Assembly (NCBI GenBank): GCA_025964255.1
Contig: JAOPZF010000200.1
Span: 1 to 64,000, forward strand
Direction of reading: 5' to 3'
DNA from: Solirubrobacterales bacterium
GTDB lineage: Bacteria; Actinomycetota; Thermoleophilia; Solirubrobacterales; 70-9
DNA length: 64,000 bases
Under the pieces are notes generated by a model. It did no database searches. It was not told the DNA's origin and saw only the letters and a list, made by a program, of their open reading frames with translations. Shown here piece after piece: positions 1-64,000 of the stretch. The position numbers and the translations under genes are program-made. Position 1 is the first letter of the stretch. Each line of letters begins with the position of its first letter.

Positions 1-2187
1 GGTGAGGATCGCTGCTTCGGTCGGTTCGGTGGTCGTCACCTGGAAGACGGCCGTTTCATGGCCGAGCAGGATCTTGGCATCGGCGACCGCCACGGTGACC
101 GTCGCCGGGGCGCTGGCGATTCCGTACTGGTCGGTTGCCGTGATCGTCGCCGTGTACTCGCCGACTTCCGTTCCGATCCCCGAGATGTCCGCGGTGACGG
201 TGCCGGAGTCACCGGCCGAGTAGGTCGCGTTCGGTCCGGCGGCGTCGATGACTTCCTGCGCCGTCACCGGAACGCCGTGGCGGAAGCTGACCGTCGAGTT
301 GGTGACGGTCACGGTCGGCTGGGCCACCACCGCGATCGTGGCGGTGGTCGGCGCGAGGCTGTCCGCCCCGCCGTTGTCGACCACTTCGACCGCGTAGCTG
401 CCCGGCTTGCTCCATTCGGGTTCACCGTTGGGGTAGGTGACACTGAGCGTGCCGCCGTCGCCCTGGGGCAGCACCGCTCCGAGGGCCTTCAGGACTTCGG
501 CCGTGCTCGGCGCCGACCCCGAGGCCTCGAGCCCGCCGGTGCTGGTGGCGACCGGGACGGTGCCCGAGACGACGATGATCGTCAGCTGCCGGGAGCTCGT
601 GAGTCCGCCATTGGTGGCGGTGAGGGTCGCGGTGTAGGTGCCCGGCGTCGACCAGACCACTCCGGCGTCTTCGACCGTGAGCGTGCCAAAATTCGTCATC
701 GCGCCGGCGGCTGCTTCCACTGCCGCCTGCGACTGAGCACTGCCGGCGAGGAACGCGATCGGGTCGTTGGCGACCGTGATCGTCGGCGTGACCGCCGGAA
801 CCGGAGAGGTTCCGGTCCAGGTCCAGCCGCTGGTGGCGGACGTTCCTCCGCCGCTGAAGCTCCAACCGAGCTGGTCGTAGGTCGCGGTGGTCGTTGCGTC
901 GGTCAGGCCGGCGGCCGTGCCCGCGTAGGTCGCTTCGGTTTCGAGCGTCGCGGGCGAGACCGAGATGCCGTCGGCGGTCGGGAGGCCCGTTTCGGTCGTG
1001 TTTTTGTACTGGAAGGACGAGCTGACGAGGTTGTTGGTCGAGCTCCAGTTGCCGGCGTTCGGCGCGGAGGTGACGGCCACGTGTCCTTCGATCGTCGCGT
1101 ACCCGACCGTCGCCGAGGCGAAGTTCGCGTCTGCGAACGAGCGGTGGTCGGTCGACTTGCCTTCGAGCGATCCCTGGATGACGTTGTCGGTCATCGCGAC
1201 CCCGGCCGCGGTCGCGCCGGCGGACGTCGTGTAGGTCGTTCCCACCTCACCGACCAGCCCGCCGAGGACGTAGAAGGAGAGATTGGCCTGGCCGCCGGCG
1301 CCGGCGACCGGGTGCACGGGGTTGCTGAGCGCGGTGTTCACCCAGTTGTCGGCGACCGTCGTCGGCCCGGTGGCCTGGCCGAGGATCCCACCGGTGCGGT
1401 TGGCATCGACGAGCGTCCCGCCGGATACGAGGTTGTTGGTGAAGACGGAGTTGCCGCCGTCGGAGACGGCCGAGGCCTGGTCGGCGTAGGTGTTGGCGTA
1501 GGCGAGGCCGACGAGCCCGCCGAGCCAGCAGGCGCCGCCACCCGCGGTGTCAGAAAGCGTCGGTTCGGTCAGGGCCACCCCGCTGACGGTCGAGTCGAAG
1601 CTCCACACCGAGACGCCGCCGACCGCGGCGTTGGAAGTAGCCGAGACCCCCCGCACGTTGTGTAGGCCAAGGTTCTCCACCGTGGCACCGTTCAGGACGC
1701 GGAAGAGGCCGAGGTTCAGGCCGGCCGCCGCGGTGGCGGCCGGGAGGCTCGAGAGGTAGGCGTCGCTGGTGTAGTTCAGGTTGCTGATCGTGTGACCATC
1801 ACCGTTGAAGACGCCGGAGAAGTAGTCGAACCCGGACCAGTTCTCGGTGGCGCCGAAGGTGGTCGCGGTTCCGGCGGTGCCGGCCGAGTAGGTGGTCGCG
1901 TCGATGTCCGCGGTCAGCTCGTAATCATCGATCGCGGCGCCTGCGTGAGTGGTGTCGGCGTTGATGCCGGCCATCGCTTTGTAAAGGTCGGTGGCGTTGC
2001 CGATCAGGCAGGGAGACGCCGCGGTGCCGAGGCCGCTCAACCCGGTGGGACACTTGCCCGAGGCGGGCGTGCTCACCGGGGCCGCGGCGGCAGCCGAGGC
2101 AAAGGGGGCGAGCGCGAGCAGCGCCACGAGGAGTACTGCGCTGGCGATGATGGCCGCGCGTGAGCGCAGGTGTAGGGCGGTTCTCAT
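1..2187 (-). CDS. Large secreted repeat protein (N-terminal signal peptide, GLUG-like GGLVG segments, bacterial Ig-like repeats); 3' end runs off the window
   Basis: Minus-strand reading from ATG at 2187: MRTALHLRSRAAIIASAVLLVALLALAPFASAAAAAPVSTPASGKCPTGLSG..., open to window edge; repeated GGLVG motifs. Confidence 0.8.
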   Translation of the reverse strand, partial: MRTALHLRSRAAIIASAVLLVALLALAPFASAAAAAPVSTPASGKCPTGLSGLGTAASPCLIGNATDLYKAMAGINADTTHAGAAIDDYELTADIDATTYSAGTAGTATTFGATENWSGFDYFSGVFNGDGHTISNLNYTSDAYLSSLPAATAAAGLNLGLFRVLNGATVENLGLHNVRGVSATSNAAVGGVSVWSFDSTVSGVALTEPTLSDTAGGGACWLGGLVGLAYANTYADQASAVSDGGNSVFTNNLVSGGTLVDANRTGGILGQATGPTTVADNWVNTALSNPVHPVAGAGGQANLSFYVLGGLVGEVGTTYTTSAGATAAGVAMTDNVIQGSLEGKSTDHRSFADANFASATVGYATIEGHVAVTSAPNAGNWSSTNNLVSSSFQYKNTTETGLPTADGISVSPATLETEATYAGTAAGLTDATTTATYDQLGWSFSGGGTSATSGWTWTGTSPVPAVTPTITVANDPIAFLAGSAQSQAAVEAAAGAMTNFGTLTVEDAGVVWSTPGTYTATLTATNGGLTSSRQLTIIVVSGTVPVATSTGGLEASGSAPSTAEVLKALGAVLPQGDGGTLSVTYPNGEPEWSKPGSYAVEVVDNGGADSLAPTTATIAVVAQPTVTVTNSTVSFRHGVPVTAQEVIDAAGPNATYSAGDSGTVTADISGIGTEVGEYTATITATDQYGIASAPATVTVAVADAKILLGHETAVFQVTTTEPTEAAILT

Positions 2188-2209
2188 GTGCGGTGACTCC
2201 TGTGGGGTT

Positions 2210-5200
2210 TCAGGCCCGGACCGGCGCGGTCGAGGCAGAGGTCTTGGTGACGGTCTTGAATCCAGGTGCGTGTGCGCTCACCTGCACGGTGATCCGCTTG
2301 CCGCGGTCCTCGGGGCGGACCACGTACGAGTTCCCCGTCGACTTCTCGGAGACCGCGCGGCCGGCGACGGTGCGACCGGCGACGCTGCGCCCGCCGACCA
2401 GCCAGAGGTAGCTGAAGCGACGGTGGTCTCCCCAGTCGCCGCGTTCGACCTGCAGCGTCTCGCCGACTTTCGCCCGACCTTTGATCTTCGGGGTCGAGGA
2501 CTTGAGCGTGCCCTGGTTGATCGCGATCTCGTTCGAGGTGGACACGAGGGTCGAGTAGCCGGTCCGCGTGGCGGTGATCCGCAGGGTGACCGACTTGCCG
2601 GAGTAGGCAGGCTTGATGTGGAGCGTCTCCTCGGTCGCGCCCTTGATCGGCCGCCCGTCGAGCAGCCACTGGTAGGCGAACTTCGGCCGTGGCGACCACG
2701 ACCCGGTGATCGCGGTGAGCGAGCGGCCGACCTTGGCCACGCCGCGGAATCCGGGTCGGGAGGCGCGGAACTCGGCCGGCTGCACGCTCGCCGCGGCGGA
2801 GACCGCGGCGACGTCATTCGAGCTGACTTCCACCTGCAACGCCCGTTCGGCGTCGACCGGGACCGGCGTGTAGGAGGAGCGGGTCGCGCCGGCGATCGGC
2901 GAGCCGTCGCGCAGCCACTGGTAGTCGACTTCCTTGGCCTGGGAGCGGTCGGCGAGGACGGCGGAGACGGCCACCGAGACGGCGGGCGCGCCCGAGATCG
3001 TCGGCATCGACACCGCCGCCGTGGCCCGCGCGCCGGCCACGGTCCGCGGCACCGAGACGGCCGAGGCCGACTGGTAGCCCGCTGCCGTGCCGGTGACCTT
3101 GACCTGCAGCAGCCGGCCCGCGTCGGCGGCGACCGGGGAGTAGGAGACGTCGGTCGCGCCGGCGATCGGCGAGCCGTCGCGCAGCCACTGGTAGGTGAGG
3201 GCGGCCGGCGGCGTCCAGGCGCTGGCCGCCGCGGTGACGGCTCCACCGACCCGGAAGACCCCGCTGGCGGTGACCGCCGAGGGCTGCAGCTTGCGCGCGG
3301 CGACGAGGGCCGGGGCAGAGGTCGCCGAGGTCGCCTTGAACCCGGCGAGTTCGCCGATGACCCTCACCTGAAGCTCCTTGCCCTGATCGGCCGGATCGAT
3401 CTTGTAGGTCCTGGAGGTGGCGCCGGCGATCGCGGCCCCGTCGAGCAGCCACTGGTAGGTGAGGGCGGTCGAGGAGGACGACCAGTCGCCGGGATTCGCG
3501 GTGACGGTGCGCCCGACGCTCACCGTGCCTTCGATCGAGGGGGCGCCCGGGGCTAGCTGCCCGGACATCCGCGTGAAGACGAACTTCTCCAACGGCGTCG
3601 TCGGCAGAGTGGTGGCCCCACCGACGGGTTCGACGATCGGGAACCACTGGAAGGTGATCGAGGTCTCGCCCGGGCCATCGCCCGGATCGACGTCGAAGAC
3701 CGCGTAGCCGTAGGCATCCACGGTGTCGTAGAAGCCGAGCCAGGGGGCGTCTTCGACCGCCTGGGTGTTGTTCACCGGGTCGACGAACGGGTGCGCCTGC
3801 ACCAGGCCGGTCGAGGCGTCGACCGTCTCGCCGATCGTCGACCCGGCGCCGCCCCCGCCGACGACGAGGTGCACGGTCCCGAGCGAGGTGTCCCAGGCCT
3901 GTTCGCCTTCGAACTCGATCGGCTCGGTCTGCCGCACGGTCGGGCGCCGCGTGTCGACGGTCGCGCCGGCGGCGTAGGTGCCGAACGGGCTGGTGAAAGC
4001 TCCGTTGGCCTTGGCCGACGGCGGATCGAAGCCGCGCGTCGGCAGGCTGCGGCAGTAGTTGTGGTTGTGGCCGGTGAGGGTGATGTCGACTTCGTACTTG
4101 TCGAACAGCGGGCCCCAGGCGGCGCGGACGCCGAGGTCGCAGCTGTTGCCGGTGTCGACGCTCGCGAACGGGAAGTGCATCTGCACGACGATCATCTCGA
4201 CGCCCGATCCCTCTTCCCGGGCGGCCTTCAGCGTCCGCTCGAGCCACTGCGTCTGCAGGTTCGGCGTGGCGCCGGTCGGGACGAGGGCCATGTTCGCCGG
4301 TTCGGCGGCGAGCTGGCCGGTGTACTGAGAGGGCTTGGCGACGCTGTAGTCGGAGGTCTGGAAGTTGACGTCGTTGCCGGCCAGGCTGACGAAGAGGACG
4401 GTGCCGATCTGGAAGCTGTAGAAGCTCCCCTGCAGGTGGTTGCCGTCCCAGTTGACGACACCGTTGTCGGGCAGCAGGAAGCGTGAGAAGTAACTGCCAC
4501 TGCCGTAGGGGCCGTTGTAGTGAGGACCCGGGGCGCTCGAGGCCAGCGGTTCCCCGGCGACGTTCGTCGCCCCCTTCTCGACCTCGTGGTTGCCCATCAC
4601 CGGCATCCAGGGGAAGCTCTTCGCCGCGGCCGAGACCATCGTTCCCCACCGTTCCCAGACCGGCGGCGGGTTGCTCCCGTCGGCGTAGGCGAGGTCGCCG
4701 ACCATCAGGTGGAACAGCGGGGCGCCCCCACCGTCGCCGGGTTCTGCGACGCCAGCGGTGGTGAAGGGAGAGGTCGGGTTGTTGCCCTGGTCGCCGAAGG
4801 CGGTGAAGCGGTAGGACGCGCGTCCGGCCGGGGCGGTCTGGAACGACGCCGTAGCCGCTTCGCCCGTTCCCGCACTGTCACTCACCGCGTAGTAGTAGGT
4901 CGTGTCCGCCTGCAGTCCGGTGAGCGGCACGTGGTAGTGGTAGGTCGTCGCGCCGCTCTGCCCGTCGACGAAGCTCGTGGTGCAGGGGCCGGTCCGCGGC
5001 TTCGCCAGCGAGAACGGTGCGGGGTCCGGCAGGAAGACGAGCTCGCCGGGATTCTCTTCGGTGATCGGCGAGGTGGAGAAGGCCAGCATCGGCGCCCGCA
5101 TCGGTTCGCTGCCGGTGGGGGTCCAGGAGACCGTCACCTGGCTGGTCGGGTCGGCGCCAAAGGTCAGGTGGAGCTGCTCGGCCGTCGTCGCGAGGTTGGT

Positions 5201-5503
5201 GACAGCTACCTGCTCGTCCTGACTCCCGGCAGCAAGCGCGGCCGAGGCATCCGAGAGCTTGCCGAGGCCCATGAGCCCGGCGCCGCCGATCGCTCCGCCG
5301 ACCAGCGCCGTGCGCCGGGTGACGTGGAAGCCCTCGTGGCGCGACTCTTCGAGCGCCTGGCCCTCGCCCGCAACCTCCTCAGGCCGCTTGCCCGACCGGT
5401 CCCCCTCGGACCCCTCGCGCCTACCTCGTCCAAACAATTGCCGACCTCTTCCGTGCGGGTGAATTCCAAAGGCCGGCAAGGCGCGCCGGCAGCCGGACGG
5501 CAT
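2210..5503 (-). CDS. Purple-acid-phosphatase-like metallophosphoesterase with twin-arginine region and C-terminal Ig-like repeats
   Basis: 1097-aa ORF; TRRTALVGGAIGGAG, FN3-like N-domain, GDLAYADG, MGNHE, GHNHNYCRS; at least four C-terminal YQWLxDGxxIxGAT repeats. Start codon uncertain. Confidence 0.85.
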   Translation of the reverse strand: MPSGCRRALPAFGIHPHGRGRQLFGRGRREGSEGDRSGKRPEEVAGEGQALEESRHEGFHVTRRTALVGGAIGGAGLMGLGKLSDASAALAAGSQDEQVAVTNLATTAEQLHLTFGADPTSQVTVSWTPTGSEPMRAPMLAFSTSPITEENPGELVFLPDPAPFSLAKPRTGPCTTSFVDGQSGATTYHYHVPLTGLQADTTYYYAVSDSAGTGEAATASFQTAPAGRASYRFTAFGDQGNNPTSPFTTAGVAEPGDGGGAPLFHLMVGDLAYADGSNPPPVWERWGTMVSAAAKSFPWMPVMGNHEVEKGATNVAGEPLASSAPGPHYNGPYGSGSYFSRFLLPDNGVVNWDGNHLQGSFYSFQIGTVLFVSLAGNDVNFQTSDYSVAKPSQYTGQLAAEPANMALVPTGATPNLQTQWLERTLKAAREEGSGVEMIVVQMHFPFASVDTGNSCDLGVRAAWGPLFDKYEVDITLTGHNHNYCRSLPTRGFDPPSAKANGAFTSPFGTYAAGATVDTRRPTVRQTEPIEFEGEQAWDTSLGTVHLVVGGGGAGSTIGETVDASTGLVQAHPFVDPVNNTQAVEDAPWLGFYDTVDAYGYAVFDVDPGDGPGETSITFQWFPIVEPVGGATTLPTTPLEKFVFTRMSGQLAPGAPSIEGTVSVGRTVTANPGDWSSSSTALTYQWLLDGAAIAGATSRTYKIDPADQGKELQVRVIGELAGFKATSATSAPALVAARKLQPSAVTASGVFRVGGAVTAAASAWTPPAALTYQWLRDGSPIAGATDVSYSPVAADAGRLLQVKVTGTAAGYQSASAVSVPRTVAGARATAAVSMPTISGAPAVSVAVSAVLADRSQAKEVDYQWLRDGSPIAGATRSSYTPVPVDAERALQVEVSSNDVAAVSAAASVQPAEFRASRPGFRGVAKVGRSLTAITGSWSPRPKFAYQWLLDGRPIKGATEETLHIKPAYSGKSVTLRITATRTGYSTLVSTSNEIAINQGTLKSSTPKIKGRAKVGETLQVERGDWGDHRRFSYLWLVGGRSVAGRTVAGRAVSEKSTGNSYVVRPEDRGKRITVQVSAHAPGFKTVTKTSASTAPVRA

Positions 5504-5785
5504 GGAATCGCCACCTCACCCCCGATATGTCGAGATCCTGTTATTCGCCGAACCACCTCCGTACCGGTCGGCAAACCCACTGCTGTCTGAAACCGAGTTT
5601 CCTGACTCCCCACCTGCCCAGAACTGGCCAGAGGTCGTGCCGCCGGCCCCGTCCCTCCGGGCGTCTCGCGGCTCTAAGGTTTTCCCCCCGATCGGCTGAG
5701 ACTGGCAGTGCCGCCGTCGAACCGGCTACGGAGACGGCGCTGATGCGCGCGGGCCGAGCACATCGGCCGGGACCGTCAAAGCCGC

Positions 5786-6754
5786 TCAGTCCGCGTGCGT
5801 CAGGTCGAGGCCCTTGCGGATCTCCGCCGCGAGCTCATAGACGTCGCCGGTCTTCAACATGTGGGAGAAGTAGAGCTGTGGAGACTCCGCGGTCTCCTGG
5901 TTGTAGAGGCAGTGGACCTGCCAGCCGGCGCGCCGCATGAGACTGACCACCGGCGTCACCTCGGAGCTGGTGAGCGAGAAGTCGGGGGCGACCGCGGCTC
6001 CGTCCCCTCCTTTGCCCTGCGGCTTGAACTGGACGTTGGTGGACAGATTGGCGTCGGGGTTGACTTCAACGCCGTCGATCACGATCCGGCCCTTGCGCGA
6101 GATGTCGACGGTGACAACCCCGTCTTCGCCGACGGTGGCGGTCCCGTGGAGGATCTTCGCCAATCGTCTGGCATCGAAGGGCGTGCTGGGCTTTTCCGGT
6201 CCCTTCTGCGGGAACGGGATCGCGGTCGCGTCGAGTGCGCCCTTGACGGCCTTCGCCAGGGCCAGCGGCGCGGCGACACCGCGGAAGTGGATGAACCAGT
6301 ACATCGGCTGGAGATCGAAGTAGTGCTGGTGCATCGCCTGGAAGGTGAGGCCGTTGGCGAGCAGGGCGTCGATGAAGGGGTTCAACTCGTTCGGCTTCAG
6401 CGGGACGTCGCCGTTGAAGAAGGCCAGCTTGCCGCCCCGCAATGGCTGGAAGTAGAGGTCGCCGTTGATCTCGAACGAGCCCGAGAACTCGACCCCCATC
6501 GGACCCTTCACATGCTCGGCGTCATCGCGATCGATCGAGAAATGGGCCAGCCCTTCGCTCATGTCACCTTCGGCATGGAGGATCTTTTCGATCGCCGCGA
6601 GAGACGGCAGCCTGCCGCTCTGGCGCAAGGGCCCGCCCCGCTTTGCGGCAGCCTGGGCGAGGCCCCCCGGCAGCAGTAGGCCGGCGGCCGTTCCGCCGCC
6701 GAGCGCGAGGGCGGTACGACGGGTGATGGGGAGTTCCGACTTGTTCTCACTCAT
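5786..6754 (-). CDS. DUF1259 (LppY/LpqO-like) protein with Tat signal
   Basis: Start MSENKSELPITRRTALALGGG; LHAEGDMSEGLAHFSIDR...GVEFSGSFEINGDLYFQP...MHQHYFDLQPMYWFIHFRG is typical of DUF1259. Confidence 0.8.
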   Translation of the reverse strand: MSENKSELPITRRTALALGGGTAAGLLLPGGLAQAAAKRGGPLRQSGRLPSLAAIEKILHAEGDMSEGLAHFSIDRDDAEHVKGPMGVEFSGSFEINGDLYFQPLRGGKLAFFNGDVPLKPNELNPFIDALLANGLTFQAMHQHYFDLQPMYWFIHFRGVAAPLALAKAVKGALDATAIPFPQKGPEKPSTPFDARRLAKILHGTATVGEDGVVTVDISRKGRIVIDGVEVNPDANLSTNVQFKPQGKGGDGAAVAPDFSLTSSEVTPVVSLMRRAGWQVHCLYNQETAESPQLYFSHMLKTGDVYELAAEIRKGLDLTHAD

Positions 6755-6969
6755 GACTGCCTCCAAGGGGCCGGGTGCGGGTGCGCGCCGGGTACCCCGG
6801 GGACAGGGCCCTGTACATGAGAATTCTCCAATAGTTCTCCCGGGACCTCTGAGTGGGTACTTCGTCAGGCCGTGATCCTCCCACGGTAGCCCGTACGCAC
6901 AGCGGAGGCCGGCGTCGCGGAGAAGGATCCAGACAGGCTGGATTCCGTCACGCCCCTCCTGCCCCGATC

Positions 6970-8985
6970 TCAGCTCACGCCGGACTGCGGCGCCGCGAGC
7001 ACATCGACGACGGCCAGCTTCAGCCTCTTGGTCGTATCCGTCGAAGCGCATTGCGGCGAGGCGTCCGGGACCGCGGATATCCGAAGCGAGAGACCGACCT
7101 CGGTCTTCAAAGGGAGCCGCGACCGCAGGTCGGGCGGCAGTGCCATCCGCAGGTTGCGGGTGGCACCGATCTGGAGGGTACGGGTGAGGAGGCCGACGCT
7201 CCGGCGTCGTCCCGTCTTGTCCCGGTAGGTGAGCATCGGCGAGACCTGGACCCGACTCGGGGTCGAGACGCTGATCCTGGCCCGCACGCCGGGGACTACC
7301 TTGCCCGCCTTCCTGGTGGGGACGAAGCCGGCCGCGGAGGCGCGGACGAGCGAGCAACTGTCCGCCGGGGCGTTCGTCGGGGTGACCGCCGGCTGCGCGA
7401 GGGCCGGCGAGCTCGGGACAGGGGCCGGCACGGGGACCGGGACGAACTCCGCCGTGACGGAGCGGATCGCGTCCATCGTCACCTCGCAGGCCCCCGAGCC
7501 ACCGCAATCCCCCGACCAGCCGGCGAACCTGGACCCCGCCGCAGGAGTGGCGGTGAGCGTGACCTGGGCGCCTTCCCTGAACTCGGACTCGCAGACCGTG
7601 CCGCAGTCGATCCGCGCCGGGTCGCTGGTCACGGTCCCGGATCCGACGCCCGCCTTGTTGACAGCCAGGAAGACCCCCTGGTCGGCGCTTCCGATCAAGG
7701 CTTCTGAGCCTCTGCTCTGGCGCCAGACCGCGACCGCGCTCCCCGTCGGGGCGATCGCGACATCGTCTTCGAAGAGTTCTTCGCCAGATCTTTCGAGTTC
7801 GACCGGCGGCGATTCCCAGGCCCCGCCGGCGGATCTGCTCGTCGCCCGGACGATGTTTTCGCCGCCCTCCGCGGAACTCCATAGGGCGACCGCGTCACCA
7901 CTCGGATCGACGGCCAGCGAGGGCACTCCCTCGACTTCCTCGCCCGGCATGGAGATTTCGACGGGCGCCTGCCAACTGCCGCCCGCCGGCCTGCTCGATG
8001 CCAGGAGGGCCGTGATTCCGTCCTTCCAGATCGCCACCGCGTCGCCGGCGCTGTCGAGTGCGATCTGCGCGGCACCCGATTCGCGCCCCGGCGAGGAGAT
8101 CGCTTCGATCGGGCCCCAGGCTCCGCCTGCCGGCCTCTCGGCGCTCTTGACGGCGTAGGAGCCTTCGAAGGTCTCCCACACGGCCATCGCGTCGCCGCTC
8201 GCGTCGATCGCCGGCTTCGGTGCATACGCAGGCTGCCCCGCTGCGCTAACGGTTTCCGCCGCCGACCAGGACGTGCCGCCGACGCTGCTCGATGCTTCCA
8301 CCGTGGTGCTGATGCCGTTGACCCAATCCCAGACGACGACCGCGTCGCCGCTCGGATCGACCGCCACGCGCGGTTCCACGCACCGGTGGCTGGAGGGGGA
8401 GATCCCCTGGGCGGCGCCCCAGGCGCCGCCGGCGGGCCTGGCGGCGACATCGATCACGTCCGAGGAGCCTCCGACTGCCTGCCAGACGACGACCGCGTCG
8501 CCGGCGCCATCGAGCGCGATGTCGGGTCCGACGGCTTCTTCGCCTGCGGGTGAGATCACTTCGGGCGAGGCCCACGGGCCTCCTGCGGATCGGGTCGCGG
8601 CCTCGACCACCCTTTCGTTGCCGACCACGATCTGCCAGACGGCGACCGCGTCACCGGAGGCATCGACGGCGACCGTGGGATCGACGGTCTCGGGACTCGG
8701 CGCGGAGATCGGAGCCGGCGCCTCCCAGGGTTCGCCGAGTGGCTTGACGGCGGCTTCGATCTGGTTTTCGGAGCCTTCCGTCCGGGTCCAGACCGCCACC
8801 GCGTCTCCCGAGGATCCGACCGCCACCTGGGGCTGGCCGGAGGCCCCGGGTCCGGAGATCTCCGGCTGGGTCAGCCACGGGGAGGCGGACGCCGGGGCCG
8901 CAAGTGCCCCGGAGCAGGCGAAGGGTAAGGCCATGAGAGCGACCAGTGCGAACCGTCGTCCTACCTGCACCGCGCTGCTCGACAT
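6970..8985 (-). CDS. Exported repeat protein (SGDAVAVW repeats, probable beta-propeller) with InlB-B-repeat-like domain
   Basis: MSSSAVQVGRRFALVALMALPFACSGALA signal; repeated ~55-60 aa units VAVDxSGDAVAVW...AGGxWxxPExIS; GSGTVTSDPARIDCGTVCESEFREGAQVTLTATPAAGSRFAGWSGDC. Confidence 0.75.
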   Translation of the reverse strand: MSSSAVQVGRRFALVALMALPFACSGALAAPASASPWLTQPEISGPGASGQPQVAVGSSGDAVAVWTRTEGSENQIEAAVKPLGEPWEAPAPISAPSPETVDPTVAVDASGDAVAVWQIVVGNERVVEAATRSAGGPWASPEVISPAGEEAVGPDIALDGAGDAVVVWQAVGGSSDVIDVAARPAGGAWGAAQGISPSSHRCVEPRVAVDPSGDAVVVWDWVNGISTTVEASSSVGGTSWSAAETVSAAGQPAYAPKPAIDASGDAMAVWETFEGSYAVKSAERPAGGAWGPIEAISSPGRESGAAQIALDSAGDAVAIWKDGITALLASSRPAGGSWQAPVEISMPGEEVEGVPSLAVDPSGDAVALWSSAEGGENIVRATSRSAGGAWESPPVELERSGEELFEDDVAIAPTGSAVAVWRQSRGSEALIGSADQGVFLAVNKAGVGSGTVTSDPARIDCGTVCESEFREGAQVTLTATPAAGSRFAGWSGDCGGSGACEVTMDAIRSVTAEFVPVPVPAPVPSSPALAQPAVTPTNAPADSCSLVRASAAGFVPTRKAGKVVPGVRARISVSTPSRVQVSPMLTYRDKTGRRRSVGLLTRTLQIGATRNLRMALPPDLRSRLPLKTEVGLSLRISAVPDASPQCASTDTTKRLKLAVVDVLAAPQSGVS

Positions 8986-9330
8986 CGATCTCTCCTCGGT
9001 TGCCTGGATCCCGGCGGGCTCCGTCGGGTCTCTGGTCGGCATCCCCGGCCAGGTTCTTGAATGGCGCAGCCACGGGGACATGCCAGAGGACGCGTGTTCA
9101 GGGCGATGCCTCCGCTCAAGCCGACAGAAGCACTAGGCCTTCGTTCGCTGATTCGTTCCCCACCGAAATGTTCTTTCTGCGTCCTGGAGCGTCCTTCCAT
9201 GGATGCGGGACTCCAGACCGTCGGCGGATCCCTCGGCGACCGGCTTCTTGGCGGTCTGGGACCCGGGTCCGGCGAACACCAAGTCGTCGTGAAGGGGCGA
9301 ACTCCGCCGCCCCCTCGCCCATACGTCCAA

Positions 9331-9400
9331 CCTTTCGGTGCCGGGCCGGGGCTGTTTCCGCAGCGCCTCGGCCGTTTCCAGGATGGGACGAAGTTAGCTC
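9331..9400. repeat. ~75-bp hairpin-forming repeat, copy A
   Basis: CCTTTCGGTGCCGGGCCGGGGCTGTTTCCGCAGCGCCTCGGCCGTTTCC...CGAAGTTAGCTC; similar to 14841 and 24747. Confidence 0.6.
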
Positions 9401-9609
9401 GACCGGTGCGGAGAAGGTAGCCGGGATACGGATCCACCGATCACGGGCAACCGATCGCGGCCACGGGCGTCTGCGGCGAATCGCCACTCCGATTGCTCGA
9501 GTGGCGCATATCCGACGTACATCCACGTATATCCACGTACATCCCCGCTACACTCCGCCCCTGGAACCACCCGATCCGTAGCAGGTTATCCCTGCAAATC
9601 GGCCATTTC

Positions 9610-9682
9610 GGGGCTATAGCTCAGCTGGCAGAGCGCCTGGATCGCACCCAGGAGGTCGGCGGTTCGAATCCGCCTAGCTCCA
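9610..9682 (+). tRNA. tRNA-Ala (anticodon CGC)
   Basis: GGGGCTA...TAGCTCC acceptor stem with G3:U70; anticodon arm CCTGG-ATCGCAC-CCAGG; T-arm GGCGG-TTCGAAT-CCGCC; discriminator A. Confidence 0.93.
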
Positions 9683-9687
9683 TCGCC
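9641..9687 (+). repeat. attL: attL: 47-bp direct repeat spanning the tRNA-Ala 3' part
   Basis: ATCGCACCCAGGAGGTCGGCGGTTCGAATCCGCCTAGCTCCATCGCC identical to 45324-45370. Confidence 0.92.
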
Positions 9688-9822
9688 GCGTTTTCCCTGC
9701 AAATGCACCTTTGGGTCGAGACGCGAGGGTCAGAAGTAAACTGGAACCGCGAGTCTTCTCTGGTTCGAGTTCTGGCACTGGTGCCAAATTGCCGGGACGC
9801 TGGAGAGCGACCTTGCGAAGGC

Positions 9823-11787
9823 CTAGGCGGCTGGCAAAACGGCACCGGGTTCCGGGGCCGGAGGATTGGCGATCTGTCTTGCAACGAGCCGCCAGTGCTC
9901 TCGACGCTCGTCGGTCGGCGCCTTGGCCCAGAGCTCTTCGACCAGCGGAGTGATCGCGTCGAGCCATGCTGCATCACTCTCCACCCGCTGCAACGAGCGC
10001 TCGAGCTCCTTCGCCGGCCTCGGATCGTCGACCAATCGCTCCGCTTCGATCTCAAGGCGCGCCAGGATCGGCTCGCGTAGGGACTGATGTTCCGCGGCTA
10101 GATCAACGAGCGAGCGCACTGCGCCGTACCGCACCAAGGAATCCTCATCGCAGGTCGCTCCGAAGAGGCGCTCGACGCTTCCGTCCTCGGGCTGGCTACC
10201 CAGCGCGTGAGCGGCGCGCCAGCGCACGACAGGTCGCTCGTCATCGGCCAAGACCGACCAGACTCGCGCGAGCTGTTCCGGACTTATCTTGGTGCGGCGC
10301 AAGACGTTAGCCGCAGTCCACCCGAGGAGGGGGTTCGCTCCGACCAAGAAGTTCACGATCTGCTCGGTGGCCGGCGAACCCGGGGCAGTGACGAAAAGCG
10401 GCTGCCATTTACATATCACCGGGTCGGCAACCTCGAACTTCGCCACCTCTTCCAGTAATTCCTCGACCGATCTCGCGCGTCTGAGCGAGATCGCCGTCTC
10501 GTCCTCAAAGAGCCGCAGAGCATCTTCGACCTGATCGAAGGTAGGCAGCATCGGGTCGAAACGCCGCTCCGCCAGCATCGCGACAATCGCCAAGTACGTG
10601 TCTTGGCCAACCCTAGTGCCACCCAGCCGCACGCCCTCCGCGAGCGCATAAGCCGTTCCGTAGTAGTTGTAGTCGTACACCGAAAGAACAAATCGATCGG
10701 CAAGTTCGGGCTCATCGATTCGGGTCAACGCGAGGGCGAGGGCATCAAACGAATTCGCTTCGAAAGTCAGCGCTTCGAAAGTCTTAGCGTTCCACTGATC
10801 TTCCCCAGCAGCAGCGAGCCATCGGGCCGCGAGGTCGTCATGAAATAGATGGTGGCTGAAGACCCCCTCGGAGCCTTGGCGTCGAAGCACCCCTCCGTCG
10901 ACCAGGGAATCGACTGCATCGTCCCCTGCGGTCGAGATGAAGCGCGCGAGGTCAAACACCCGCGAACTTGACTCGAAGTAGGCATCGGCCGCTGCTTTCG
11001 AAGCCCGCGAGAGGCCTTGTCCCGTGAGCCCGACATGGCGCGACAGATACTCGTCAAGTACTCCTTTTGCTGGTCGGTCACCGAGTCCGTTCTTAATCGC
11101 CAGCGAGAGAAAAAAGGCGTTCCCACGAGCGAGAGAACTCAGCGATACCGTTCCGTCCGGAGCCGAAACCTCCACCACACTTGCTAACTGCCAGCGGCGA
11201 CTCGGCAGCGATCTGCGAAGGAGCCGATCGGTAACCAATATCCCAACACGCGGGTTTCGTCGTGCGATCTCCTCAGCAACCTCCAGGATGCTGGCTGCGG
11301 TTGGACCGGGCGTCTCGTTCAGTCCGTCGAAGACGATGATTGCCGCAGTGCTCTCCCCCAGAAGAGCCAGGTCCCCCTCATTGAATCGAGGGTTGCCGAG
11401 CCCTTCGAGGAGTAGATCCGCCCGCGTCACCGGTTCCCCGTCGAGTTCCTCCCAGGTCGAGAGGATGTCTGGGTTCCAATCCCGCAGATCCACGAGAGCC
11501 GCGAAGCCTTCTTCTTGCCGGACCTTGATCAGGAGTCGCTTGGCGACGGTGCTCTTGCCGACCCCTCCCTCACCGTGGAGCAGGACTCGGCCGTGCTTCA
11601 AAGCGGCGTCGATCAAAATCTGCGGCTCCCCTTCCTCAGTGAACCGCCCCTCAAGCAGGGGAAGGTGACCCTCCGCCAATCCGATGGTGAAATGGAATGC
11701 GGGCTCGGGCAATTCCAAACCCTCAGCGAATTTCGCCGACGATTCCGCCAGGGTAGTGGCCATCGATTCAAATGCCGGACCGCTCAC
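9823..11787 (-). CDS. NACHT-type STAND NTPase with C-terminal HEAT-like repeats (predicted anti-phage sensor)
   Basis: Walker A GRVLLHGEGGVGKST; Walker B AAIIVFDGLNE; alpha-helical repeats (VVRWRAAHALGSQP..., LVRYGAVRSLVDLAAEH). GTG start overlaps upstream stop (GTGA). Confidence 0.8.
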   Translation of the reverse strand: MSGPAFESMATTLAESSAKFAEGLELPEPAFHFTIGLAEGHLPLLEGRFTEEGEPQILIDAALKHGRVLLHGEGGVGKSTVAKRLLIKVRQEEGFAALVDLRDWNPDILSTWEELDGEPVTRADLLLEGLGNPRFNEGDLALLGESTAAIIVFDGLNETPGPTAASILEVAEEIARRNPRVGILVTDRLLRRSLPSRRWQLASVVEVSAPDGTVSLSSLARGNAFFLSLAIKNGLGDRPAKGVLDEYLSRHVGLTGQGLSRASKAAADAYFESSSRVFDLARFISTAGDDAVDSLVDGGVLRRQGSEGVFSHHLFHDDLAARWLAAAGEDQWNAKTFEALTFEANSFDALALALTRIDEPELADRFVLSVYDYNYYGTAYALAEGVRLGGTRVGQDTYLAIVAMLAERRFDPMLPTFDQVEDALRLFEDETAISLRRARSVEELLEEVAKFEVADPVICKWQPLFVTAPGSPATEQIVNFLVGANPLLGWTAANVLRRTKISPEQLARVWSVLADDERPVVRWRAAHALGSQPEDGSVERLFGATCDEDSLVRYGAVRSLVDLAAEHQSLREPILARLEIEAERLVDDPRPAKELERSLQRVESDAAWLDAITPLVEELWAKAPTDERREHWRLVARQIANPPAPEPGAVLPAA

Positions 11788-12647
11788 GTGCGAATCGCCC
11801 TCCGCAGGTCATCGCGTTTTAACAGACGGTCAACCATGGCAGAGGTGAAGGCGGCAGCCGACGCGCAGGCATAGGGCTTCCAGAGTTTGCGCTGCGCATT
11901 GTTCGCCTTTACCGCTCCGTCATCGACCTGTTTTTTTGTCTCCTGCTTTGGCTGAGCGACGATGTCGGAAATGCCGCGGATCACCATAAAAAGTGGGTCG
12001 TAGTCGACTTCGGTACGTGCGCTATGGAGAGCCCGCCCGGCGCCATAAGACTCCATGTCGACGGCAATCGCGTCGCTGAAGCGATTCAGGGCTCGTTGAT
12101 GCTCGTAGTGGTTAGGGTCTCCCATCACCTTTTCCCCAGCGAGCACCGGACCGATAAGAACCTTTGGCTCGTCTTCCCCGCCCCCGGGTCGGTCGACATC
12201 GATTCGACTAAGCCATTCAGGCGATCTTCTCACCGCCTGGGCGTGCTTCGAGCGTAGGTCCGACGACGGCTGGTCGTAGGCCATGTAGCGGTCGTGATCC
12301 CCGTCCTCGCTCAGCTTGCGGAACTCGCCGTAATGAAGGTAGCTGGCAACAACGACATCCCCCGGAGCGATCCCATCCTTCCCCTCGACTCCTCCGCCGA
12401 TGCCGCAGACGATCAAGACCTCAGGGCGGAAGTCCTCGATGAGCTCGTGGACTGCTTCCTGCGCAGCTACGTTCGAACGGTCTGCTGCTTGGGCAAGAAC
12501 AACGTCGTGGTGGTGGTCGTCGTCGGGTCTCCAGTAGCCGGTCCCGGTCTCGCAGATTGGCTCGATCCTCCGCGCGACTGCATCAAACTCCTCGTCGAGA
12601 ATCGTCAAGATTGCCAATCGACCCGTAGAAACTCGCCCCCGCTGCAT
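11784..12647 (-). CDS. PNP/UDP phosphorylase-MTAN-like nucleosidase (candidate effector coupled to the NACHT protein)
   Basis: GRLAILTILDEEFDAV; VCGIGGGVEGKDGIAPGDVVVAS; AVDMESYGAG; VIRGISDIV. 4-bp overlap with NACHT gene. Confidence 0.8.
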   Translation of the reverse strand: MQRGRVSTGRLAILTILDEEFDAVARRIEPICETGTGYWRPDDDHHHDVVLAQAADRSNVAAQEAVHELIEDFRPEVLIVCGIGGGVEGKDGIAPGDVVVASYLHYGEFRKLSEDGDHDRYMAYDQPSSDLRSKHAQAVRRSPEWLSRIDVDRPGGGEDEPKVLIGPVLAGEKVMGDPNHYEHQRALNRFSDAIAVDMESYGAGRALHSARTEVDYDPLFMVIRGISDIVAQPKQETKKQVDDGAVKANNAQRKLWKPYACASAAAFTSAMVDRLLKRDDLRRAIRT

Positions 12648-12697
12648 GCGCGAAGAATTTACAGCAATGTTGGCGTTCCGCCGCCCAAATCGGCATT

Positions 12698-13102
12698 GTG
12701 CCTCCGGTGAATGAGCCTTCGACCGAGACGTGGCGTTCGCTAACCAACACCGCCTGGGCGGTTCGCGAGCACGCCCGTGTGCATGGCAAGACGCGGGTCG
12801 GTGCCGCCGTTCTCTCCGCGCAGGGCGGTATCCACGCTGGATGCAACATCGAGCACATCTTTCGCTCCCATGATGTCCATGCCGAGGTAAACGCACTCAC
12901 CACCATGGCCGCGGTCGGCGACGGCCCAGCAGTGGCGATTGTGATCGTTGCCGAGCGCGACCGATTTACTCCCTGCGGTAGCTGCCTTGACTGGATCTTC
13001 GAGCTCGGGGGCCCCGGGACCTCAGTTGCCTTTCAAGGCACGCGCGGCGGGCCGCTTTTGGTTCTGCGGGCCGACGAGCTGATGCCGCATTACCCCGCCT
13101 GA
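12698..13102 (+). CDS. Cytidine deaminase-fold protein
   Basis: 134 aa with zinc motifs HAEVNAL and PCGSC; divergent from the PNP gene, 50 bp apart. Confidence 0.8.
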   Translation: MPPVNEPSTETWRSLTNTAWAVREHARVHGKTRVGAAVLSAQGGIHAGCNIEHIFRSHDVHAEVNALTTMAAVGDGPAVAIVIVAERDRFTPCGSCLDWIFELGGPGTSVAFQGTRGGPLLVLRADELMPHYPA

Positions 13103-14700
13103 ACCAGCTCCCGCGCGGCGCTTGTCTTCGTCGACATGAGTCCGGCGCGTCGTGCTTTCGCCCATCCCGCGCCGGTGAGACGCCAGTCGGCGCCTCGCCC
13201 TCCGTCCTCGAGCCAACCGCGACGCACCAATCGTGATCGAGCTTTACCCAGTCGAGGCTGCCATCTTGGCGGTCCGCTCGGCAGAGTCTCTATGTCGGCG
13301 GGGCCATGCTGGTCGGTGAGAGCGTCGCCGACCGCTTCCAAAACCTCGCCGCGCGAGGCGACGCCGCCCCGTTCTGCGAGTGCTCGCAAGATCTCCGGCT
13401 CATGGACCGAGCCGTCGAGCGGCCGTGCCGCAGGCTGCGGCGCCGTGCGCTCGCCGCGCACCAGCGCTTTCAGTCGCTCCCTCTCCTCCGGCGTGCGGAC
13501 CATCATGTGGGTGTAGACGCGGAGCGTGAAGCCGGGGTCGGTGTGGCCGAGCTGATGCATCACCGAGGCTGGGTCCTCGCCGCAGGCGACCAGGAGCGAG
13601 GCGAAGGTGTGTCGGAGCTTGTGGGCGCTGAGGCCGACGGGCAACGGCACATGTCCACGATGGATGAGAATCTCGTCCGCGCGTGCGAAGGCGTCGACCA
13701 GGACGCCCGCCCGAAGACTGTTGCGGTCGCGCCGACCTCCGTTGACATGCGGGAAGACGAGATCGTGCGGCCCGCCTTTTCTGGAGGTGGCCTTGTGCGC
13801 GACGAGAGTCCTGTGCAGCACGGGGCGGATCGGGATCTCCCGCAGCCCGGCCTGGGTCTTCGAGCGCCCGACCGAGATCCGCTCGTTGGCCAGGTCGATG
13901 TCCCGCCAGAGCAGGTGGCAGAGCTCGTCGGCTCTCGGCCCGGCCAGTATCAGAGCGGTGAGGATCACCTCGCGTTCCTCGCAGTGCCGACGCGGATCCC
14001 GGTCGAGCTCCGCGCCGGCGTCGAGGAGCGCCTCGATCTGGGCCGGCGCGTCGAGGTGGACGGGTCTGCGGGGCGGCACCTTCAGGCGGCGCTTGCGACC
14101 GCTGGCGGCATTCTCGGTGACGTGACGGTAGTCGAGGGCGATGCCGAGCAGCCACGCCAGAGTGTCGATCGTCTTGTTGATCGTCCTCGGGGAGAGAGGC
14201 CGCAGGACCTGACCGTGGTCGTTCCGTCGCGGGCGCCCTCGCTCGATCGCCCGCGCCCGGTCCTCGGACTCGCGCACCTTGTGGAGACGGTAGTCGTCGA
14301 CCGCCTCGGCGTCGATCTCTTCGAGCGGCCACTCCGCGAAGTAGGGGTTCAGATGGGTGAGCGCCCATTCCTCGTTCTTGGTCGTGCTCTCCGATACCTG
14401 GCCGCGGCGAGAGGCGACGATCCCGGAGGCGAAGGTGCCGAAGCGCGGGACCTCTCGGGTCGTCTCCTCCTCGCCGGAAGCCAGGCCGCGGGCGCGCGCC
14501 CTCGTCGGCGGCACCCAGAATCCGCGCCGCACGTCGGCGAGGACATTCTGCAGCTCCTCCTCGGCGGTGCGGCGATCCCATCCGTCCGAGCGACGGCCGA
14601 GCGTGATGTAGCGGCGCTCGCCGTAGGCCATGAAGCGGAGCGCGTATGCCCGGTCCCGCCGGACCCGACGCTCGACCACTTCGCCCCCTCCCCAGGGCAT
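13090..14700 (-). CDS. int: Tyrosine recombinase/integrase with C-terminal winged-helix-like extension
   Basis: Catalytic segments ILAGPRADELCHLLWRDID, HKLRHTFASLL, LGHTDPGFTLRVYTHMM; ~110-aa C-terminal extension. Confidence 0.9.
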   Translation of the reverse strand: MPWGGGEVVERRVRRDRAYALRFMAYGERRYITLGRRSDGWDRRTAEEELQNVLADVRRGFWVPPTRARARGLASGEEETTREVPRFGTFASGIVASRRGQVSESTTKNEEWALTHLNPYFAEWPLEEIDAEAVDDYRLHKVRESEDRARAIERGRPRRNDHGQVLRPLSPRTINKTIDTLAWLLGIALDYRHVTENAASGRKRRLKVPPRRPVHLDAPAQIEALLDAGAELDRDPRRHCEEREVILTALILAGPRADELCHLLWRDIDLANERISVGRSKTQAGLREIPIRPVLHRTLVAHKATSRKGGPHDLVFPHVNGGRRDRNSLRAGVLVDAFARADEILIHRGHVPLPVGLSAHKLRHTFASLLVACGEDPASVMHQLGHTDPGFTLRVYTHMMVRTPEERERLKALVRGERTAPQPAARPLDGSVHEPEILRALAERGGVASRGEVLEAVGDALTDQHGPADIETLPSGPPRWQPRLGKARSRLVRRGWLEDGGRGADWRLTGAGWAKARRAGLMSTKTSAARELVQAG

Positions 14701-14756
14701 CAGTCGACCTCGGCCCTACTGCTGGTCAGCCGATCGAAGTTCGACTCATCCCTCAT
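14700..14756 (-). CDS. Putative 18-aa leader ORF coupled to integrase
   Basis: MRDESNFDRLTSSRAEVD; AGGAGGTGG upstream; its TGA overlaps the integrase ATG (TGATG). Confidence 0.35.
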   Translation of the reverse strand: MRDESNFDRLTSSRAEVD

Positions 14757-14791
14757 CACCGGCCACCTCCTCGATCCGTGCCCGTCCGAGG

Positions 14792-15262
14792 TCATCGGCT
14801 GCGCCCGCCGTGACTAGGCTTGGGGGCGCGCCGACGCACCTCCTTCGACGCCGGGCCGGGGGCGTTGCAGCGCCCGCCGGCCGCTCTTCTGCTGCCTCGG
14901 TCGAAGTTATCGGGCTGCCCCCGGTTCCGCTTGCGGGGACTCCCGCAGCGTGCACCTGCACCCGTCCGGTCGTCGTCGGCCCGGGCCAACCTGAGGCGAT
15001 CGGCGACCTCGTCCGGGTCGAACCGCAGCCGAGGTCTCGGACCGTCGCCGAGCCGCCGGGCACCGAGTGCCTTGGCGTTTTCGTAGACCCACCGGCGCGA
15101 GACTCCCCAGAGGCGCGAAACCTCGGCCGCCGTGAGCATCCTCTGCTCGCTGTCGTTTGGACCGGCGGACCCCTCGGCCCGACCGAGCAGCTCCGACAGC
15201 CGCAGGGCGAGCGCCTCAATCGACTCGGGGGCCAGCCGCACCTCCTTCGGGCAGGCGCTCAT
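14792..15262 (-). CDS. Helix-turn-helix DNA-binding protein (excisionase/MerR-like)
   Basis: MLTAAEVSRLWGVSRRWVYENAKALGARRLGDGPRPRLRFDPDEVADRL. Confidence 0.75.
   Translation of the reverse strand: MSACPKEVRLAPESIEALALRLSELLGRAEGSAGPNDSEQRMLTAAEVSRLWGVSRRWVYENAKALGARRLGDGPRPRLRFDPDEVADRLRLARADDDRTGAGARCGSPRKRNRGQPDNFDRGSRRAAGGRCNAPGPASKEVRRRAPKPSHGGRSR
14841..14916. repeat. ~75-bp hairpin-forming repeat, copy B (inside HTH gene)
   Basis: TCCTTCGACGCCGGGCCGGGGGCGTTGCAGCGCCCGCCGGCCGC...TCGAAGTTATCGGGCT. Confidence 0.55.
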
Positions 15263-16143
15263 CGGCTCCCGTCTCCTATCCCCAGCCAGTCGACCTCCCG
15301 CCTCGACGCCAGCGCGTCGATGAAGATCGGCGCAAAGGGTCCCTCCCCACAGAGGTCCTCCAGCAGGCATACGCAGATTGCGGGATCCGGCGAGGAGCCG
15401 ACCGCCGGATCGGAGGCGAGGAAGGCGAGGACCGCCTCGCGCCGGCGCCGCAGGAGGTCGGGCCGCGACCCCGCAAGGACGCAGAGCACCGAGGGGAAGG
15501 CCGGGTAGCGCTCCCGCCACAGCGGCTCCCCGCCGGCCCCTTCGGCACGCCGCAGCCGCGCGTAGAGCGCGAGCTCGCGAGCGAGCCCCTCGGCCGAGCG
15601 GGTCGCCCGGTCGAGCTCGAGGAAGCGCTGCTCGACCACCGTCTCCGTGCCCTCCGTACGCAGGTAGGTGAGGACCGCGTCGGCGACCTTGAACCTCCGC
15701 CTCCTCCCACCTGCCGCGCTCATCGGGTGGGCGACCTCGTGGCGCCAGGAGAGTGCCCCGAACTCCTCGCCCCGCTCCCGCGCCGCCGCCATGAAGGAGA
15801 CCCCGACGTCGTTGACCGCGAGGGTGTGGGCCATCAGGCGTCCCGCGGCGGAGTGGCGGTCGAGGATCGGCGGCTCCCCTTCGAGCGCACCGGCCGAGCG
15901 CACCACCTCGACCCCGCGGGCGGTCGCGAACCAGATCCGCTGGGCGCGCAGGCCACTCGCCCGATCGGCGAGGCCTTCCCCGCCGAGGTCGGCGAGGAGC
16001 TGCTGCGCGCGCCGGATACCCAGCCCGGGCATATGCATCGCACGGACCTGGGCGGCGGTCAGGGTTCGGTGCTGGGCGAGCGAGGCCAGCACCTCAAGCC
16101 ACGGCGACCCTTCCTCGGCGCGGGTAGGGAAGGCCGGGCTCAC
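15259..16143 (-). CDS. Replication-relaxation (Replic_Relax) family-like protein
   Basis: LASLAQHRTLTAAQVRAMHMPGLGIRRAQQLLADLGGEGLADR...HTLAVNDVGVSF...ADAVLTY; coupled to the ATPase gene. Confidence 0.7.
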   Translation of the reverse strand: MSPAFPTRAEEGSPWLEVLASLAQHRTLTAAQVRAMHMPGLGIRRAQQLLADLGGEGLADRASGLRAQRIWFATARGVEVVRSAGALEGEPPILDRHSAAGRLMAHTLAVNDVGVSFMAAARERGEEFGALSWRHEVAHPMSAAGGRRRRFKVADAVLTYLRTEGTETVVEQRFLELDRATRSAEGLARELALYARLRRAEGAGGEPLWRERYPAFPSVLCVLAGSRPDLLRRRREAVLAFLASDPAVGSSPDPAICVCLLEDLCGEGPFAPIFIDALASRREVDWLGIGDGSR

Positions 16144-18740
16144 CGCGAGCCTCCGAAGCGGATCGGGCCGCGCCCGACCTCCTTCGACCCTCGGCCTCCG
16201 AGCAGCCCTTCGAGAGCCTCCCGGATCCGCGCATCGAGAGTCTCCTGATGGGCGAGCGCGTCGGCCGCCGTCCTCATACGGCCCGAGCTCCGGATCGCCG
16301 CCGCCAGATCGTCCACCTTCCCCGGGCTCCCCTCCCCGAGCGCATCCTCGACTCGCACCCCACGCAGGGCGAAGGGCGCCGAGAGCTCGCCACCCGAGGT
16401 CACCTGGGCGACGAAGTTGAACCGCCGCAGGCGGGTCAGCGCCGCGGCGTCCACCCCGCCGCCGAGCTCCCTGGCGATCAGAGCCGAGGCTCGGGAGTTG
16501 AGCGCCGAGGCGAGTAGATGGGAGCGGTTGGTGGTGAGCGCATGGAGCGTCGCCGGCCGCAGCCGCTCGGGGTCCTGGTTCAGGAAGATCGCCCGCAGAC
16601 CGAACTTCGCCGACTGCTCGAGCAGCGCGGCGAGGCTCTCGCCGTCGTAGGACTGGACCTCGTCGAAGACGGCGACGAACTTCTTCCTCCGCCCCGGGTC
16701 GAGTGCCGCCCGGGAACGCGCGGCATGGAGGAGGTCGAAGGCGAGGAGGCCCGCGATCAGCCGCTCCCGCGGCCCGCCGGAGCCTGGGCAGGCGAGGACG
16801 ATCAGCCCCTCGTCCATCGCCTCGCGCACCGAGAAGTTGCCCTCGCTCATGCCGAGGAGCGCGGTCACCGAGCGCGAGGTCCGCAGCCGGTCGACCAGGT
16901 TGGTCACCGGCGTCACCGCGTCGGGGGAGAGCAGCGGGAAGCGGCCGGTCCAGAAGGCGCGGGCATGCGCCGGGAGGAACGGGATCACCGCCGCGCGCCA
17001 GGACTCGTCGGTCAGCAGGGTCGGCAGCTGGAAGATCGTCGGTGCGATCTCCGCCGGCACCACCTCGGCCACGGCCGCCAGGGCACTCGCCGCGTGGGTG
17101 GTGAGGTTGATCGCCCGGGTCGACTGCTCACCCCAACCGACCGCCGCCGAGAAGGCGGCGACGATCGCCTCGACGCGCGCCTCGGGATCGGCGCCGCCGA
17201 GCCCGAAGAGGTTCCAGGCAGGCTGGGAATCTGGACCGCCCGGCCCGAGGTCGATCTCGACCACCCGACCTGCCACCTCGGGATCCGTGAGGTAGGGCCG
17301 GATCCGCTCGAGCGCATCGCCGTGGGGGTCGAGGAAGAGACCACCGTGGCCGGAGCGGACCAGGTGCGTGAACATCGCGATCGCCGACTCCGTCTTGCCG
17401 TAGCGCGAGCGCCCGGCGACGTAGGTGAAGAAGCTCTCCTCGGTCCGCACCCCGACGATCCGCTCGCCGCCCTCGCCGAGGACCTTCCCGACCGGGATCA
17501 GATCCTCGCGGCCTGGGGCGAAGCGTTGAAGGGGCGGCGGCGAGGACAGCACCGCGCCCGAGCGCAGGACCGCCTCGACCTGGCAGGAGACCGTCGGCGG
17601 CTTCAGGAACCCGGCGACCTCGGCTGCGGTGACCACGTTCCGCCGCGACGCCCTGAAGAGCCCGGTGTCGAGGCGGCGGTCGAATCGCCCACGCCTCCCC
17701 GGCAGGTCGGAGCCGAGGAAGGAGAGCCCCGGGACCGGCAGGCCGCGGACCCGAAGGTGGTTGCGGTCCTCGGTCGTGGCGAAGGCGGCCTGCAGGTCGC
17801 GCATCACGGCCTTGGCCCGGTTGCGATCGGGAGCGCCGACGCGGAGCAGGATCTGGAGCTCGAAGAGAGTCGCGCCCTCGCGGAGCTTCGCCTCGAGGCC
17901 CTTGCCGAGGGCGCGCCGGTCGTAGAGCTCGAGCGGGCCGGTCCGGCCCGACCCTGGCCGATCGAAGAGGTCCGGGAACGACGGCTCGCGGTCGAGACGC
18001 GCCCGCCGGGCCTTGCGGCGCATGCGCCGGCGCAGCCTCGCCGCCCGCATCCCCGGGGCGGGCAACAGGTCGACGCAGACCTCCGCTTCCGCACCCTGGT
18101 CACGGCGTGCCCCGGCGAGCGCGGCGGCGAAGGGGGCGAGCGGGTCGGGGTCGAGTGGCGGACGGGCCAGCGGCTCGAAGGCGGGCCGGGCCAGGACCAT
18201 CTCCGCGCGGACGACCCCACGCGCGTCCTCCTCGGCCCGACCGGCGTCGGGGAGGACGTCGGAGGCGTCCCGTACCTCGACGCCTCGGTAGGCGCGCAGC
18301 GCGCTGCGCAGCCGGGATAGGTCCCGGTCGGGGACCTCGACCAGGTAGGCCATCCGCCCGTCCGCGGTGTTGGTCAGCCGCACCCGGACCGCGCTCGCCG
18401 GTCGGTCGGCCCAGGCCGAGATCCGTCGCGAGCCTGCCGCGAGGGACGAGGCGAAGGCCGCGACCGTCTCGGGTCGCGGCTCGAAGCCGTCGGCCGGGAC
18501 GATCGCGACCGCGCGCCGCGAGGCGAGCGTGCGGCGGGTCTGCCTGATGCGGTGTGTCGCCGGCGCCGTGGCGATCGCGAGAGCACCGAGGGCGATGGGG
18601 ATGAGCGAGCGGAGATGGTCGAGGACCGCGTGAGGATGGACATGGACATGAGAGGCGAGATGCCAGAGCGCCAGCCCGACGATCGCGGCCGCGACGGCGA
18701 TGAGCAGACGCGGGTCTTCCTTGCGGGGAGCAGAGTTCAT
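16140..18740 (-). CDS. VirD4/TraG- or HerA-like conjugation ATPase (ATP-binding transfer protein)
   Basis: N-terminal TM segments; Walker A YVAGRSRYGKTESAIAMF; GGLFLDPHGD; Walker B KKFVAVFDEVQSY. Confidence 0.8.
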   Translation of the reverse strand: MNSAPRKEDPRLLIAVAAAIVGLALWHLASHVHVHPHAVLDHLRSLIPIALGALAIATAPATHRIRQTRRTLASRRAVAIVPADGFEPRPETVAAFASSLAAGSRRISAWADRPASAVRVRLTNTADGRMAYLVEVPDRDLSRLRSALRAYRGVEVRDASDVLPDAGRAEEDARGVVRAEMVLARPAFEPLARPPLDPDPLAPFAAALAGARRDQGAEAEVCVDLLPAPGMRAARLRRRMRRKARRARLDREPSFPDLFDRPGSGRTGPLELYDRRALGKGLEAKLREGATLFELQILLRVGAPDRNRAKAVMRDLQAAFATTEDRNHLRVRGLPVPGLSFLGSDLPGRRGRFDRRLDTGLFRASRRNVVTAAEVAGFLKPPTVSCQVEAVLRSGAVLSSPPPLQRFAPGREDLIPVGKVLGEGGERIVGVRTEESFFTYVAGRSRYGKTESAIAMFTHLVRSGHGGLFLDPHGDALERIRPYLTDPEVAGRVVEIDLGPGGPDSQPAWNLFGLGGADPEARVEAIVAAFSAAVGWGEQSTRAINLTTHAASALAAVAEVVPAEIAPTIFQLPTLLTDESWRAAVIPFLPAHARAFWTGRFPLLSPDAVTPVTNLVDRLRTSRSVTALLGMSEGNFSVREAMDEGLIVLACPGSGGPRERLIAGLLAFDLLHAARSRAALDPGRRKKFVAVFDEVQSYDGESLAALLEQSAKFGLRAIFLNQDPERLRPATLHALTTNRSHLLASALNSRASALIARELGGGVDAAALTRLRRFNFVAQVTSGGELSAPFALRGVRVEDALGEGSPGKVDDLAAAIRSSGRMRTAADALAHQETLDARIREALEGLLGGRGSKEVGRGPIRFGGSR

Positions 18741-20104
18741 GGACGGACCTCCTTGGAGGACTTAGATTTCGGGATACCGCCGTCGCCGCCGGGCCGCATG
18801 AGGCGCGGGATCCCCGGCCTCCGGCGACGAGCGCCGGCGAAGGGCATGGCGACGTCCGTCGCGATCCCCGTAACGTCGTCCGTCGCGACGTTGATGCGAC
18901 GCCGTCTCCGGGAGCCCCGGCGGGCGGCACGCGGCCCACTCGACCTCCTTCGTCGTCGCTCACCGTTGACGGAGCGCTCCTCAACCTGACCGTTTCGCAG
19001 TGACGGCTCCATCGCCGCGCCGAGGACGACCCGTGCCACCGGCGGGCAGACGGCGTTTCCGATCTGTCGGAAGCGGGCGGTGCGCGGACCCTGCCACGGA
19101 TAGTCGTGCCGGAAGCCCTGGAGGATCGAGGCCTGCTCGACGGTGACCCGGACGGTCTCCCGACGGACCCGGTCCGGCCGGTGGCCGTTCCGCGGCCAGC
19201 AGCCCGGCCCGAACACCCGCGGCTCGCCGAGGACCGTGGTCGCCGGTCGTCGGCGAGCCCAGTCCGGACCGTTCCGACCCGTGTCTTCTCGGCGGGTCCC
19301 CTTTTCGATCCTCCAGGTGCAGGAGCCGCCGATCACGGTGAACGACGGTCGGTCGAGCGATCGGGGTTCGCCGCCCGGGATCCTCCCGCCGTGGGTGTGG
19401 TTGTTGCGAAGGGTCGCCGGCTCTTCCCCCCAGCCGAGCGCCTCGGCCATGCTCACCCAGTCGGGCAGATGCGCCTCCTCCTCGGGCACCGAATGGCGCC
19501 GTGGATGGAAGGAGCGATGGGTGGGCTCCGGGAACGAGACCGAGCCGTCGAGGGAGGCGATGAGGAAGGCGCGCTTCCGGACCTGCGGCACCCCGAAGCG
19601 CTCGGCGGAAAGGATGCCGGTTGCACACCGATAGCCGTGCCCCTTGAGGAGCGTCGCGAAGAGCTCCCAGAGCTCCAGGACCGCGGGGACCTGCTCGAGC
19701 GCGATCCAACGGGGGCGCAGCGCGAGCGCCCAACGGAGGGGCTCCACCGTCAGCAGGGAGCGCTCGTCGGCGCAGGCCTCCAGATGGCGCACGCGCGAGT
19801 CGAGGCCGCCGGCGAGCTCGTGGGCGCAGGCGATCACCTCCGGGCGATCCTGGCGCCCCAGCTTCTTGCCGGCGATCGACCACGCCTGGCACGGAGGCGA
19901 GGCGATCAGTCCCCAGAGCGGGGCGAAGGCCCCCGGGACGAGGTCGGCGACGTCGGCTTCCAGCCGATCATGGCCGGCGGCTCTGGCGGTCGCGCAGGCG
20001 GTCGGGTCGAGCTCGATCCCGAGCGCTCCCGGTCCGGCGCCCCGCAGGCCCTCCTCCCAGCCGCCGGCGCCGGCAAAGAGGTCGAGGATCGGCCGCTCAG
20101 CCAC
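18737..20104 (-). CDS. DNA (cytosine-5-)-methyltransferase with Arg-rich C-terminal tail
   Basis: PILDLFAGAGGWEEGLRGAG; IASPPCQAWS; FRQIGNAVCPPVARVV; ATGA overlap with the ATPase gene. Confidence 0.88.
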   Translation of the reverse strand: MAERPILDLFAGAGGWEEGLRGAGPGALGIELDPTACATARAAGHDRLEADVADLVPGAFAPLWGLIASPPCQAWSIAGKKLGRQDRPEVIACAHELAGGLDSRVRHLEACADERSLLTVEPLRWALALRPRWIALEQVPAVLELWELFATLLKGHGYRCATGILSAERFGVPQVRKRAFLIASLDGSVSFPEPTHRSFHPRRHSVPEEEAHLPDWVSMAEALGWGEEPATLRNNHTHGGRIPGGEPRSLDRPSFTVIGGSCTWRIEKGTRREDTGRNGPDWARRRPATTVLGEPRVFGPGCWPRNGHRPDRVRRETVRVTVEQASILQGFRHDYPWQGPRTARFRQIGNAVCPPVARVVLGAAMEPSLRNGQVEERSVNGERRRRRSSGPRAARRGSRRRRRINVATDDVTGIATDVAMPFAGARRRRPGIPRLMRPGGDGGIPKSKSSKEVRP

Positions 20105-20467
20105 AACGCTCCTCGAAGATCTCGAAAGGGCAGGCGCCCGCCTCCGCGTGCTGCTTCCGGAACCCAATATCTGACATCTGCTCCTCGCCTCCGTCCGACT
20201 CGCGCGCCCGATCGGCGCCTCCGCCAAGACAGGGGAACGAGGAGGCGAATTGGCCCCCTCCCGTACTCATCGACGTTTGTGCAGTCGCCCCGCGTCCATC
20301 GCGGGCGCACGGCCCCGAAGTTGATCGACCTCTCGAGCCGGCCTTCCTGAGATTCACCCTCGCTCGCCTCCATCCCGCCGACGAGGCCGACAGGTGTCGT
20401 CACCTCACGAGCGGCTCGCTTTCGGTTGACGCAAGGAGGAGTACTTGCCGGCGGGCGCCGAATCCAC

Positions 20468-20495
20468 ACACGTGGTTATCTGGATAAGCACGTGT
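20468..20495. promoter_or_regulatory. 28-bp near-perfect palindrome (candidate operator/origin site)
   Basis: ACACGTGGTTATC-TG-GATAAGCACGTGT, 12 of 13 arm positions paired. Confidence 0.6.
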
Positions 20496-20549
20496 CCACG
20501 TCGCCTTCGGAGCGTGCTAGGGGCGCGCACGACGAACGCTCGGATCGGC

Positions 20550-20873
20550 TCAGCGATCGTCCTCGGCGTAGATGTCCGCCGCCTGTCCGATCAGCCACCA
20601 CGCGGCCCAGTCCTCGACCGCATAGACGACCTCGCGACCTTCGCGCCGGCGGCCGAGGATGCCCGCGCGGTGGAGGACGAGGGCGTGGTGGGAGGCGTTC
20701 CGATGCGGAAGGTCGAGCTCGTCGGCGAGCTGTTGAACGTTCGCCCCGCCGTCGTGGAGCGCGTCGAGCATGGCGATCCGGGTCGGGTCGGCGAGCGCGG
20801 CCATCAGCTCGCTGATCGACTCGATCACGGGGTTCGCCAGAGCGGATGTCCTCACGTCGCCCGCACCATCCAT
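20550..20873 (-). CDS. ArsR-family HTH regulator
   Basis: ISELMAALADPTRIAMLDALHDGGANVQQLADELDLPHRNASHHALVLHRAGILGRRREGREVVYAV. Confidence 0.85.
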   Translation of the reverse strand: MDGAGDVRTSALANPVIESISELMAALADPTRIAMLDALHDGGANVQQLADELDLPHRNASHHALVLHRAGILGRRREGREVVYAVEDWAAWWLIGQAADIYAEDDR

Positions 20874-21012
20874 GCCTCTACGACGACCGGGGCGCCCGAA
20901 CGGGCTGACGAATTTCGCCGGCGACCGCGACCTCTAGAAAGCGGGGCGATACGGGCTCTTCGACACCGGCCTCCATGAATGCAGGGATAGCGCCGGCCGG
21001 CGTCGAGGTCTA

Positions 21013-21034
21013 CAACCGTGTGCGCACACGGTTG
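21013..21034. promoter_or_regulatory. 22-bp perfect palindrome
   Basis: CAACCGTGTGCGCACACGGTTG. Confidence 0.6.
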
Positions 21035-21203
21035 CGGAGCCCTCGGGTCGCTCGCGGTGTCCATGCCCCTATGACGACCGAGGAGCCCGAACGCCCGGAG
21101 AAATTTCGACCCCGCCCGAGATCTTCGGAAAACCTGACCTCGCGAGCGCTTGGGATCCGGGCCACATGGACACACGTGTAGCGCCGGTCGGCCCCGAGGT
21201 CTA

Positions 21204-21233
21204 CCGACGTGCCTAAGCGCATAAGCACGTCGG
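21204..21233. promoter_or_regulatory. 30-bp imperfect palindrome
   Basis: CCGACGTGCCTAAGCGCATAAGCACGTCGG; shares ATAAGCACGT with the palindrome at 20468. Confidence 0.6.
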
Positions 21234-21366
21234 CGAAGACGCGACGTCGATGTGCCAAGGAGCTCGAGACAGCCTCCGCGCAGAGCCGCGGCCGGCCCCA
21301 CCAGAGGCCGGTCGGCCTGCCGATCCCCGCCCTTACGATGCCGGGACCGGCGCGAACCCCGGTCCC

Positions 21367-21678
21367 TCAGATCCTCCTGCGACGGACGACGTAGGAACCC
21401 TCGTCCGGGTTCGATTGCGCCTGATGGGGGATCCACCTCACCCCCGCGAGGAGGTCGTCCAGGGACTCGTCGAGCGTCCCGGCGATCCTGACCCAGACGT
21501 CGAGGGTCGCGGCGGCCTTGCCTTCCTCGACCTGGGCGAGCCGGCGGGTCGAGACCGCCGCCCGCGAGCCCAGCTCGCCCCGGGACATCTCTGCCCGGAG
21601 GCGCGGGACGATGACGTTGCCGCCCAGCCGCTGGCGAGCCTCAAGGTCGAGGCCCCAGTTGCGGTTGTCGCGGCTCAT
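21367..21678 (-). CDS. XRE-family HTH regulator (paralog 1)
   Basis: LRAEMSRGELGSRAAVSTRRLAQVEEGKAAATLDVWVRIAGTLDESLDDLLAGVRWIP. Confidence 0.75.
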   Translation of the reverse strand: MSRDNRNWGLDLEARQRLGGNVIVPRLRAEMSRGELGSRAAVSTRRLAQVEEGKAAATLDVWVRIAGTLDESLDDLLAGVRWIPHQAQSNPDEGSYVVRRRRI

Positions 21679-21740
21679 CGCGCCGACCATCCTGCAGGTC
21701 TCATCTCCTGATGGCTCCGTTTTGACCAGGGTCGGAACCG

Positions 21741-22108
21741 TCAGTCCACATCCGGGGGCGTGCCTTTCGGCCGTGCTTCCCGAAGCGCGGCGATCTCGTC
21801 CAGCAGCCCGGTGTCCTCGATCACCTCGAACGTCCCCTCCCCCTCGATGATCTCGTAGGGGACCCAGTCGACCCCGGCGACCAGCTCGGATGGCCTGCGC
21901 CCGAGCGTGCCGGCAGCCGGAGGAAGAGGCCGATGCTCGGGATCGCCCCGCCGGCTTCTTCGAGCTCGATCAGGAGCTCGACCCCCATCCCGGCGCCGGC
22001 GGCGAGCTGCTCAGGGGTCAGGCCGATCTCCTCCCGGCACAGGCGGAGGTTCGCACCGAGCTGCTCCAGTAGAGGCGCCGGGTCACCGGCAGACCGACCG
22101 CTAGGCAC
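21741..22108 (-). pseudogene. XRE-family HTH regulator (paralog 2), apparently frameshifted
   Basis: N-part LGANLRLCREEIGLTPEQLAAGAGMGVELLIELEEAGGAIPSIGLFLRL continues in another frame as TLGRRPSELVAGVDWVPYEIIEGEGTFEVIEDTGLLDEIAALREARPKGTPPDVD; shift near 21900-21920. Confidence 0.65.
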
Positions 22109-22388
22109 GGGACACCTCCTCCGTCCTCGCCCCGAGCTCGTATCCGCCGCCCACCTCGACGGTCCCCGGGATCCAACGCATCCCGGTCAGGAGCTCGACC
22201 GGCTCGGTCTCAACCCCGGCCGCCAACTGCAGGACCAGGTCGAGCCGGGGGCGGCGGCCGCCTCGCTCGAGGAGGCTTATCTCGGTGCGATGGATACCGA
22301 CCAGCCGTGCGAGCTCCTCCTGACTCATGGCCGCGTGCAGCCGTCGGCGGGTCAGCAGCAGGCCGAAGCGCTCGGCGGGGGTGATCAC
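22101..22388 (-). CDS. XRE-family HTH regulator (paralog 3)
   Basis: FGLLLTRRRLHAAMSQEELARLVGIHRTEISLLERGGRRPRLDLVLQLAAGVETEPVELLTGMRWIPG; GTG start overlaps upstream TGA. Confidence 0.8.
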   Translation of the reverse strand: MITPAERFGLLLTRRRLHAAMSQEELARLVGIHRTEISLLERGGRRPRLDLVLQLAAGVETEPVELLTGMRWIPGTVEVGGGYELGARTEEVSRA

Positions 22389-22735
22389 CTCTCGGCCCTC
22401 GTCCACCGGCCGGCTTCCCAGGTGACCCGCTGGCCCGCGACCGTGACCTCGTAGTGGCCAGGCGCGGAGGTCGTCTCCCACAAACGGCCTCGGTCGAGGT
22501 CCCAGGCCAGGCCTTCCAGGAGCTCGCGTGGATCGGCTTCGATTCCTCCCGCGAGGCGCAGGACCGTGTCGAGCTGTGGCATGCGCAGTCGCCGCTCCAG
22601 CAGGCTGATCTCGGTGCGGTGGAGCCCGGCGCGCAGTCCCGCGTCTACCTGCGAGAGTCCCGCCCGTCGTCGCAGTTCGACCGCGTTGCGGGCGAAGCGG
22701 TCTAGCGCCCGGGTGCTCTGGACCTCATCGAGCAT
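22385..22735 (-). CDS. XRE-family HTH regulator (paralog 4)
   Basis: NAVELRRRAGLSQVDAGLRAGLHRTEISLLERRLRMPQLDTVLRLAGGIEADPRELLEGLAW. Confidence 0.8.
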   Translation of the reverse strand: MLDEVQSTRALDRFARNAVELRRRAGLSQVDAGLRAGLHRTEISLLERRLRMPQLDTVLRLAGGIEADPRELLEGLAWDLDRGRLWETTSAPGHYEVTVAGQRVTWEAGRWTRAER

Positions 22736-22977
22736 CGGCCCTCCCCCTCCCCGCCCGGCCGCCAGGAGATCCCGTCGAGGATCTCGTCCGGGGTCGTATC
22801 CAGTGCGCCGATCAGCCTGATGAGGGTCCCGAGGCGCGGCTCGGTCCTGCCTCGCTCGATGCTTCCGATGTGGTTGTGATGGACGTCGGCGCGGTAGCCC
22901 AGCTCTTCCGCCGAGATGCCCGCACGTCTGCGTAGCCGCCTGAGGTTTTCGGCGAAGCGCTCGGCATGGTCGCTCAT
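22702..22977 (-). CDS. XRE-family HTH regulator (paralog 5)
   Basis: FAENLRRLRRRAGISAEELGYRADVHHNHIGSIERGRTEPRLGTLIRLIGALDTTPDEILDGISWRPG. Confidence 0.8.
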   Translation of the reverse strand: MSDHAERFAENLRRLRRRAGISAEELGYRADVHHNHIGSIERGRTEPRLGTLIRLIGALDTTPDEILDGISWRPGGEGEGRCSMRSRAPGR

Positions 22978-23016
22978 CGGCTCGTGCTCCTTCTCGGACG
23001 GAGCAGAGCCCCGGCT

Positions 23017-23406
23017 TCAGCGGTCATCCTGCGTCCCTCCCGATCCTGCATCGGCGAAGTGGGCGACGAAGGCGCGCAACGCATCGTGCTCGGCCATCGC
23101 CTCCTCGTAGCGCCGGGCGACTTCATCCCACTCGTTCATCGCGTCGACCCCATCCGCCAGGCCCTGCGCAACCTCGCGGGCGGCCTTGTCAGGGACGACG
23201 ATCTCGCCATGCTCCAGCCAGAACGCGAGGCGGCCGAGCGCGGACACCTCCCTGATCGCGCCCTTCGGGTCACGCAGCTTGTGGAGGAGGCGAAGGTCGC
23301 CGGCCTTGCCCACCAGTGCGCCGAAGACGTTCCGACGGACGATCTCGAGCTGCGCCTCCGACATCCCATCGAGGCGGACCCGGGTGTCACGCTCGCGGCG
23401 GATCAT
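23017..23406 (-). CDS. Hypothetical protein
   Basis: 129-aa ORF; stop overlaps the start region of the neighbouring array; no recognised motif. Confidence 0.55.
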   Translation of the reverse strand: MIRRERDTRVRLDGMSEAQLEIVRRNVFGALVGKAGDLRLLHKLRDPKGAIREVSALGRLAFWLEHGEIVVPDKAAREVAQGLADGVDAMNEWDEVARRYEEAMAEHDALRAFVAHFADAGSGGTQDDR

Positions 23407-24161
23407 CGGTCTTCATCTCCGCCGTCCGCGACCGGCTCGGTCTCCTCGACGGAGTCGATCAGCCGGTAGCCGATCCCCCAGCAGTTGAGGACGAACCGGC
23501 GTCCCACGGGGTCGAGTTTGCGCCGCAGCCGGCTCGCATGGCTGTCGAGGGTCCGCGCCTTCGCCGCCGGGCCGCGCAGGCCCCAGACGTCGCGGAGCAG
23601 TTCCTCCTTGGCGAAGACCCTGGTGGGGTCGGAGGCGAGGACGCGGAGCAAGGTGAATTCCTTCTTCGCCAACCGCACCTCGCGGTCGCCGACGATGACC
23701 TTGCGGCGTCCTGGATCGACCAGCAACTCTCCTACCCGTACCGGCCGGTCGAGGCGGCCATGACGGCGACGGAGTATCGCCTCGATCCGCGAGCGGAGAT
23801 CGTCGTAGGTGAAGGGCTTGTCGAGGAGGTCGTCGGCGATCAGATCGGGGCCGCGGTCCTCCTGACCTTCTGCCCGTGGCCTCAGGACGAGCACCGGGAG
23901 GTAGGGGTCGATCTGCGTCCGGAGCCAATGGGCCTCGCGGATCCGACGCAGCAGGTCATGCCCGGCGCCGTCGGGGAGGCCCAGGTCGACGACCAGGAGG
24001 TCCGGGAGGTGATGGCGGCAGAGCCGCAGCGCCTCCTCTGCGCTCGCGGCCGGGAGCGGCTCGAACCGGTCCTCGGCGAGGCGCCCACAGAGGAGGTCGA
24101 GGGTCGCCTCCTCGTGCTCGCAGATGACGATCGTCGCGAGGTGCTGGGGGCCCGGTATCAC
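23403..24161 (-). CDS. OmpR-family response regulator (orphan; atypical acidic pocket)
   Basis: Receiver IVICEHEEATLDLL...DLLVVDLGLPDGAG...LLDKPFTYDDL; C-terminal EFTLLRVLASDPTRVFAKEELLRDVWG...SRLRRKLDP. Confidence 0.85.
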   Translation of the reverse strand: MIPGPQHLATIVICEHEEATLDLLCGRLAEDRFEPLPAASAEEALRLCRHHLPDLLVVDLGLPDGAGHDLLRRIREAHWLRTQIDPYLPVLVLRPRAEGQEDRGPDLIADDLLDKPFTYDDLRSRIEAILRRRHGRLDRPVRVGELLVDPGRRKVIVGDREVRLAKKEFTLLRVLASDPTRVFAKEELLRDVWGLRGPAAKARTLDSHASRLRRKLDPVGRRFVLNCWGIGYRLIDSVEETEPVADGGDEDR

Positions 24162-24469
24162 CCATCACCTCCACGCCGGGGTGGCCGCACGTCGACCGGA
24201 CCGGAGAGGCCGATGATCGTGAACCATCCCTTCTGGTCCCAGCGGGCCGGTCCCTCCCAGCCGACACCCTCTATCAGGTCCCTCGCATCGCCCCCGGTGC
24301 TCTCGAGGATCCTGATGCAGGTGTCGAGGCGAGGGATCCTGCCGCCGCGCTCGAGCAGGCTGATCTCGGTGTGGTGGATGCCAGACCGTCGTGCGAGATC
24401 GTCCTGGCTCATGACTGCCCGGTGGCGGATCCTCCGCAGGTTCTGTCCGATCTGCTCGGCGACGGTCAT
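24158..24469 (-). CDS. XRE-family HTH regulator (paralog 6)
   Basis: IGQNLRRIRHRAVMSQDDLARRSGIHHTEISLLERGGRIPRLDTCIRILESTGGDARDLIEGVGW. Confidence 0.8.
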   Translation of the reverse strand: MTVAEQIGQNLRRIRHRAVMSQDDLARRSGIHHTEISLLERGGRIPRLDTCIRILESTGGDARDLIEGVGWEGPARWDQKGWFTIIGLSGPVDVRPPRRGGDG

Positions 24470-24735
24470 CGGGAGATCTCCTCCGAGCGCACCGCTGCCA
24501 TCGTCGGAACGATCGAGGAGCCATCGATCCGAAGGAGTCCGTCGGCGACGAGGTCGCGGACGGCGCGTTCGAAGCTCTCGCGCAGCGGACCGGCGTCGCT
24601 GGCGAACAGGCTCAGCAGCAGTTCGGCTTCGGTGAGATGAGTCGGATGGAGCCAGAGCACCCGGTCCAGGGTCGCGGCCTCGGCCGCCTGATCCTGGACG
24701 TCGTTCGTCTGCCCCGGAATAGGGTTGGGCTGCAT
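24466..24735 (-). CDS. Small winged-helix-like protein
   Basis: LHPTHLTEAELLLSLFASDAGPLRESFERAVRDLVADGLLRIDGSSIVPT; GGGGAG RBS; first gene of the array. Confidence 0.6.
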   Translation of the reverse strand: MQPNPIPGQTNDVQDQAAEAATLDRVLWLHPTHLTEAELLLSLFASDAGPLRESFERAVRDLVADGLLRIDGSSIVPTMAAVRSEEISR

Positions 24736-24746
24736 CGGAAGGTCTC

Positions 24747-24823
24747 CCCTTTCGGTGCCGGGCCGGGGGCTGTTAGCGCAGCGCCCCGGCCGTTTCTTGG
24801 TCTCGATTCGAAGTTAGCGGGCT
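24747..24823. repeat. ~75-bp hairpin-forming repeat, copy C (5' leader of regulator array)
   Basis: CCTTTCGGTGCCGGGCCGGGGGCTGTTAGCGCAGCGCCCCGGCCGTTTC...TTCGAAGTTAGCGGGCT. Confidence 0.6.
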
Positions 24824-25078
24824 TCGCCCACGCCCGCTGTCAGGCGCCGGGCGACCGAGCTGCCGGCGATCGGGCCACGTCGTCTTCTAGGGTCGACGGC
24901 AATGACTGCCACGTCGATTATTGGCCTATTGGTCGGCTCGGCCGTCCGAGGGGGGACTGCGGCTCGATTGTCACATGTCGGGGAAATGATTCAGTAGCCT
25001 CTGCCGGATGTAACGGTGTGGTGGTGGATGGACTGCGACTTTTCTGGCGGCCCTTCCTAAGAGGTTTCTAATGGGTGT

Positions 25079-26008
25079 GTGTTCGGAACCCGCCCATCCA
25101 ACGCCGCGCCCGCCAACACCGTCACTAAGAGCGGCCTCAGCCTGATCGCGAAAACCTCCGACCAGCTACGGCGCGCAGCAGTGGTCGGCAGCCTCCGGCT
25201 CGGCATCCGGGAGGTCTACGGCGAACTCGCGTCGCTGCACTTGGTCGGCGACGCACCGGTTCTGGTCATTGCCAATCATGTCTGCGCCTGGGACGCCGAG
25301 GTCGCGATGCTGGTGACCCAAGAGCTGGGGAGGCAATTCTCACTGGCGGCGGCGCCTAGCGTGCTGGAGCGCTGGCCAATCCTGCGCCGGGTCGGGTTCT
25401 TCCCGATCGAGCGAGGCGCCAATCTGAAGACCGCACAGATCCTCCGTGCGATCGGCAAGGACCTCGACCACAACAACCGCAAGGGCATTTGGATCTTCCC
25501 CCACGGCTGCCACGTCCGCACCGGCGTCTTGGTCGAGCCTGAACGTGGCGCTCTCGCCGTAGCGCGCGCCGCGCCGCGCGCAAAGCTGGTCCCGGTCGCC
25601 CTGCACTACGAGCTGTTCGAGGGCCGCCGCCCGACCGCCTGGGTTAAGGCACTGCCGGCGGTCGAGGGGGATGCTTCGCGCTTGGCCCTCGGCGAGCTGA
25701 TCGCCCGCGCCTCGAGTGCGCTCGCCGCCGATCTGCGCAATGGCGCGGACGGCTACCGACCGCTGCTCAACCCGGGCCGCCGGACCGTCCTGCTCGAGAA
25801 CGTCCCCTGCGACGTGCGTCGGATTGATGCAGCGCTTGACCGCGCCGACTTGCCGCTGACCTTCGAGTCCGCCCTGAGCCTGAACGCAACCGAGCTCGAG
25901 CAGCTGCAGCCGCCCCTACTTGCGGCCGTCGGCAACTACGCCGGGCCGCTCTACCGCGACCTGTTCAAGAAAACGCTGGACGAAGCAAAGGGAGGCACGA
26001 ACCCATGA
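25079..26008 (+). CDS. PlsC-like lysophospholipid/1-acylglycerol acyltransferase
   Basis: HX4D motif NHVCAWD; FFPIERG; FPHGCHVRTG. Confidence 0.8.
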   Translation: MFGTRPSNAAPANTVTKSGLSLIAKTSDQLRRAAVVGSLRLGIREVYGELASLHLVGDAPVLVIANHVCAWDAEVAMLVTQELGRQFSLAAAPSVLERWPILRRVGFFPIERGANLKTAQILRAIGKDLDHNNRKGIWIFPHGCHVRTGVLVEPERGALAVARAAPRAKLVPVALHYELFEGRRPTAWVKALPAVEGDASRLALGELIARASSALAADLRNGADGYRPLLNPGRRTVLLENVPCDVRRIDAALDRADLPLTFESALSLNATELEQLQPPLLAAVGNYAGPLYRDLFKKTLDEAKGGTNP

Positions 26009-26265
26009 GCACCACTCACCCACAGGGAGTCGCGATCCAAGATCAGGTGCGGCAGATCGTCCTCGACAGCAGCTCGATCGACGAATCGGACCTGCACGAG
26101 AAGACGCCCCTGCTCGACGTGGTCGACTCGCTCGGAGTAGCGGAGCTCTTCGCGTTTGTCGAGGAGCAGATCGGGAGACTCCTGCTCCCCGAGGAGATGA
26201 GCCGCGAGAACTTCGCGACGATGTCCGCCGTCGTCGAGCTGATCCGAACGGAGTCGGCGGACTGA
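26005..26265 (+). CDS. Acyl carrier protein
   Basis: 86 aa with DVVDSLGVAELFAFVEEQIG (phosphopantetheine Ser in DSLG); ATGA overlap upstream, TGATG overlap downstream. Confidence 0.8.
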   Translation: MSTTHPQGVAIQDQVRQIVLDSSSIDESDLHEKTPLLDVVDSLGVAELFAFVEEQIGRLLLPEEMSRENFATMSAVVELIRTESAD

Positions 26266-28148
26266 TGTGCGGCGTCGCCGGCATCGTCGTCCCCGACATC
26301 GACGCCGACGCTGGGCGGCGGGCGGTCGGCTCAATGCTGAGCGAACAAGGGCATCGCGGGCCCGACGAGCTCGGCATCGTCGGGTTGCGTGGGGCGGCAC
26401 TAGGGGTTGCGCGATTGGCGATTGTCGACGGGGGCGGCTCCCGGCAGCCGATGATCTCTCCCGACAGGCGTTTCACGCTCTGCCTAAACGGCGAGGTGCT
26501 CAACTACCCCGAGCTGCGCCAACACCCCGCGCTGCGCGATTGGAACTTCGTCAGCGATGGCGATACCGAGGTCGCCCTCGCCCTTCTCGCACGCCTCGGG
26601 CCCTCCGCGCTACCGCTCTTCAACGGCCAGTTCGCCGGCGGGCTCTGGGACGCCGAGCGTCGGCAGCTGCTGCTCTTCCGCGACCGCTTCGGGATCCTGC
26701 CCCTCTACTACGCGGAACTGCCGGAGGGGATCGCCTTCGCTTCAACCATCCGCGCGCTAATGCGACTCGACCCGGTCGACTGCTCACTCGATCCCGCCGC
26801 CGTCTCCGACCTGTTCTGCCTCTGGGCGCCCCATCCGCCGCACACCATCTGCGCCGGCGTCCGGCAACTGCCTCCGGCCAGGTGGGCGATGGTTAGCGGC
26901 GACCGGACCGTGATCCAGGGCTACTGGGAGCCGGTCTTCGGCGGTGCAGAGCTCGGGCCGGGCGAAGCCGAGGAAGAGCTGCGGGCGGCCCTGGAGGGAG
27001 CGGTCGTCCGCAACCTGCGCGCCGACCGGACCGTCGGCACCCTGGTCAGCGGCGGCCTCGACTCGGCCGTGATAACCGCGATGGCCGCGAGCCACGGCGA
27101 GCGGTCAACCTTCTCGGTCACCTTCGAGGACGGGCTCCACGACGAGTCCCGCTACCAGCGCCAGGTTGCCGCTCAAGCGGCGACGCATCACGCGAGCGTC
27201 CTCGCCACTCCCGCGGCCCTCGCCAGCGTCCTGCCCGACGTGGTGACGCACGCCGAGGCACCCTTCCTGCGGATCACCCCCTGCGCGAGCTACCTGCTCG
27301 GCGAGCTGGTCAGTGGGGCGGGGGTCCGCGCCGTCGTCTCTGGCGAGGGCGCGGACGAGCTGCTCTGTGGCTACGACGTCTTCCGTCAGCTGGAGGCCCG
27401 AGGCGGCGAGGAGCTCGACGCCGTTCTGTCCGGAGGGACGCCCGCCGAGCGGGTCCCAGGCCGGGTCCTCTCCCTCCTGATCGAAGCCGACGACGCCCGC
27501 ACCAACCGCTTCCCCGCCCAGCGGTTGCGCTGGGGGGCGGCCCGGCGGCTGCGCGGATACCTGACCGAGGAACTGCGCCAGCAGCTGGACGACCCGGTCG
27601 AGCGCCTTACCCGGTCTCTTCCGTCCGACGCGTGGTGCTGGTCGGAGCTCCGGCGCGCGCAGTACGTCGAGATGCGGACGATGCTCCCCGACTACATTCT
27701 CGGTACTCAGGGCGAGCGGATGCTGATGGCGCACTCGGTCGAGGCCCGCGTCCCCTTCCTCGACAACGAGGTCGTCGCGGTAGCGCTGCGACTCGCCGAC
27801 GAGCAGAAGCTGCGCGGCACAAGCGAGAAGGACGTACTGCGGCGGATCGCCCGCGACCTGGTGCCCGCCCCGGTCTTGGCGCGCCGCAAGCAGGCCTACC
27901 GTGCCCCCGCCGCGGCGGCGCTCGGCTCCGACGCCGCCGCCGACGCGCTGGCGCTGCTCAGCCCCACGGCGCTCCGTGCGCACGGGATCTTCGAGTCGTC
28001 CAAGGTCGAGCGGCTCCTGCGCCGACTGCGCGCAGGTGACCGGCTCAGCGAAACCCAGGAGATGGCGCTAACGGGAATCGTCACCACCCAACTCTGGCTC
28101 GAGCTGGTGGCAGGGCGCCGACACGAGCGGAAGGAGATGGCAGCATGA
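26265..28148 (+). CDS. Asparagine synthase (glutamine-hydrolyzing)-like amidotransferase
   Basis: MCGVAGIV (N-terminal Cys), HRGPDE, LNGEV, VSGGLDSAVI, ahead of SVEARVPFLDNEVV. Confidence 0.9.
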   Translation: MCGVAGIVVPDIDADAGRRAVGSMLSEQGHRGPDELGIVGLRGAALGVARLAIVDGGGSRQPMISPDRRFTLCLNGEVLNYPELRQHPALRDWNFVSDGDTEVALALLARLGPSALPLFNGQFAGGLWDAERRQLLLFRDRFGILPLYYAELPEGIAFASTIRALMRLDPVDCSLDPAAVSDLFCLWAPHPPHTICAGVRQLPPARWAMVSGDRTVIQGYWEPVFGGAELGPGEAEEELRAALEGAVVRNLRADRTVGTLVSGGLDSAVITAMAASHGERSTFSVTFEDGLHDESRYQRQVAAQAATHHASVLATPAALASVLPDVVTHAEAPFLRITPCASYLLGELVSGAGVRAVVSGEGADELLCGYDVFRQLEARGGEELDAVLSGGTPAERVPGRVLSLLIEADDARTNRFPAQRLRWGAARRLRGYLTEELRQQLDDPVERLTRSLPSDAWCWSELRRAQYVEMRTMLPDYILGTQGERMLMAHSVEARVPFLDNEVVAVALRLADEQKLRGTSEKDVLRRIARDLVPAPVLARRKQAYRAPAAAALGSDAAADALALLSPTALRAHGIFESSKVERLLRRLRAGDRLSETQEMALTGIVTTQLWLELVAGRRHERKEMAA

Positions 28149-29128
28149 GTCCGACCCGATGGGACAAGAGAATCAGACTGGCCGATCCGGCGGCCACCGC
28201 GGCCGAGCTGGCGCAGAAGCTGCGCGCCCGCTCGGTCGAGTGGCGACGGCGCGGCATAGTGGTCGGTGTCAGCGGCGGCGTCGATTCGGCGGTGACGCTG
28301 GCGCTCGCGGCGAAGGCACTCGGCGCCAGGCAGGTGCTCGCCGTGCTGCTTCCCGACCGCGACAGCGATCCGCTCAGCGCCGAACTGGGTGCTCTCGCGG
28401 CCTCCCGGCTAGGCATCGACGTTGCGGTCCACGAGATCACGCCGGTTCTCGCCGCCCTCGGGGCGTACGCCGACCGCGACGCGGCGGCGGCCGACGTCTT
28501 CGAGGACTACGACCCGCAACGGGACCGCATCCGCACCGAGTACCTCTCGGACCTCGACCATCGCGACGCCGTCGCCCGCTTCTGCCTGACCAGGGTGGCC
28601 GCCGACGGCGCCCAGGAAACGCGCTATATGCGCCCCAACCCCTACCTCCGGATCGTCGCCGCGACGAACCTCAAGCAGCGCACCCGGATGGCGGTGCTCT
28701 ACCACGAGGCTGAGGCGCGGAACTGGCTCGTTGCCGGCACCGCGAACCGGCTGGAGGTCGAACAGGGGTTCTTCGTCAAGCACGGCGACGGCGCCGCCGA
28801 CGCCTTCCCGCTGTCGGGGCTCTTCAAGTCCCAGGTCTACGAACTGGCCGCGCACCTAGAAGTGCCGGGGGAGATAGTTGCCCGCCCCCCGACGACCGAC
28901 ACCTACAGCGCCGACCAGACCCAGGAGCAGTTCTTCTACGGCCTGCCGGTCCGCGAGACCGACCTGATGTGGGCCGCCTACCTAGCCGGCGACTCGGTGG
29001 CCGAGATTGCGATCGAAACCGGCGTCGAGGAGGGCGTCGTGCAGCGGCTGCAGGCCGCCTTCCGCCGCCGGGTCGAGCTCGCCGACCACCTGCGCGAAGC
29101 ACCGATCTCGCCTTCGGTGGCGAGCTGA
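28145..29128 (+). CDS. NAD synthase (NadE)-like amide-forming ligase
   Basis: VGVSGGVDSAVTLAL; GTANRLEVEQGFFVKHGDGAADAFPLSGLFKSQVYELA. Confidence 0.85.
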   Translation: MSPTRWDKRIRLADPAATAAELAQKLRARSVEWRRRGIVVGVSGGVDSAVTLALAAKALGARQVLAVLLPDRDSDPLSAELGALAASRLGIDVAVHEITPVLAALGAYADRDAAAADVFEDYDPQRDRIRTEYLSDLDHRDAVARFCLTRVAADGAQETRYMRPNPYLRIVAATNLKQRTRMAVLYHEAEARNWLVAGTANRLEVEQGFFVKHGDGAADAFPLSGLFKSQVYELAAHLEVPGEIVARPPTTDTYSADQTQEQFFYGLPVRETDLMWAAYLAGDSVAEIAIETGVEEGVVQRLQAAFRRRVELADHLREAPISPSVAS

Positions 29129-29138
29129 AGGGAGAGCG

Positions 29139-29870
29139 ATGCCCAACCCGTCGATCCGCATCCTGTTCCTCCACCACTCGGTGGGTCGCTACCTGATCCG
29201 CGACGGCGAGCTCCGCCGGCGACTCTCAGCCCTGCGGGTCGACGACCGACCCCTCGTACTTTGGGACCACGACTACAATCAACGGGGTATTCATGATGGC
29301 GAGGGACGGCCACTGGGACGAGCCTTCCCCCTGCCCGGCGACGACACCGACCCGCCCGGGCTGCTCAATCTCTTCGCCGGAGAGGACGAAGCCGCTCGAC
29401 TGGCCCGCCGTCAGGCGCTCGACTTCGAGGTGGTGATGCTCAAGTCCTGCTATCCGAACTCGGCGATCAGGAGCGAGACCGAGCTCGCTCGCATCAAGGA
29501 GGTCTATCGGCGCCTGCTGACGGCCCTCGCCGACCATCCCGACAACCAGTTTCTGCTGCTCACCTCTCCGCCCCTCGTCCCGCTGCGAACCAACCGCAGG
29601 CAAAGCCGCTGTGCCAGGAGGCTGTCCATCTGGCTCGTCCGCGGCGTCGATCTGCCGCCCAACGTCGCGGTCTTCGATCTCTTTGACAGGCTGGCGATCC
29701 CCGAGCGGACAGGGGCCAGGGCCGATCGGCTGCGGAAGCGCTACCGCCGGCGACTGCCGGTCGATTCGCATCCCAACGTCCGCGCCGGCGAGGAGGTCGC
29801 TGCGGACCTTCTCGCCGCGATCGCGGGTGCCGCGGCCCGCTCGCGTTGGACGGTGAGGACCGGTGACTGA
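29139..29870 (+). CDS. SGNH/GDSL-like hydrolase
   Basis: ILFLHHSVGRYLI N-terminus; LKSCYPNS; C-terminal DSHPN; 8-bp overlap with next gene. Confidence 0.6.
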   Translation: MPNPSIRILFLHHSVGRYLIRDGELRRRLSALRVDDRPLVLWDHDYNQRGIHDGEGRPLGRAFPLPGDDTDPPGLLNLFAGEDEAARLARRQALDFEVVMLKSCYPNSAIRSETELARIKEVYRRLLTALADHPDNQFLLLTSPPLVPLRTNRRQSRCARRLSIWLVRGVDLPPNVAVFDLFDRLAIPERTGARADRLRKRYRRRLPVDSHPNVRAGEEVAADLLAAIAGAAARSRWTVRTGD

Positions 29871-31302
29871 GCTGCTCGCTTGCGACGCTTTTCTCGCCGC
29901 CGCCGATCCGGAGTCGGCAGTGGTAGATGGCGACCACTGCCGCTATGGCGAGTTGCGGGAGCGGGTCGCCGCAATCGCCTCGGCGCTCCGCGCCGAGGTT
30001 CCGCAGGGCTCATTCGTACTGCTGGCGATGTCGCCGAGCGTCGATTCGATCGCGGCCTACCTGGCGGTCATGCGCGCGGGCCTCGTCGCTGTCCCGGTAG
30101 GGCCGACGAGCGCGAGGGGATCGATCGCGCGGATCCTCAAGGAGGCCGAGCCACAGATTCGGATCGGCGACTTCGGCTCCCTCACGCCGCGGCTCGCGTC
30201 GGTTCCCCCGTGGCCCGCCGGCGAGACGGGCCAGCCACGGCCAGTTGGGTGGCCCCCGCCAGCGGCGGATTCGCCAGCCCTCGTCCTCTACACGTCGGGC
30301 ACCACCGCGGCACCGAAGGGCGTCGTCCTCAGTCACCGAAACCTGGCGGCGAACACCGCCTCGATCCTCGCCGCCGTGCCCCTTCGTCGCAATGACGTCG
30401 TCGCCCTCGTGCTTCCGCTCCACCACTCCTACGGGCTCTCCGTCCTGCACACGACGCTCGCGGCCGGCGCGCGACTGGCGCCGGTCGACTTCTCCATCCC
30501 TGCCGATGCAGTCGGCCGGCTCGCCGCCGTCGGTGCCACCGTACTTCCCGGCGTCCCCTTCCACTTCGAGTCGCTGCTCGGACGGGTAGCGAGTTTCGAC
30601 CAGGCCGCGCTGCCACGGCTGCGCAGCGCGATGGTCGCCGGCGGCGCGATGCCGGTCGAGCTCGCCGAGACGTTCGGTGCCCGCTTTCCGGCGGCCGAGC
30701 TGCACATCATGTACGGCCAGACTGAGGCGACCGCCCGGCTCAGCTCGCTGCCGCCCGCCGAGCTCCGCACCCGACCCGGCTCGATCGGCCGCGGCATCCC
30801 CGGAGTCGAGCTTTCGGTCCTCGATCGCAGCGGCACCGAGGCCGCGCCCGGCGAGGTCGGCGAGGTCTACGCGCGGGGCGACAACGTGATGCGCGGCTAC
30901 CTCGGCGACGAAGCGGCCAGCGTCGAGGTGCTCACGCCGCACGGCCTGCGGACCCGCGATCTCGGATGGGTCGACGAGGACGGCTACGTGTACTTGGCTG
31001 GCCGCCGCGGCGATTTCGTCAAGGTCCGCGGCCACCGGATCAGCCTGCCCGCGGTCGAGGCCCAGATCGAGTCCTGCCCGGACGTCCTTGAGGCGGTGGC
31101 GCGCGGGGTTCAGGGCGAGGCAGGCGGGGAAGTAATCGTCGCCGAGGTTGCGATGAACCCGTCGTCGCCGGAGGCGGCGCTCGCCGACCTCCGCGCGCAC
31201 CTGCGAACGCTGCTCAAGCCGGTCGAACGGCCCGCCGCGATCAGTCTCGTCGAGTCGGTGCCGCGCACCGCGAGCGGCAAGAAGATTCGCTGGCGCAAAT
31301 GA
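29863..31302 (+). CDS. AMP-dependent acyl-CoA/acyl-ACP ligase
   Basis: LVLYTSGTTAAPKGVVLSHRNL; MYGQTEATAR; TRDLGWVDEDGYVYLAGRRGDFVKVRGHRI; RTASGKKIRW. Confidence 0.9.
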   Translation: MTELLACDAFLAAADPESAVVDGDHCRYGELRERVAAIASALRAEVPQGSFVLLAMSPSVDSIAAYLAVMRAGLVAVPVGPTSARGSIARILKEAEPQIRIGDFGSLTPRLASVPPWPAGETGQPRPVGWPPPAADSPALVLYTSGTTAAPKGVVLSHRNLAANTASILAAVPLRRNDVVALVLPLHHSYGLSVLHTTLAAGARLAPVDFSIPADAVGRLAAVGATVLPGVPFHFESLLGRVASFDQAALPRLRSAMVAGGAMPVELAETFGARFPAAELHIMYGQTEATARLSSLPPAELRTRPGSIGRGIPGVELSVLDRSGTEAAPGEVGEVYARGDNVMRGYLGDEAASVEVLTPHGLRTRDLGWVDEDGYVYLAGRRGDFVKVRGHRISLPAVEAQIESCPDVLEAVARGVQGEAGGEVIVAEVAMNPSSPEAALADLRAHLRTLLKPVERPAAISLVESVPRTASGKKIRWRK

Positions 31303-31354
31303 AGGATTGCGACTTTTTCGAAGAGGCCCCGAAGATGCGCATAGCGTTGCGCGC

Positions 31355-32476
31355 ATGGGAGCAGAGGCGTCACCACAAACAGATCCGGATCCAGAGGAGA
31401 ACGGCGGCGATTCGGGAAACGGCAGCCTGCCCACTGGCCCCTGGGGCGAGGGCGGCTACGATGCCCGCCTCGCCCTGGACGCACTACCGAACGTGAGGGA
31501 CTTCGTCAGAAGCAAAGTCCCAGAGTTGAGCAGGCGGACCTGCGAGGAGATCGCCCACTACATCGTCATGGGCCTGAGCAGCACCAGTCCGGAGGGGCCT
31601 GGGAAGCTCGCGGAGGTCAACCTCGGAAACGAGGAGGAGGAAAACGGCAAACGCGTCTACAACCTCCTGAGCCGCAGCGAGTGGTCCTGGAAGGTAGTCC
31701 GGGAAAAAGCCGTCCGCGCGACCGTGTCCCATTCGAACGTCGCGCTGCCCGAGGGAATCGTCATCAGTTGGACGTTCACCGACTACGAGGACCCAGGTGC
31801 GGTGATCGTCGCGGCGCACGCGTTCAACCCGAAGCGGCGTGCGCTCGTCGCCGTTCAACGGGCCGTGCCGACCGACGAGGACGTCCTCGGCCTGCCCGAG
31901 GCAATTCAGGAGCTGGTGATGGAGATCGCAGCCCTTCAGGCACGACTCGCCACCCCCGTTCCGGTACTCGTCGAAGCCCCCTCGATCGGCAGCCTGGCGC
32001 TGCTCGAGCTCGCCGAATCGAACCTCGACTACCTGGTGGAGCTGAGGCCCGGCTGGTCCGAGGGCGGAATAATCCCGGCCGACACCGGCGACCAGAGAAG
32101 CTTCTCGAATGCGGGCGCCTCGGTCGGCGCGCTGTTCCCGGACGGCTGGCAGACCGGCGCCACGCAATCAGTCCCGGTCCGCCTCGCCGCGGAGTCGGTG
32201 GACATCCCCGCCCTGGCCCTCATGGCCGGCCCTCCCGGCGCCCGCCGGACCTACCTCGCCGGCGCTCGCGACAGGTTGAGGGAAGGCCAGCATCAGGCCC
32301 GCACGCGCCGAATGCGCGAGGACTGGGCGACCAAGTGGTGTCAGTACCAACTCGCTGGGGCGACCGACCACTATGGCTTCGGGAAGTTCCGCAACAAGAA
32401 CGACGACCACTTCCACAAACACTTCACCCTCGTCGCCGTCCGCGACGCCTATCTCGTCTCTGGAGGGCGTTCGTAG
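31355..32476 (+). CDS. IS701-like transposase-fold protein, catalytic residues apparently altered
   Basis: N-terminal LLSRSEWSWKVVREK; VLVEAPSIGSLALLELAESNLDYLVELRPG; C-terminal DHYGFGKFRNKNDDHFHKHFTLVAVRDAYLV resembles IS701 family end. Confidence 0.5.
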   Translation: MGAEASPQTDPDPEENGGDSGNGSLPTGPWGEGGYDARLALDALPNVRDFVRSKVPELSRRTCEEIAHYIVMGLSSTSPEGPGKLAEVNLGNEEEENGKRVYNLLSRSEWSWKVVREKAVRATVSHSNVALPEGIVISWTFTDYEDPGAVIVAAHAFNPKRRALVAVQRAVPTDEDVLGLPEAIQELVMEIAALQARLATPVPVLVEAPSIGSLALLELAESNLDYLVELRPGWSEGGIIPADTGDQRSFSNAGASVGALFPDGWQTGATQSVPVRLAAESVDIPALALMAGPPGARRTYLAGARDRLREGQHQARTRRMREDWATKWCQYQLAGATDHYGFGKFRNKNDDHFHKHFTLVAVRDAYLVSGGRS

Positions 32477-32510
32477 CGGCGTCCTCGATATGTCAGAGGA
32501 GCGAACAAAG

Positions 32511-34904
32511 ATGAACGATTCAACACCCGAAAAGGATTCGATGCCCGATATGCCGCTGAGTCCGCTCGCCAAAGCCCGTGCGGTTCTGAATAGGAGCCCC
32601 GAGGAGCGCTGGAGTAGAGAGCTCTCCAGCAGCGACCCGATGCGCGAGGCCGGCGCGGCGCTGGCCCTGGGGCGCCTCGCCGCCGCAAAAGGCGACCTCG
32701 AGGAGGCGGTCAGGCTGCTTGGCCGCGCCGCAAGCTCCGAGGAGCCGACCGTGACCCCACGCGCCCTAGTGCAGATGGTCCCAGCCCTCGAAGCGCTCGG
32801 CCGCAGCACTGATGCCGACCGGGCGCTGCACAACGCTGAGGCCAGCAGCGACCCCGAGCACGCGCCGGACGTGATCCTCGACGTCTCCGCGATCCTCGTT
32901 CGCCGAGGCCGCTCCGGGCGCGCAGTCCGGGTGCTCGAGTCGGTGGTGAAAGCGTGGCCTGACAAGGATCGGGCAACCGACGACGGCACGGGTCTGGTTC
33001 GCGCGATCGCGGCGCTGCGCCTGGGCAACCTGCTGGCCGAACGGGGTGATACGCCTGCCGCCATCCCGCACTGGAGGCTCGCGATGCGGGCCAACTTCCC
33101 GGCCGTGACCCCGCAGGCGGCGCTGCGCCTCGCCGACGCCTCGGTCGTCGAGCACCAAAACGGCGGCACCCGACCGCCCGCGGAAATCGAGGAGCTATAT
33201 CGGGTGGCGATCGATTTCGACCACCCGAGCGCCAGCCCGGAGGCGGCGCTGAAACTGGCGGACTTCTTCCTCACCAAGAAGCAGGCGCAGCTGGCGATCA
33301 ATGAGTACGACCTTCTGCTCGAGCTCGGTGGTGACATCGCCCGGCGCGCCGAAAGCGGCCTGGAACTGGCCCGACGCGAGCCACAGAGAGTCGAGAAGGT
33401 GATCCAGTTCGCCCGCAGCAGGACGAGCAAGGTCATCGCCGGGCCGAAGGGGGTCGGAGCACGGCGCGTGCCGACTCTGGTCGTGGGGGCAGGCACGGGA
33501 GGCATGTACCTGATGCGTGACCTCGGCGATCCCTACGAGGTCGTCGGCTGGATCGACGACGGCCACGAAAAGGACACGGAAATCAACAACGTCAGGGTCC
33601 TCGGGAAGATCGACGATCTGCCCCGAGTCTTGGCGACCCGCAAAAGCACCAAGGCAGTCTTCATCGCGATCCCGACGATGTCGGGCGCCCAGCGGCGCAA
33701 GGTCGTCGAGGCCGTACTCGGTTCCGATCCGCAAATCGAGCTGAAAAACCTGCCGAGCATGTTCGAGCTTCGGCGCGACCGCAACATCTTCCGGCAGCTG
33801 CGCGCCGTCAGGGTCGAGGAGACGATCGGCGCGCAATCGATGCACATTGATCGCGAGGCCGGGGCGATCGTGCGCGGCGGGAGCGTGATGATCACCTCTG
33901 CCGGATCCACGATCGGGTCAGAGTTGAGTCGTCAGGTCGCCCACGCCCGCGCTCGATACCTATCGCTGATCGATTCGTCGACTACGGCATTGAGGCTCGT
34001 GCTCGGCGACCTCCAACGGCATCGCGACTACAAGCGCGCTCATGGCGTGCTCGCCTCGTTCGATCACTCCGACACTATGCTCAAAGCCCTCAAGATGCAT
34101 AGCCCGGAAGTGGTCTTCCACGTCGGCGGGCACGCCCACGCGCCGATCGTAGAGGACCATCCACTGGAGGCGATGCGGACCGAGTTCCTCGGCAGTTGGA
34201 ACTTCGCCCGCCTTTGCGGCCAGATCGGCGTCAAAAGGTTCGTCTTCATCAGCAACGACGCCGCTGCCGAGCCGCGCGGTGTTTTCAGCGCCTGCAAGGC
34301 CTTAACCGAGAGGGCGGTGGCCCACGTCGCCGCGGAATTCCCCGAAACCGACTTCGTCACCGTACGACCCGGTAGCGTGTATCGATCGCCGGGATCGGTG
34401 GTCGAGATATTCGAGCAGCAGATCGGCGACGGGGGGCCGGTCACGCTTACCACCGATGACGCGAAGAGACGGTTCATGCGGGTGGAGCTGGCGACGCAGC
34501 TGCTGCTGAGAACTGCATGCGCAGCAGAGAGCGGAAGCCTCTACGCACTGTATGGCAAGGAAGAGGTGGCGATACGCGATCTCGCCGAGTGGATGATTCG
34601 CATGAACGGAGACCAGCTCGAGAAGATCGGCATCGACATCGTCGGTCGACGCGACCATGAGAGCCGCCTGGATGCTCCGGCCGGCCCGCGCGAAGTGGAA
34701 GTCTCCTCCGACATCGGGGAGGAGGTAGTCGAGATCGAACTTGAGCAATACCCACCCGATGTCGTCCAGATGACCCTTGAGACTGTCAAGAAGGCAATCG
34801 ACTCCGACGACTCGGTGGAACTGCGGAACCTGATCGGCGAAGGAGTCGCGACGCTCCTCGACGACGAACGGGCGCGGTGCGCAAACTTGATCATGGCGCC
34901 CTGA
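32511..34904 (+). CDS. TPR domain fused to CapD/WbpM-like nucleotide-sugar epimerase/dehydratase domain
   Basis: N-terminal tetratricopeptide-like repeats; VVGAGTGGMYLMRDLGDPYEVVGWIDD...FIAIPT; SAGSTIGSELSRQV; FVFISNDAAAEPRGVFSACKALTE. Confidence 0.75.
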   Translation: MNDSTPEKDSMPDMPLSPLAKARAVLNRSPEERWSRELSSSDPMREAGAALALGRLAAAKGDLEEAVRLLGRAASSEEPTVTPRALVQMVPALEALGRSTDADRALHNAEASSDPEHAPDVILDVSAILVRRGRSGRAVRVLESVVKAWPDKDRATDDGTGLVRAIAALRLGNLLAERGDTPAAIPHWRLAMRANFPAVTPQAALRLADASVVEHQNGGTRPPAEIEELYRVAIDFDHPSASPEAALKLADFFLTKKQAQLAINEYDLLLELGGDIARRAESGLELARREPQRVEKVIQFARSRTSKVIAGPKGVGARRVPTLVVGAGTGGMYLMRDLGDPYEVVGWIDDGHEKDTEINNVRVLGKIDDLPRVLATRKSTKAVFIAIPTMSGAQRRKVVEAVLGSDPQIELKNLPSMFELRRDRNIFRQLRAVRVEETIGAQSMHIDREAGAIVRGGSVMITSAGSTIGSELSRQVAHARARYLSLIDSSTTALRLVLGDLQRHRDYKRAHGVLASFDHSDTMLKALKMHSPEVVFHVGGHAHAPIVEDHPLEAMRTEFLGSWNFARLCGQIGVKRFVFISNDAAAEPRGVFSACKALTERAVAHVAAEFPETDFVTVRPGSVYRSPGSVVEIFEQQIGDGGPVTLTTDDAKRRFMRVELATQLLLRTACAAESGSLYALYGKEEVAIRDLAEWMIRMNGDQLEKIGIDIVGRRDHESRLDAPAGPREVEVSSDIGEEVVEIELEQYPPDVVQMTLETVKKAIDSDDSVELRNLIGEGVATLLDDERARCANLIMAP

Positions 34905-36059
34905 TCAGCCTCCCGGTGCCTCGCTCCGGATCGCCTCGCAGACTCGGTCTAGTTCCTCGTCGGATATACCTAACGACGAGGGAAGGCTCAGCCCGGTTGC
35001 GGCAAGCCGGTCGGCGACAGGGCATTCCACTGCCTGCTCTCCCGCGTAGACACCTGCCGCGTGCAGCGGGGTGAAGATCGGTCGCGTCTCCACCCGGTGC
35101 CGGTCCTCGAGCAAATCCATCAGCCTGCGAGCGCTGCATCCGTAGGACGCAGCATCGACGTGAACGGTGAACAGCCAATTGGTCTCCGTTGCCTGCGGCG
35201 CGCAACGGGTGAAGCTAAGGCCGGGCACGTCGACGAGCGCCGCTCGGTAGGAACAGGCCATGCGACGCTTGCGCTCGATGATCTCGTCGAGCCGCCCGAA
35301 CTGGGCGAGCCCAAGAGCCGCCTGCGCGGACGGGAGGCGGTAGTTGAAGCCGACCGCATCGTGGACGTAGTACCTAGGGTCCGCCTTCGCCTGGTTGGCA
35401 AGTCGCTGCGCTGTCTTGATCCTGCCGCGGTCGTTCGAGAGCAGCATCCCACCGCCAGCGGAGGTGACGATCTTATTCGCGTTGAAGCTGAGGCAGGTGA
35501 TGTCGGCGTGGGCACCAGCCTCCTCGCCGCGGAGAGTCGCGCCGAGGGCCTGGGCGGCGTCCTCGACCACCGGTATCCCCATGGGTCTCACCCTTTCGGC
35601 AAGCGCCCCGACGTCGGAAAGGTGTCCTAGCAGGTCGACCACGACGATCGCTCCGATCCGCTCGCCCTTCGCGGTGCGAGCGTTTCCCTCCGCGTCGAGT
35701 TCACACTCATGCTCAAGCCAGGCGAGCAAACGGGGAACATCGAGCTGCATGTAGTTGGGCTCGGAGTCGAAGAACCGGGGCGCGGCGCCGATGTAGCTAG
35801 CCGCATGCGCGGGGGCAACGAAGGTAAGACTCGGCATCAACACCAAGTCGCCCGGTTTTACGCCCACCGCGAGCAGTGCCAAGTGGAGCGCGGCGGTGCC
35901 GCTGATGACGGCGAGTGCATGGCCTAGCTCTAACCTCGAGGCGACCGCGCGCTCGAACTTTTCCGAGGTCGGTCCGTAGGCGATTTGCGATCCCTCCAGC
36001 ACGGAGACGACCTGTTTGCGATCTTCGCTGGTGATTTCGGGTGCGGCAAGCCGCACCAT
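34905..36059 (-). CDS. DegT/DnrJ/EryC1/StrS family PLP aminotransferase
   Basis: VLEGSQIAYGPTSEKFE; AVISGTAALHLAL; VVEDAAQALGA; SFNANKIVTSAGGGML (PLP Lys); YRLPSAQAALGLAQ. Confidence 0.88.
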   Translation of the reverse strand: MVRLAAPEITSEDRKQVVSVLEGSQIAYGPTSEKFERAVASRLELGHALAVISGTAALHLALLAVGVKPGDLVLMPSLTFVAPAHAASYIGAAPRFFDSEPNYMQLDVPRLLAWLEHECELDAEGNARTAKGERIGAIVVVDLLGHLSDVGALAERVRPMGIPVVEDAAQALGATLRGEEAGAHADITCLSFNANKIVTSAGGGMLLSNDRGRIKTAQRLANQAKADPRYYVHDAVGFNYRLPSAQAALGLAQFGRLDEIIERKRRMACSYRAALVDVPGLSFTRCAPQATETNWLFTVHVDAASYGCSARRLMDLLEDRHRVETRPIFTPLHAAGVYAGEQAVECPVADRLAATGLSLPSSLGISDEELDRVCEAIRSEAPGG

Positions 36060-36345
36060 TTCGTTTGTCGCCGCCTCTTCGATCGAAACTCCTCCATCCT
36101 TGAGCGGTAGCTGATTAGTCGAGCAACATATTCGTTTCGAACATCCAGCTCCGATCGGAGGTCCGAGTGAGCGCCAGCAACGACGCGTGGCGCCGGGGCC
36201 ATCTGCGAGACGATCTAGACAAAAGGACCCCAACGTTGAGCCTGAGAAGGGCCGTTGTGTAGACGCCGAAGAGGCCGGATGTAGGCCCGGCCACTAACTG
36301 CCGCTCCTCGCCTGTGCCGCTAAGCGCAAGGGAGACAACAGAACC

Positions 36346-39300
36346 TTATGAGCCCTGGCGTGCGGTCTCGGCGGCTGGCATCCCGCAGAAGCGCATGAAG
36401 TCACACTCTTCGCAGCGACTGTGCAACCTGTCGTCGCGCGGTTTGCGCGTGGGTCCCGACTCGAACGTTCGTTCCTTTATCGATCGGGCGGTGCCGGCGA
36501 CGACGTGGCGTGCCTCCGCCAACGCATCGTCGTCGAGGGGGACCTTGAGCTCGCGACGGTCCGGGTCAGCCTCGCCGAGATACCGCACCAAACCTTGTTC
36601 GGGCTCGTACTCGAGCTCCTTCTTCGCGGCGACGCCGTAGAGGCTGATCTGCAGCTGCATCTCCTCGCGGTCGAGTTTCGAGCTGACGTCTGACTCGGGT
36701 TCACCGGACTTGAAGTCGACCAAGGTCACGGTCGGAGGGTCATCGTGTCTGACCAGATCGATCGCTCCGGAGATCAGCACCTGCTCCTCCTCGATCAGCG
36801 TCTCGAACTCCCGCTCAGGCTCGAATTCGAGCTCGGCCAACTCGGTGGCGTAGTTCAGGACGTAGTCGGAGACGATCTCAAGGCCGCGGTTCTGCATACG
36901 TTCGAGCGGCTCTCCGGTCGTGTAACGGAGGTAGAACAGACCGGCGTCAACAAGTTTCTCGAGCTCGGGGCGTAGCTGTCCGGAATCGTTAATTGCGATC
37001 TCCGACCAACGCGCCGGTTCGGAGTGAATCGCGCGCAGCAGGTTGTGGACGCCGCGCCCATAGCCAAAGGCCTGGTCGATCGTCGGTGCAAACCCCAGCA
37101 CCTTGCGCAGATAGAAGTCGTGTGGACACTCAAGGTAGTAGCGCAGATCGGAGAACGTGCTGACGAGTCGGTTCTCGCGCTTGGGGGCGGCCTCGACCAA
37201 CCGGACCGGACCGATTGCGAGATCCATGTCGAAGGTCTCGCCTCCGACCTCCTCGATCAAACCTTGGACGGCTTTGAAAAAAGGCGACGACTTCCCTGAG
37301 CAGGTGACTGCCAGGAACCGCTCTGCACGGGTCAGGGCGACGTACATGAGCCGCCGCTCGTTGTCGAGGTTCTCGTTGTCGGCGAGTTCGGCCGGGTCAA
37401 TTTTGTCAAAAACCGGCGACTCAAAGGGCAGACTCTCGACCCGTTTGGCAAAGGAACTCGGGAAGCGTCGCGAACAGACGTCGGCGAGGAAGACGGCTGC
37501 GTACTCTGCCCCCTTCACCGAGTGCACCGTGCTGATCGTCACGGCTTCGGGCTGCTCAAGGAGCGGCGCCTCTTCCAGGCGGGCCTGCTGAGGGGCCCAG
37601 TTCCCGAGCGCGACGACCTGATAGGTGAAGTCTGAGGGCGAGGTCCATCCCGGCGTCTCCATGCTCTGGACCAAGGCACTCAGTGCTCCGAGGTGGAACA
37701 TGGCAGTGTCGCCGCGAGGACCGCTCCCGTCCCAGGCATGAACTCCTGCCTCGGAGAGGATCAGGTGAAAGATTTCCTGGGGGAAGACCCGCCGAACCTT
37801 GCCGGTTCTAGCTAGGAATGCGCGCAGGTCGGGCGTTGCCAACATCTCTCTCTCGGCCTTGGAGGCGCCGATCTCCTTCTCGATGCGCGCCCGGAAGAGC
37901 CTCGCCGCCAGCATCAGACGGTAGGCGACGTCGTCCACGACAAGGAGGCCGTCGGACGCAAGTGCGGCTGCGGCGGCACGTAACACCGCCTCCGGTATCG
38001 GCTCGCAGTCGAGGACCTGGGTGATCCGCCCCGGGAGGGAACGCGGATCTTTGGAGTTGCCGTAGAACTTCTCGATTCCGGCCATCACTGCGAGGGCCGC
38101 CATGACGAAAAGGATCTCGGGCTGCGAGAAGAGGTCGCCGCCGGTGAACACCGCCGGGATCCCCTTGGCCTGGAGCGCCCTCATGTAGGTGCGGGCATCG
38201 GTCCCCGAACGGATGAGGATTGCGACGTCGGCGAAGGTCAGCCCCCTCTCCTCCCCCGCGGCGACGTCCATCGCGGCACCGAGACCTGCCTGAGGATCGG
38301 CGAGAGTGAGGATCTTCTCGGCGATCCAATCCGCCTCGTCAGTGCGCTCCTCGAAAGCCAGCGCGGCGATATGACCGTCGGCCTCGTCCTCGCGGGAGGT
38401 CCGCCCGTGCTCCATGTCGGGGCTGCTCATAGACTGGACTGCGCCGATCGAGGCAGCCCAGCGGTTGGCGATCTCGATGATCCGAGGGGTCGAGCGGAAG
38501 TTGTGGGTCAACTCGATGACCTCGCCGTAGGGCTCAGCGCTCAGCTCTTCGAAGATGTCAGCCATGATCTCGACCCGACCGCCGCGCCACGCAAAGATCG
38601 CCTGGCGGTGATCTCCGACACAGGTCAGGTGTCCGGTCTCACCGAGGATCGCCGCTATGACCCGGCTCTGCACCTGGTTGATGTCCTGCACCTCATCGAC
38701 GACTAGGTGTGAGGTTCGCTCCCGCAGCGCTTCGATCAATCCCTCGTCGCGACGAAGCAGCCGCAGGAGCTCCGACTGGGAAGTGCTGTGGTCGAGGAAA
38801 CGGCGACAACGCTCGAAGGCGTAGAGCCGACCGGCGGCAAGCTCGAAAGCCTCGGCCACATCACCGACACCGACGTCGGTTTTCATCTCGGCGCCATGAC
38901 ACCAATCACGCTCATCTCCAAGACGCGCCGGAGGCGTCGGCGTCGGCAGTACGACCTCGAGCTCGTCGTACTCGTTCAGGAGGTCATACGCTTTCAGAAA
39001 GCGACTGATCGTCGCGAACTGACCGACTTTTTTGCCACTCTCGGCGCTCATCGCCGATTGCAATTTCGGGAGACCCAGGGTGCCGTGATAGCCGCGCTGA
39101 ACGAGCGCCACTCGCGCCCCCTCCTCGAGCACATCGAGGTTGTGGTACTCGTCCGAGGCCAGGTCGCGGAGCATTTTCACGCAGAAGCCGTGGATGGTCC
39201 CGACGTACATGTCCCCGAGCGTCACGTCCTCTCCGACCGGAGTCACCCGCTCGACGAACTGTCGGATTCGAAACTGCATCTCCTCCGCCGCGCGGCGAGT

Positions 39301-39492
39301 GAAAGTGAAGGCGACAATCCGGCTCTTCGGCACACCATCGACGGCGACCCACCATGCAATGCGTCGAGCCATGACGTCCGTCTTGCCCGATCCCGCTCCG
39401 GCCACGACCATCAACTTGCGCTGCGGTGACTGAACGGCCTCGGCCTGACTGGCCGTAAGACCGTCGAGCAAGATTGACGCGGGATTGGTCAC
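36346..39492 (-). CDS. UvrD/AddA-like helicase fused to PD-(D/E)XK RecB-type nuclease with candidate Fe-S cysteines
   Basis: VVAGAGSGKTDVMARR; AFTFTRRAAEEMQ; LVVDEVQDINQVQ; FLADVCSRRFPSSF; TVTLVDFKSGEP; CX2CX5C in SRCEECDFMRFCGMP plus upstream Cys. Confidence 0.9.
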   Translation of the reverse strand: MTNPASILLDGLTASQAEAVQSPQRKLMVVAGAGSGKTDVMARRIAWWVAVDGVPKSRIVAFTFTRRAAEEMQFRIRQFVERVTPVGEDVTLGDMYVGTIHGFCVKMLRDLASDEYHNLDVLEEGARVALVQRGYHGTLGLPKLQSAMSAESGKKVGQFATISRFLKAYDLLNEYDELEVVLPTPTPPARLGDERDWCHGAEMKTDVGVGDVAEAFELAAGRLYAFERCRRFLDHSTSQSELLRLLRRDEGLIEALRERTSHLVVDEVQDINQVQSRVIAAILGETGHLTCVGDHRQAIFAWRGGRVEIMADIFEELSAEPYGEVIELTHNFRSTPRIIEIANRWAASIGAVQSMSSPDMEHGRTSREDEADGHIAALAFEERTDEADWIAEKILTLADPQAGLGAAMDVAAGEERGLTFADVAILIRSGTDARTYMRALQAKGIPAVFTGGDLFSQPEILFVMAALAVMAGIEKFYGNSKDPRSLPGRITQVLDCEPIPEAVLRAAAAALASDGLLVVDDVAYRLMLAARLFRARIEKEIGASKAEREMLATPDLRAFLARTGKVRRVFPQEIFHLILSEAGVHAWDGSGPRGDTAMFHLGALSALVQSMETPGWTSPSDFTYQVVALGNWAPQQARLEEAPLLEQPEAVTISTVHSVKGAEYAAVFLADVCSRRFPSSFAKRVESLPFESPVFDKIDPAELADNENLDNERRLMYVALTRAERFLAVTCSGKSSPFFKAVQGLIEEVGGETFDMDLAIGPVRLVEAAPKRENRLVSTFSDLRYYLECPHDFYLRKVLGFAPTIDQAFGYGRGVHNLLRAIHSEPARWSEIAINDSGQLRPELEKLVDAGLFYLRYTTGEPLERMQNRGLEIVSDYVLNYATELAELEFEPEREFETLIEEEQVLISGAIDLVRHDDPPTVTLVDFKSGEPESDVSSKLDREEMQLQISLYGVAAKKELEYEPEQGLVRYLGEADPDRRELKVPLDDDALAEARHVVAGTARSIKERTFESGPTRKPRDDRLHSRCEECDFMRFCGMPAAETARQGS

Positions 39493-39844
39493 AGTTCAAT
39501 CGGCAGCCGGGAAAAGGTGCGAATCCTTCAAGGTCAACCCCGCAGCGAAGGGAGACTCCTCTTGAACGGCTGATCTTACTCAACCAATCAGGTGTCGTGG
39601 GACATTTTCCAATATGACCGGGGCACTAGCCCTGGCGCGGGTCGAACTTCGACTACCACGCGGCCCACATGGCCAAGCTCGAGCTTGAGCGAACTGTGGG
39701 GCGGGACCGTCCGGGCGCCGATCGCCATATGCCAGTGGTCGGCGGGGTCGCGCGCCAAGGCCTGCTTCTTGTGGTGGCCCGTGGGGCTCACCGACCATCA
39801 GTCCGATTAGAAGAGGAATGATGCCTGCTGCGCACGCCACTCAG

Positions 39845-41989
39845 CTATCGCTGAGGCGGGCTCTCATCCTCATCGTGGCGACCGAGCGCCTGCCGGTAAC
39901 GCTCCACGTAGCGACGCACCGACATCGGCAAGAACTGAGCCTCTCCGGGCGGAAGATGCTTGGCTCTCCGGATGCCCTGCAAGTTGGCGAGGATGATCGA
40001 CCGCAGCTCGGTATCGAGTTGACGACCCAATGCCTTACACATCTCGTGCGCGTTGAAGACGACGGCCGGGATGATCTTCACGAGCATCTTCCGCGACATG
40101 AAGTTGTGGTCGCGGTCCGCCGAGAGGCCGGTGCGATCGAGGGCGCCGACGATCAGCCGCACGTTCCGCTCGACCCGTTCGCTCGCCTGCTCGCGGCCCA
40201 TGGCCCGGAGCGACTCCATGAACTCGTAGCGGGGCGCCACGGGCGCCGGATCGCCGCCGGTGTGACCGATGTAGAAGGAGACGTAGTCGGCATGCCCGCA
40301 CATGAAGACGTAGTTCTCGTCCTCCAGGTCGGAGAACTGCGTCAGCCATGGCGGCTGGGGGAGGACGTTCGACTGATAGTCCTCTTCTTCGCGCCCCTGC
40401 TTCTTGCGGAAGAACTCGACCCAGGCGGCAGCGTCGTGATCCTCGGGGCCACGGTAGTAGTACTCGGTCAGTGAGTGGAAGGGCCGCATCACCTGGAAGG
40501 TGACGAAGTGCTGGCCCGGGCCGAGCCGGTCGTTCAGCGTCGACAGGAGCAGGCTCATCGCCTCGTTGTCGGCAATGTGCGCGGCCCGGGTCAGGTCCCA
40601 GCCTGCGTCGATCGGCTCGCCACGGGTGATCACAGAGCCGCGTGAGATGTACCAGTTGAGAACGGTGGCGAAGAGCTGGGCCTGAGTGGTCTTCACCGCC
40701 CCCGCGAAGACAACCGGGGCTGGCGCCGAGCGGACTCGGTCGAGGATGTCGCGGCTCAGGGAGATTCCCTCACGGACCATGTCTCCGTAGGCGTTATCTC
40801 GGCTGTAGTGCCCGTACTCGCGCTCCTGCGGGGTGATCGTGCCGTCGCGGAAGTGCACCCGGGGTTTCGGCAGGGTGGCCCCCGTCCCGATCGCCCGCGC
40901 GTCTCCGGAGAAGACCGCCTTGTCGGCACGCCACTGGACGACGTCGGTGGCGCACTTGGCCATGTGTTCGTATTCGGACTCCGAGAGATACCGGTACATG
41001 AAGTGGGCCATCACCATCCCGCGATTCGACTTGTCGTCGATCGCGCTGCGGCTCATCGGCACCGAGTAATAGGGCCGCTCGCCCTGCGCCAGGCGCTGGG
41101 AGGCGCCTGGCTGGACGTAGGCGACGCTGTTGTTGAAGGTCACAATCTGGCTGCCGACATCGTCGATGAATCCCTGGGCCGTATTGATCTGAAGGACGCT
41201 GGCGTAGGTGCTGCCGTCGGTGCCGGCCACAGCAGTCCGGTTCCATTCCTCCCGATCACGCACCCCGTTGACGTCGATCAGCTCGATCACACGCTCGCCG
41301 AAGACGCGCTCGGATATCTCGGCGCGGAGCAGCGCCTCATCGACACGGACCCACGGCGGCCCGGGCCTCGTCATCGTATGGGGGGCGACGAGCTCATAGG
41401 GCGCGTCGAGGGCCCGACGCGAGATCCCGAGCATCCGGTAGGCCAGGCGATGGAACTCCTTGAGCTGCCCCCTAACGCGCCCCTCGAGCTCTGGGTCGCG
41501 GAGCTCGGCGGAGGCCAACATCTCGACGTCTGCCTCGAGTTCGCGCGCCCGATCAAGCAGCAGGCCGATCATCAGTTCCCTGGGATCCTCCTCTAGCAAT
41601 GCCTCGGCGGCGCGGACCAGGGTGTCCTTGCGGCGCTCATCAAAGTACTCCCGGGCGTCGATCACCCTCGCAATCGCGTCGGTGGGCTCGAGCTCCTCCA
41701 TAAGGGCGTAGACGTCGTCGAGGCTGAGAGCCGTCTCGGGGTGGAGGTAGGGGGCGACAACGAACCGCCGCTCGCCGTCGTCGGCGGCCGCCTCTTCGAG
41801 CCGGCCGGTCGCCTGCATGCGGGCGAGGAGCTTGTAGTAGGCCTGGATCGTGACCTCGTCTCCCAGCTGCTCGCCGACGCCCGTGTAGATGTCCTTGACG
41901 CTGGCGCCGCCCTCGCCAGCAGCCCGCACGAACTCGAGGATCGTGCGTTCGCGCTCGTCGACCGAGATGCGACGCGCGGGGACGCTCAC
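39845..41989 (-). CDS. NurA-like nuclease with N-terminal winged-helix region
   Basis: VAGTDGSTYASVLQ (NurA-type DGS), TFQVMRPF, FMSRKMLVKIIPAVVFNAHEM; GTGA overlap with HerA stop. Confidence 0.65.
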   Translation of the reverse strand: MSVPARRISVDERERTILEFVRAAGEGGASVKDIYTGVGEQLGDEVTIQAYYKLLARMQATGRLEEAAADDGERRFVVAPYLHPETALSLDDVYALMEELEPTDAIARVIDAREYFDERRKDTLVRAAEALLEEDPRELMIGLLLDRARELEADVEMLASAELRDPELEGRVRGQLKEFHRLAYRMLGISRRALDAPYELVAPHTMTRPGPPWVRVDEALLRAEISERVFGERVIELIDVNGVRDREEWNRTAVAGTDGSTYASVLQINTAQGFIDDVGSQIVTFNNSVAYVQPGASQRLAQGERPYYSVPMSRSAIDDKSNRGMVMAHFMYRYLSESEYEHMAKCATDVVQWRADKAVFSGDARAIGTGATLPKPRVHFRDGTITPQEREYGHYSRDNAYGDMVREGISLSRDILDRVRSAPAPVVFAGAVKTTQAQLFATVLNWYISRGSVITRGEPIDAGWDLTRAAHIADNEAMSLLLSTLNDRLGPGQHFVTFQVMRPFHSLTEYYYRGPEDHDAAAWVEFFRKKQGREEEDYQSNVLPQPPWLTQFSDLEDENYVFMCGHADYVSFYIGHTGGDPAPVAPRYEFMESLRAMGREQASERVERNVRLIVGALDRTGLSADRDHNFMSRKMLVKIIPAVVFNAHEMCKALGRQLDTELRSIILANLQGIRRAKHLPPGEAQFLPMSVRRYVERYRQALGRHDEDESPPQR

Positions 41990-43668
41990 GACTTCTCCGT
42001 CGGCGAGGTGAACGCCCGCTTCTCGGCCCAACCATGCGCGGCGAGGTCTCCGAATATGTCCGGCGTCGCGCCGCCGTGGGTGGTCTTTCGCTCTCGCACC
42101 TGCAGCAGCGTGGCATGCCGCACGGTCTCGAAGGCGCCCGTCAGAACGCAGACGCCCTGCGGCAGCTTCGGCAGCGACCGGACCAGATCCTGGGAGGCGT
42201 CGGAGAACACGCCTTTCAAGGCGTCGAGCTGGTCGGGCTCGATCGCGTGCAGGAAGCGGGTCAGCAGGCGCTTGAGGATCGAGCGGTCGACGTCGGAGGG
42301 ACTCTGGGTGGTCAGGATCAGGCCGAGCCGATAGTGACGACCGACGCGGGCGATCTCCCGAAGCACCTGCGTGGTCACCGCTGAGTCGTCGGAGGGGGCG
42401 ACGAGGTGGAACTCGTCGATGCTCAGGACCGTGAAGGGGATCGCCCGCTGCCGGGCGAGCTGCTGCAGATCGCGCGCAACCGAGGCGCAGATCAGCCGCA
42501 GCTCGCCGATCGGCATCCCCGTGCAGTCGATGTTGATCACTGCCCCCGGGACGAGCTCCGCGGACCAGTCGAACGGCTCGCCCAGGAACGGCAGGCGCTC
42601 GAGGCTCCGGGTCCGGAGCTTGGTCGGCTCGACCGTGCGCCGGTCGGGCTGCCGATCGGGGCCTTTCCCAGTCGTCATCTCGAGCGTGAACGCGCAGTCC
42701 TCGATCTGGCCGACAAGGTCCTCGACGCCGAAGTGCTTGCGCTTCCCGTTCGCGACCTCCCGGAGGAGGACTTCATGGGAGAAGCGGAGGAGGGTCTCCA
42801 TGTTCGTCCCACGGTTGATCGAGGGGACCGCATCGACGACGTCGGCCGGGGAGAGCGCCGAGAGCGGGAGGGTGAAGCCAGCCTCGCCCGGGACCAGGTT
42901 TCGGCCGCCAAGCTCCCCCGTCGCTTGCCTCATCTCGCCGTTGACGTCGATGTTCACCTGCGGGACGCCCCAGGAGTGGAGCTCCTCGGCGAGGACGCCG
43001 CGGGTGTAGCTCTTGCCGGAGCCGATCCCCCCGCCGATGAAGATGTGGCGCTGAACGACCTCCTTCGCCGGGACGACCGGGACGTCCACGGCCCCGTAGA
43101 CAGTCCCCATGTCGAGCCCTTCCTCGGGCACCTCGCACAAGCCGAGCGCGGCCACCGTCAGCTCGGGACCGGCCTCGAAGACGCGGGCCCCTGCGAGCGG
43201 CATCGTCGAGATCGCCCGGATGTGGTCGAGCCTGCCGTCGTCGCCCAGAATCGCCTCCTCAAGCGGCTCGGCCTGGGCGAGGCGATAAATGACCGTCGAG
43301 GCTCCCTCGGTCGCGTAGGACGTCCCGAACGGGAGAGCCTCGCGGAGGGTCGAGGAGGCGGCGTCCTCGTGCGGGTTGAACTCGCGGACGTCTTCGACCC
43401 TGGCGAGCAGGAAGACGTCCTGGCCGTATTCGGCCCGGGCCTCGATGGCGACGAAGCGGCCCGGCGCGCTGAAGCGGCCCGGGTCCATCCGGAACCGGAC
43501 GGAGAAGAACGAAGGGGACGCCTCGTCACTGATTACGCGGCCGATCGCCAGTCGGCCACCGGCCGCGGGGTCCTCATCGGTCGCATCGAGGCCGATCGTC
43601 TCGACATCGGCCGGTTGTGAGGCGTCGTCGTTTGCCTGCGGACCCTGATCGGGGAATGCATCTGCCAT
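41986..43668 (-). CDS. HerA/DUF87-type ATPase
   Basis: HIFIGGGIGSGKSYTRGVLAEEL; VNIDVNGEM; FTVLSIDEFHLVAP; RLGLILTTQSPSDVD. Confidence 0.88.
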   Translation of the reverse strand: MADAFPDQGPQANDDASQPADVETIGLDATDEDPAAGGRLAIGRVISDEASPSFFSVRFRMDPGRFSAPGRFVAIEARAEYGQDVFLLARVEDVREFNPHEDAASSTLREALPFGTSYATEGASTVIYRLAQAEPLEEAILGDDGRLDHIRAISTMPLAGARVFEAGPELTVAALGLCEVPEEGLDMGTVYGAVDVPVVPAKEVVQRHIFIGGGIGSGKSYTRGVLAEELHSWGVPQVNIDVNGEMRQATGELGGRNLVPGEAGFTLPLSALSPADVVDAVPSINRGTNMETLLRFSHEVLLREVANGKRKHFGVEDLVGQIEDCAFTLEMTTGKGPDRQPDRRTVEPTKLRTRSLERLPFLGEPFDWSAELVPGAVINIDCTGMPIGELRLICASVARDLQQLARQRAIPFTVLSIDEFHLVAPSDDSAVTTQVLREIARVGRHYRLGLILTTQSPSDVDRSILKRLLTRFLHAIEPDQLDALKGVFSDASQDLVRSLPKLPQGVCVLTGAFETVRHATLLQVRERKTTHGGATPDIFGDLAAHGWAEKRAFTSPTEKS

Positions 43669-43765
43669 TTGGCGTCTCCTCGCTTGATTAACCCGTTGCC
43701 GGTTAGAGGTTAACGCCGCCCTTCGGACGGATTAAAATTCGTCTGCGCTGCAAACGTTGGAGTTA

Positions 43766-45043
43766 CTAATCCAAAGCTCCGACCGAGTCCAATTGGGACG
43801 CGAGGTGGCGGCCGATCGACTCGGCGAGGGGAAGCGGGAACGCGTTGCCAACCAGACGCTCCTGCAGCGCGCCGTGGCCTACGAAGGAGAAGTCGTCCTC
43901 GATTCCCTGCAGGCGGGCGGCCTCGCGGACAGTGATCGTCCGCGACTCGAGCGGATGCGTGAAGCGGCCGCACCCCGCGTTGTGGAAGTTGGTGGTGATC
44001 GTCCGCGAAAGGCCCCGCCGGTGCAGCCTGGCGTAAGCCTGGCTGTAGTAGCGACGCTCGGTCTTCAGCCTGTCCCCCTCAGGGATCGACGCCAGTCGGG
44101 CCACCGTCTCCTCGGCGTGGCCCCAGGCCTCGTGGTTCGCGGGGTCGCGCTCCCCCGCCCCCAAGGCGATCGCGTATTCGCTGGGGGTCGCGACCGGGAC
44201 CCCTCGGCCCGGGTCCAACGAAGGCAGATCGCCGATTGCATCCCATACCGTGATTAGGTTCCGGAGGAGGTCCGGTCGGGGCGGGAGCCCGTCGGCTGGG
44301 TCGTAGCGTTCCTCATGCCTCGCTCCGATCTGCGGGCTCGCGCCCAAGGTCTTGGCGAGATTCGCCGCCGTCGGCGTAACGAGGTCGCCGAGGCCGTAGG
44401 CGAACACCTCGGCGCTTCCCAGGTGACTGGCCGGGGGAAGCGTCGGCTCGACGCCGAGCTCACGGTCGATGCCGATCACCACCGCCCGTTCCCGCGTCTG
44501 TGGCAGGCCGTGAAGTGCCGCGTTCACGATCCCGGCTTTGATCGCGAAACGCCCTTCAAGCGCCTCTTCCTGTGCCCGGAGCTCCTCCCTACGAAGAATT
44601 GCTGGCACGTTCTCCATGACGAAGAACCGCGGAGTCAGCCTCCGAACTACATCGAAGAACGAGGCGAGGAGCCTGTTGCGCTCATCATCACCTCGTCGAC
44701 GGCCAGCGGCGGAAAAACCTTGGCACGGCGGGCATCCGACAACTCCTGAGATCTCACGACCGTCGGCACACTCCAACAGCTGGGCGATCTCCAGCTCGGC
44801 GACGTCTGCGGCAAGATAATCGACGTGAGAATGGTTGCGCTCCCAGTTGCGTCGGGCGTCGAGATCGATGTCGACGAGCGCTAGAGGCTCGAAGCGATTC
44901 GTCCGCTCGAATCCACGCGCCACACAGCCGATCCCGGCGAAGAGATCGACGAAGCCGGCCTTTACCGCGGTATTGGCCTCGGAGTTGCCATCGGGCCGCG
45001 GCGAGACGGTTGGATTGTCACGCTCAAGAACCATTGGTGCCAT
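43766..45043 (-). CDS. DNA (cytosine-5-)-methyltransferase (Dcm-type)
   Basis: GFVDLFAGIGCVARGFER; GCPPCQGFSAAGRRRGDDERN; FVMENVPAIL; LPQTRERAVVIGI; VGNAFPLPLAESIGRHLA. Confidence 0.92.
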   Translation of the reverse strand: MAPMVLERDNPTVSPRPDGNSEANTAVKAGFVDLFAGIGCVARGFERTNRFEPLALVDIDLDARRNWERNHSHVDYLAADVAELEIAQLLECADGREISGVVGCPPCQGFSAAGRRRGDDERNRLLASFFDVVRRLTPRFFVMENVPAILRREELRAQEEALEGRFAIKAGIVNAALHGLPQTRERAVVIGIDRELGVEPTLPPASHLGSAEVFAYGLGDLVTPTAANLAKTLGASPQIGARHEERYDPADGLPPRPDLLRNLITVWDAIGDLPSLDPGRGVPVATPSEYAIALGAGERDPANHEAWGHAEETVARLASIPEGDRLKTERRYYSQAYARLHRRGLSRTITTNFHNAGCGRFTHPLESRTITVREAARLQGIEDDFSFVGHGALQERLVGNAFPLPLAESIGRHLASQLDSVGALD

Positions 45044-45323
45044 GCGCCCATAGTCAAGCGGAGCTGGCACCAACCCGCGAGGCAGAGGAGATTGCTGGTG
45101 GCTTCCTCGCGAAAATGGCCAGCCATTTCACGGCCTCAAGAAAGCCGTGGGCGAGCGCCTCAAACCCGGCGGCTGATCACCTGGCACTTTTCGGCCCTGG
45201 TGCCAGAAACGACCACATATCGCCGCATAAAGGCACCAATCGCGATTTCGGTGACCTACGCGATCGTCGCAAAGTTGCTGCAAATCCAGGTATTTTTGGA
45301 ATCTCAGAAGAGTCTGAGCGCCA

Positions 45324-45370
45324 ATCGCACCCAGGAGGTCGGCGGTTCGAATCCGCCTAGCTCCATCGCC
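45324..45370 (+). repeat. attR: attR: displaced tRNA-Ala 3' fragment, 47-bp direct repeat
   Basis: Identical to 9641-9687; 5' half of tRNA missing. Confidence 0.92.
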
Positions 45371-45623
45371 TCGAAGCCCCTGCAAACGGGGCAAGTCGGA
45401 TTCCGGGGAGCGCTTCGAACCGGCCGCTGATTCCCCTTCACTTTCGGCACTAGCGCCCAAAGTGCATCGGATATGCGGGGGTGTGCGCGGATGTCGGCGG
45501 ATTACGACTGGCTTCGTCGGCGGGGCCAGAGCTATGAGGAGAAATTCAAGCAACTTGGAAGGCACCGGCAAAGCACAGGTCACGGCCGTCTGCCTGGGAA
45601 GCTGATCCAAAGAAGGTGGAGGT

Positions 45624-45653
45624 GGGTCCTCGACCACATCCGGCCGAGGACCC
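45624..45653. terminator. Inverted repeat, candidate terminator downstream of the mycofactocin operon
   Basis: GGGTCCTCG-12 nt-CGAGGACCC beyond the 3' end of the minus-strand SDR gene; no clear U-tract. Confidence 0.4.
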
Positions 45654-45756
45654 AGGACGTCAGGAGCCCTTGCCGATGGCGGCAGTCGGCATGGTCGGCT
45701 GCTTGCCGTTGATCTGAAGCACGTTCCCCCCCTTGCCCTCGCGGGTTATGGAGGTC

Positions 45757-46551
45757 CTAGATCGAGAGCCCGCCGTCGACTGAGACGGTCGTGCCGGTGG
45801 TCACGGCGCCGGCGGGACCGCAGAAGAAGACGATCGTGGCGGCGATCTCGGCGGGGTCGATGAGGCGCTCGATCGGCTGTTGGGCGGCGAAGGCGGGGGC
45901 GCCGTCGAGGGCGTAGAGACGGGCGCTCTCGGCCAGGATCGGAGTGTCGGTCGACCCGGGGGCGACCGCGTTTGCGGTGATCCCCGTGCCACGAAGATCG
46001 ACCCCAAGCGCCCGCACGAAGCCGGAGACGCCGGCCTTGGCGGCGCAGTAGGCGGCGAGGCCGGGCAGGCCGCGGAGGCTCGCCGCGGAGGCGGTCGCGA
46101 TAAAGCGGCCGGCGCGGGGCTCGGGGCGACGCAGCAGGGCCGGGATGGCGACGCGGGAGGCGACCATCACGCCGCGCAGGCAGACGTCGACCACGGCGTC
46201 CTCCTCGTCTCGGGAGAGCTCCCAGGCGGGGGCGCCGCCGGCGATCACGCCGGCGTTGGCGACCATGACCTCGACCCCGCCCCACTCCTCGGCGCGGGCG
46301 ACGACCGCGGCCATCGCGGCGGTGTCGGTGGCGTCGGCGACCTCGGCCCGGACGCGCTCCTCGCCCGCGGCCTCGTTGGCCGCCGCGACCACGGCGTCGA
46401 GGTCGGCGGCGCTCGCCATCGCGTAGGGCAGGCGCGGGTCGTCGCCACAGCGATCGACGGCGACGACGCGGCGGCCTTCGGCGGCGAGCGCGGCGACGGT
46501 GGCTGCCCCGATCCCGCGGCCGGCGCCGGTGACGATCGCGACGGCGCTCAT
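45757..46551 (-). CDS. Mycofactocin-associated SDR oxidoreductase
   Basis: VTGAGRGIGAATV; NAG; YCAAKAG; VSVDGGLSI; last gene of mft operon. Confidence 0.85.
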   Translation of the reverse strand: MSAVAIVTGAGRGIGAATVAALAAEGRRVVAVDRCGDDPRLPYAMASAADLDAVVAAANEAAGEERVRAEVADATDTAAMAAVVARAEEWGGVEVMVANAGVIAGGAPAWELSRDEEDAVVDVCLRGVMVASRVAIPALLRRPEPRAGRFIATASAASLRGLPGLAAYCAAKAGVSGFVRALGVDLRGTGITANAVAPGSTDTPILAESARLYALDGAPAFAAQQPIERLIDPAEIAATIVFFCGPAGAVTTGTTVSVDGGLSI

Positions 46552-47267
46552 CGCGACTCCCCGGTGGCGCTCAGCGGCTGCGCGGGCCTCCACGCGACGA
46601 GCGTCGCGCGGAGGTCTCGGATCGCCGCGGCGAGCAGGGCGCGTCCCTCCGCCGCCGAGGCACAGGCGGGGTCGCCGAGGACGCCGTTCTCGGACACGGC
46701 CCGGACGCCCCCGGCGCGGAGGTCGTCAATCAGATCGACGAGCGGCGCCGCGCTACCGGCCTCGGCGAGCTCCTCGCGCACCCCGCTCTCCAGCGCCAGT
46801 ATCAAGGAGGTCTCGGTTCGACCGGCGTGGGCATCGCCGCCGAGGCGAGGACTCCAGGCGCGGACGTCGCGGGACTCCTCGCGCAGGCGGTGGACCGCGG
46901 CGGTCAGCGGCGAGACGTTGCCGCCGTGGGCGTTGACGAAGAGGACGCGGGGGAAGGTCTCGGTCGCCGAGCGGGCGAGCTCGATCAGCACGAGCTCGGT
47001 CGCCTCCGCGCCGATCGAAAGCGTGCCGGCGAAATCCTGGTGCTCTCCGCTCGAGCCATAGGGCAGCGCCGGGGCGACGATCGCGCCCGGGACCTCGGAC
47101 GCCGCCCCCTCGGCGAGGGCGACGGCGATCGCCGCATCGGTGCCGATCGGCAGGTGCGGCCCGTGCTGCTCGGTCGCCCCGAGCGGCACCAGCAGCGTCA
47201 TCGGCCCAGCCGCAGTGCGCGCCTCGACCTCGGGTGACGTCGCGTCGGCGAGCCACATCTCGGTCAT
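46548..47267 (-). CDS. mftE: Mycofactocin system creatinine amidohydrolase family protein
   Basis: LLVPLGATEQHGPHLPIGTDAAIA; VNAHGGN; DAHAGRTETSL; position in mft operon. Confidence 0.9.
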   Translation of the reverse strand: MTEMWLADATSPEVEARTAAGPMTLLVPLGATEQHGPHLPIGTDAAIAVALAEGAASEVPGAIVAPALPYGSSGEHQDFAGTLSIGAEATELVLIELARSATETFPRVLFVNAHGGNVSPLTAAVHRLREESRDVRAWSPRLGGDAHAGRTETSLILALESGVREELAEAGSAAPLVDLIDDLRAGGVRAVSENGVLGDPACASAAEGRALLAAAIRDLRATLVAWRPAQPLSATGESR

Positions 47268-48436
47268 CGCCGCGTGAACCCCGGCGGCATCAGGACGTCC
47301 TCGGGGACCAGGTCGTCGATCGAATCGCGACCGAGGGCGTTCAAGGTCTCTTCGATCCCGGCGCGGAAGATCTCGAGGACGTTGGCCACGCCGGCCTCGC
47401 CGTTCGCCGCCAGACCCCAGAGGTAGGCGCGCCCGATCATCGCCGCGCGGGCACCCAGCGCAAGTGCTTTGACCACATCGGAGCCGCGGCGCAAGCCGCC
47501 GTCGATCAGGACCTCGACCTCGTCGCCAACCGCGGCGACGACGCCGGGCAGGTTGCGGATCGTCGCCGGGGTGCCGTCGAGGTTGTTGCCGCCGTGGTTT
47601 GAGACCGAGATCGCGGTGGCGCCGATCTCGACCGCGCGCCGGGCGTCGTCGGGATGGGTGACGCCCTTCAGCATGAACGGCCCGCCCCACGCCTCACGCA
47701 GCCAGGCGAGGTCCTCCCAGGACGGCGGCGGGGTCATCATCCACTCCCCGTAGGCGCCGAAGAAGGTCGGCGCCGGCGCGCCCTCCTGCTCCAGGTTCGG
47801 GGTGGTCAGGTCGGGCAGCTCGCCGGAGCGCAGATAGGAGGCGAGCCAGCGCGGCCGCACCAGCGCCTGCGGCGCGAGCGAGGCCATCGCCTTCAGGTCG
47901 AGCTTCTCCGGGATCGCCGGGCTGCCCCAGTCGCGGCGATGGGCGAAGGACCAATCGACGGTGACGATCAGGCCCGCGGCGCCGGCCCCCCGCGCCCGCT
48001 CGAGGACGCCTTCGATCCGCTCCCGCGAGCCGAGCCAGTAGACCTGGAAGAACGTCTTCGGGTTCGCCTCGACGACCTGCTCGAGCGGCTTCGAGGCGAA
48101 GGAGCTGAGCCCGAGCGCGGTCCCCGCCCCGGCCGCCGCGCGCGCCACCGCGACCTCCCCTTCCGGGTGGACCGCCTGCACGCCGGTCGGCGAGATCAGC
48201 ACCGGCATCGCGAGCTCTTGGCCCATGACGGTCGTCGCCATCGCCCGGCCGCCGCCCTTGCCGGTGGCGATCCGGGGGACGAAGCCGAGCTCCCGGAAGG
48301 CGCCGACGTTGTCGCCGAGCGTCGTCCCCGACTCCGCTCCCGCGCGGAGCGCCGAGAAGACCGACGACGGCAGTCGCTTGCGAGCGCGGCGGCGCGCCTC
48401 CTCGACCGACTCGAACCACTCGTTGCTCGACGCCAT
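47264..48436 (-). CDS. mftD: Mycofactocin FMN-dependent (lactate oxidase-like) dehydrogenase
   Basis: LISPTGVQAVHPEGE; SVSNHGGNNLDGTPA; VLIDGGLRRGSDVVKALALGARAAMIGR. Confidence 0.92.
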   Translation of the reverse strand: MASSNEWFESVEEARRRARKRLPSSVFSALRAGAESGTTLGDNVGAFRELGFVPRIATGKGGGRAMATTVMGQELAMPVLISPTGVQAVHPEGEVAVARAAAGAGTALGLSSFASKPLEQVVEANPKTFFQVYWLGSRERIEGVLERARGAGAAGLIVTVDWSFAHRRDWGSPAIPEKLDLKAMASLAPQALVRPRWLASYLRSGELPDLTTPNLEQEGAPAPTFFGAYGEWMMTPPPSWEDLAWLREAWGGPFMLKGVTHPDDARRAVEIGATAISVSNHGGNNLDGTPATIRNLPGVVAAVGDEVEVLIDGGLRRGSDVVKALALGARAAMIGRAYLWGLAANGEAGVANVLEIFRAGIEETLNALGRDSIDDLVPEDVLMPPGFTRR

Positions 48437-48439
48437 CGC

Positions 48440-49645
48440 TCAGGCCTGGGCAACGGGGCCGACCGGGCCGCCGGTCGCGAGGAAGTCGGCGAGCGGGTTC
48501 TCGTCGCAGACCTTCGCCGGCGGACGCTCCGGGCCGCCGTCACGCAGCCGCGACGGCTTCGACCGCGAGTGGTCGACCGCGGGCGCCGGGATCGCCAGGT
48601 CCTCCCCGCGCGCCGCGAGCAGGCGCTCGCCGTGGCCGAGCGCGCACTCGGGGTCGGGGCCGTCGAGCGGCAGGCCGGTGAAGAACTTCGCCGCCATGCA
48701 CCCTCCCCGGCAGGCGTCGTAGTGGCCACAGGATTCGCAGGCACCGCCGGACTGGGGACGGCGCAGCTCGGTGAAGAGCTCGGAATCGCGCCAAACGCCC
48801 TCGAAGCCGCGCGGCTCGCGCACGTTGCCGGCGAGGAACTCGTCGTGGATCGCGAACGGGCAGGCGTAGACGTCGCCGACCGGGTCGATCAGGCAGACGA
48901 CCCGCCCGGCGCCGCAGAGGTTCAGCCCCGGCAGCGCCTCGCCGTAGGCAGAGAGGTGGAAGAACGAATCGCCGGTGAGGACGTCGTCGCCGTGCTCCAG
49001 CAGCCACGTATATAGAGAGCGCTGCTGGTCGGCGGTCGGATGGAGCTCATCCCAGACGTCGGCACCGCGGCCCGACGGGCGCAGCCGGGTGATCCGCAAC
49101 TGGGCCCCATAGCGATCGGCGATCACCTTGAAGTCGTCGAGCTGGCCGGCGTTCTGGCGGGTGACGACGACCGAGATCTTCGGCTGCTGGAAGCCCGCCG
49201 CGGCGAGCCGCTCGAGCGCCCCGAGAGCGGTGTCGAAGGAGCCGGGGCCGCGGACCGCGTCGTTCACCGCGGCGGTCGCGCCGTCGATCGAGACCTGCAC
49301 GTCGACGTAGTCGGAGCCCGCCAGACGAGCCGCGGCGGCGGCGTCGATGCGGCTGCCGTTGGTCGAGAACTTGACCCCGACGTTGTGCTCGGCGGCGTGG
49401 TCGAGCAGCTCCCAGAAGTCCCCCCGCACGGTCGGCTCGCCGCCGCCGATGTTGACGTAGAAGACCTGCATCCGCTCGAGCTCCTCGATCACGCCCTTGG
49501 CCTCGGCGGTGGTCAGCTCGCGCGGGTCGCGCCTGCCACTGGAGGAGAGGCAGTGGACGCAGGCGAGATTGCAGGCGTAGGTCAGCTCCCAGGTGATGCA
49601 GATCGGCGCGTCGAGGCCGAGCTCGAACTCCTCGACCAGCTTCAT
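48440..49645 (-). CDS. mftC: Mycofactocin radical SAM maturase
   Basis: TYACNLACVHCLSSSG (CX3CX2C); GGGEPTVRGDF; SPASM-like Cys pattern CESCGHYDACRGGC. Confidence 0.95.
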   Translation of the reverse strand: MKLVEEFELGLDAPICITWELTYACNLACVHCLSSSGRRDPRELTTAEAKGVIEELERMQVFYVNIGGGEPTVRGDFWELLDHAAEHNVGVKFSTNGSRIDAAAAARLAGSDYVDVQVSIDGATAAVNDAVRGPGSFDTALGALERLAAAGFQQPKISVVVTRQNAGQLDDFKVIADRYGAQLRITRLRPSGRGADVWDELHPTADQQRSLYTWLLEHGDDVLTGDSFFHLSAYGEALPGLNLCGAGRVVCLIDPVGDVYACPFAIHDEFLAGNVREPRGFEGVWRDSELFTELRRPQSGGACESCGHYDACRGGCMAAKFFTGLPLDGPDPECALGHGERLLAARGEDLAIPAPAVDHSRSKPSRLRDGGPERPPAKVCDENPLADFLATGGPVGPVAQA

Positions 49646-49941
49646 GCGGCGACCTCCTGGGGCTCGACGGGGACGATCATGTCGGTGCGGGCGAGGGTGG
49701 CGAGCGCGCTGCGGTAGTTCGGTAGCTCCGCCTCGGCGACGCCGGCGGCGCGGCAGGCGGCGATCGGGTCCGGTGCGGCCTCGAGGCCGCGGACCACCTC
49801 GAGCAGCCGCGGGCTCTTCAAGAACGAGAGCCGGCGACTGCCGAAGTGGTAAGCAAGCGCGCCGAAGCGCTCCGGCCGCAGGGCGACCTGGGGGTTCAGC
49901 CGCCAGCGGCCGTCGAGCGACATCTGGGGTGCGCCGTTCAT
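49642..49941 (-). CDS. mftB: Mycofactocin peptide chaperone
   Basis: WRLNPQVALRPERFGALAYHFGSRRLSFLKSPRLLEVVRGL between mftA and mftC. Confidence 0.92.
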   Translation of the reverse strand: MNGAPQMSLDGRWRLNPQVALRPERFGALAYHFGSRRLSFLKSPRLLEVVRGLEAAPDPIAACRAAGVAEAELPNYRSALATLARTDMIVPVEPQEVAA

Positions 49942-49951
49942 CGGGATGGCC

Positions 49952-50062
49952 CTAGTAGACGCCGCACATACCGTCGATCGAGACGTCCTCGACCAACAGG
50001 TCCTGTTCGACCAGCTCCTGGTCCTCGTTCTCGACGACCGGATCGTTTGGTGCAGAGCCCAT
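49952..50062 (-). CDS. mftA: Mycofactocin precursor peptide (36 aa)
   Basis: Manual translation: MGSAPNDPVVENEDQELVEQDLLVEDVSIDGMCGVY; canonical C-terminal IDGMCGVY; absent from supplied ORF track. Confidence 0.96.
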   Translation of the reverse strand: MGSAPNDPVVENEDQELVEQDLLVEDVSIDGMCGVY

Positions 50063-50099
50063 GAAATCCTCCTCGGTGAATTACGTTCCCGGAAGCTTT

Positions 50100-50116
50100 A
50101 TAGCACTGAGTGCCAT
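50100..50116. promoter_or_regulatory. Candidate MftR operator
   Basis: ATAGCACT-G-AGTGCCAT, between divergent mftA and mftR. Confidence 0.5.
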
Positions 50117-50701
50117 ATGTCGCTAGGAAGACCCCCCACCACCACCCACGCGGAGATCGAACGGATCGCGCTCGACCTGTTCGCCCGGCGCGGCTTCGAC
50201 GCGACGACGGTCGATGACATCGCCACCGCGGTCGGGGTCGGGCGGCGCACCCTGTTCCGCTACTTCGAGTCGAAGAACGACATCGCCTGGGGCGACTTCG
50301 ACTGGGTGATGGAGCGGCTGCGGGAGACGCTCGACGAAGGCGCCGGGCTGCCGCTGATGGAGGCGCTCCGCCGCGGCGTGGTCGAGTCGAACCGCTACCC
50401 ACCTGAGCAGGAGGCGGGTCTGCGGACGCGGATGACTCTGATCACCGGGACCGCGGCCCTGCAGGCGCACTCGGCGCTCCGCTACGCCGAGTGGCGCGGC
50501 GTCGTCGCCACCTGGGCCGCCGGGCGCCGTGGCGAAGCGCCCGACGACCTCGTGCCGCGGGTGATCGGCTACGCGGCGCTCGGCTCGGCGATGGCCTCCT
50601 TCGAACGCTGGGTGGCGAGCGAGGACGAGGATCTGCTCGAGCTGATCGATGCGGCGTTCGTCGGACTCGCCGCGGGCTTCGCGACGGACGCCGATCGATG
50701 A
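50117..50701 (+). CDS. mftR: Mycofactocin TetR-family regulator
   Basis: IERIALDLFARRGFDATTVDDIATAVGVGRRTLFRYFESKNDIAWGDFD. Confidence 0.9.
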   Translation: MSLGRPPTTTHAEIERIALDLFARRGFDATTVDDIATAVGVGRRTLFRYFESKNDIAWGDFDWVMERLRETLDEGAGLPLMEALRRGVVESNRYPPEQEAGLRTRMTLITGTAALQAHSALRYAEWRGVVATWAAGRRGEAPDDLVPRVIGYAALGSAMASFERWVASEDEDLLELIDAAFVGLAAGFATDADR

Positions 50702-52074
50702 GCGGGGCGCCGCGATTCGAGCTTGACGCCGCGGTGCGTCGGCGCGACGGTGGCCGCCTCCTCATCGGCGGCACCCCGCCACGCCTCCTGCGGCTGAGCG
50801 CGGCGGGCGGGCGGGCGCTCGACGCGATCCTGGCCGGAGACGAACCGACCGGCGCCATGGCGACCTTGGCGCGACGGCTCGAGCGCCACGGAATCCTTCA
50901 CCCGCTGCCCGGTGACGGCAAGGGCGACCCCATGGTCACCGCGATCGTGCCCGTGCTCGACGGCGGCGAGTGGCTCGGCGGGCTGGTCGCGGCGCTCGCG
51001 GCCGAAGGCCCGGTGATCGTCGTCGACGATGGATCGCGGGACAGCTCGGCGGCGCGCGCGGAGGCGGCCGGCGCGCGGATCCTGCGCCACCCCACCCGGC
51101 GCGGCCCGGCGGCGGCGCGCAACACGGGCCTCGCCGCCGCGACGAGCGAGCTGGTCGCCTTCGTCGACGCCGACTGCGAAGTCGCGCCGGATTGGCGTCG
51201 CGGGCTCGGCGGCCTCTTCGCCGACGACCCCGACCTGGCTCTGCTCGCCCCGCGGGTCCGCAGCGCCCCGGGGCACTCGCCGCTCGCCCGCTACGAGGAG
51301 CGTGGCTCGCCGCTCGACCTCGGCGCCGCCGCGAGCCTGGTCGGTCCGGAGCGCCGCGTCGCCTACCTGCCCGCCGCGGCCCTGCTCGGCCGCCGCGACG
51401 CGCTGCTCGAGCTCGACGGCTTCGACGAATCGCTGCGCTTCGGCGAGGACGTCGACCTGGTCTGGAGGGCGCTCGCGGCCGGCCGGCGAGCGCGCTACGT
51501 ACCGAGCCGCGAGGTCCTCCACCGACCCCGGCCCACCGTGAGCGAGTTCGCCCGCCAGCGGGCCGGATACGGCCGGTCGGCAATCGAGCTGGTGCGACGC
51601 CACGGCAGCTCTGCCGCGCCGTTGCGGGCGAGCCGACACAGCGTCGCGGTCTGGGGCGCGACCGCGCTACTCGGTCCGCGGGCGCTCGTCCCGGCGCTCG
51701 CCACCTCGACCGCGATCATGACCCGCCGCGGCAAGGACGGGCGCTCGCGCCGGGCACTGGCCGAGGTCGCACTGCGCGGCCAGGCCGACGCGACCGCCAA
51801 CCTGGCCCGCGTGCTGACGCGCGAGTGGCTGCCGCTCGGGCTCGCCGCCGCGCCGTTCAACCGCCGCGTCCGCACCGCTCTTCTCGCCGCGTTCCTGGTC
51901 GACTCGATCCCGGCTTGGACCGCCGCCGGCTCCCCGGCCGAGCTCCTCCGCGCCACCGCCCTACGCGCCCTCGACCGCTCTGCCTACGCGGCCGGGATGT
52001 GGCGGGAAATGGCCAGGAACCGCGACTTCCGGGCGCTCAGGCCCGGCCCACCGCCGCGATCCCGGGCGAGCTAA
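50698..52074 (+). CDS. mftF: Mycofactocin glycosyltransferase
   Basis: VIVVDDGSRDSSAA; FVDADCEV; FGEDVDLVWRALAAGRRARYVP; follows mftR with ATGA overlap. Confidence 0.9.
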   Translation: MSGAPRFELDAAVRRRDGGRLLIGGTPPRLLRLSAAGGRALDAILAGDEPTGAMATLARRLERHGILHPLPGDGKGDPMVTAIVPVLDGGEWLGGLVAALAAEGPVIVVDDGSRDSSAARAEAAGARILRHPTRRGPAAARNTGLAAATSELVAFVDADCEVAPDWRRGLGGLFADDPDLALLAPRVRSAPGHSPLARYEERGSPLDLGAAASLVGPERRVAYLPAAALLGRRDALLELDGFDESLRFGEDVDLVWRALAAGRRARYVPSREVLHRPRPTVSEFARQRAGYGRSAIELVRRHGSSAAPLRASRHSVAVWGATALLGPRALVPALATSTAIMTRRGKDGRSRRALAEVALRGQADATANLARVLTREWLPLGLAAAPFNRRVRTALLAAFLVDSIPAWTAAGSPAELLRATALRALDRSAYAAGMWREMARNRDFRALRPGPPPRSRAS

Positions 52075-52826
52075 GCGCTCGCGCCGCCGTCGACGGTGAG
52101 GGTGGTGCCGTTGATGTGGGAGGCGTCGGTGGAGGCGAGGAAGCAGATCGCGGCGGCAACCTGCTCGGGGGCGGCGAGGGTGTCGTCGAGGCCACGGCCG
52201 CGCTTGGCGATCGCCGGGTCGGCGTCGGGGATGTCGTCGAGATCGTCGAGCAGCGGGGTGTCGACGCCGCCGGGGCAGACGACGTTGACGCGCACGCCGC
52301 GCGGGCCGAGCTCGAGGGCGAAGGAGCGCATCATCGTCACCAGGCCACCCTTCGAGGCACCGTAGACGGTGCTGTAGGGCCAGCCCTCGAGGCCGGCCAG
52401 CGAGGAGACGGCGACAACGTTGCCGCCCGCCGCGACGAGGGGATCGATCGCGGCGCGGGTGAGCAGGAACGGGGCGCGCAGATTGACCTCGACGACGCGC
52501 TCCCAGTCGACGAGCGCGACGTCCTCGGCGCGGCGGCGCAGGCCGACCCCGGCGACGTGGGCGACGACGTCGAGGCGCGGGCGCCACTCCAGCGACCGCG
52601 CCAGGGCGGCGTCGATCGCGGCCGGATCGCGCAGCTCGCACTCGACGCCGAGCGCCTCGCCGCCCGCCGCGACGATCTGCGCCGCGAGGGCGTCGACCTC
52701 GCCGGCACGTCGGTCGAGGCAGGCGACCGCGGCGCCGCGCGCGGCGAGCAGCAGGGCCGTCGCCCGCCCCACCCCAGAGGCGGCGCCGGTGACGAGCGCG
52801 ACCCGTCCGGCGAACTCAGGCGGCAT
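52071..52826 (-). CDS. SDR family oxidoreductase
   Basis: VALVTGAASGVGRATAL; YGASKGGL; VNVVCPGGVDTPLL; LTVDGGASA. Confidence 0.9.
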   Translation of the reverse strand: MPPEFAGRVALVTGAASGVGRATALLLAARGAAVACLDRRAGEVDALAAQIVAAGGEALGVECELRDPAAIDAALARSLEWRPRLDVVAHVAGVGLRRRAEDVALVDWERVVEVNLRAPFLLTRAAIDPLVAAGGNVVAVSSLAGLEGWPYSTVYGASKGGLVTMMRSFALELGPRGVRVNVVCPGGVDTPLLDDLDDIPDADPAIAKRGRGLDDTLAAPEQVAAAICFLASTDASHINGTTLTVDGGASA

Positions 52827-53589
52827 AGCCGCCGTCGACGTTGAGCATCTGCGCGGTGACGTAGCGGGCCCGGTCGGAGGCGAGGAAGCAGACCGCCTCG
52901 GCGATGTCGCGGGCGGTGCCGAAGGAGCGCAGGGGGATGTTGGCGCGAGCGGCGTCGAGGGCCGCGTCGTCGAGATCGCCGCTCTCGATCAGGGTCGCGG
53001 CCATGCCGTCTTCGAGCATTCCCGGCCCGACGCAATTGGCGCGCACGCCGAAGCGTCCCTCCTCGACCGCGAGACCGCGGACCAGGAGCTCGACCGCCGC
53101 CTTCGGAACCGCCGAGAGGCCGTCGCGCACCGCGAAGCGATCGGTGGCCGCGGTCGTCACGGCGACGATCGAGCCGCGCGCCGCACGCAGGTCCTCGAGC
53201 AGCGGCGCGACGGTGTTGAAGAAGGCGACGGCCTCGGCCTCGAGGTGTTCGCGGAAGAGGGCGGGCTCGACCCGGCTCAGGTGGCGCTGGGCGACCGAGG
53301 GGCCCGCGGCGTGGACGTAGGTGTGGATCCCGCCGAAGCGCTCGCGGGTCGCCGCGACGAGCCGGCGGGCCGAGGCCTCGTCGGTGAGGTCGGCCTGGAA
53401 GGCGGCGGCGCGACCGCCCGCGGCCTCGATCTCCGCGACCACCGCGGCGGCCGCCTCGGGTCGCGAGCGGTAGGAGAGTGCGACCGCGGCGCCGCGGGAC
53501 GCCAGCATCCGGCAGACCTCGCCGCCCACCCCGCCGCTGCCGCCGGCTACCAGCGCCGCGCCGTCGCGTTCGCGGAAGTCCTCGGCCAC
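52816..53589 (-). CDS. SDR family oxidoreductase
   Basis: ALVAGGSGGVGGEVCRML; SYRSRPEAAAAVVAEIEA; MLNVDGGYAA. Confidence 0.85.
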   Translation of the reverse strand: MAEDFRERDGAALVAGGSGGVGGEVCRMLASRGAAVALSYRSRPEAAAAVVAEIEAAGGRAAAFQADLTDEASARRLVAATRERFGGIHTYVHAAGPSVAQRHLSRVEPALFREHLEAEAVAFFNTVAPLLEDLRAARGSIVAVTTAATDRFAVRDGLSAVPKAAVELLVRGLAVEEGRFGVRANCVGPGMLEDGMAATLIESGDLDDAALDAARANIPLRSFGTARDIAEAVCFLASDRARYVTAQMLNVDGGYAA

Positions 53590-53594
53590 AGTGC

Positions 53595-54746
53595 TCAGAG
53601 GCGCTCGATGATGGTGACGTTGGCCTGGCCGCCGCCCTCGCACATCGTCTGCAGGCCGTAGCGGCCGCCGCGGCGCTCCAGCTCGGCGAGCATCGTCGTC
53701 ATCAGGCGCGCACCGGTGGCGCCGAGGGGGTGGCCCAAGGCGATCGCGCCGCCGTTGACGTTGACCTTCGCGGGGTCGGCGCCCAGCTCCTTCTCCCAGG
53801 CGAGGACGACCGAGGCAAAGGCCTCGTTGATCTCGACCAGGTCGATCTCGTCGAGGGTCAGGCCGGTCTTCTCGAGCGCCCAGCGGGTCGCCGGGATCGG
53901 CGCCGTCAGCATGTAGACCGGGTCGCCGCCGCGCACCGAGAGGTGTTGGATGCGCGCCCGCGGGGTCAGTCCGTGCTCCTTCACCGCCGCCTCGGAGGCG
54001 ATCAGCAGCGCCGCCGAGGCGTCGGAGATCTGGCTGGCCACGGCGGCGGTGACGATGCCGCCCTCGGTCAGTGGCGGCAGCGAGCGCATCTTCTCGACGT
54101 TCGCCTCGCGCCGCGGCCCCTCGTCGACCTCGACCCCGGCCAGCGGCACGATCTCACCCTCGAAGTAGCCGCCGTCGATCGCCGCGATCGCCCGCCGGTG
54201 GCTCTCCAGCGCGAACTCTTCCATCTGCTCGCGCGAGATGTCCCATTTTTCGGCGATCATCTGGGCGGAGCGGAACTGGGAGATCTCCTGGTCGCCGTAG
54301 CGCGCCTGCCAACCGGTCGAGCCGCGGAAGGGATCGTCGAAGCCGAACTGCTGCCCCGCCATCATCGCCGCCGAGATCGGGATCGCGCTCATGTTCTGGA
54401 CGCCGCCCGCGACGACCAGGTCCTGGGTGCCGCTCATCACTCCCTGCGCGGCGAAGTGGACGGCCTGCTGGGAGGAGCCGCACTGGCGGTCGACCGTGGT
54501 GCCGGGCACGCCCTCGGGCAGCCCCGCGGCGAGCCAGGCGGTGCGGGCGATGTCGCCGGCCTGCGGGCCGATCGTGTCGACGCAGCCGAAGACGACGTCG
54601 TCGACCGCCTCCGGGTCGATCCCGGTGCGCTCGACCAGGGCGCTCAGCGAATGGGCGCCGAGGTCGGCCGGATGGATAGCGGCGAGTCCGCCGCCGCGCC
54701 GCCCGACCGGGCTGCGCACCGCGTCGACGATGTAGGCCTCAGGCAT
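53595..54746 (-). CDS. Thiolase (acetyl-CoA acetyltransferase family)
   Basis: [61 protein letters not shown]. Confidence 0.93.
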
Positions 54747-54766
54747 CTCTCACTCCACCTCCGCGC

Positions 54767-55642
54767 TCACGCGCCGTAGACCGGCGCCGGGTTCGGCGCC
54801 TCCTCGATCAAATCCGCGACCGCGGCGCCGATCTCCTCCGGCTCCCAGCGCCGCTCACGGGTCGCCCGCGGGCCGAACTGCCAGCCGTCCATGACGCCGA
54901 TCGTGCCGCCTTCGACCTCGAAGACGCGACCGCTGACCGCGCCCGAGGACTCGCTCGCCAGCCAGACGACCAGCGGCGAGACGTTGGCCGGATCCATCGC
55001 GTCGAAGCCCTCCTCGGGGGGCGCCATCTGCTCGGCGAAGACGGTCTCGGTCATCGGCGTGCGGGCGGCCGGGGCGAGCGCGTTGACGGTGACGCCGTAG
55101 CGCCCCATCTCCGCCGCGGCGACCAGCGTCATCGTCGCGATCGCGCCCTTCGCCGCCGAGTAGTTACCCTGCCCGACGCTGCCGAGCAGCCCGGCGCCGG
55201 AGCTGGTGTTGATCACCCGGGCGCCGACCTCCTCGCCCGCCTTCGAGCGCTCGCGCCAGTACGCGGCGGCGTGGCGCAGCGGGCAGAAGTGGCCCTTCAG
55301 GTTGACCCGCGCGATGTCGTCCCACTCCTGCTCGCTCATCGAGACGAGCATCCGGTCGCGGGTGATGCCGGCGTTGTTGACCAGTGCGTCGAGCCCGCCG
55401 AACCACTCCACGGTGGTGTCGATCAGCCGCTTCGACTGCTCCCAATCGGCGACGTCGGCGACGCAGGGCATCGCCTGGCCGCCCGCGGCGACGATCGCGT
55501 CGGCGACCTTCTTCGCGTTCTCGCCGACGTCGTTGACGACGACCCGTGCCCCCGCCGCGGCGAGCGCCTGGGCGTGCGCCCGGCCCAGCCCCTGGCCGGC
55601 GCCGGTGACGATCGCGACCCGGTCCTCAACGATCCCGCTCAT
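54767..55642 (-). CDS. SDR family (3-hydroxyacyl-CoA dehydrogenase-like)
   Basis: VAIVTGAGQGLGRAHAQALAAAGARVVVNDVG; NNAGITRDRMLVSMSEQEWDD; YSAAKGAI. Confidence 0.9.
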   Translation of the reverse strand: MSGIVEDRVAIVTGAGQGLGRAHAQALAAAGARVVVNDVGENAKKVADAIVAAGGQAMPCVADVADWEQSKRLIDTTVEWFGGLDALVNNAGITRDRMLVSMSEQEWDDIARVNLKGHFCPLRHAAAYWRERSKAGEEVGARVINTSSGAGLLGSVGQGNYSAAKGAIATMTLVAAAEMGRYGVTVNALAPAARTPMTETVFAEQMAPPEEGFDAMDPANVSPLVVWLASESSGAVSGRVFEVEGGTIGVMDGWQFGPRATRERRWEPEEIGAAVADLIEEAPNPAPVYGA

Positions 55643-56699
55643 CCAACCTCCTCAGCACCGCCGCCGCCTCGGCGACGATGCGATCGATCAATTCTTCGCA
55701 ACTCGGGATGTCCTCGATCAGCCCGACCACCTGGCCGCTGGCCGTGATGCCGATGTCCTCGCGGCCTTCGTGCAGGCCGGCGCGGTAGAGCATTGGCGCG
55801 TTGGCGGCCATCAGCACCTGGCTCCAGGACAGCTCGTGGGAGCGCTTCATCGCCAGCCCCTCGCGCATCATGTCGCGCCAGCTGGTTCCGGAGAGGCGCT
55901 GGAAGGCGACCGCGTTGCGGGTCCCGGCGGCGAGCCGGCCGAGACCGCTGGAGCGCTCCAGGTCCCGCACCGGGCCGCCCATCAGCACCCGCTGCGGCAC
56001 CCCGTCGATGACCGTGGTGACAACCGCGTCGGTGACGCTCGCGCCGAGGTACCGCTGCTTGACCGAGTCGAGCACCGGGCTCTCCTTGGTCAGCAGGAAG
56101 CGGGTGCCCATCGCGATCCCGACCGCGCCGTAGGCGAGCGCCGCGACCAGGCCGCGGCCGTCGAAGAAGCCGCCCGCCGCGATCACCGGGATGTCGACCG
56201 CGTCGACGACCGCGGGCAGGAGCAGGCTGGTCGGCACCTGGCCGGTGTGGCCGCCGCCCTCGGCGCCCTGGACGACGATCGCATCGACGCCCCAGGCGGC
56301 GACTTTTTGCGCGTGGCGGACGGCGCCGATCGAGGGGACGACGATCACGCCCGCCTCTTTCAGCCGCGCGATCAGCTCCGGCTTCGGGGCGAGGGCGAAG
56401 GAGGCGACCTTGACCTTCTCGCGGATCAGCAGGTCGATCGCGGCGCCGACCTCGGGGTTGTCGGCGCGCAGGTTGACGCCGAAAGGCTCGGAGGTCTTCT
56501 CCTTCACCGCCGCCACCCCGGCCTCGATTTCGGCCATGTCCATCGGGCCCGCGGCGAGGATGCCGAGCCCGCCCGCCGCCGAGGTCGCCGCAGTCAGCGT
56601 CGCGTCGGAGACGTAGCCCATCCCGGTTTGGACCACGGGGTGACGGATGCCGAGCAGTTCGGTGAGCGGGGTCGAGATCCGTGGCTTCACCTCGGTCAC
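55626..56699 (-). CDS. ipdC: NADH-dependent flavin oxidoreductase, nitronate monooxygenase family (IpdC-like)
   Basis: TELLGIRHPVVQTGMGYVSDATLTAATSAAGGLGILAAG; VQGAEGGGHTGQVPTSLLLPAVVDAVDIPVIAAGGF; next to ipdAB. Confidence 0.75.
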   Translation of the reverse strand: MTEVKPRISTPLTELLGIRHPVVQTGMGYVSDATLTAATSAAGGLGILAAGPMDMAEIEAGVAAVKEKTSEPFGVNLRADNPEVGAAIDLLIREKVKVASFALAPKPELIARLKEAGVIVVPSIGAVRHAQKVAAWGVDAIVVQGAEGGGHTGQVPTSLLLPAVVDAVDIPVIAAGGFFDGRGLVAALAYGAVGIAMGTRFLLTKESPVLDSVKQRYLGASVTDAVVTTVIDGVPQRVLMGGPVRDLERSSGLGRLAAGTRNAVAFQRLSGTSWRDMMREGLAMKRSHELSWSQVLMAANAPMLYRAGLHEGREDIGITASGQVVGLIEDIPSCEELIDRIVAEAAAVLRRLDERDR

Positions 56700-57454
56700 G
56701 CTCGCACCTCGCGGTCGCGGGCTCCCTTCGGGTCGATCTCCTCGCGGATCAGGCGCAGCTCCTGGTCGCTCGGCAGGCGGGATTCGGCGACCTCGTCGTC
56801 GGCGCCGAGCTCGAAGCCGGTCGCCTCGGCGACCTCGTCGCGGCCCACCCCGGGGTGCAGGGAGACGATGCGCATCGTCCCCTCCGGCCCGTTCCAGTCG
56901 AAGACACCGAGGTTGGTGACCAGCCGGCGCAGGTCGTGGAAGCGCTCGGCGCCGGGGCCGGCGGCCGCGGCCGAGTCGTTGCCGACGCCGGCGACCATGT
57001 CGACGCGCGGCACCAGGGCGCGGGTCGAATGGCGCGGCAACCAGTAGCTGGTCGGATGGTTCACGGTGTTCCCCGGGGCGCCGCGGACGCCCAGCAGCTG
57101 CACGTCGGGCCGGGCGAAGTCGGCGCCGATGTAGGAGATGTTGGCGTTGCCGTGGCGATCGATCTGGCTCGGCATCATCATCACATGTCGGCGGCCGTTC
57201 CAGACCAGGTCGAAGACGGAGCGGTAGGGCAGCCACCCTTCGTAGGACTCGGGCTGCTCACCGACCGGCCAGACGCCGGCCGCCAGCATCGCGCCACCGT
57301 CGCCGAGCAGCAGCTCCGGCGCGAAGGTGGCGCGGGCGAGGCGGGCGCCGACCGTCGGCACCATCCCGATCGGGCTGACGAGGATCTCGCCGGCGTCGCG
57401 CCAGACCTCGGCGCAGGCGACTACGCAGACCTCGGCGCGGGTCGCGTCGCTCAC
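56696..57454 (-). CDS. ipdB: CoA-transferase beta subunit (IpdB-like)
   Basis: LLLGDGGAML; RHVMMMPSQIDRHGNANISYIG; GAPGNTVNHPTSYW; paired with alpha subunit. Confidence 0.82.
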   Translation of the reverse strand: MSDATRAEVCVVACAEVWRDAGEILVSPIGMVPTVGARLARATFAPELLLGDGGAMLAAGVWPVGEQPESYEGWLPYRSVFDLVWNGRRHVMMMPSQIDRHGNANISYIGADFARPDVQLLGVRGAPGNTVNHPTSYWLPRHSTRALVPRVDMVAGVGNDSAAAAGPGAERFHDLRRLVTNLGVFDWNGPEGTMRIVSLHPGVGRDEVAEATGFELGADDEVAESRLPSDQELRLIREEIDPKGARDREVRA

Positions 57455-58329
57455 CGCGTCGCCCCGGCGGTGTCGGCAAGCTCGGCGACCGCGGCCTGGT
57501 AGCCGGCCTCGTCGACATCGAGGTAGCGACGGCTGAAGGCGGCCCAGGCCTCGGGGTCGCGCGCCGCCTCGGCGTAGGTGCGCTGGAAGGCCTCGTCGCG
57601 GTCGTAGTCGGGCTCGCAGGAGGTGAAGTGGGCGCCGTTCGGGGCGGGGACGACGCCGGCGACGTAGGCGCGGCTGATCCGCATCGTCGCCGGGTGGACC
57701 TGGCCCAGCTCGCTGGTCGGGACGACCTCCTCGCAGGAGACATAGGCGCGCTCGGCGGCCTGGCAGTAGAGGTCGTCGAAGTAGAGGTCGGGGCCGAGGT
57801 ACTCGGCGTTGCCTTGGGCGTCGGCGCGGTTCAGGTGGACGATCGCGGCGTCGAGCTTCAGCGCCGGCATCGCGACCAGCTCGTCGCCACCGTAGGGCGA
57901 GGCAACGGTGCGCAGGTCGGGGTTGATCTGCATCACGTCGGAGCCGAGCCCGGCCCGCAGCGGCAGGAAGGAGACCCGGTTGGCGGCCGCGTAGAGGCCC
58001 CAGAAGACCATCCCCTCGTCGTACTCGACCGCCTCGATCGTGCTCGCCTGGCGGGCGGCGCGGAAGTGCGGGTCGAGCGGGATCGTGTCCAGCGAGACGA
58101 AGCCGTAGACCACCTTGCGGACCTTGCCCGCGGCGCAGAGCAGGCCGACGTCGGGGCCGCCGTAGGAGACGACGGTGAGGTCGGTGAGGTCCGAGCGGAG
58201 GATCGCGCGGACCAGCGACATCGGCTTGCGGCGCGAACCCCAACCACCGATCCCGAGCGTCATCCCGGAGCGCAGCTCCGCCACGACCTGGTCCTCATTC
58301 ATCCGCTTGTCTGGAAGTCCGTCCGGCAT
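57451..58329 (-). CDS. ipdA: CoA-transferase alpha subunit (IpdA-like)
   Basis: LRSGMTLGIGGWGSRRKPMSLVRAILRSDLTDLTVVSYGGPDVGLLCAAGKV; NRADAQGNAEYLGPD. Confidence 0.85.
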   Translation of the reverse strand: MPDGLPDKRMNEDQVVAELRSGMTLGIGGWGSRRKPMSLVRAILRSDLTDLTVVSYGGPDVGLLCAAGKVRKVVYGFVSLDTIPLDPHFRAARQASTIEAVEYDEGMVFWGLYAAANRVSFLPLRAGLGSDVMQINPDLRTVASPYGGDELVAMPALKLDAAIVHLNRADAQGNAEYLGPDLYFDDLYCQAAERAYVSCEEVVPTSELGQVHPATMRISRAYVAGVVPAPNGAHFTSCEPDYDRDEAFQRTYAEAARDPEAWAAFSRRYLDVDEAGYQAAVAELADTAGATR

Positions 58330-58347
58330 ATCGAAGGCGCTTGAACA

Positions 58348-58361
58348 AGCAAGCGCTTGGT
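58348..58361. promoter_or_regulatory. KstR2-like operator upstream of ipdA
   Basis: AGCAAGCGCTTGGT matches AnCAAGnnCTTGnT. Confidence 0.6.
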
Positions 58362-58369
58362 TTTAGACC

Positions 58370-58957
58370 TTATTTTCCCCGGGCCGCCGAGTCAAGCAGA
58401 GCGGCGGATTCGGCTCCCCGATCGGCGAAGTCGGCCCCGGTGATACCGATTCCGGCGGCGATGTAGCGGCCGACGATCGCCGCGTACTCGACGGCGCCGG
58501 CGGCGATGTAGTCGGCGCCAGGGCTGTCGGAGCGGACCAGTTCGGCGGGGACGCCCTGGGCGCGGTAGCCGCTCGGGACCTCGAGGCCGCGGGCCAGGAC
58601 CGCGCCCGCCGCGGCGGTCGTGCCGCGACGCAGGATCGAGCCGGGCAGCATCTGCGCCGCGACCGCGACCATGCAGCTGTCCTCGACGGTGGCCGTCTCG
58701 ATGAAGGCGAGGTGGGCGACGATGCAGTCGTCGCCGACGATCGTCGGGGCGACCGGCCCGGCATGGAGCACGGCATTGTCCTGGATGCTGGTCCGCTTGC
58801 CGACCCGGATCGCGCCGAAGTCACCGCGCAGAACGGCGCCCGGCCAGATGCTCGAGCCTTCGCCGATCTCGACGTCGCCGATGATCGTCGCGTCGGGATG
58901 GACCCAGGCGGTCGGGGCGATCCTCGGGACGTGGTCCCCGAGCGCCGAGATCGTCAC
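58370..58957 (-). CDS. Gamma carbonic anhydrase-like hexapeptide repeat protein
   Basis: DATIIGDVEIGEGSSIWPGAVLRGDFGAIRVGKRTSIQDNAVLH; DDCIVAHLAF. Confidence 0.85.
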   Translation of the reverse strand: MTISALGDHVPRIAPTAWVHPDATIIGDVEIGEGSSIWPGAVLRGDFGAIRVGKRTSIQDNAVLHAGPVAPTIVGDDCIVAHLAFIETATVEDSCMVAVAAQMLPGSILRRGTTAAAGAVLARGLEVPSGYRAQGVPAELVRSDSPGADYIAAGAVEYAAIVGRYIAAGIGITGADFADRGAESAALLDSAARGK

Positions 58958-59856
58958 CGGGCGCCCTCGGCGTCAAGGCGATAGGCGCGGCGGGCGTTGT
59001 CGACGAAGAAGGCGCGGCGCTCGGCGTCGGAGAGGCCGGCGACGGTCGCGCTCACCGAGTCGATCAGCGTCGAGTAGTCCCCGTACATCGCCTCGACCGG
59101 GAAGTTGCCGCCGAACATGCAGCGGGCCGGGCCGAAGGCCTCGAGGCAGCCCTCGATCCAGGGACGGAGCGTCGCGGGGTCGAGCGAGTGGGTGGCCATA
59201 CCGAGGCCGGAGACCTTGCAGTCGAGGTTGGGGAGGGCGGCGAGCCGGTCGATCCCGGCGCGCCAGGCGGCGAGCCCGTCCTCGTCGATCGCGGTCGGCC
59301 AGCCCGAGTGCTCGAGCACGACGTGGAGGTCGGGCCAGGTTTCCAGCAGCGCCGCGAAGGCGGCGGCGCCGGCCGGGTGGGCGACGAGGTCGAAGACGAG
59401 CTCGCGTTCGTCGAGCGCCGCGCAGATGTCGGCCGCCGTGCCGCCCGCCGGGTCGAGCCCGGTGAGGACGCGGATGCCGCGGAAGCGCGGGCTCCGGGCC
59501 TGGGCGTCGAGGTCGGCCTCGATCGCGGCGCGGCTCTGGTCGGCTTCGAGGGCGCCGATCGTCACCGCGGGCAGGCCGATCTCGTCGAGCACGCCGTCGA
59601 CCCAGACGCCCTCCTCGATATGCACGCGCGGCGCGCTCACCGCGCTGACGTGGACGAGGCCGAGCAGCTCGACCGCGCTCGTCTCCTCGCGCAGTTGCGG
59701 CAGGAGGAAGTCGCGGGCCATGCGGGTGACGTCGCCGAGCCCGGCGAACGCTTTCGCCGCCACCGGGTCCTGCATCGCCGGGTACCAGGGACGCGCCGAG
59801 GGCTCCCAGAGGTGTACGTGTGCGTCGACCAACCGCAGCCGTCCGTCCTCGCTCAT
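58954..59856 (-). CDS. Amidohydrolase family protein (TIM-barrel)
   Basis: RLVDAHVHLWEPSARPWYPAMQDP; FRGIRVLTGLDP; HVVLEHSGWP; CMFGGNFPVEAM. Confidence 0.85.
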   Translation of the reverse strand: MSEDGRLRLVDAHVHLWEPSARPWYPAMQDPVAAKAFAGLGDVTRMARDFLLPQLREETSAVELLGLVHVSAVSAPRVHIEEGVWVDGVLDEIGLPAVTIGALEADQSRAAIEADLDAQARSPRFRGIRVLTGLDPAGGTAADICAALDERELVFDLVAHPAGAAAFAALLETWPDLHVVLEHSGWPTAIDEDGLAAWRAGIDRLAALPNLDCKVSGLGMATHSLDPATLRPWIEGCLEAFGPARCMFGGNFPVEAMYGDYSTLIDSVSATVAGLSDAERRAFFVDNARRAYRLDAEGAR

Positions 59857-59902
59857 CGCTCGCTCCCTTCCCTCGATCACCCAAGCAATTGCTTGCGCCA
59901 GT

Positions 59903-59920
59903 CTAGCAAGCGCTTGCTAG
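59903..59920. promoter_or_regulatory. KstR2-like operator (18-bp perfect palindrome)
   Basis: CTAGCAAGCGCTTGCTAG between divergent amidohydrolase and acyl-CoA dehydrogenase genes. Confidence 0.65.
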
Positions 59921-59959
59921 GGTGAGCGCCGGGAAAACGGGACTAGATGGAGGTGGACG

Positions 59960-61144
59960 TTGCCGAACGCCAGTGACGCGGTACCGACCTGGCTGAACGC
60001 CGAGGAGACGATGTTCCGGGCCGAAGTCCGTCGGTTCGCCCGCACCGAGCTGCGGCCGCTGGTCGCCGAGATCGACCGCAGCGGCGAGTTCCCGCGTGCG
60101 GCGATCGAGACGATGGACTCGCTCGGCCTCTTCTCCCTCGCGGTCCCCGAGGAGCATGGCGGGGCCGACGCCTCGCTCGGCCTCCAGTGCGTCGTCGCCG
60201 AGGAGCTGGCCTACGCGACGCCGGTCGCCTCGCTGGTGGTCAGCCCGAGCCTGGTCACGGCACTGATCCTGCGCGCGGCGGGCGGCGACGTCGCCGACGA
60301 GTACCTGAAGCGGGTGGCGACGCCGATGACGCTCACCGCGGTCGCACTCTCGGAGCCCGACTCAGGGTCCGACGCCGCCTCGATCACCGCCCGCGCCGTG
60401 CGCGACGGCGACGACTACGTCCTCAACGGCCGCAAGTCGTGGATCACCAACGGCGGTATCGCCGACCTCTTCTGCGTCTTCGCCCGGACCGGCTCGGTCG
60501 CGGACCGCGCCCGCGGCATCAGCGCCTTCATGCTCGACGCCGATACGCCAGGCTTCTCGGTCGCGAAACTCGAGGACAAGATGGGCCTACGCGGCTCGAC
60601 CACCGCGGAGTGCGTGCTCGAGGACGTCCGCCTCCCGGCAACCCAGCTGATCGGGGTCGAGGGCGGCGGGTTCCGCTACGTGATGGAGGCCTTTGACAAG
60701 ACCCGGCCGCTGATCGCCTGCGTCGCCCTCGGGATCGCCCAGGCGGCCCTCGACGTGGCCCTTCTCTACGCCCAGGAGCGCCGGCAGTTCGGCAAGGCGA
60801 TCGGCGAGTTCCAGGGCCTGCAGTTCCTGCTCGCCGACATGGCGATCGCGCTGGAGTCGGGGCGCACGCTCACCTACGAGGCCGCCCGCCTCGTCGACCT
60901 CGGCTCGCCGCACACGACCGTCTACGCGTCGATGGCGAAGTCGTGGGGGACCGACGTCGCGATGAAGATCACCACCGACGCCGTGCAGGTGCTCGGCGGC
61001 TTCGGCTACGTCAAGGACTTCCCGGTCGAGCGGATGATGCGCGACGCGAAGATCTTCCAGATCTTCGAGGGGACCAACCAGATCCAGCGCGGGATCATCG
61101 CCCGCGAGCTGAACGCCTGGGCGCGGACGGAGGCGCGCGCATGA
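59960..61144 (+). CDS. Acyl-CoA dehydrogenase
   Basis: LSEPDSGSDAASI; KSWITNGG; ERRQFGKAIGEFQ; QVLGGFGYVKDFPVERMMRDAKIFQIFEGTNQIQR. Confidence 0.93.
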   Translation: MPNASDAVPTWLNAEETMFRAEVRRFARTELRPLVAEIDRSGEFPRAAIETMDSLGLFSLAVPEEHGGADASLGLQCVVAEELAYATPVASLVVSPSLVTALILRAAGGDVADEYLKRVATPMTLTAVALSEPDSGSDAASITARAVRDGDDYVLNGRKSWITNGGIADLFCVFARTGSVADRARGISAFMLDADTPGFSVAKLEDKMGLRGSTTAECVLEDVRLPATQLIGVEGGGFRYVMEAFDKTRPLIACVALGIAQAALDVALLYAQERRQFGKAIGEFQGLQFLLADMAIALESGRTLTYEAARLVDLGSPHTTVYASMAKSWGTDVAMKITTDAVQVLGGFGYVKDFPVERMMRDAKIFQIFEGTNQIQRGIIARELNAWARTEARA

Positions 61145-61902
61145 TCCTCCGCGAAGAGCGCTCGGAGGATCGCGTCCTCGAGCTGACGCTGAATCGGCCG
61201 GAGAAGCTGAATACGCTGAACGTGCCGATCCTGGAGGCGCTCCGCGAAGCGCAGGCGAAGGCGCTCGAGGATCCCGAGGTGCGGGCGATCCTGCTGCGCG
61301 GCGCCGGCCCCACCTTCTGCGCCGGCGCCGACCTCGAGCACGTCGAGGCGATGCACGTGGACCGGGCCACCTCGCGCACCTACCTGAACCTGCTGCGCGA
61401 GGTGATCGTCGGTTTCGAGCGGATGCCGCAGCCGGTGATCGGCGCGCTCCACGGCCACGTACTGGCGGGTGGCCTCGAGCTGGCGTTGGGCTGCGACGTC
61501 CTCGTCGCCGCGCGCTCCTGCCGGATCGGCGACCAGCACATGCGGCGCGGGTTCATCCCCGGCGGCGGCAACACCCAGCGGATACCGCGCCTGGTCGGCC
61601 CGCTGCGGGCGATGGACCTTCTGCTCACCGGCCGCTGGCTCGACGCGACCGAGGCCTGCCAGATCGGCCTGGTCTCCCGCGTCGCCGATGACGGTGAGGA
61701 GGTGGCGCTGGCGCGGGAGATCGCCGCGGAGGTGGCGGCGAAGAGCCCGCAGGCGGTCCGCGAGGTCAAGCGGCTCACCCGACTGGCGACGGAGGCGCCC
61801 CTCGCCGAGGCCCTGCAGGCCGAGATCGAGTCGGTGATGGCCTACTACCCGAGCCCGGACTTCACGGCCGCCCTGCGGACTTTCTTCGACCGGGCCCGTT
61901 AA
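61141..61902 (+). CDS. Enoyl-CoA hydratase/isomerase
   Basis: LTLNRPEKLNTLN; FCAGADLE; GALHGHVLAGGLELALGCDVLVAA; ATGA overlap with ACAD. Confidence 0.92.
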   Translation: MILREERSEDRVLELTLNRPEKLNTLNVPILEALREAQAKALEDPEVRAILLRGAGPTFCAGADLEHVEAMHVDRATSRTYLNLLREVIVGFERMPQPVIGALHGHVLAGGLELALGCDVLVAARSCRIGDQHMRRGFIPGGGNTQRIPRLVGPLRAMDLLLTGRWLDATEACQIGLVSRVADDGEEVALAREIAAEVAAKSPQAVREVKRLTRLATEAPLAEALQAEIESVMAYYPSPDFTAALRTFFDRAR

Positions 61903-62868
61903 ATGGGTCCGGCGCTGGCGGTCGGCCCCCAGCTGCCGATCTTCGACCCCACCGGCACCGGTCTGATGAACCCCGCCGAGGCCGCCCGGGCGGCCGAGGA
62001 GCTCGGCTTCGACATCGCCTTCGTCGGCGACCACCTGGCCTTCAACCCGCCCTGGCTCGAATGCATCGCCTGTCTCGCCGCGGCCTCCGCCTCGACCAAG
62101 CGGCTGATGCTCGGCACCAGCGTGGTGCTGGCGGCGATGCGCGAGCCCGCCTGGCTCGCGAAGCAGATCGCCACGCTGCAGTTCCTCTCCGGCGGACGGC
62201 TGCTGCTCGGGGTCGGGGTCGGCGGCGAGAACCCGGCCGAGTGGGAGGCGGTGGGCGTCCCGGTGCGGGAGCGGGGGCGACGGACCGATGCCTTCCTCGA
62301 GGCCCTGCCACGACTGCTCGAAGGCCGGCCGGCGCGGGTCGGGGCGCCGGTGGACCTCCCGATCCCCGAGCTGCGGCCCGCGGCGGAACCGCCGCCCCTG
62401 TGGATCGGCGGGCGGAGCGACGCCGCCCTGCGACGCGCCGCCCGCTTCGCCGACGGCTGGCTCGGTGCGTTCGTCGACGCCGGCGGGGTGCCCAGGCACC
62501 GAGAGCGGCTCGGCGAGCTCGCCCGCCAGGCGGGCCACACGGAGGCCCCGCGGATCGGCGTCAGCGTCTTCATCAACGTCTGCGACGACATCGCGGGCGG
62601 GCGCGAGGAGGCGCGCGCATACTTCGAGGGCCTCTACCGACTGCCGCTCGAACGGGTCGAGCGCTACTGCCTGATCGGCCCCCCCGAGCACGTCGTCGAA
62701 GGCTTGGTCCGCTACGTCGAGGCGGGCGTATCACTGTTCACCCTGGTCGCGGTCGCGCCGCGCCCTTTCGCCCAGTACGAGGCGCTGGCCGCCGTCCGCG
62801 CCGCGCTCCTGGGCGCCGTCGGCGCGGCGCCGCTCGAGCTTGGGCGGCCGCTCGGCTGCTGGGAGTGA
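61903..62868 (+). CDS. LLM-class (luciferase-like, F420-dependent type) oxidoreductase
   Basis: AAEELGFDIAFVGDHLAF; LAKQIATLQFLSGGRLLLGVGVGGENPAEWEAVGVPVRERGRRTDAFLE. Confidence 0.88.
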   Translation: MGPALAVGPQLPIFDPTGTGLMNPAEAARAAEELGFDIAFVGDHLAFNPPWLECIACLAAASASTKRLMLGTSVVLAAMREPAWLAKQIATLQFLSGGRLLLGVGVGGENPAEWEAVGVPVRERGRRTDAFLEALPRLLEGRPARVGAPVDLPIPELRPAAEPPPLWIGGRSDAALRRAARFADGWLGAFVDAGGVPRHRERLGELARQAGHTEAPRIGVSVFINVCDDIAGGREEARAYFEGLYRLPLERVERYCLIGPPEHVVEGLVRYVEAGVSLFTLVAVAPRPFAQYEALAAVRAALLGAVGAAPLELGRPLGCWE

Positions 62869-62886
62869 GTGCGGCCGGGCGGCCGC

Positions 62887-63612
62887 TCAGCTCATCGTGA
62901 TGCCGCCGTTGACGCTGAGCGTCTGGCCGGTCACGTAGCCAGCGGCGGGCGAGGCGAGATAGGCGACCGCGGCGGCAACGTCCTCGGGCGTCCCGAGGGT
63001 GCCGAGCGGGATCGCCCGCAGGAGCCCCTCGCGGAGGCGGGGTCGCTCGTCGAGGATCGCCCGCGAGCGCTCGGTATCGATCGGGCCGGGGCAGATCACG
63101 TTGGCGGTCACCGACGCTCTCGCCGCCTCGCGGGCGACCGACTTGGCGAAGCCGAGCAGGCCCGCCTTGGTCGCCGCGTAGACCGCCTCGCCCCCGGCGC
63201 CGGCGCGGGCGCTGTCGGAGGAGACGTAGACGAGCCGGCCCCAGCCGCGCTCGGTCATCCCGGGGAGCACAGCGTGGGTGAGCAGCATCGGCGCCCGTAG
63301 GTTGACCTGCCAGAGCAGGTCCCAGCCAACCGGATCGCTGGTCGCGAAACGCTCGACCACCGGCAGCCCGGCGACCGCGGCGAGGACGTCGACCGGATGC
63401 TCGCCGAGCGCTGCCACCTGGGCCGGGTCGGTGAGATCGGCGGGCAGCGCCTCGATCTCGAGCTCGGCGGCGAGCGCGTCGAGGCGCTCGCCAGGCAGGT
63501 CGGTCGCCAGCACGGTCAGGCCCGCCGCGAGCAGCGACGCGCAGACGGCGCGGCCGATGTCGCTGGCGGCGCCGCTGACCAGCGCCGTACGGGTTGATTC
63601 CAGGGTCATCAA
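62887..63612 (-). CDS. SDR family oxidoreductase
   Basis: ALVSGAASDIGRAVCASLLAAG; YAATKAGLLGFAKSVAREAA; LSVNGGITMS. Confidence 0.88.
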   Translation of the reverse strand: MMTLESTRTALVSGAASDIGRAVCASLLAAGLTVLATDLPGERLDALAAELEIEALPADLTDPAQVAALGEHPVDVLAAVAGLPVVERFATSDPVGWDLLWQVNLRAPMLLTHAVLPGMTERGWGRLVYVSSDSARAGAGGEAVYAATKAGLLGFAKSVAREAARASVTANVICPGPIDTERSRAILDERPRLREGLLRAIPLGTLGTPEDVAAAVAYLASPAAGYVTGQTLSVNGGITMS

Positions 63613-63636
63613 ACCAAACTCTCCTCCGCCGGTAAT

Positions 63637-63654
63637 CTAGCAAGCGCTTGCTAG
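63637..63654. promoter_or_regulatory. KstR2-like operator (18-bp perfect palindrome)
   Basis: CTAGCAAGCGCTTGCTAG between divergent SDR genes; identical to 59903-59920. Confidence 0.65.
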
Positions 63655-63684
63655 GTTCCAAATGCCCGACTAAGCTGATCCCGC

Positions 63685-64000
63685 ATGTCTGAGAGTAACC
63701 CCCGAACCGCACCCACCCCGCCCCCCGGCCACGGTCTGCTGGACGGGAAGACCGTGCTGGTGACCGCCGCCGCGGGCACCGGGATCGGCTTCGCGACGGC
63801 GCTCCGATGCGCCCAGGAGGGCGCCCGGGTGGCGATCTCCGACCGCCACGAGCGCCGCCTCGGCGAAGCCGCCGAGCGCCTTGCCGCGGAGACCGGCGAG
63901 ACCCCGCTGGCGATCCCCTGCGACGTCACCGTCGAGGCGCAGGTCGGGGCGATGATCGACGCCGCGGTCGCGGGTCTCGGCCGAATCGACGTGATGGTCA
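63685..64000 (+). CDS. SDR family oxidoreductase (truncated by window end)
   Basis: MSESNPRTAPTPPPGHGLLDGKTVLVTAAAGTGIGFATALRCAQEGARVAISDRHERRLGEAAERL. Confidence 0.85.
   Translation, partial: MSESNPRTAPTPPPGHGLLDGKTVLVTAAAGTGIGFATALRCAQEGARVAISDRHERRLGEAAERLAAETGETPLAIPCDVTVEAQVGAMIDAAVAGLGRIDVMV

Follow-up and report, generated by a model that had tools for sequence, protein, structure and literature searches.

The window analysed here, 64,000 nucleotides of a Solirubrobacterales contig (JAOPZF010000200.1), contains four open reading frames at positions 36346-45043 that lie co-directionally on the minus strand and have no internal stops in an ORF check. All four genes are real and intact at the place given by the initial annotation, and their recognisable products all appear from their domains to modify or degrade DNA. 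The operon abuts the end of a 35.7 kb island integrated at tRNA-Ala. Its placement at the right end of an element is borne out by a perfect 47-bp repeat of the 3' part of tRNA-Ala. The attL copy (9641..9687, plus strand) lies inside and just beyond the intact tRNA-Ala(CGC) gene at 9610-9682, and the attR copy (45324..45370, plus strand) lies just upstream of the methyltransferase gene. The island has a tyrosine integrase with an Mrr_N-like tail (13090..14700, minus strand; PF00589, 9.9e-17), and its cargo also includes a NACHT/nucleosidase pair. A search for the empty site with the right flank returned only matches to an SDR gene or scattered tRNA fragments.

The first gene (43766..45043, minus strand) encodes a C5-cytosine DNA methyltransferase of 425 aa (PF00145, E=1.2e-45). 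Its start is placed at ATG 45043, with TTG 45073 also possible, its catalytic motifs (DLFAGIG, GCPPCQ, ENV, QTRER and GNA) are intact, and type II methyltransferase models in PADLOC match it. The last gene (36346..39492, minus strand) encodes a UvrD-family SF1 helicase fused to a Cas4/RecB/AddB-type PD-(D/E)XK nuclease, 1048 aa in total (PF00580, PF13361 and PF12705), with profile scores of 2e-46 for UvrD-helicase and 7e-23 for PDDEXK_1. Its catalytic residues and four-cysteine Fe-S signature (C789, C1027, C1030 and C1036) are all intact; the 228 residues invariant in the family include Walker A/B, H816, D912, D926-K928, Q948, Y952 and these four cysteines. Full-length identity to 23 relatives is 47-56% and the next viral matches reach only ~25%, so that by sequence comparison the protein is placed in a sharply bounded UvrD-Cas4-like family. 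An AlphaFold model (pLDDT 80), whose top Foldseek matches are AddA, UvrD, RecB and AdnAB, predicts an AddA/RecB-like fold.

Between these two genes lie the genes for a HerA-type ATPase and its partner. HerA (41986..43668, minus strand; 560 aa; DUF87 5.6e-12, HerA_C 3e-8) starts at an ATG with an AGGAG-like site and has the Walker A motif GGGIGSGKS at residues 212-220; its best PADLOC matches are HerA (8e-17) and mad8 (9e-15). The Dcm-type methyltransferase, HerA and UvrD/PD-(D/E)XK identities of the initial annotation therefore hold, as does the GTGA coupling of HerA to the third gene, whose GTG start at 41989 overlaps the herA stop. A gap of 352 bp (39493..39844) separates the third gene from the helicase gene. 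It contains no recognisable gene, and six-frame translation and tblastn found no remnant of Vsr or of a methylase in it. Because of these ~350 bp a single transcript for all four genes is not certain, and the helicase gene may be transcribed separately; signals in a promoter and terminator scan were not clearly above chance.

The third gene (39845..41989, minus strand) encodes a protein of 714 aa that is probably a NurA-like nuclease, because NurA motifs occur in order (DGS at 272, DGTI at 396, RYE at 601 and AH at 661) and the gene is coupled to herA by the GTGA overlap. A loose form of the motif pattern is found in 13 of 26 true NurAs, in none of 701 background ORFs and in 12 of 20000 shuffled sequences. 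The NurA identity given initially is thus probable from the motifs but was not confirmed by database searches: the protein has no NurA (PF09376) profile match and nothing of note in Pfam, PADLOC, NCBIfam or PDB, and HMM-HMM comparison with the 26 NurAs, which worked for a protein of one relative locus (L053), gave no match. No relatives were found in plasmids, phages, viral contigs, 297 phylum genomes and 399 class genomes, or in a collection of 85,462 species genomes searched by exact 8-mer patterns only. The best class-genome matches (E ~0.03) are short and unsupported and were rejected as homologues. A single-sequence AlphaFold model was unusable (pLDDT 38). The lack of any NurA match or homologue, together with the 200-odd N-terminal residues that precede the first motif, would also suit a different partner nuclease of HerA or an unrelated sensor, in which case the pair would be a HerA-effector system with an effector of a new type, standing next to the methylase/helicase cassette. 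Such an identity, which overlaps the other readings discussed here and is weighed non-exclusively, seems unlikely given that the four motifs stand in order and the gene follows directly on HerA. Nuclease activity of the product is accordingly predicted from motifs.

Relatives of the helicase provide the context for the operon. A survey of 25 relative loci showed an m5C methylase adjoining the helicase in 23 and a Vsr endonuclease in 21, and the divergences of methylase and helicase are correlated (Mantel r=0.49, 0 of 200 permutations). The loci span many phyla, with records named as Phycisphaeraceae, Verrucomicrobia, Bacillota, Gammaproteobacteria, Flavobacteriales and others. Their neighbours include BREX PglZ-BrxL (L040, L046 and L047), type III restriction-modification (L033 and L034), GmrSD (L040 and L045) and type I restriction-modification genes. 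A MORC/Z1 operon had been considered for the long co-directional genes upstream of the relatives' methylase; this was mainly wrong, as these genes are BREX PglZ-BrxL, type III restriction-modification plus one GHKL ATPase, or GmrSD. The recurring unit is therefore methyltransferase, UvrD-Cas4 and Vsr, and not the conserved four-gene neighbourhood that the initial annotation had envisaged. A defensive role for the UvrD-Cas4/Dcm/Vsr context was predicted in 2017 (Hudaiberdiev et al., PMC5704561), and no experimental test of the cassette was found in the literature searched.

By sequence, the window holds a variant of this cassette, with another methylase lineage, no Vsr, and HerA and NurA-like genes inserted. 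The methyltransferase has a mean identity of 28.5% to 22 family methyltransferases whose identity among themselves is 55%, which places it in a lineage divergent from those usually paired with this helicase family; it is co-directional with the helicase, but herA and the nurA-like gene lie in between. No significant tblastn match to 20 family Vsr proteins was found anywhere in the window. Membership in the cassette is compatible with the absence of Vsr, because the 2017 description reports Vsr in only "several" UvrD-Cas4/Dcm loci (PMC5704561). That description shares with the window the fused helicase-nuclease (PF12705), the m5C methylase partner and defence-island contexts including type III restriction-modification, whereas it differs in the three respects that define the variant, and HerA and NurA go unmentioned in its main text. 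The pairing is thus less new than first supposed, since its two-gene core was already a predicted defence component; what is found in the window only, among the copies examined, is the HerA-NurA pair between methylase and helicase.

The manner in which this pair is joined to the cassette can be read in two ways. A stand-alone HerA-NurA module may have been inserted between the methylase and helicase, giving two nested defence modules with no mechanistic cooperation. HerA-NurA is missing from 24 of the 25 relatives within the DNA covered, elsewhere a HerA-effector pair functions by itself (PMC11291478), the source genome has a separate SIR2-like and HerA pair, and the 352-bp gap lies ahead of the helicase. 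GC3s also splits the genes into two pairs with non-overlapping intervals (HerA 0.89 and NurA-like 0.86; methyltransferase 0.77 and helicase 0.78), which suggests that HerA-NurA is an inserted independent module; as proof of insertion it was downgraded after a control in which linked genes of the relatives differed by up to 0.09. Two unconnected modules are a real possibility that nevertheless falls short of probable: the insertion is precise, co-directional and disrupts neither neighbour, L053 shows a second, differently arranged combination and is the only relative with HerA and a NurA-like protein nearby, and HerA also stands beside an m5C methyltransferase in a same-genus island (L101, SIR2-HerA-m5C methyltransferase). 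Alternatively, HerA-NurA and UvrD-Cas4 would act jointly on unmethylated DNA as one integrated, methylation-licensed complex of four genes, a proposal that is best regarded as tentative and rather unlikely.

The operon might instead serve DNA repair or maintenance of the element, with end resection and recombination aiding island replication or integration and the methylase shielding the island from restriction by the host. In its classical role HerA-NurA resects DNA ends (PMC9960219), enzymes with AddAB/RecBCD-like folds act in repair, and the island carries integrase, replication-relaxation and HerA/TraG-like genes. These mobility genes, however, occupy the opposite end of the island from the operon, the relatives' cassette has restriction-modification and BREX systems, not repair genes, as neighbours, and the methylase is usually accompanied by Vsr, which makes a maintenance role quite improbable.

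Several characterised systems resemble parts of the operon. As in archaea and Deinococcus (PMC9960219; PMC12977600), translation of HerA is coupled to that of a protein in which NurA motifs occur in order, but here the pair sits within an operon for a methylase and a helicase-nuclease, carried by a mobile island, and the NurA-like protein, at 714 aa and below profile detection, is longer than most NurA-containing frames examined (350-520 aa). SIR2-HerA and DUF4297-HerA (PMC11291478) likewise pair HerA with a nuclease-type effector, putative in the window, whereas the partner here has no SIR2 or DUF4297 domain and a methylase and UvrD-Cas4 are present. The 1048-aa protein shares fold and catalytic motifs with AddAB, RecBCD and AdnAB, yet belongs to a family of its own, one linked to m5C methylases, and is not a housekeeping recombination enzyme. 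The GajB models of Gabija match only its helicase part, which in the window is fused to PF12705, and GajA is not among the listed PADLOC matches of the four proteins. Of the MADS set mad1-mad8, only mad8 is matched, in HerA, among the same listed matches. No cognate restriction endonuclease of a classical type II system was recognised, the sole endonuclease family match being PDDEXK_1 in the helicase; an endonuclease of unrecognised kind may be present, with the third gene as a candidate.

The best reading, given about an even chance, is a composite anti-invader operon on an integrated mobile island. It draws on the adjoining methylase and Vsr in the relatives and the correlated divergences, the restriction-modification, BREX and GmrSD neighbours, the intact catalytic residues and AddA/RecB-like fold, and the GTGA-coupled pair inside the cassette. 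The independent combination of cassette with HerA and NurA-like protein in L053 and the same-genus SIR2-HerA-m5C methyltransferase island also support it, as do the 2017 prediction (PMC5704561), a HerA-nuclease pair proven antiphage (PMC11291478) and a proposed defence role for HerA-NurA (PMC12977600). Against it stand the single occurrence of the four-gene set, a third protein for which neither a homologue nor a NurA profile match was detected, the 352-bp gap, the GC3s difference and a methylase that is not the family's usual one. Under this composite reading, the cytosine methylase would mark host sites as self, and the UvrD-Cas4-like helicase-nuclease, built like AddA/RecB/AdnAB, would load on unmarked or broken invading DNA and degrade it processively. 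The NurA-like nuclease would destroy duplex DNA fed to it by the HerA pump, this motor-nuclease pair being an addition that separates the methylase from the helicase in a core without its usual Vsr gene. Since neither a further target-recognition domain nor a site-specific endonuclease was recognised, the methylase is the most likely source of sequence specificity. The modification-guided degradation suggested initially fits the parts, and self-marking, restriction of unmarked DNA and cooperation of the two nucleases are likewise proposed from them. The accompanying claim of a defence system, inferred from context, is favoured by the DNA-modifying and DNA-degrading components, the NACHT/nucleosidase pair on the island and the relatives in defence islands, and weakened by the lack of conservation of the four-gene set.

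The survey shows that UvrD-Cas4, m5C methylase and Vsr form a sharply defined, phylum-hopping unit beside BREX, type III restriction-modification and GmrSD. A widespread methylase and UvrD-Cas4 pair was already suspected of anti-virus function; what appears new from the sequence is a HerA-NurA-like pair spliced between its genes. There is open debate over whether HerA-NurA serves repair or defence (PMC12977600; PMC9960219), and a mobile island whose methylase/helicase-nuclease cassette encloses HerA and a NurA-like protein offers a place to test the HerA-NurA defence hypothesis directly. If the integrated four-gene complex is true, it would give a bacterial HerA-NurA pair a restriction-type role.

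The four genes lie on the minus strand without internal stops: an m5C methylase (open frame, 43766-45043), HerA (open frame, 41986-43668), a third gene of 714 residues (39845-41989) starting in a GTGA overlap at 41989, and a UvrD helicase of 1048 residues with a C-terminal PD-(D/E)XK domain (36346-39492). The 3' portion of tRNA-Ala(CGC) is repeated perfectly over 47 bp, at 9641-9687 and 45324-45370, and these two copies bound a 35.7-kb island that has its integrase at 13090-14700 (minus strand). The attR of the island adjoins the four genes, so their placement at the right end of the element by the initial annotation is borne out. The minus-strand mobility block (13090-20227) includes this integrase with an Mrr_N-like tail, HTH_17 and Replic_Relax proteins, and a HerA/TraG-like ATPase of 866 aa whose N-terminus is hydrophobic and whose gene overlaps a second m5C methylase (18737-20227). 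At the opposite end, just inside attL, a NACHT-type NTPase with HEAT repeats overlaps a nucleosidase-like gene (9823-12896, minus strand; PNP_UDP_1, PDC-M60C 3.5e-18); the two probably form another defence system carried by the island. Same-genus contigs (G558:C7, G640:C21, G695:C2) hold numerous 80-100% copies of the tRNA-Ala 3' fragment, several on each contig and some with an attR-like flank, a pattern that looks like an accretion hot spot for islands.

Searching with the helicase retrieves 25 close relatives, most full-length and ~47-56% identical, spread over many phyla in genomes and viral contigs. Identity falls to ~25% in the next viral matches; as judged by sequence comparison, the family is sharply bounded and horizontally mobile. 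Walker A, Walker B and the helicase motifs are kept in every aligned relative; RecB/Cas4-type nuclease residues (H816, D912, D926, K928, Q948, Y952) and four cysteines (C789, C1027, C1030, C1036) are invariant, the residue pattern that marks a predicted AddB/Cas4-type Fe-S nuclease. The AlphaFold model (pLDDT 80, pTM 0.81) resembles AddA, UvrD, RecB and AdnAB in Foldseek.

An m5C methylase stands beside the helicase in 23 of the 25 relatives, immediately upstream in 19 and divergent with Vsr between in four (L035, L050, L054, L070); the two exceptions, L038 and L044, are short contigs. Vsr endonuclease adjoins the helicase in 21, and it alone is missing from the cassette in L032 and L036. These methylases share 55% mean pairwise identity, and their distances track helicase distances (Mantel r=0.49, 0/200 permutations as high). 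The recurring unit is the UvrD-Cas4/Dcm/Vsr cassette predicted as a defence-system component (Hudaiberdiev et al. 2017, PMC5704561). In literature mostly outside subscription journals, the term UvrD-Cas4 was found in that paper only and no experimental follow-up was found, which is weak evidence of absence. Flanking genes include type III Res/Mod (L033, L034), GmrSD (L040, L045), further R-M or PADLOC candidates, and BREX PglZ-BrxL (L040, L046, L047), which immediately precedes the cassette in the same orientation and so points to an extended BREX operon.

The window departs from this cassette in three respects: Vsr is not detectable anywhere in the window, the methylase is of another lineage, and HerA and the NurA-like gene fill the methylase-helicase space. 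The window methylase is on average 28.5% identical to the family methylases and falls outside their clade, beside that of a same-genus SIR2-HerA-methylase operon, a placement weakened by sparse sampling and long branches. That operon (L101, G640:C21, 4942-9864) holds a SIR2-like gene, HerA, an m5C methylase that shares an 80-nt overlap with HerA, and an HNH gene, with another tRNA-Ala 3' fragment within a few kb; it is a second HerA and m5C methylase combination, and of the 17 HerA loci examined across the class, only this one has an adjacent m5C methylase. The window's own genome carries a separate SIR2-like and HerA pair (L243, contig C162, 3442-6472; SIR2 judged by eye).

Among the relatives, a HerA gene occurs in L053 only, within the available DNA and besides a short phage-type ATPase in L032; many relatives are on short contigs, where absence is not always informative. 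L053 belongs with the window helicase, L033, L043 and L051 to one fully supported subclade, and its NurA-like gene (PF09376 E=0.036; HMM-HMM probability 89%), HerA and Vsr, in that order, run convergently to methylase and helicase. A same-class locus (L095, 5095-8312) has a recognisable NurA (PF09376 3e-7), a relative of the L053 protein, overlapping a HerA open frame.

The initial inventory holds for methylase, HerA and helicase-nuclease; the NurA identity is unproven. The third protein has no match above chance in Pfam, PADLOC, NCBIfam or PDB, no homologues in the plasmids, phages, viral contigs and genome collections searched, and an uninformative single-sequence fold. Its motifs VAGTDGS (D272), VHFRDGTI (D396), RYE (601) and AH (661), numbered from an upstream TTG, resemble in their order the landmarks of NurA. 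A loose version of this pattern matches 13 of 26 NurA-family proteins, 0/701 other ORFs and 12/20000 shuffles, counts that overstate the evidence because the pattern was composed after inspecting the window protein. Motif order and HerA coupling make a NurA-type nuclease the probable identity.

Third-position G+C is 0.89 in HerA and 0.86 in the NurA-like gene versus 0.77 in the methylase and 0.78 in the helicase, with non-overlapping intervals, which suggests that the former two may be an inserted module; the split is supportive at most, because linked methylase-helicase pairs in other loci differ by up to 0.09. The main rival explanation, which the evidence does not sharply distinguish from the joint mechanism below, is a self-sufficient HerA-NurA system nested inside the methylase/UvrD-Cas4 cassette. 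The parts, their intact frames and the mobile-island location are established, as is the fact that the helicase belongs to a methylase-linked family. In the proposed joint mechanism, the methylase would supply specificity and self-marking, no further recognition domain having been found; UvrD-Cas4 would unwind and digest unmarked or broken DNA, and HerA would pass DNA to the NurA-like nuclease, the two forming a second degradative machine. What was claimed as a new four-gene system narrows to a novel form of an already known cassette, one predicted to be defensive (PMC5704561) but apparently without experimental follow-up.
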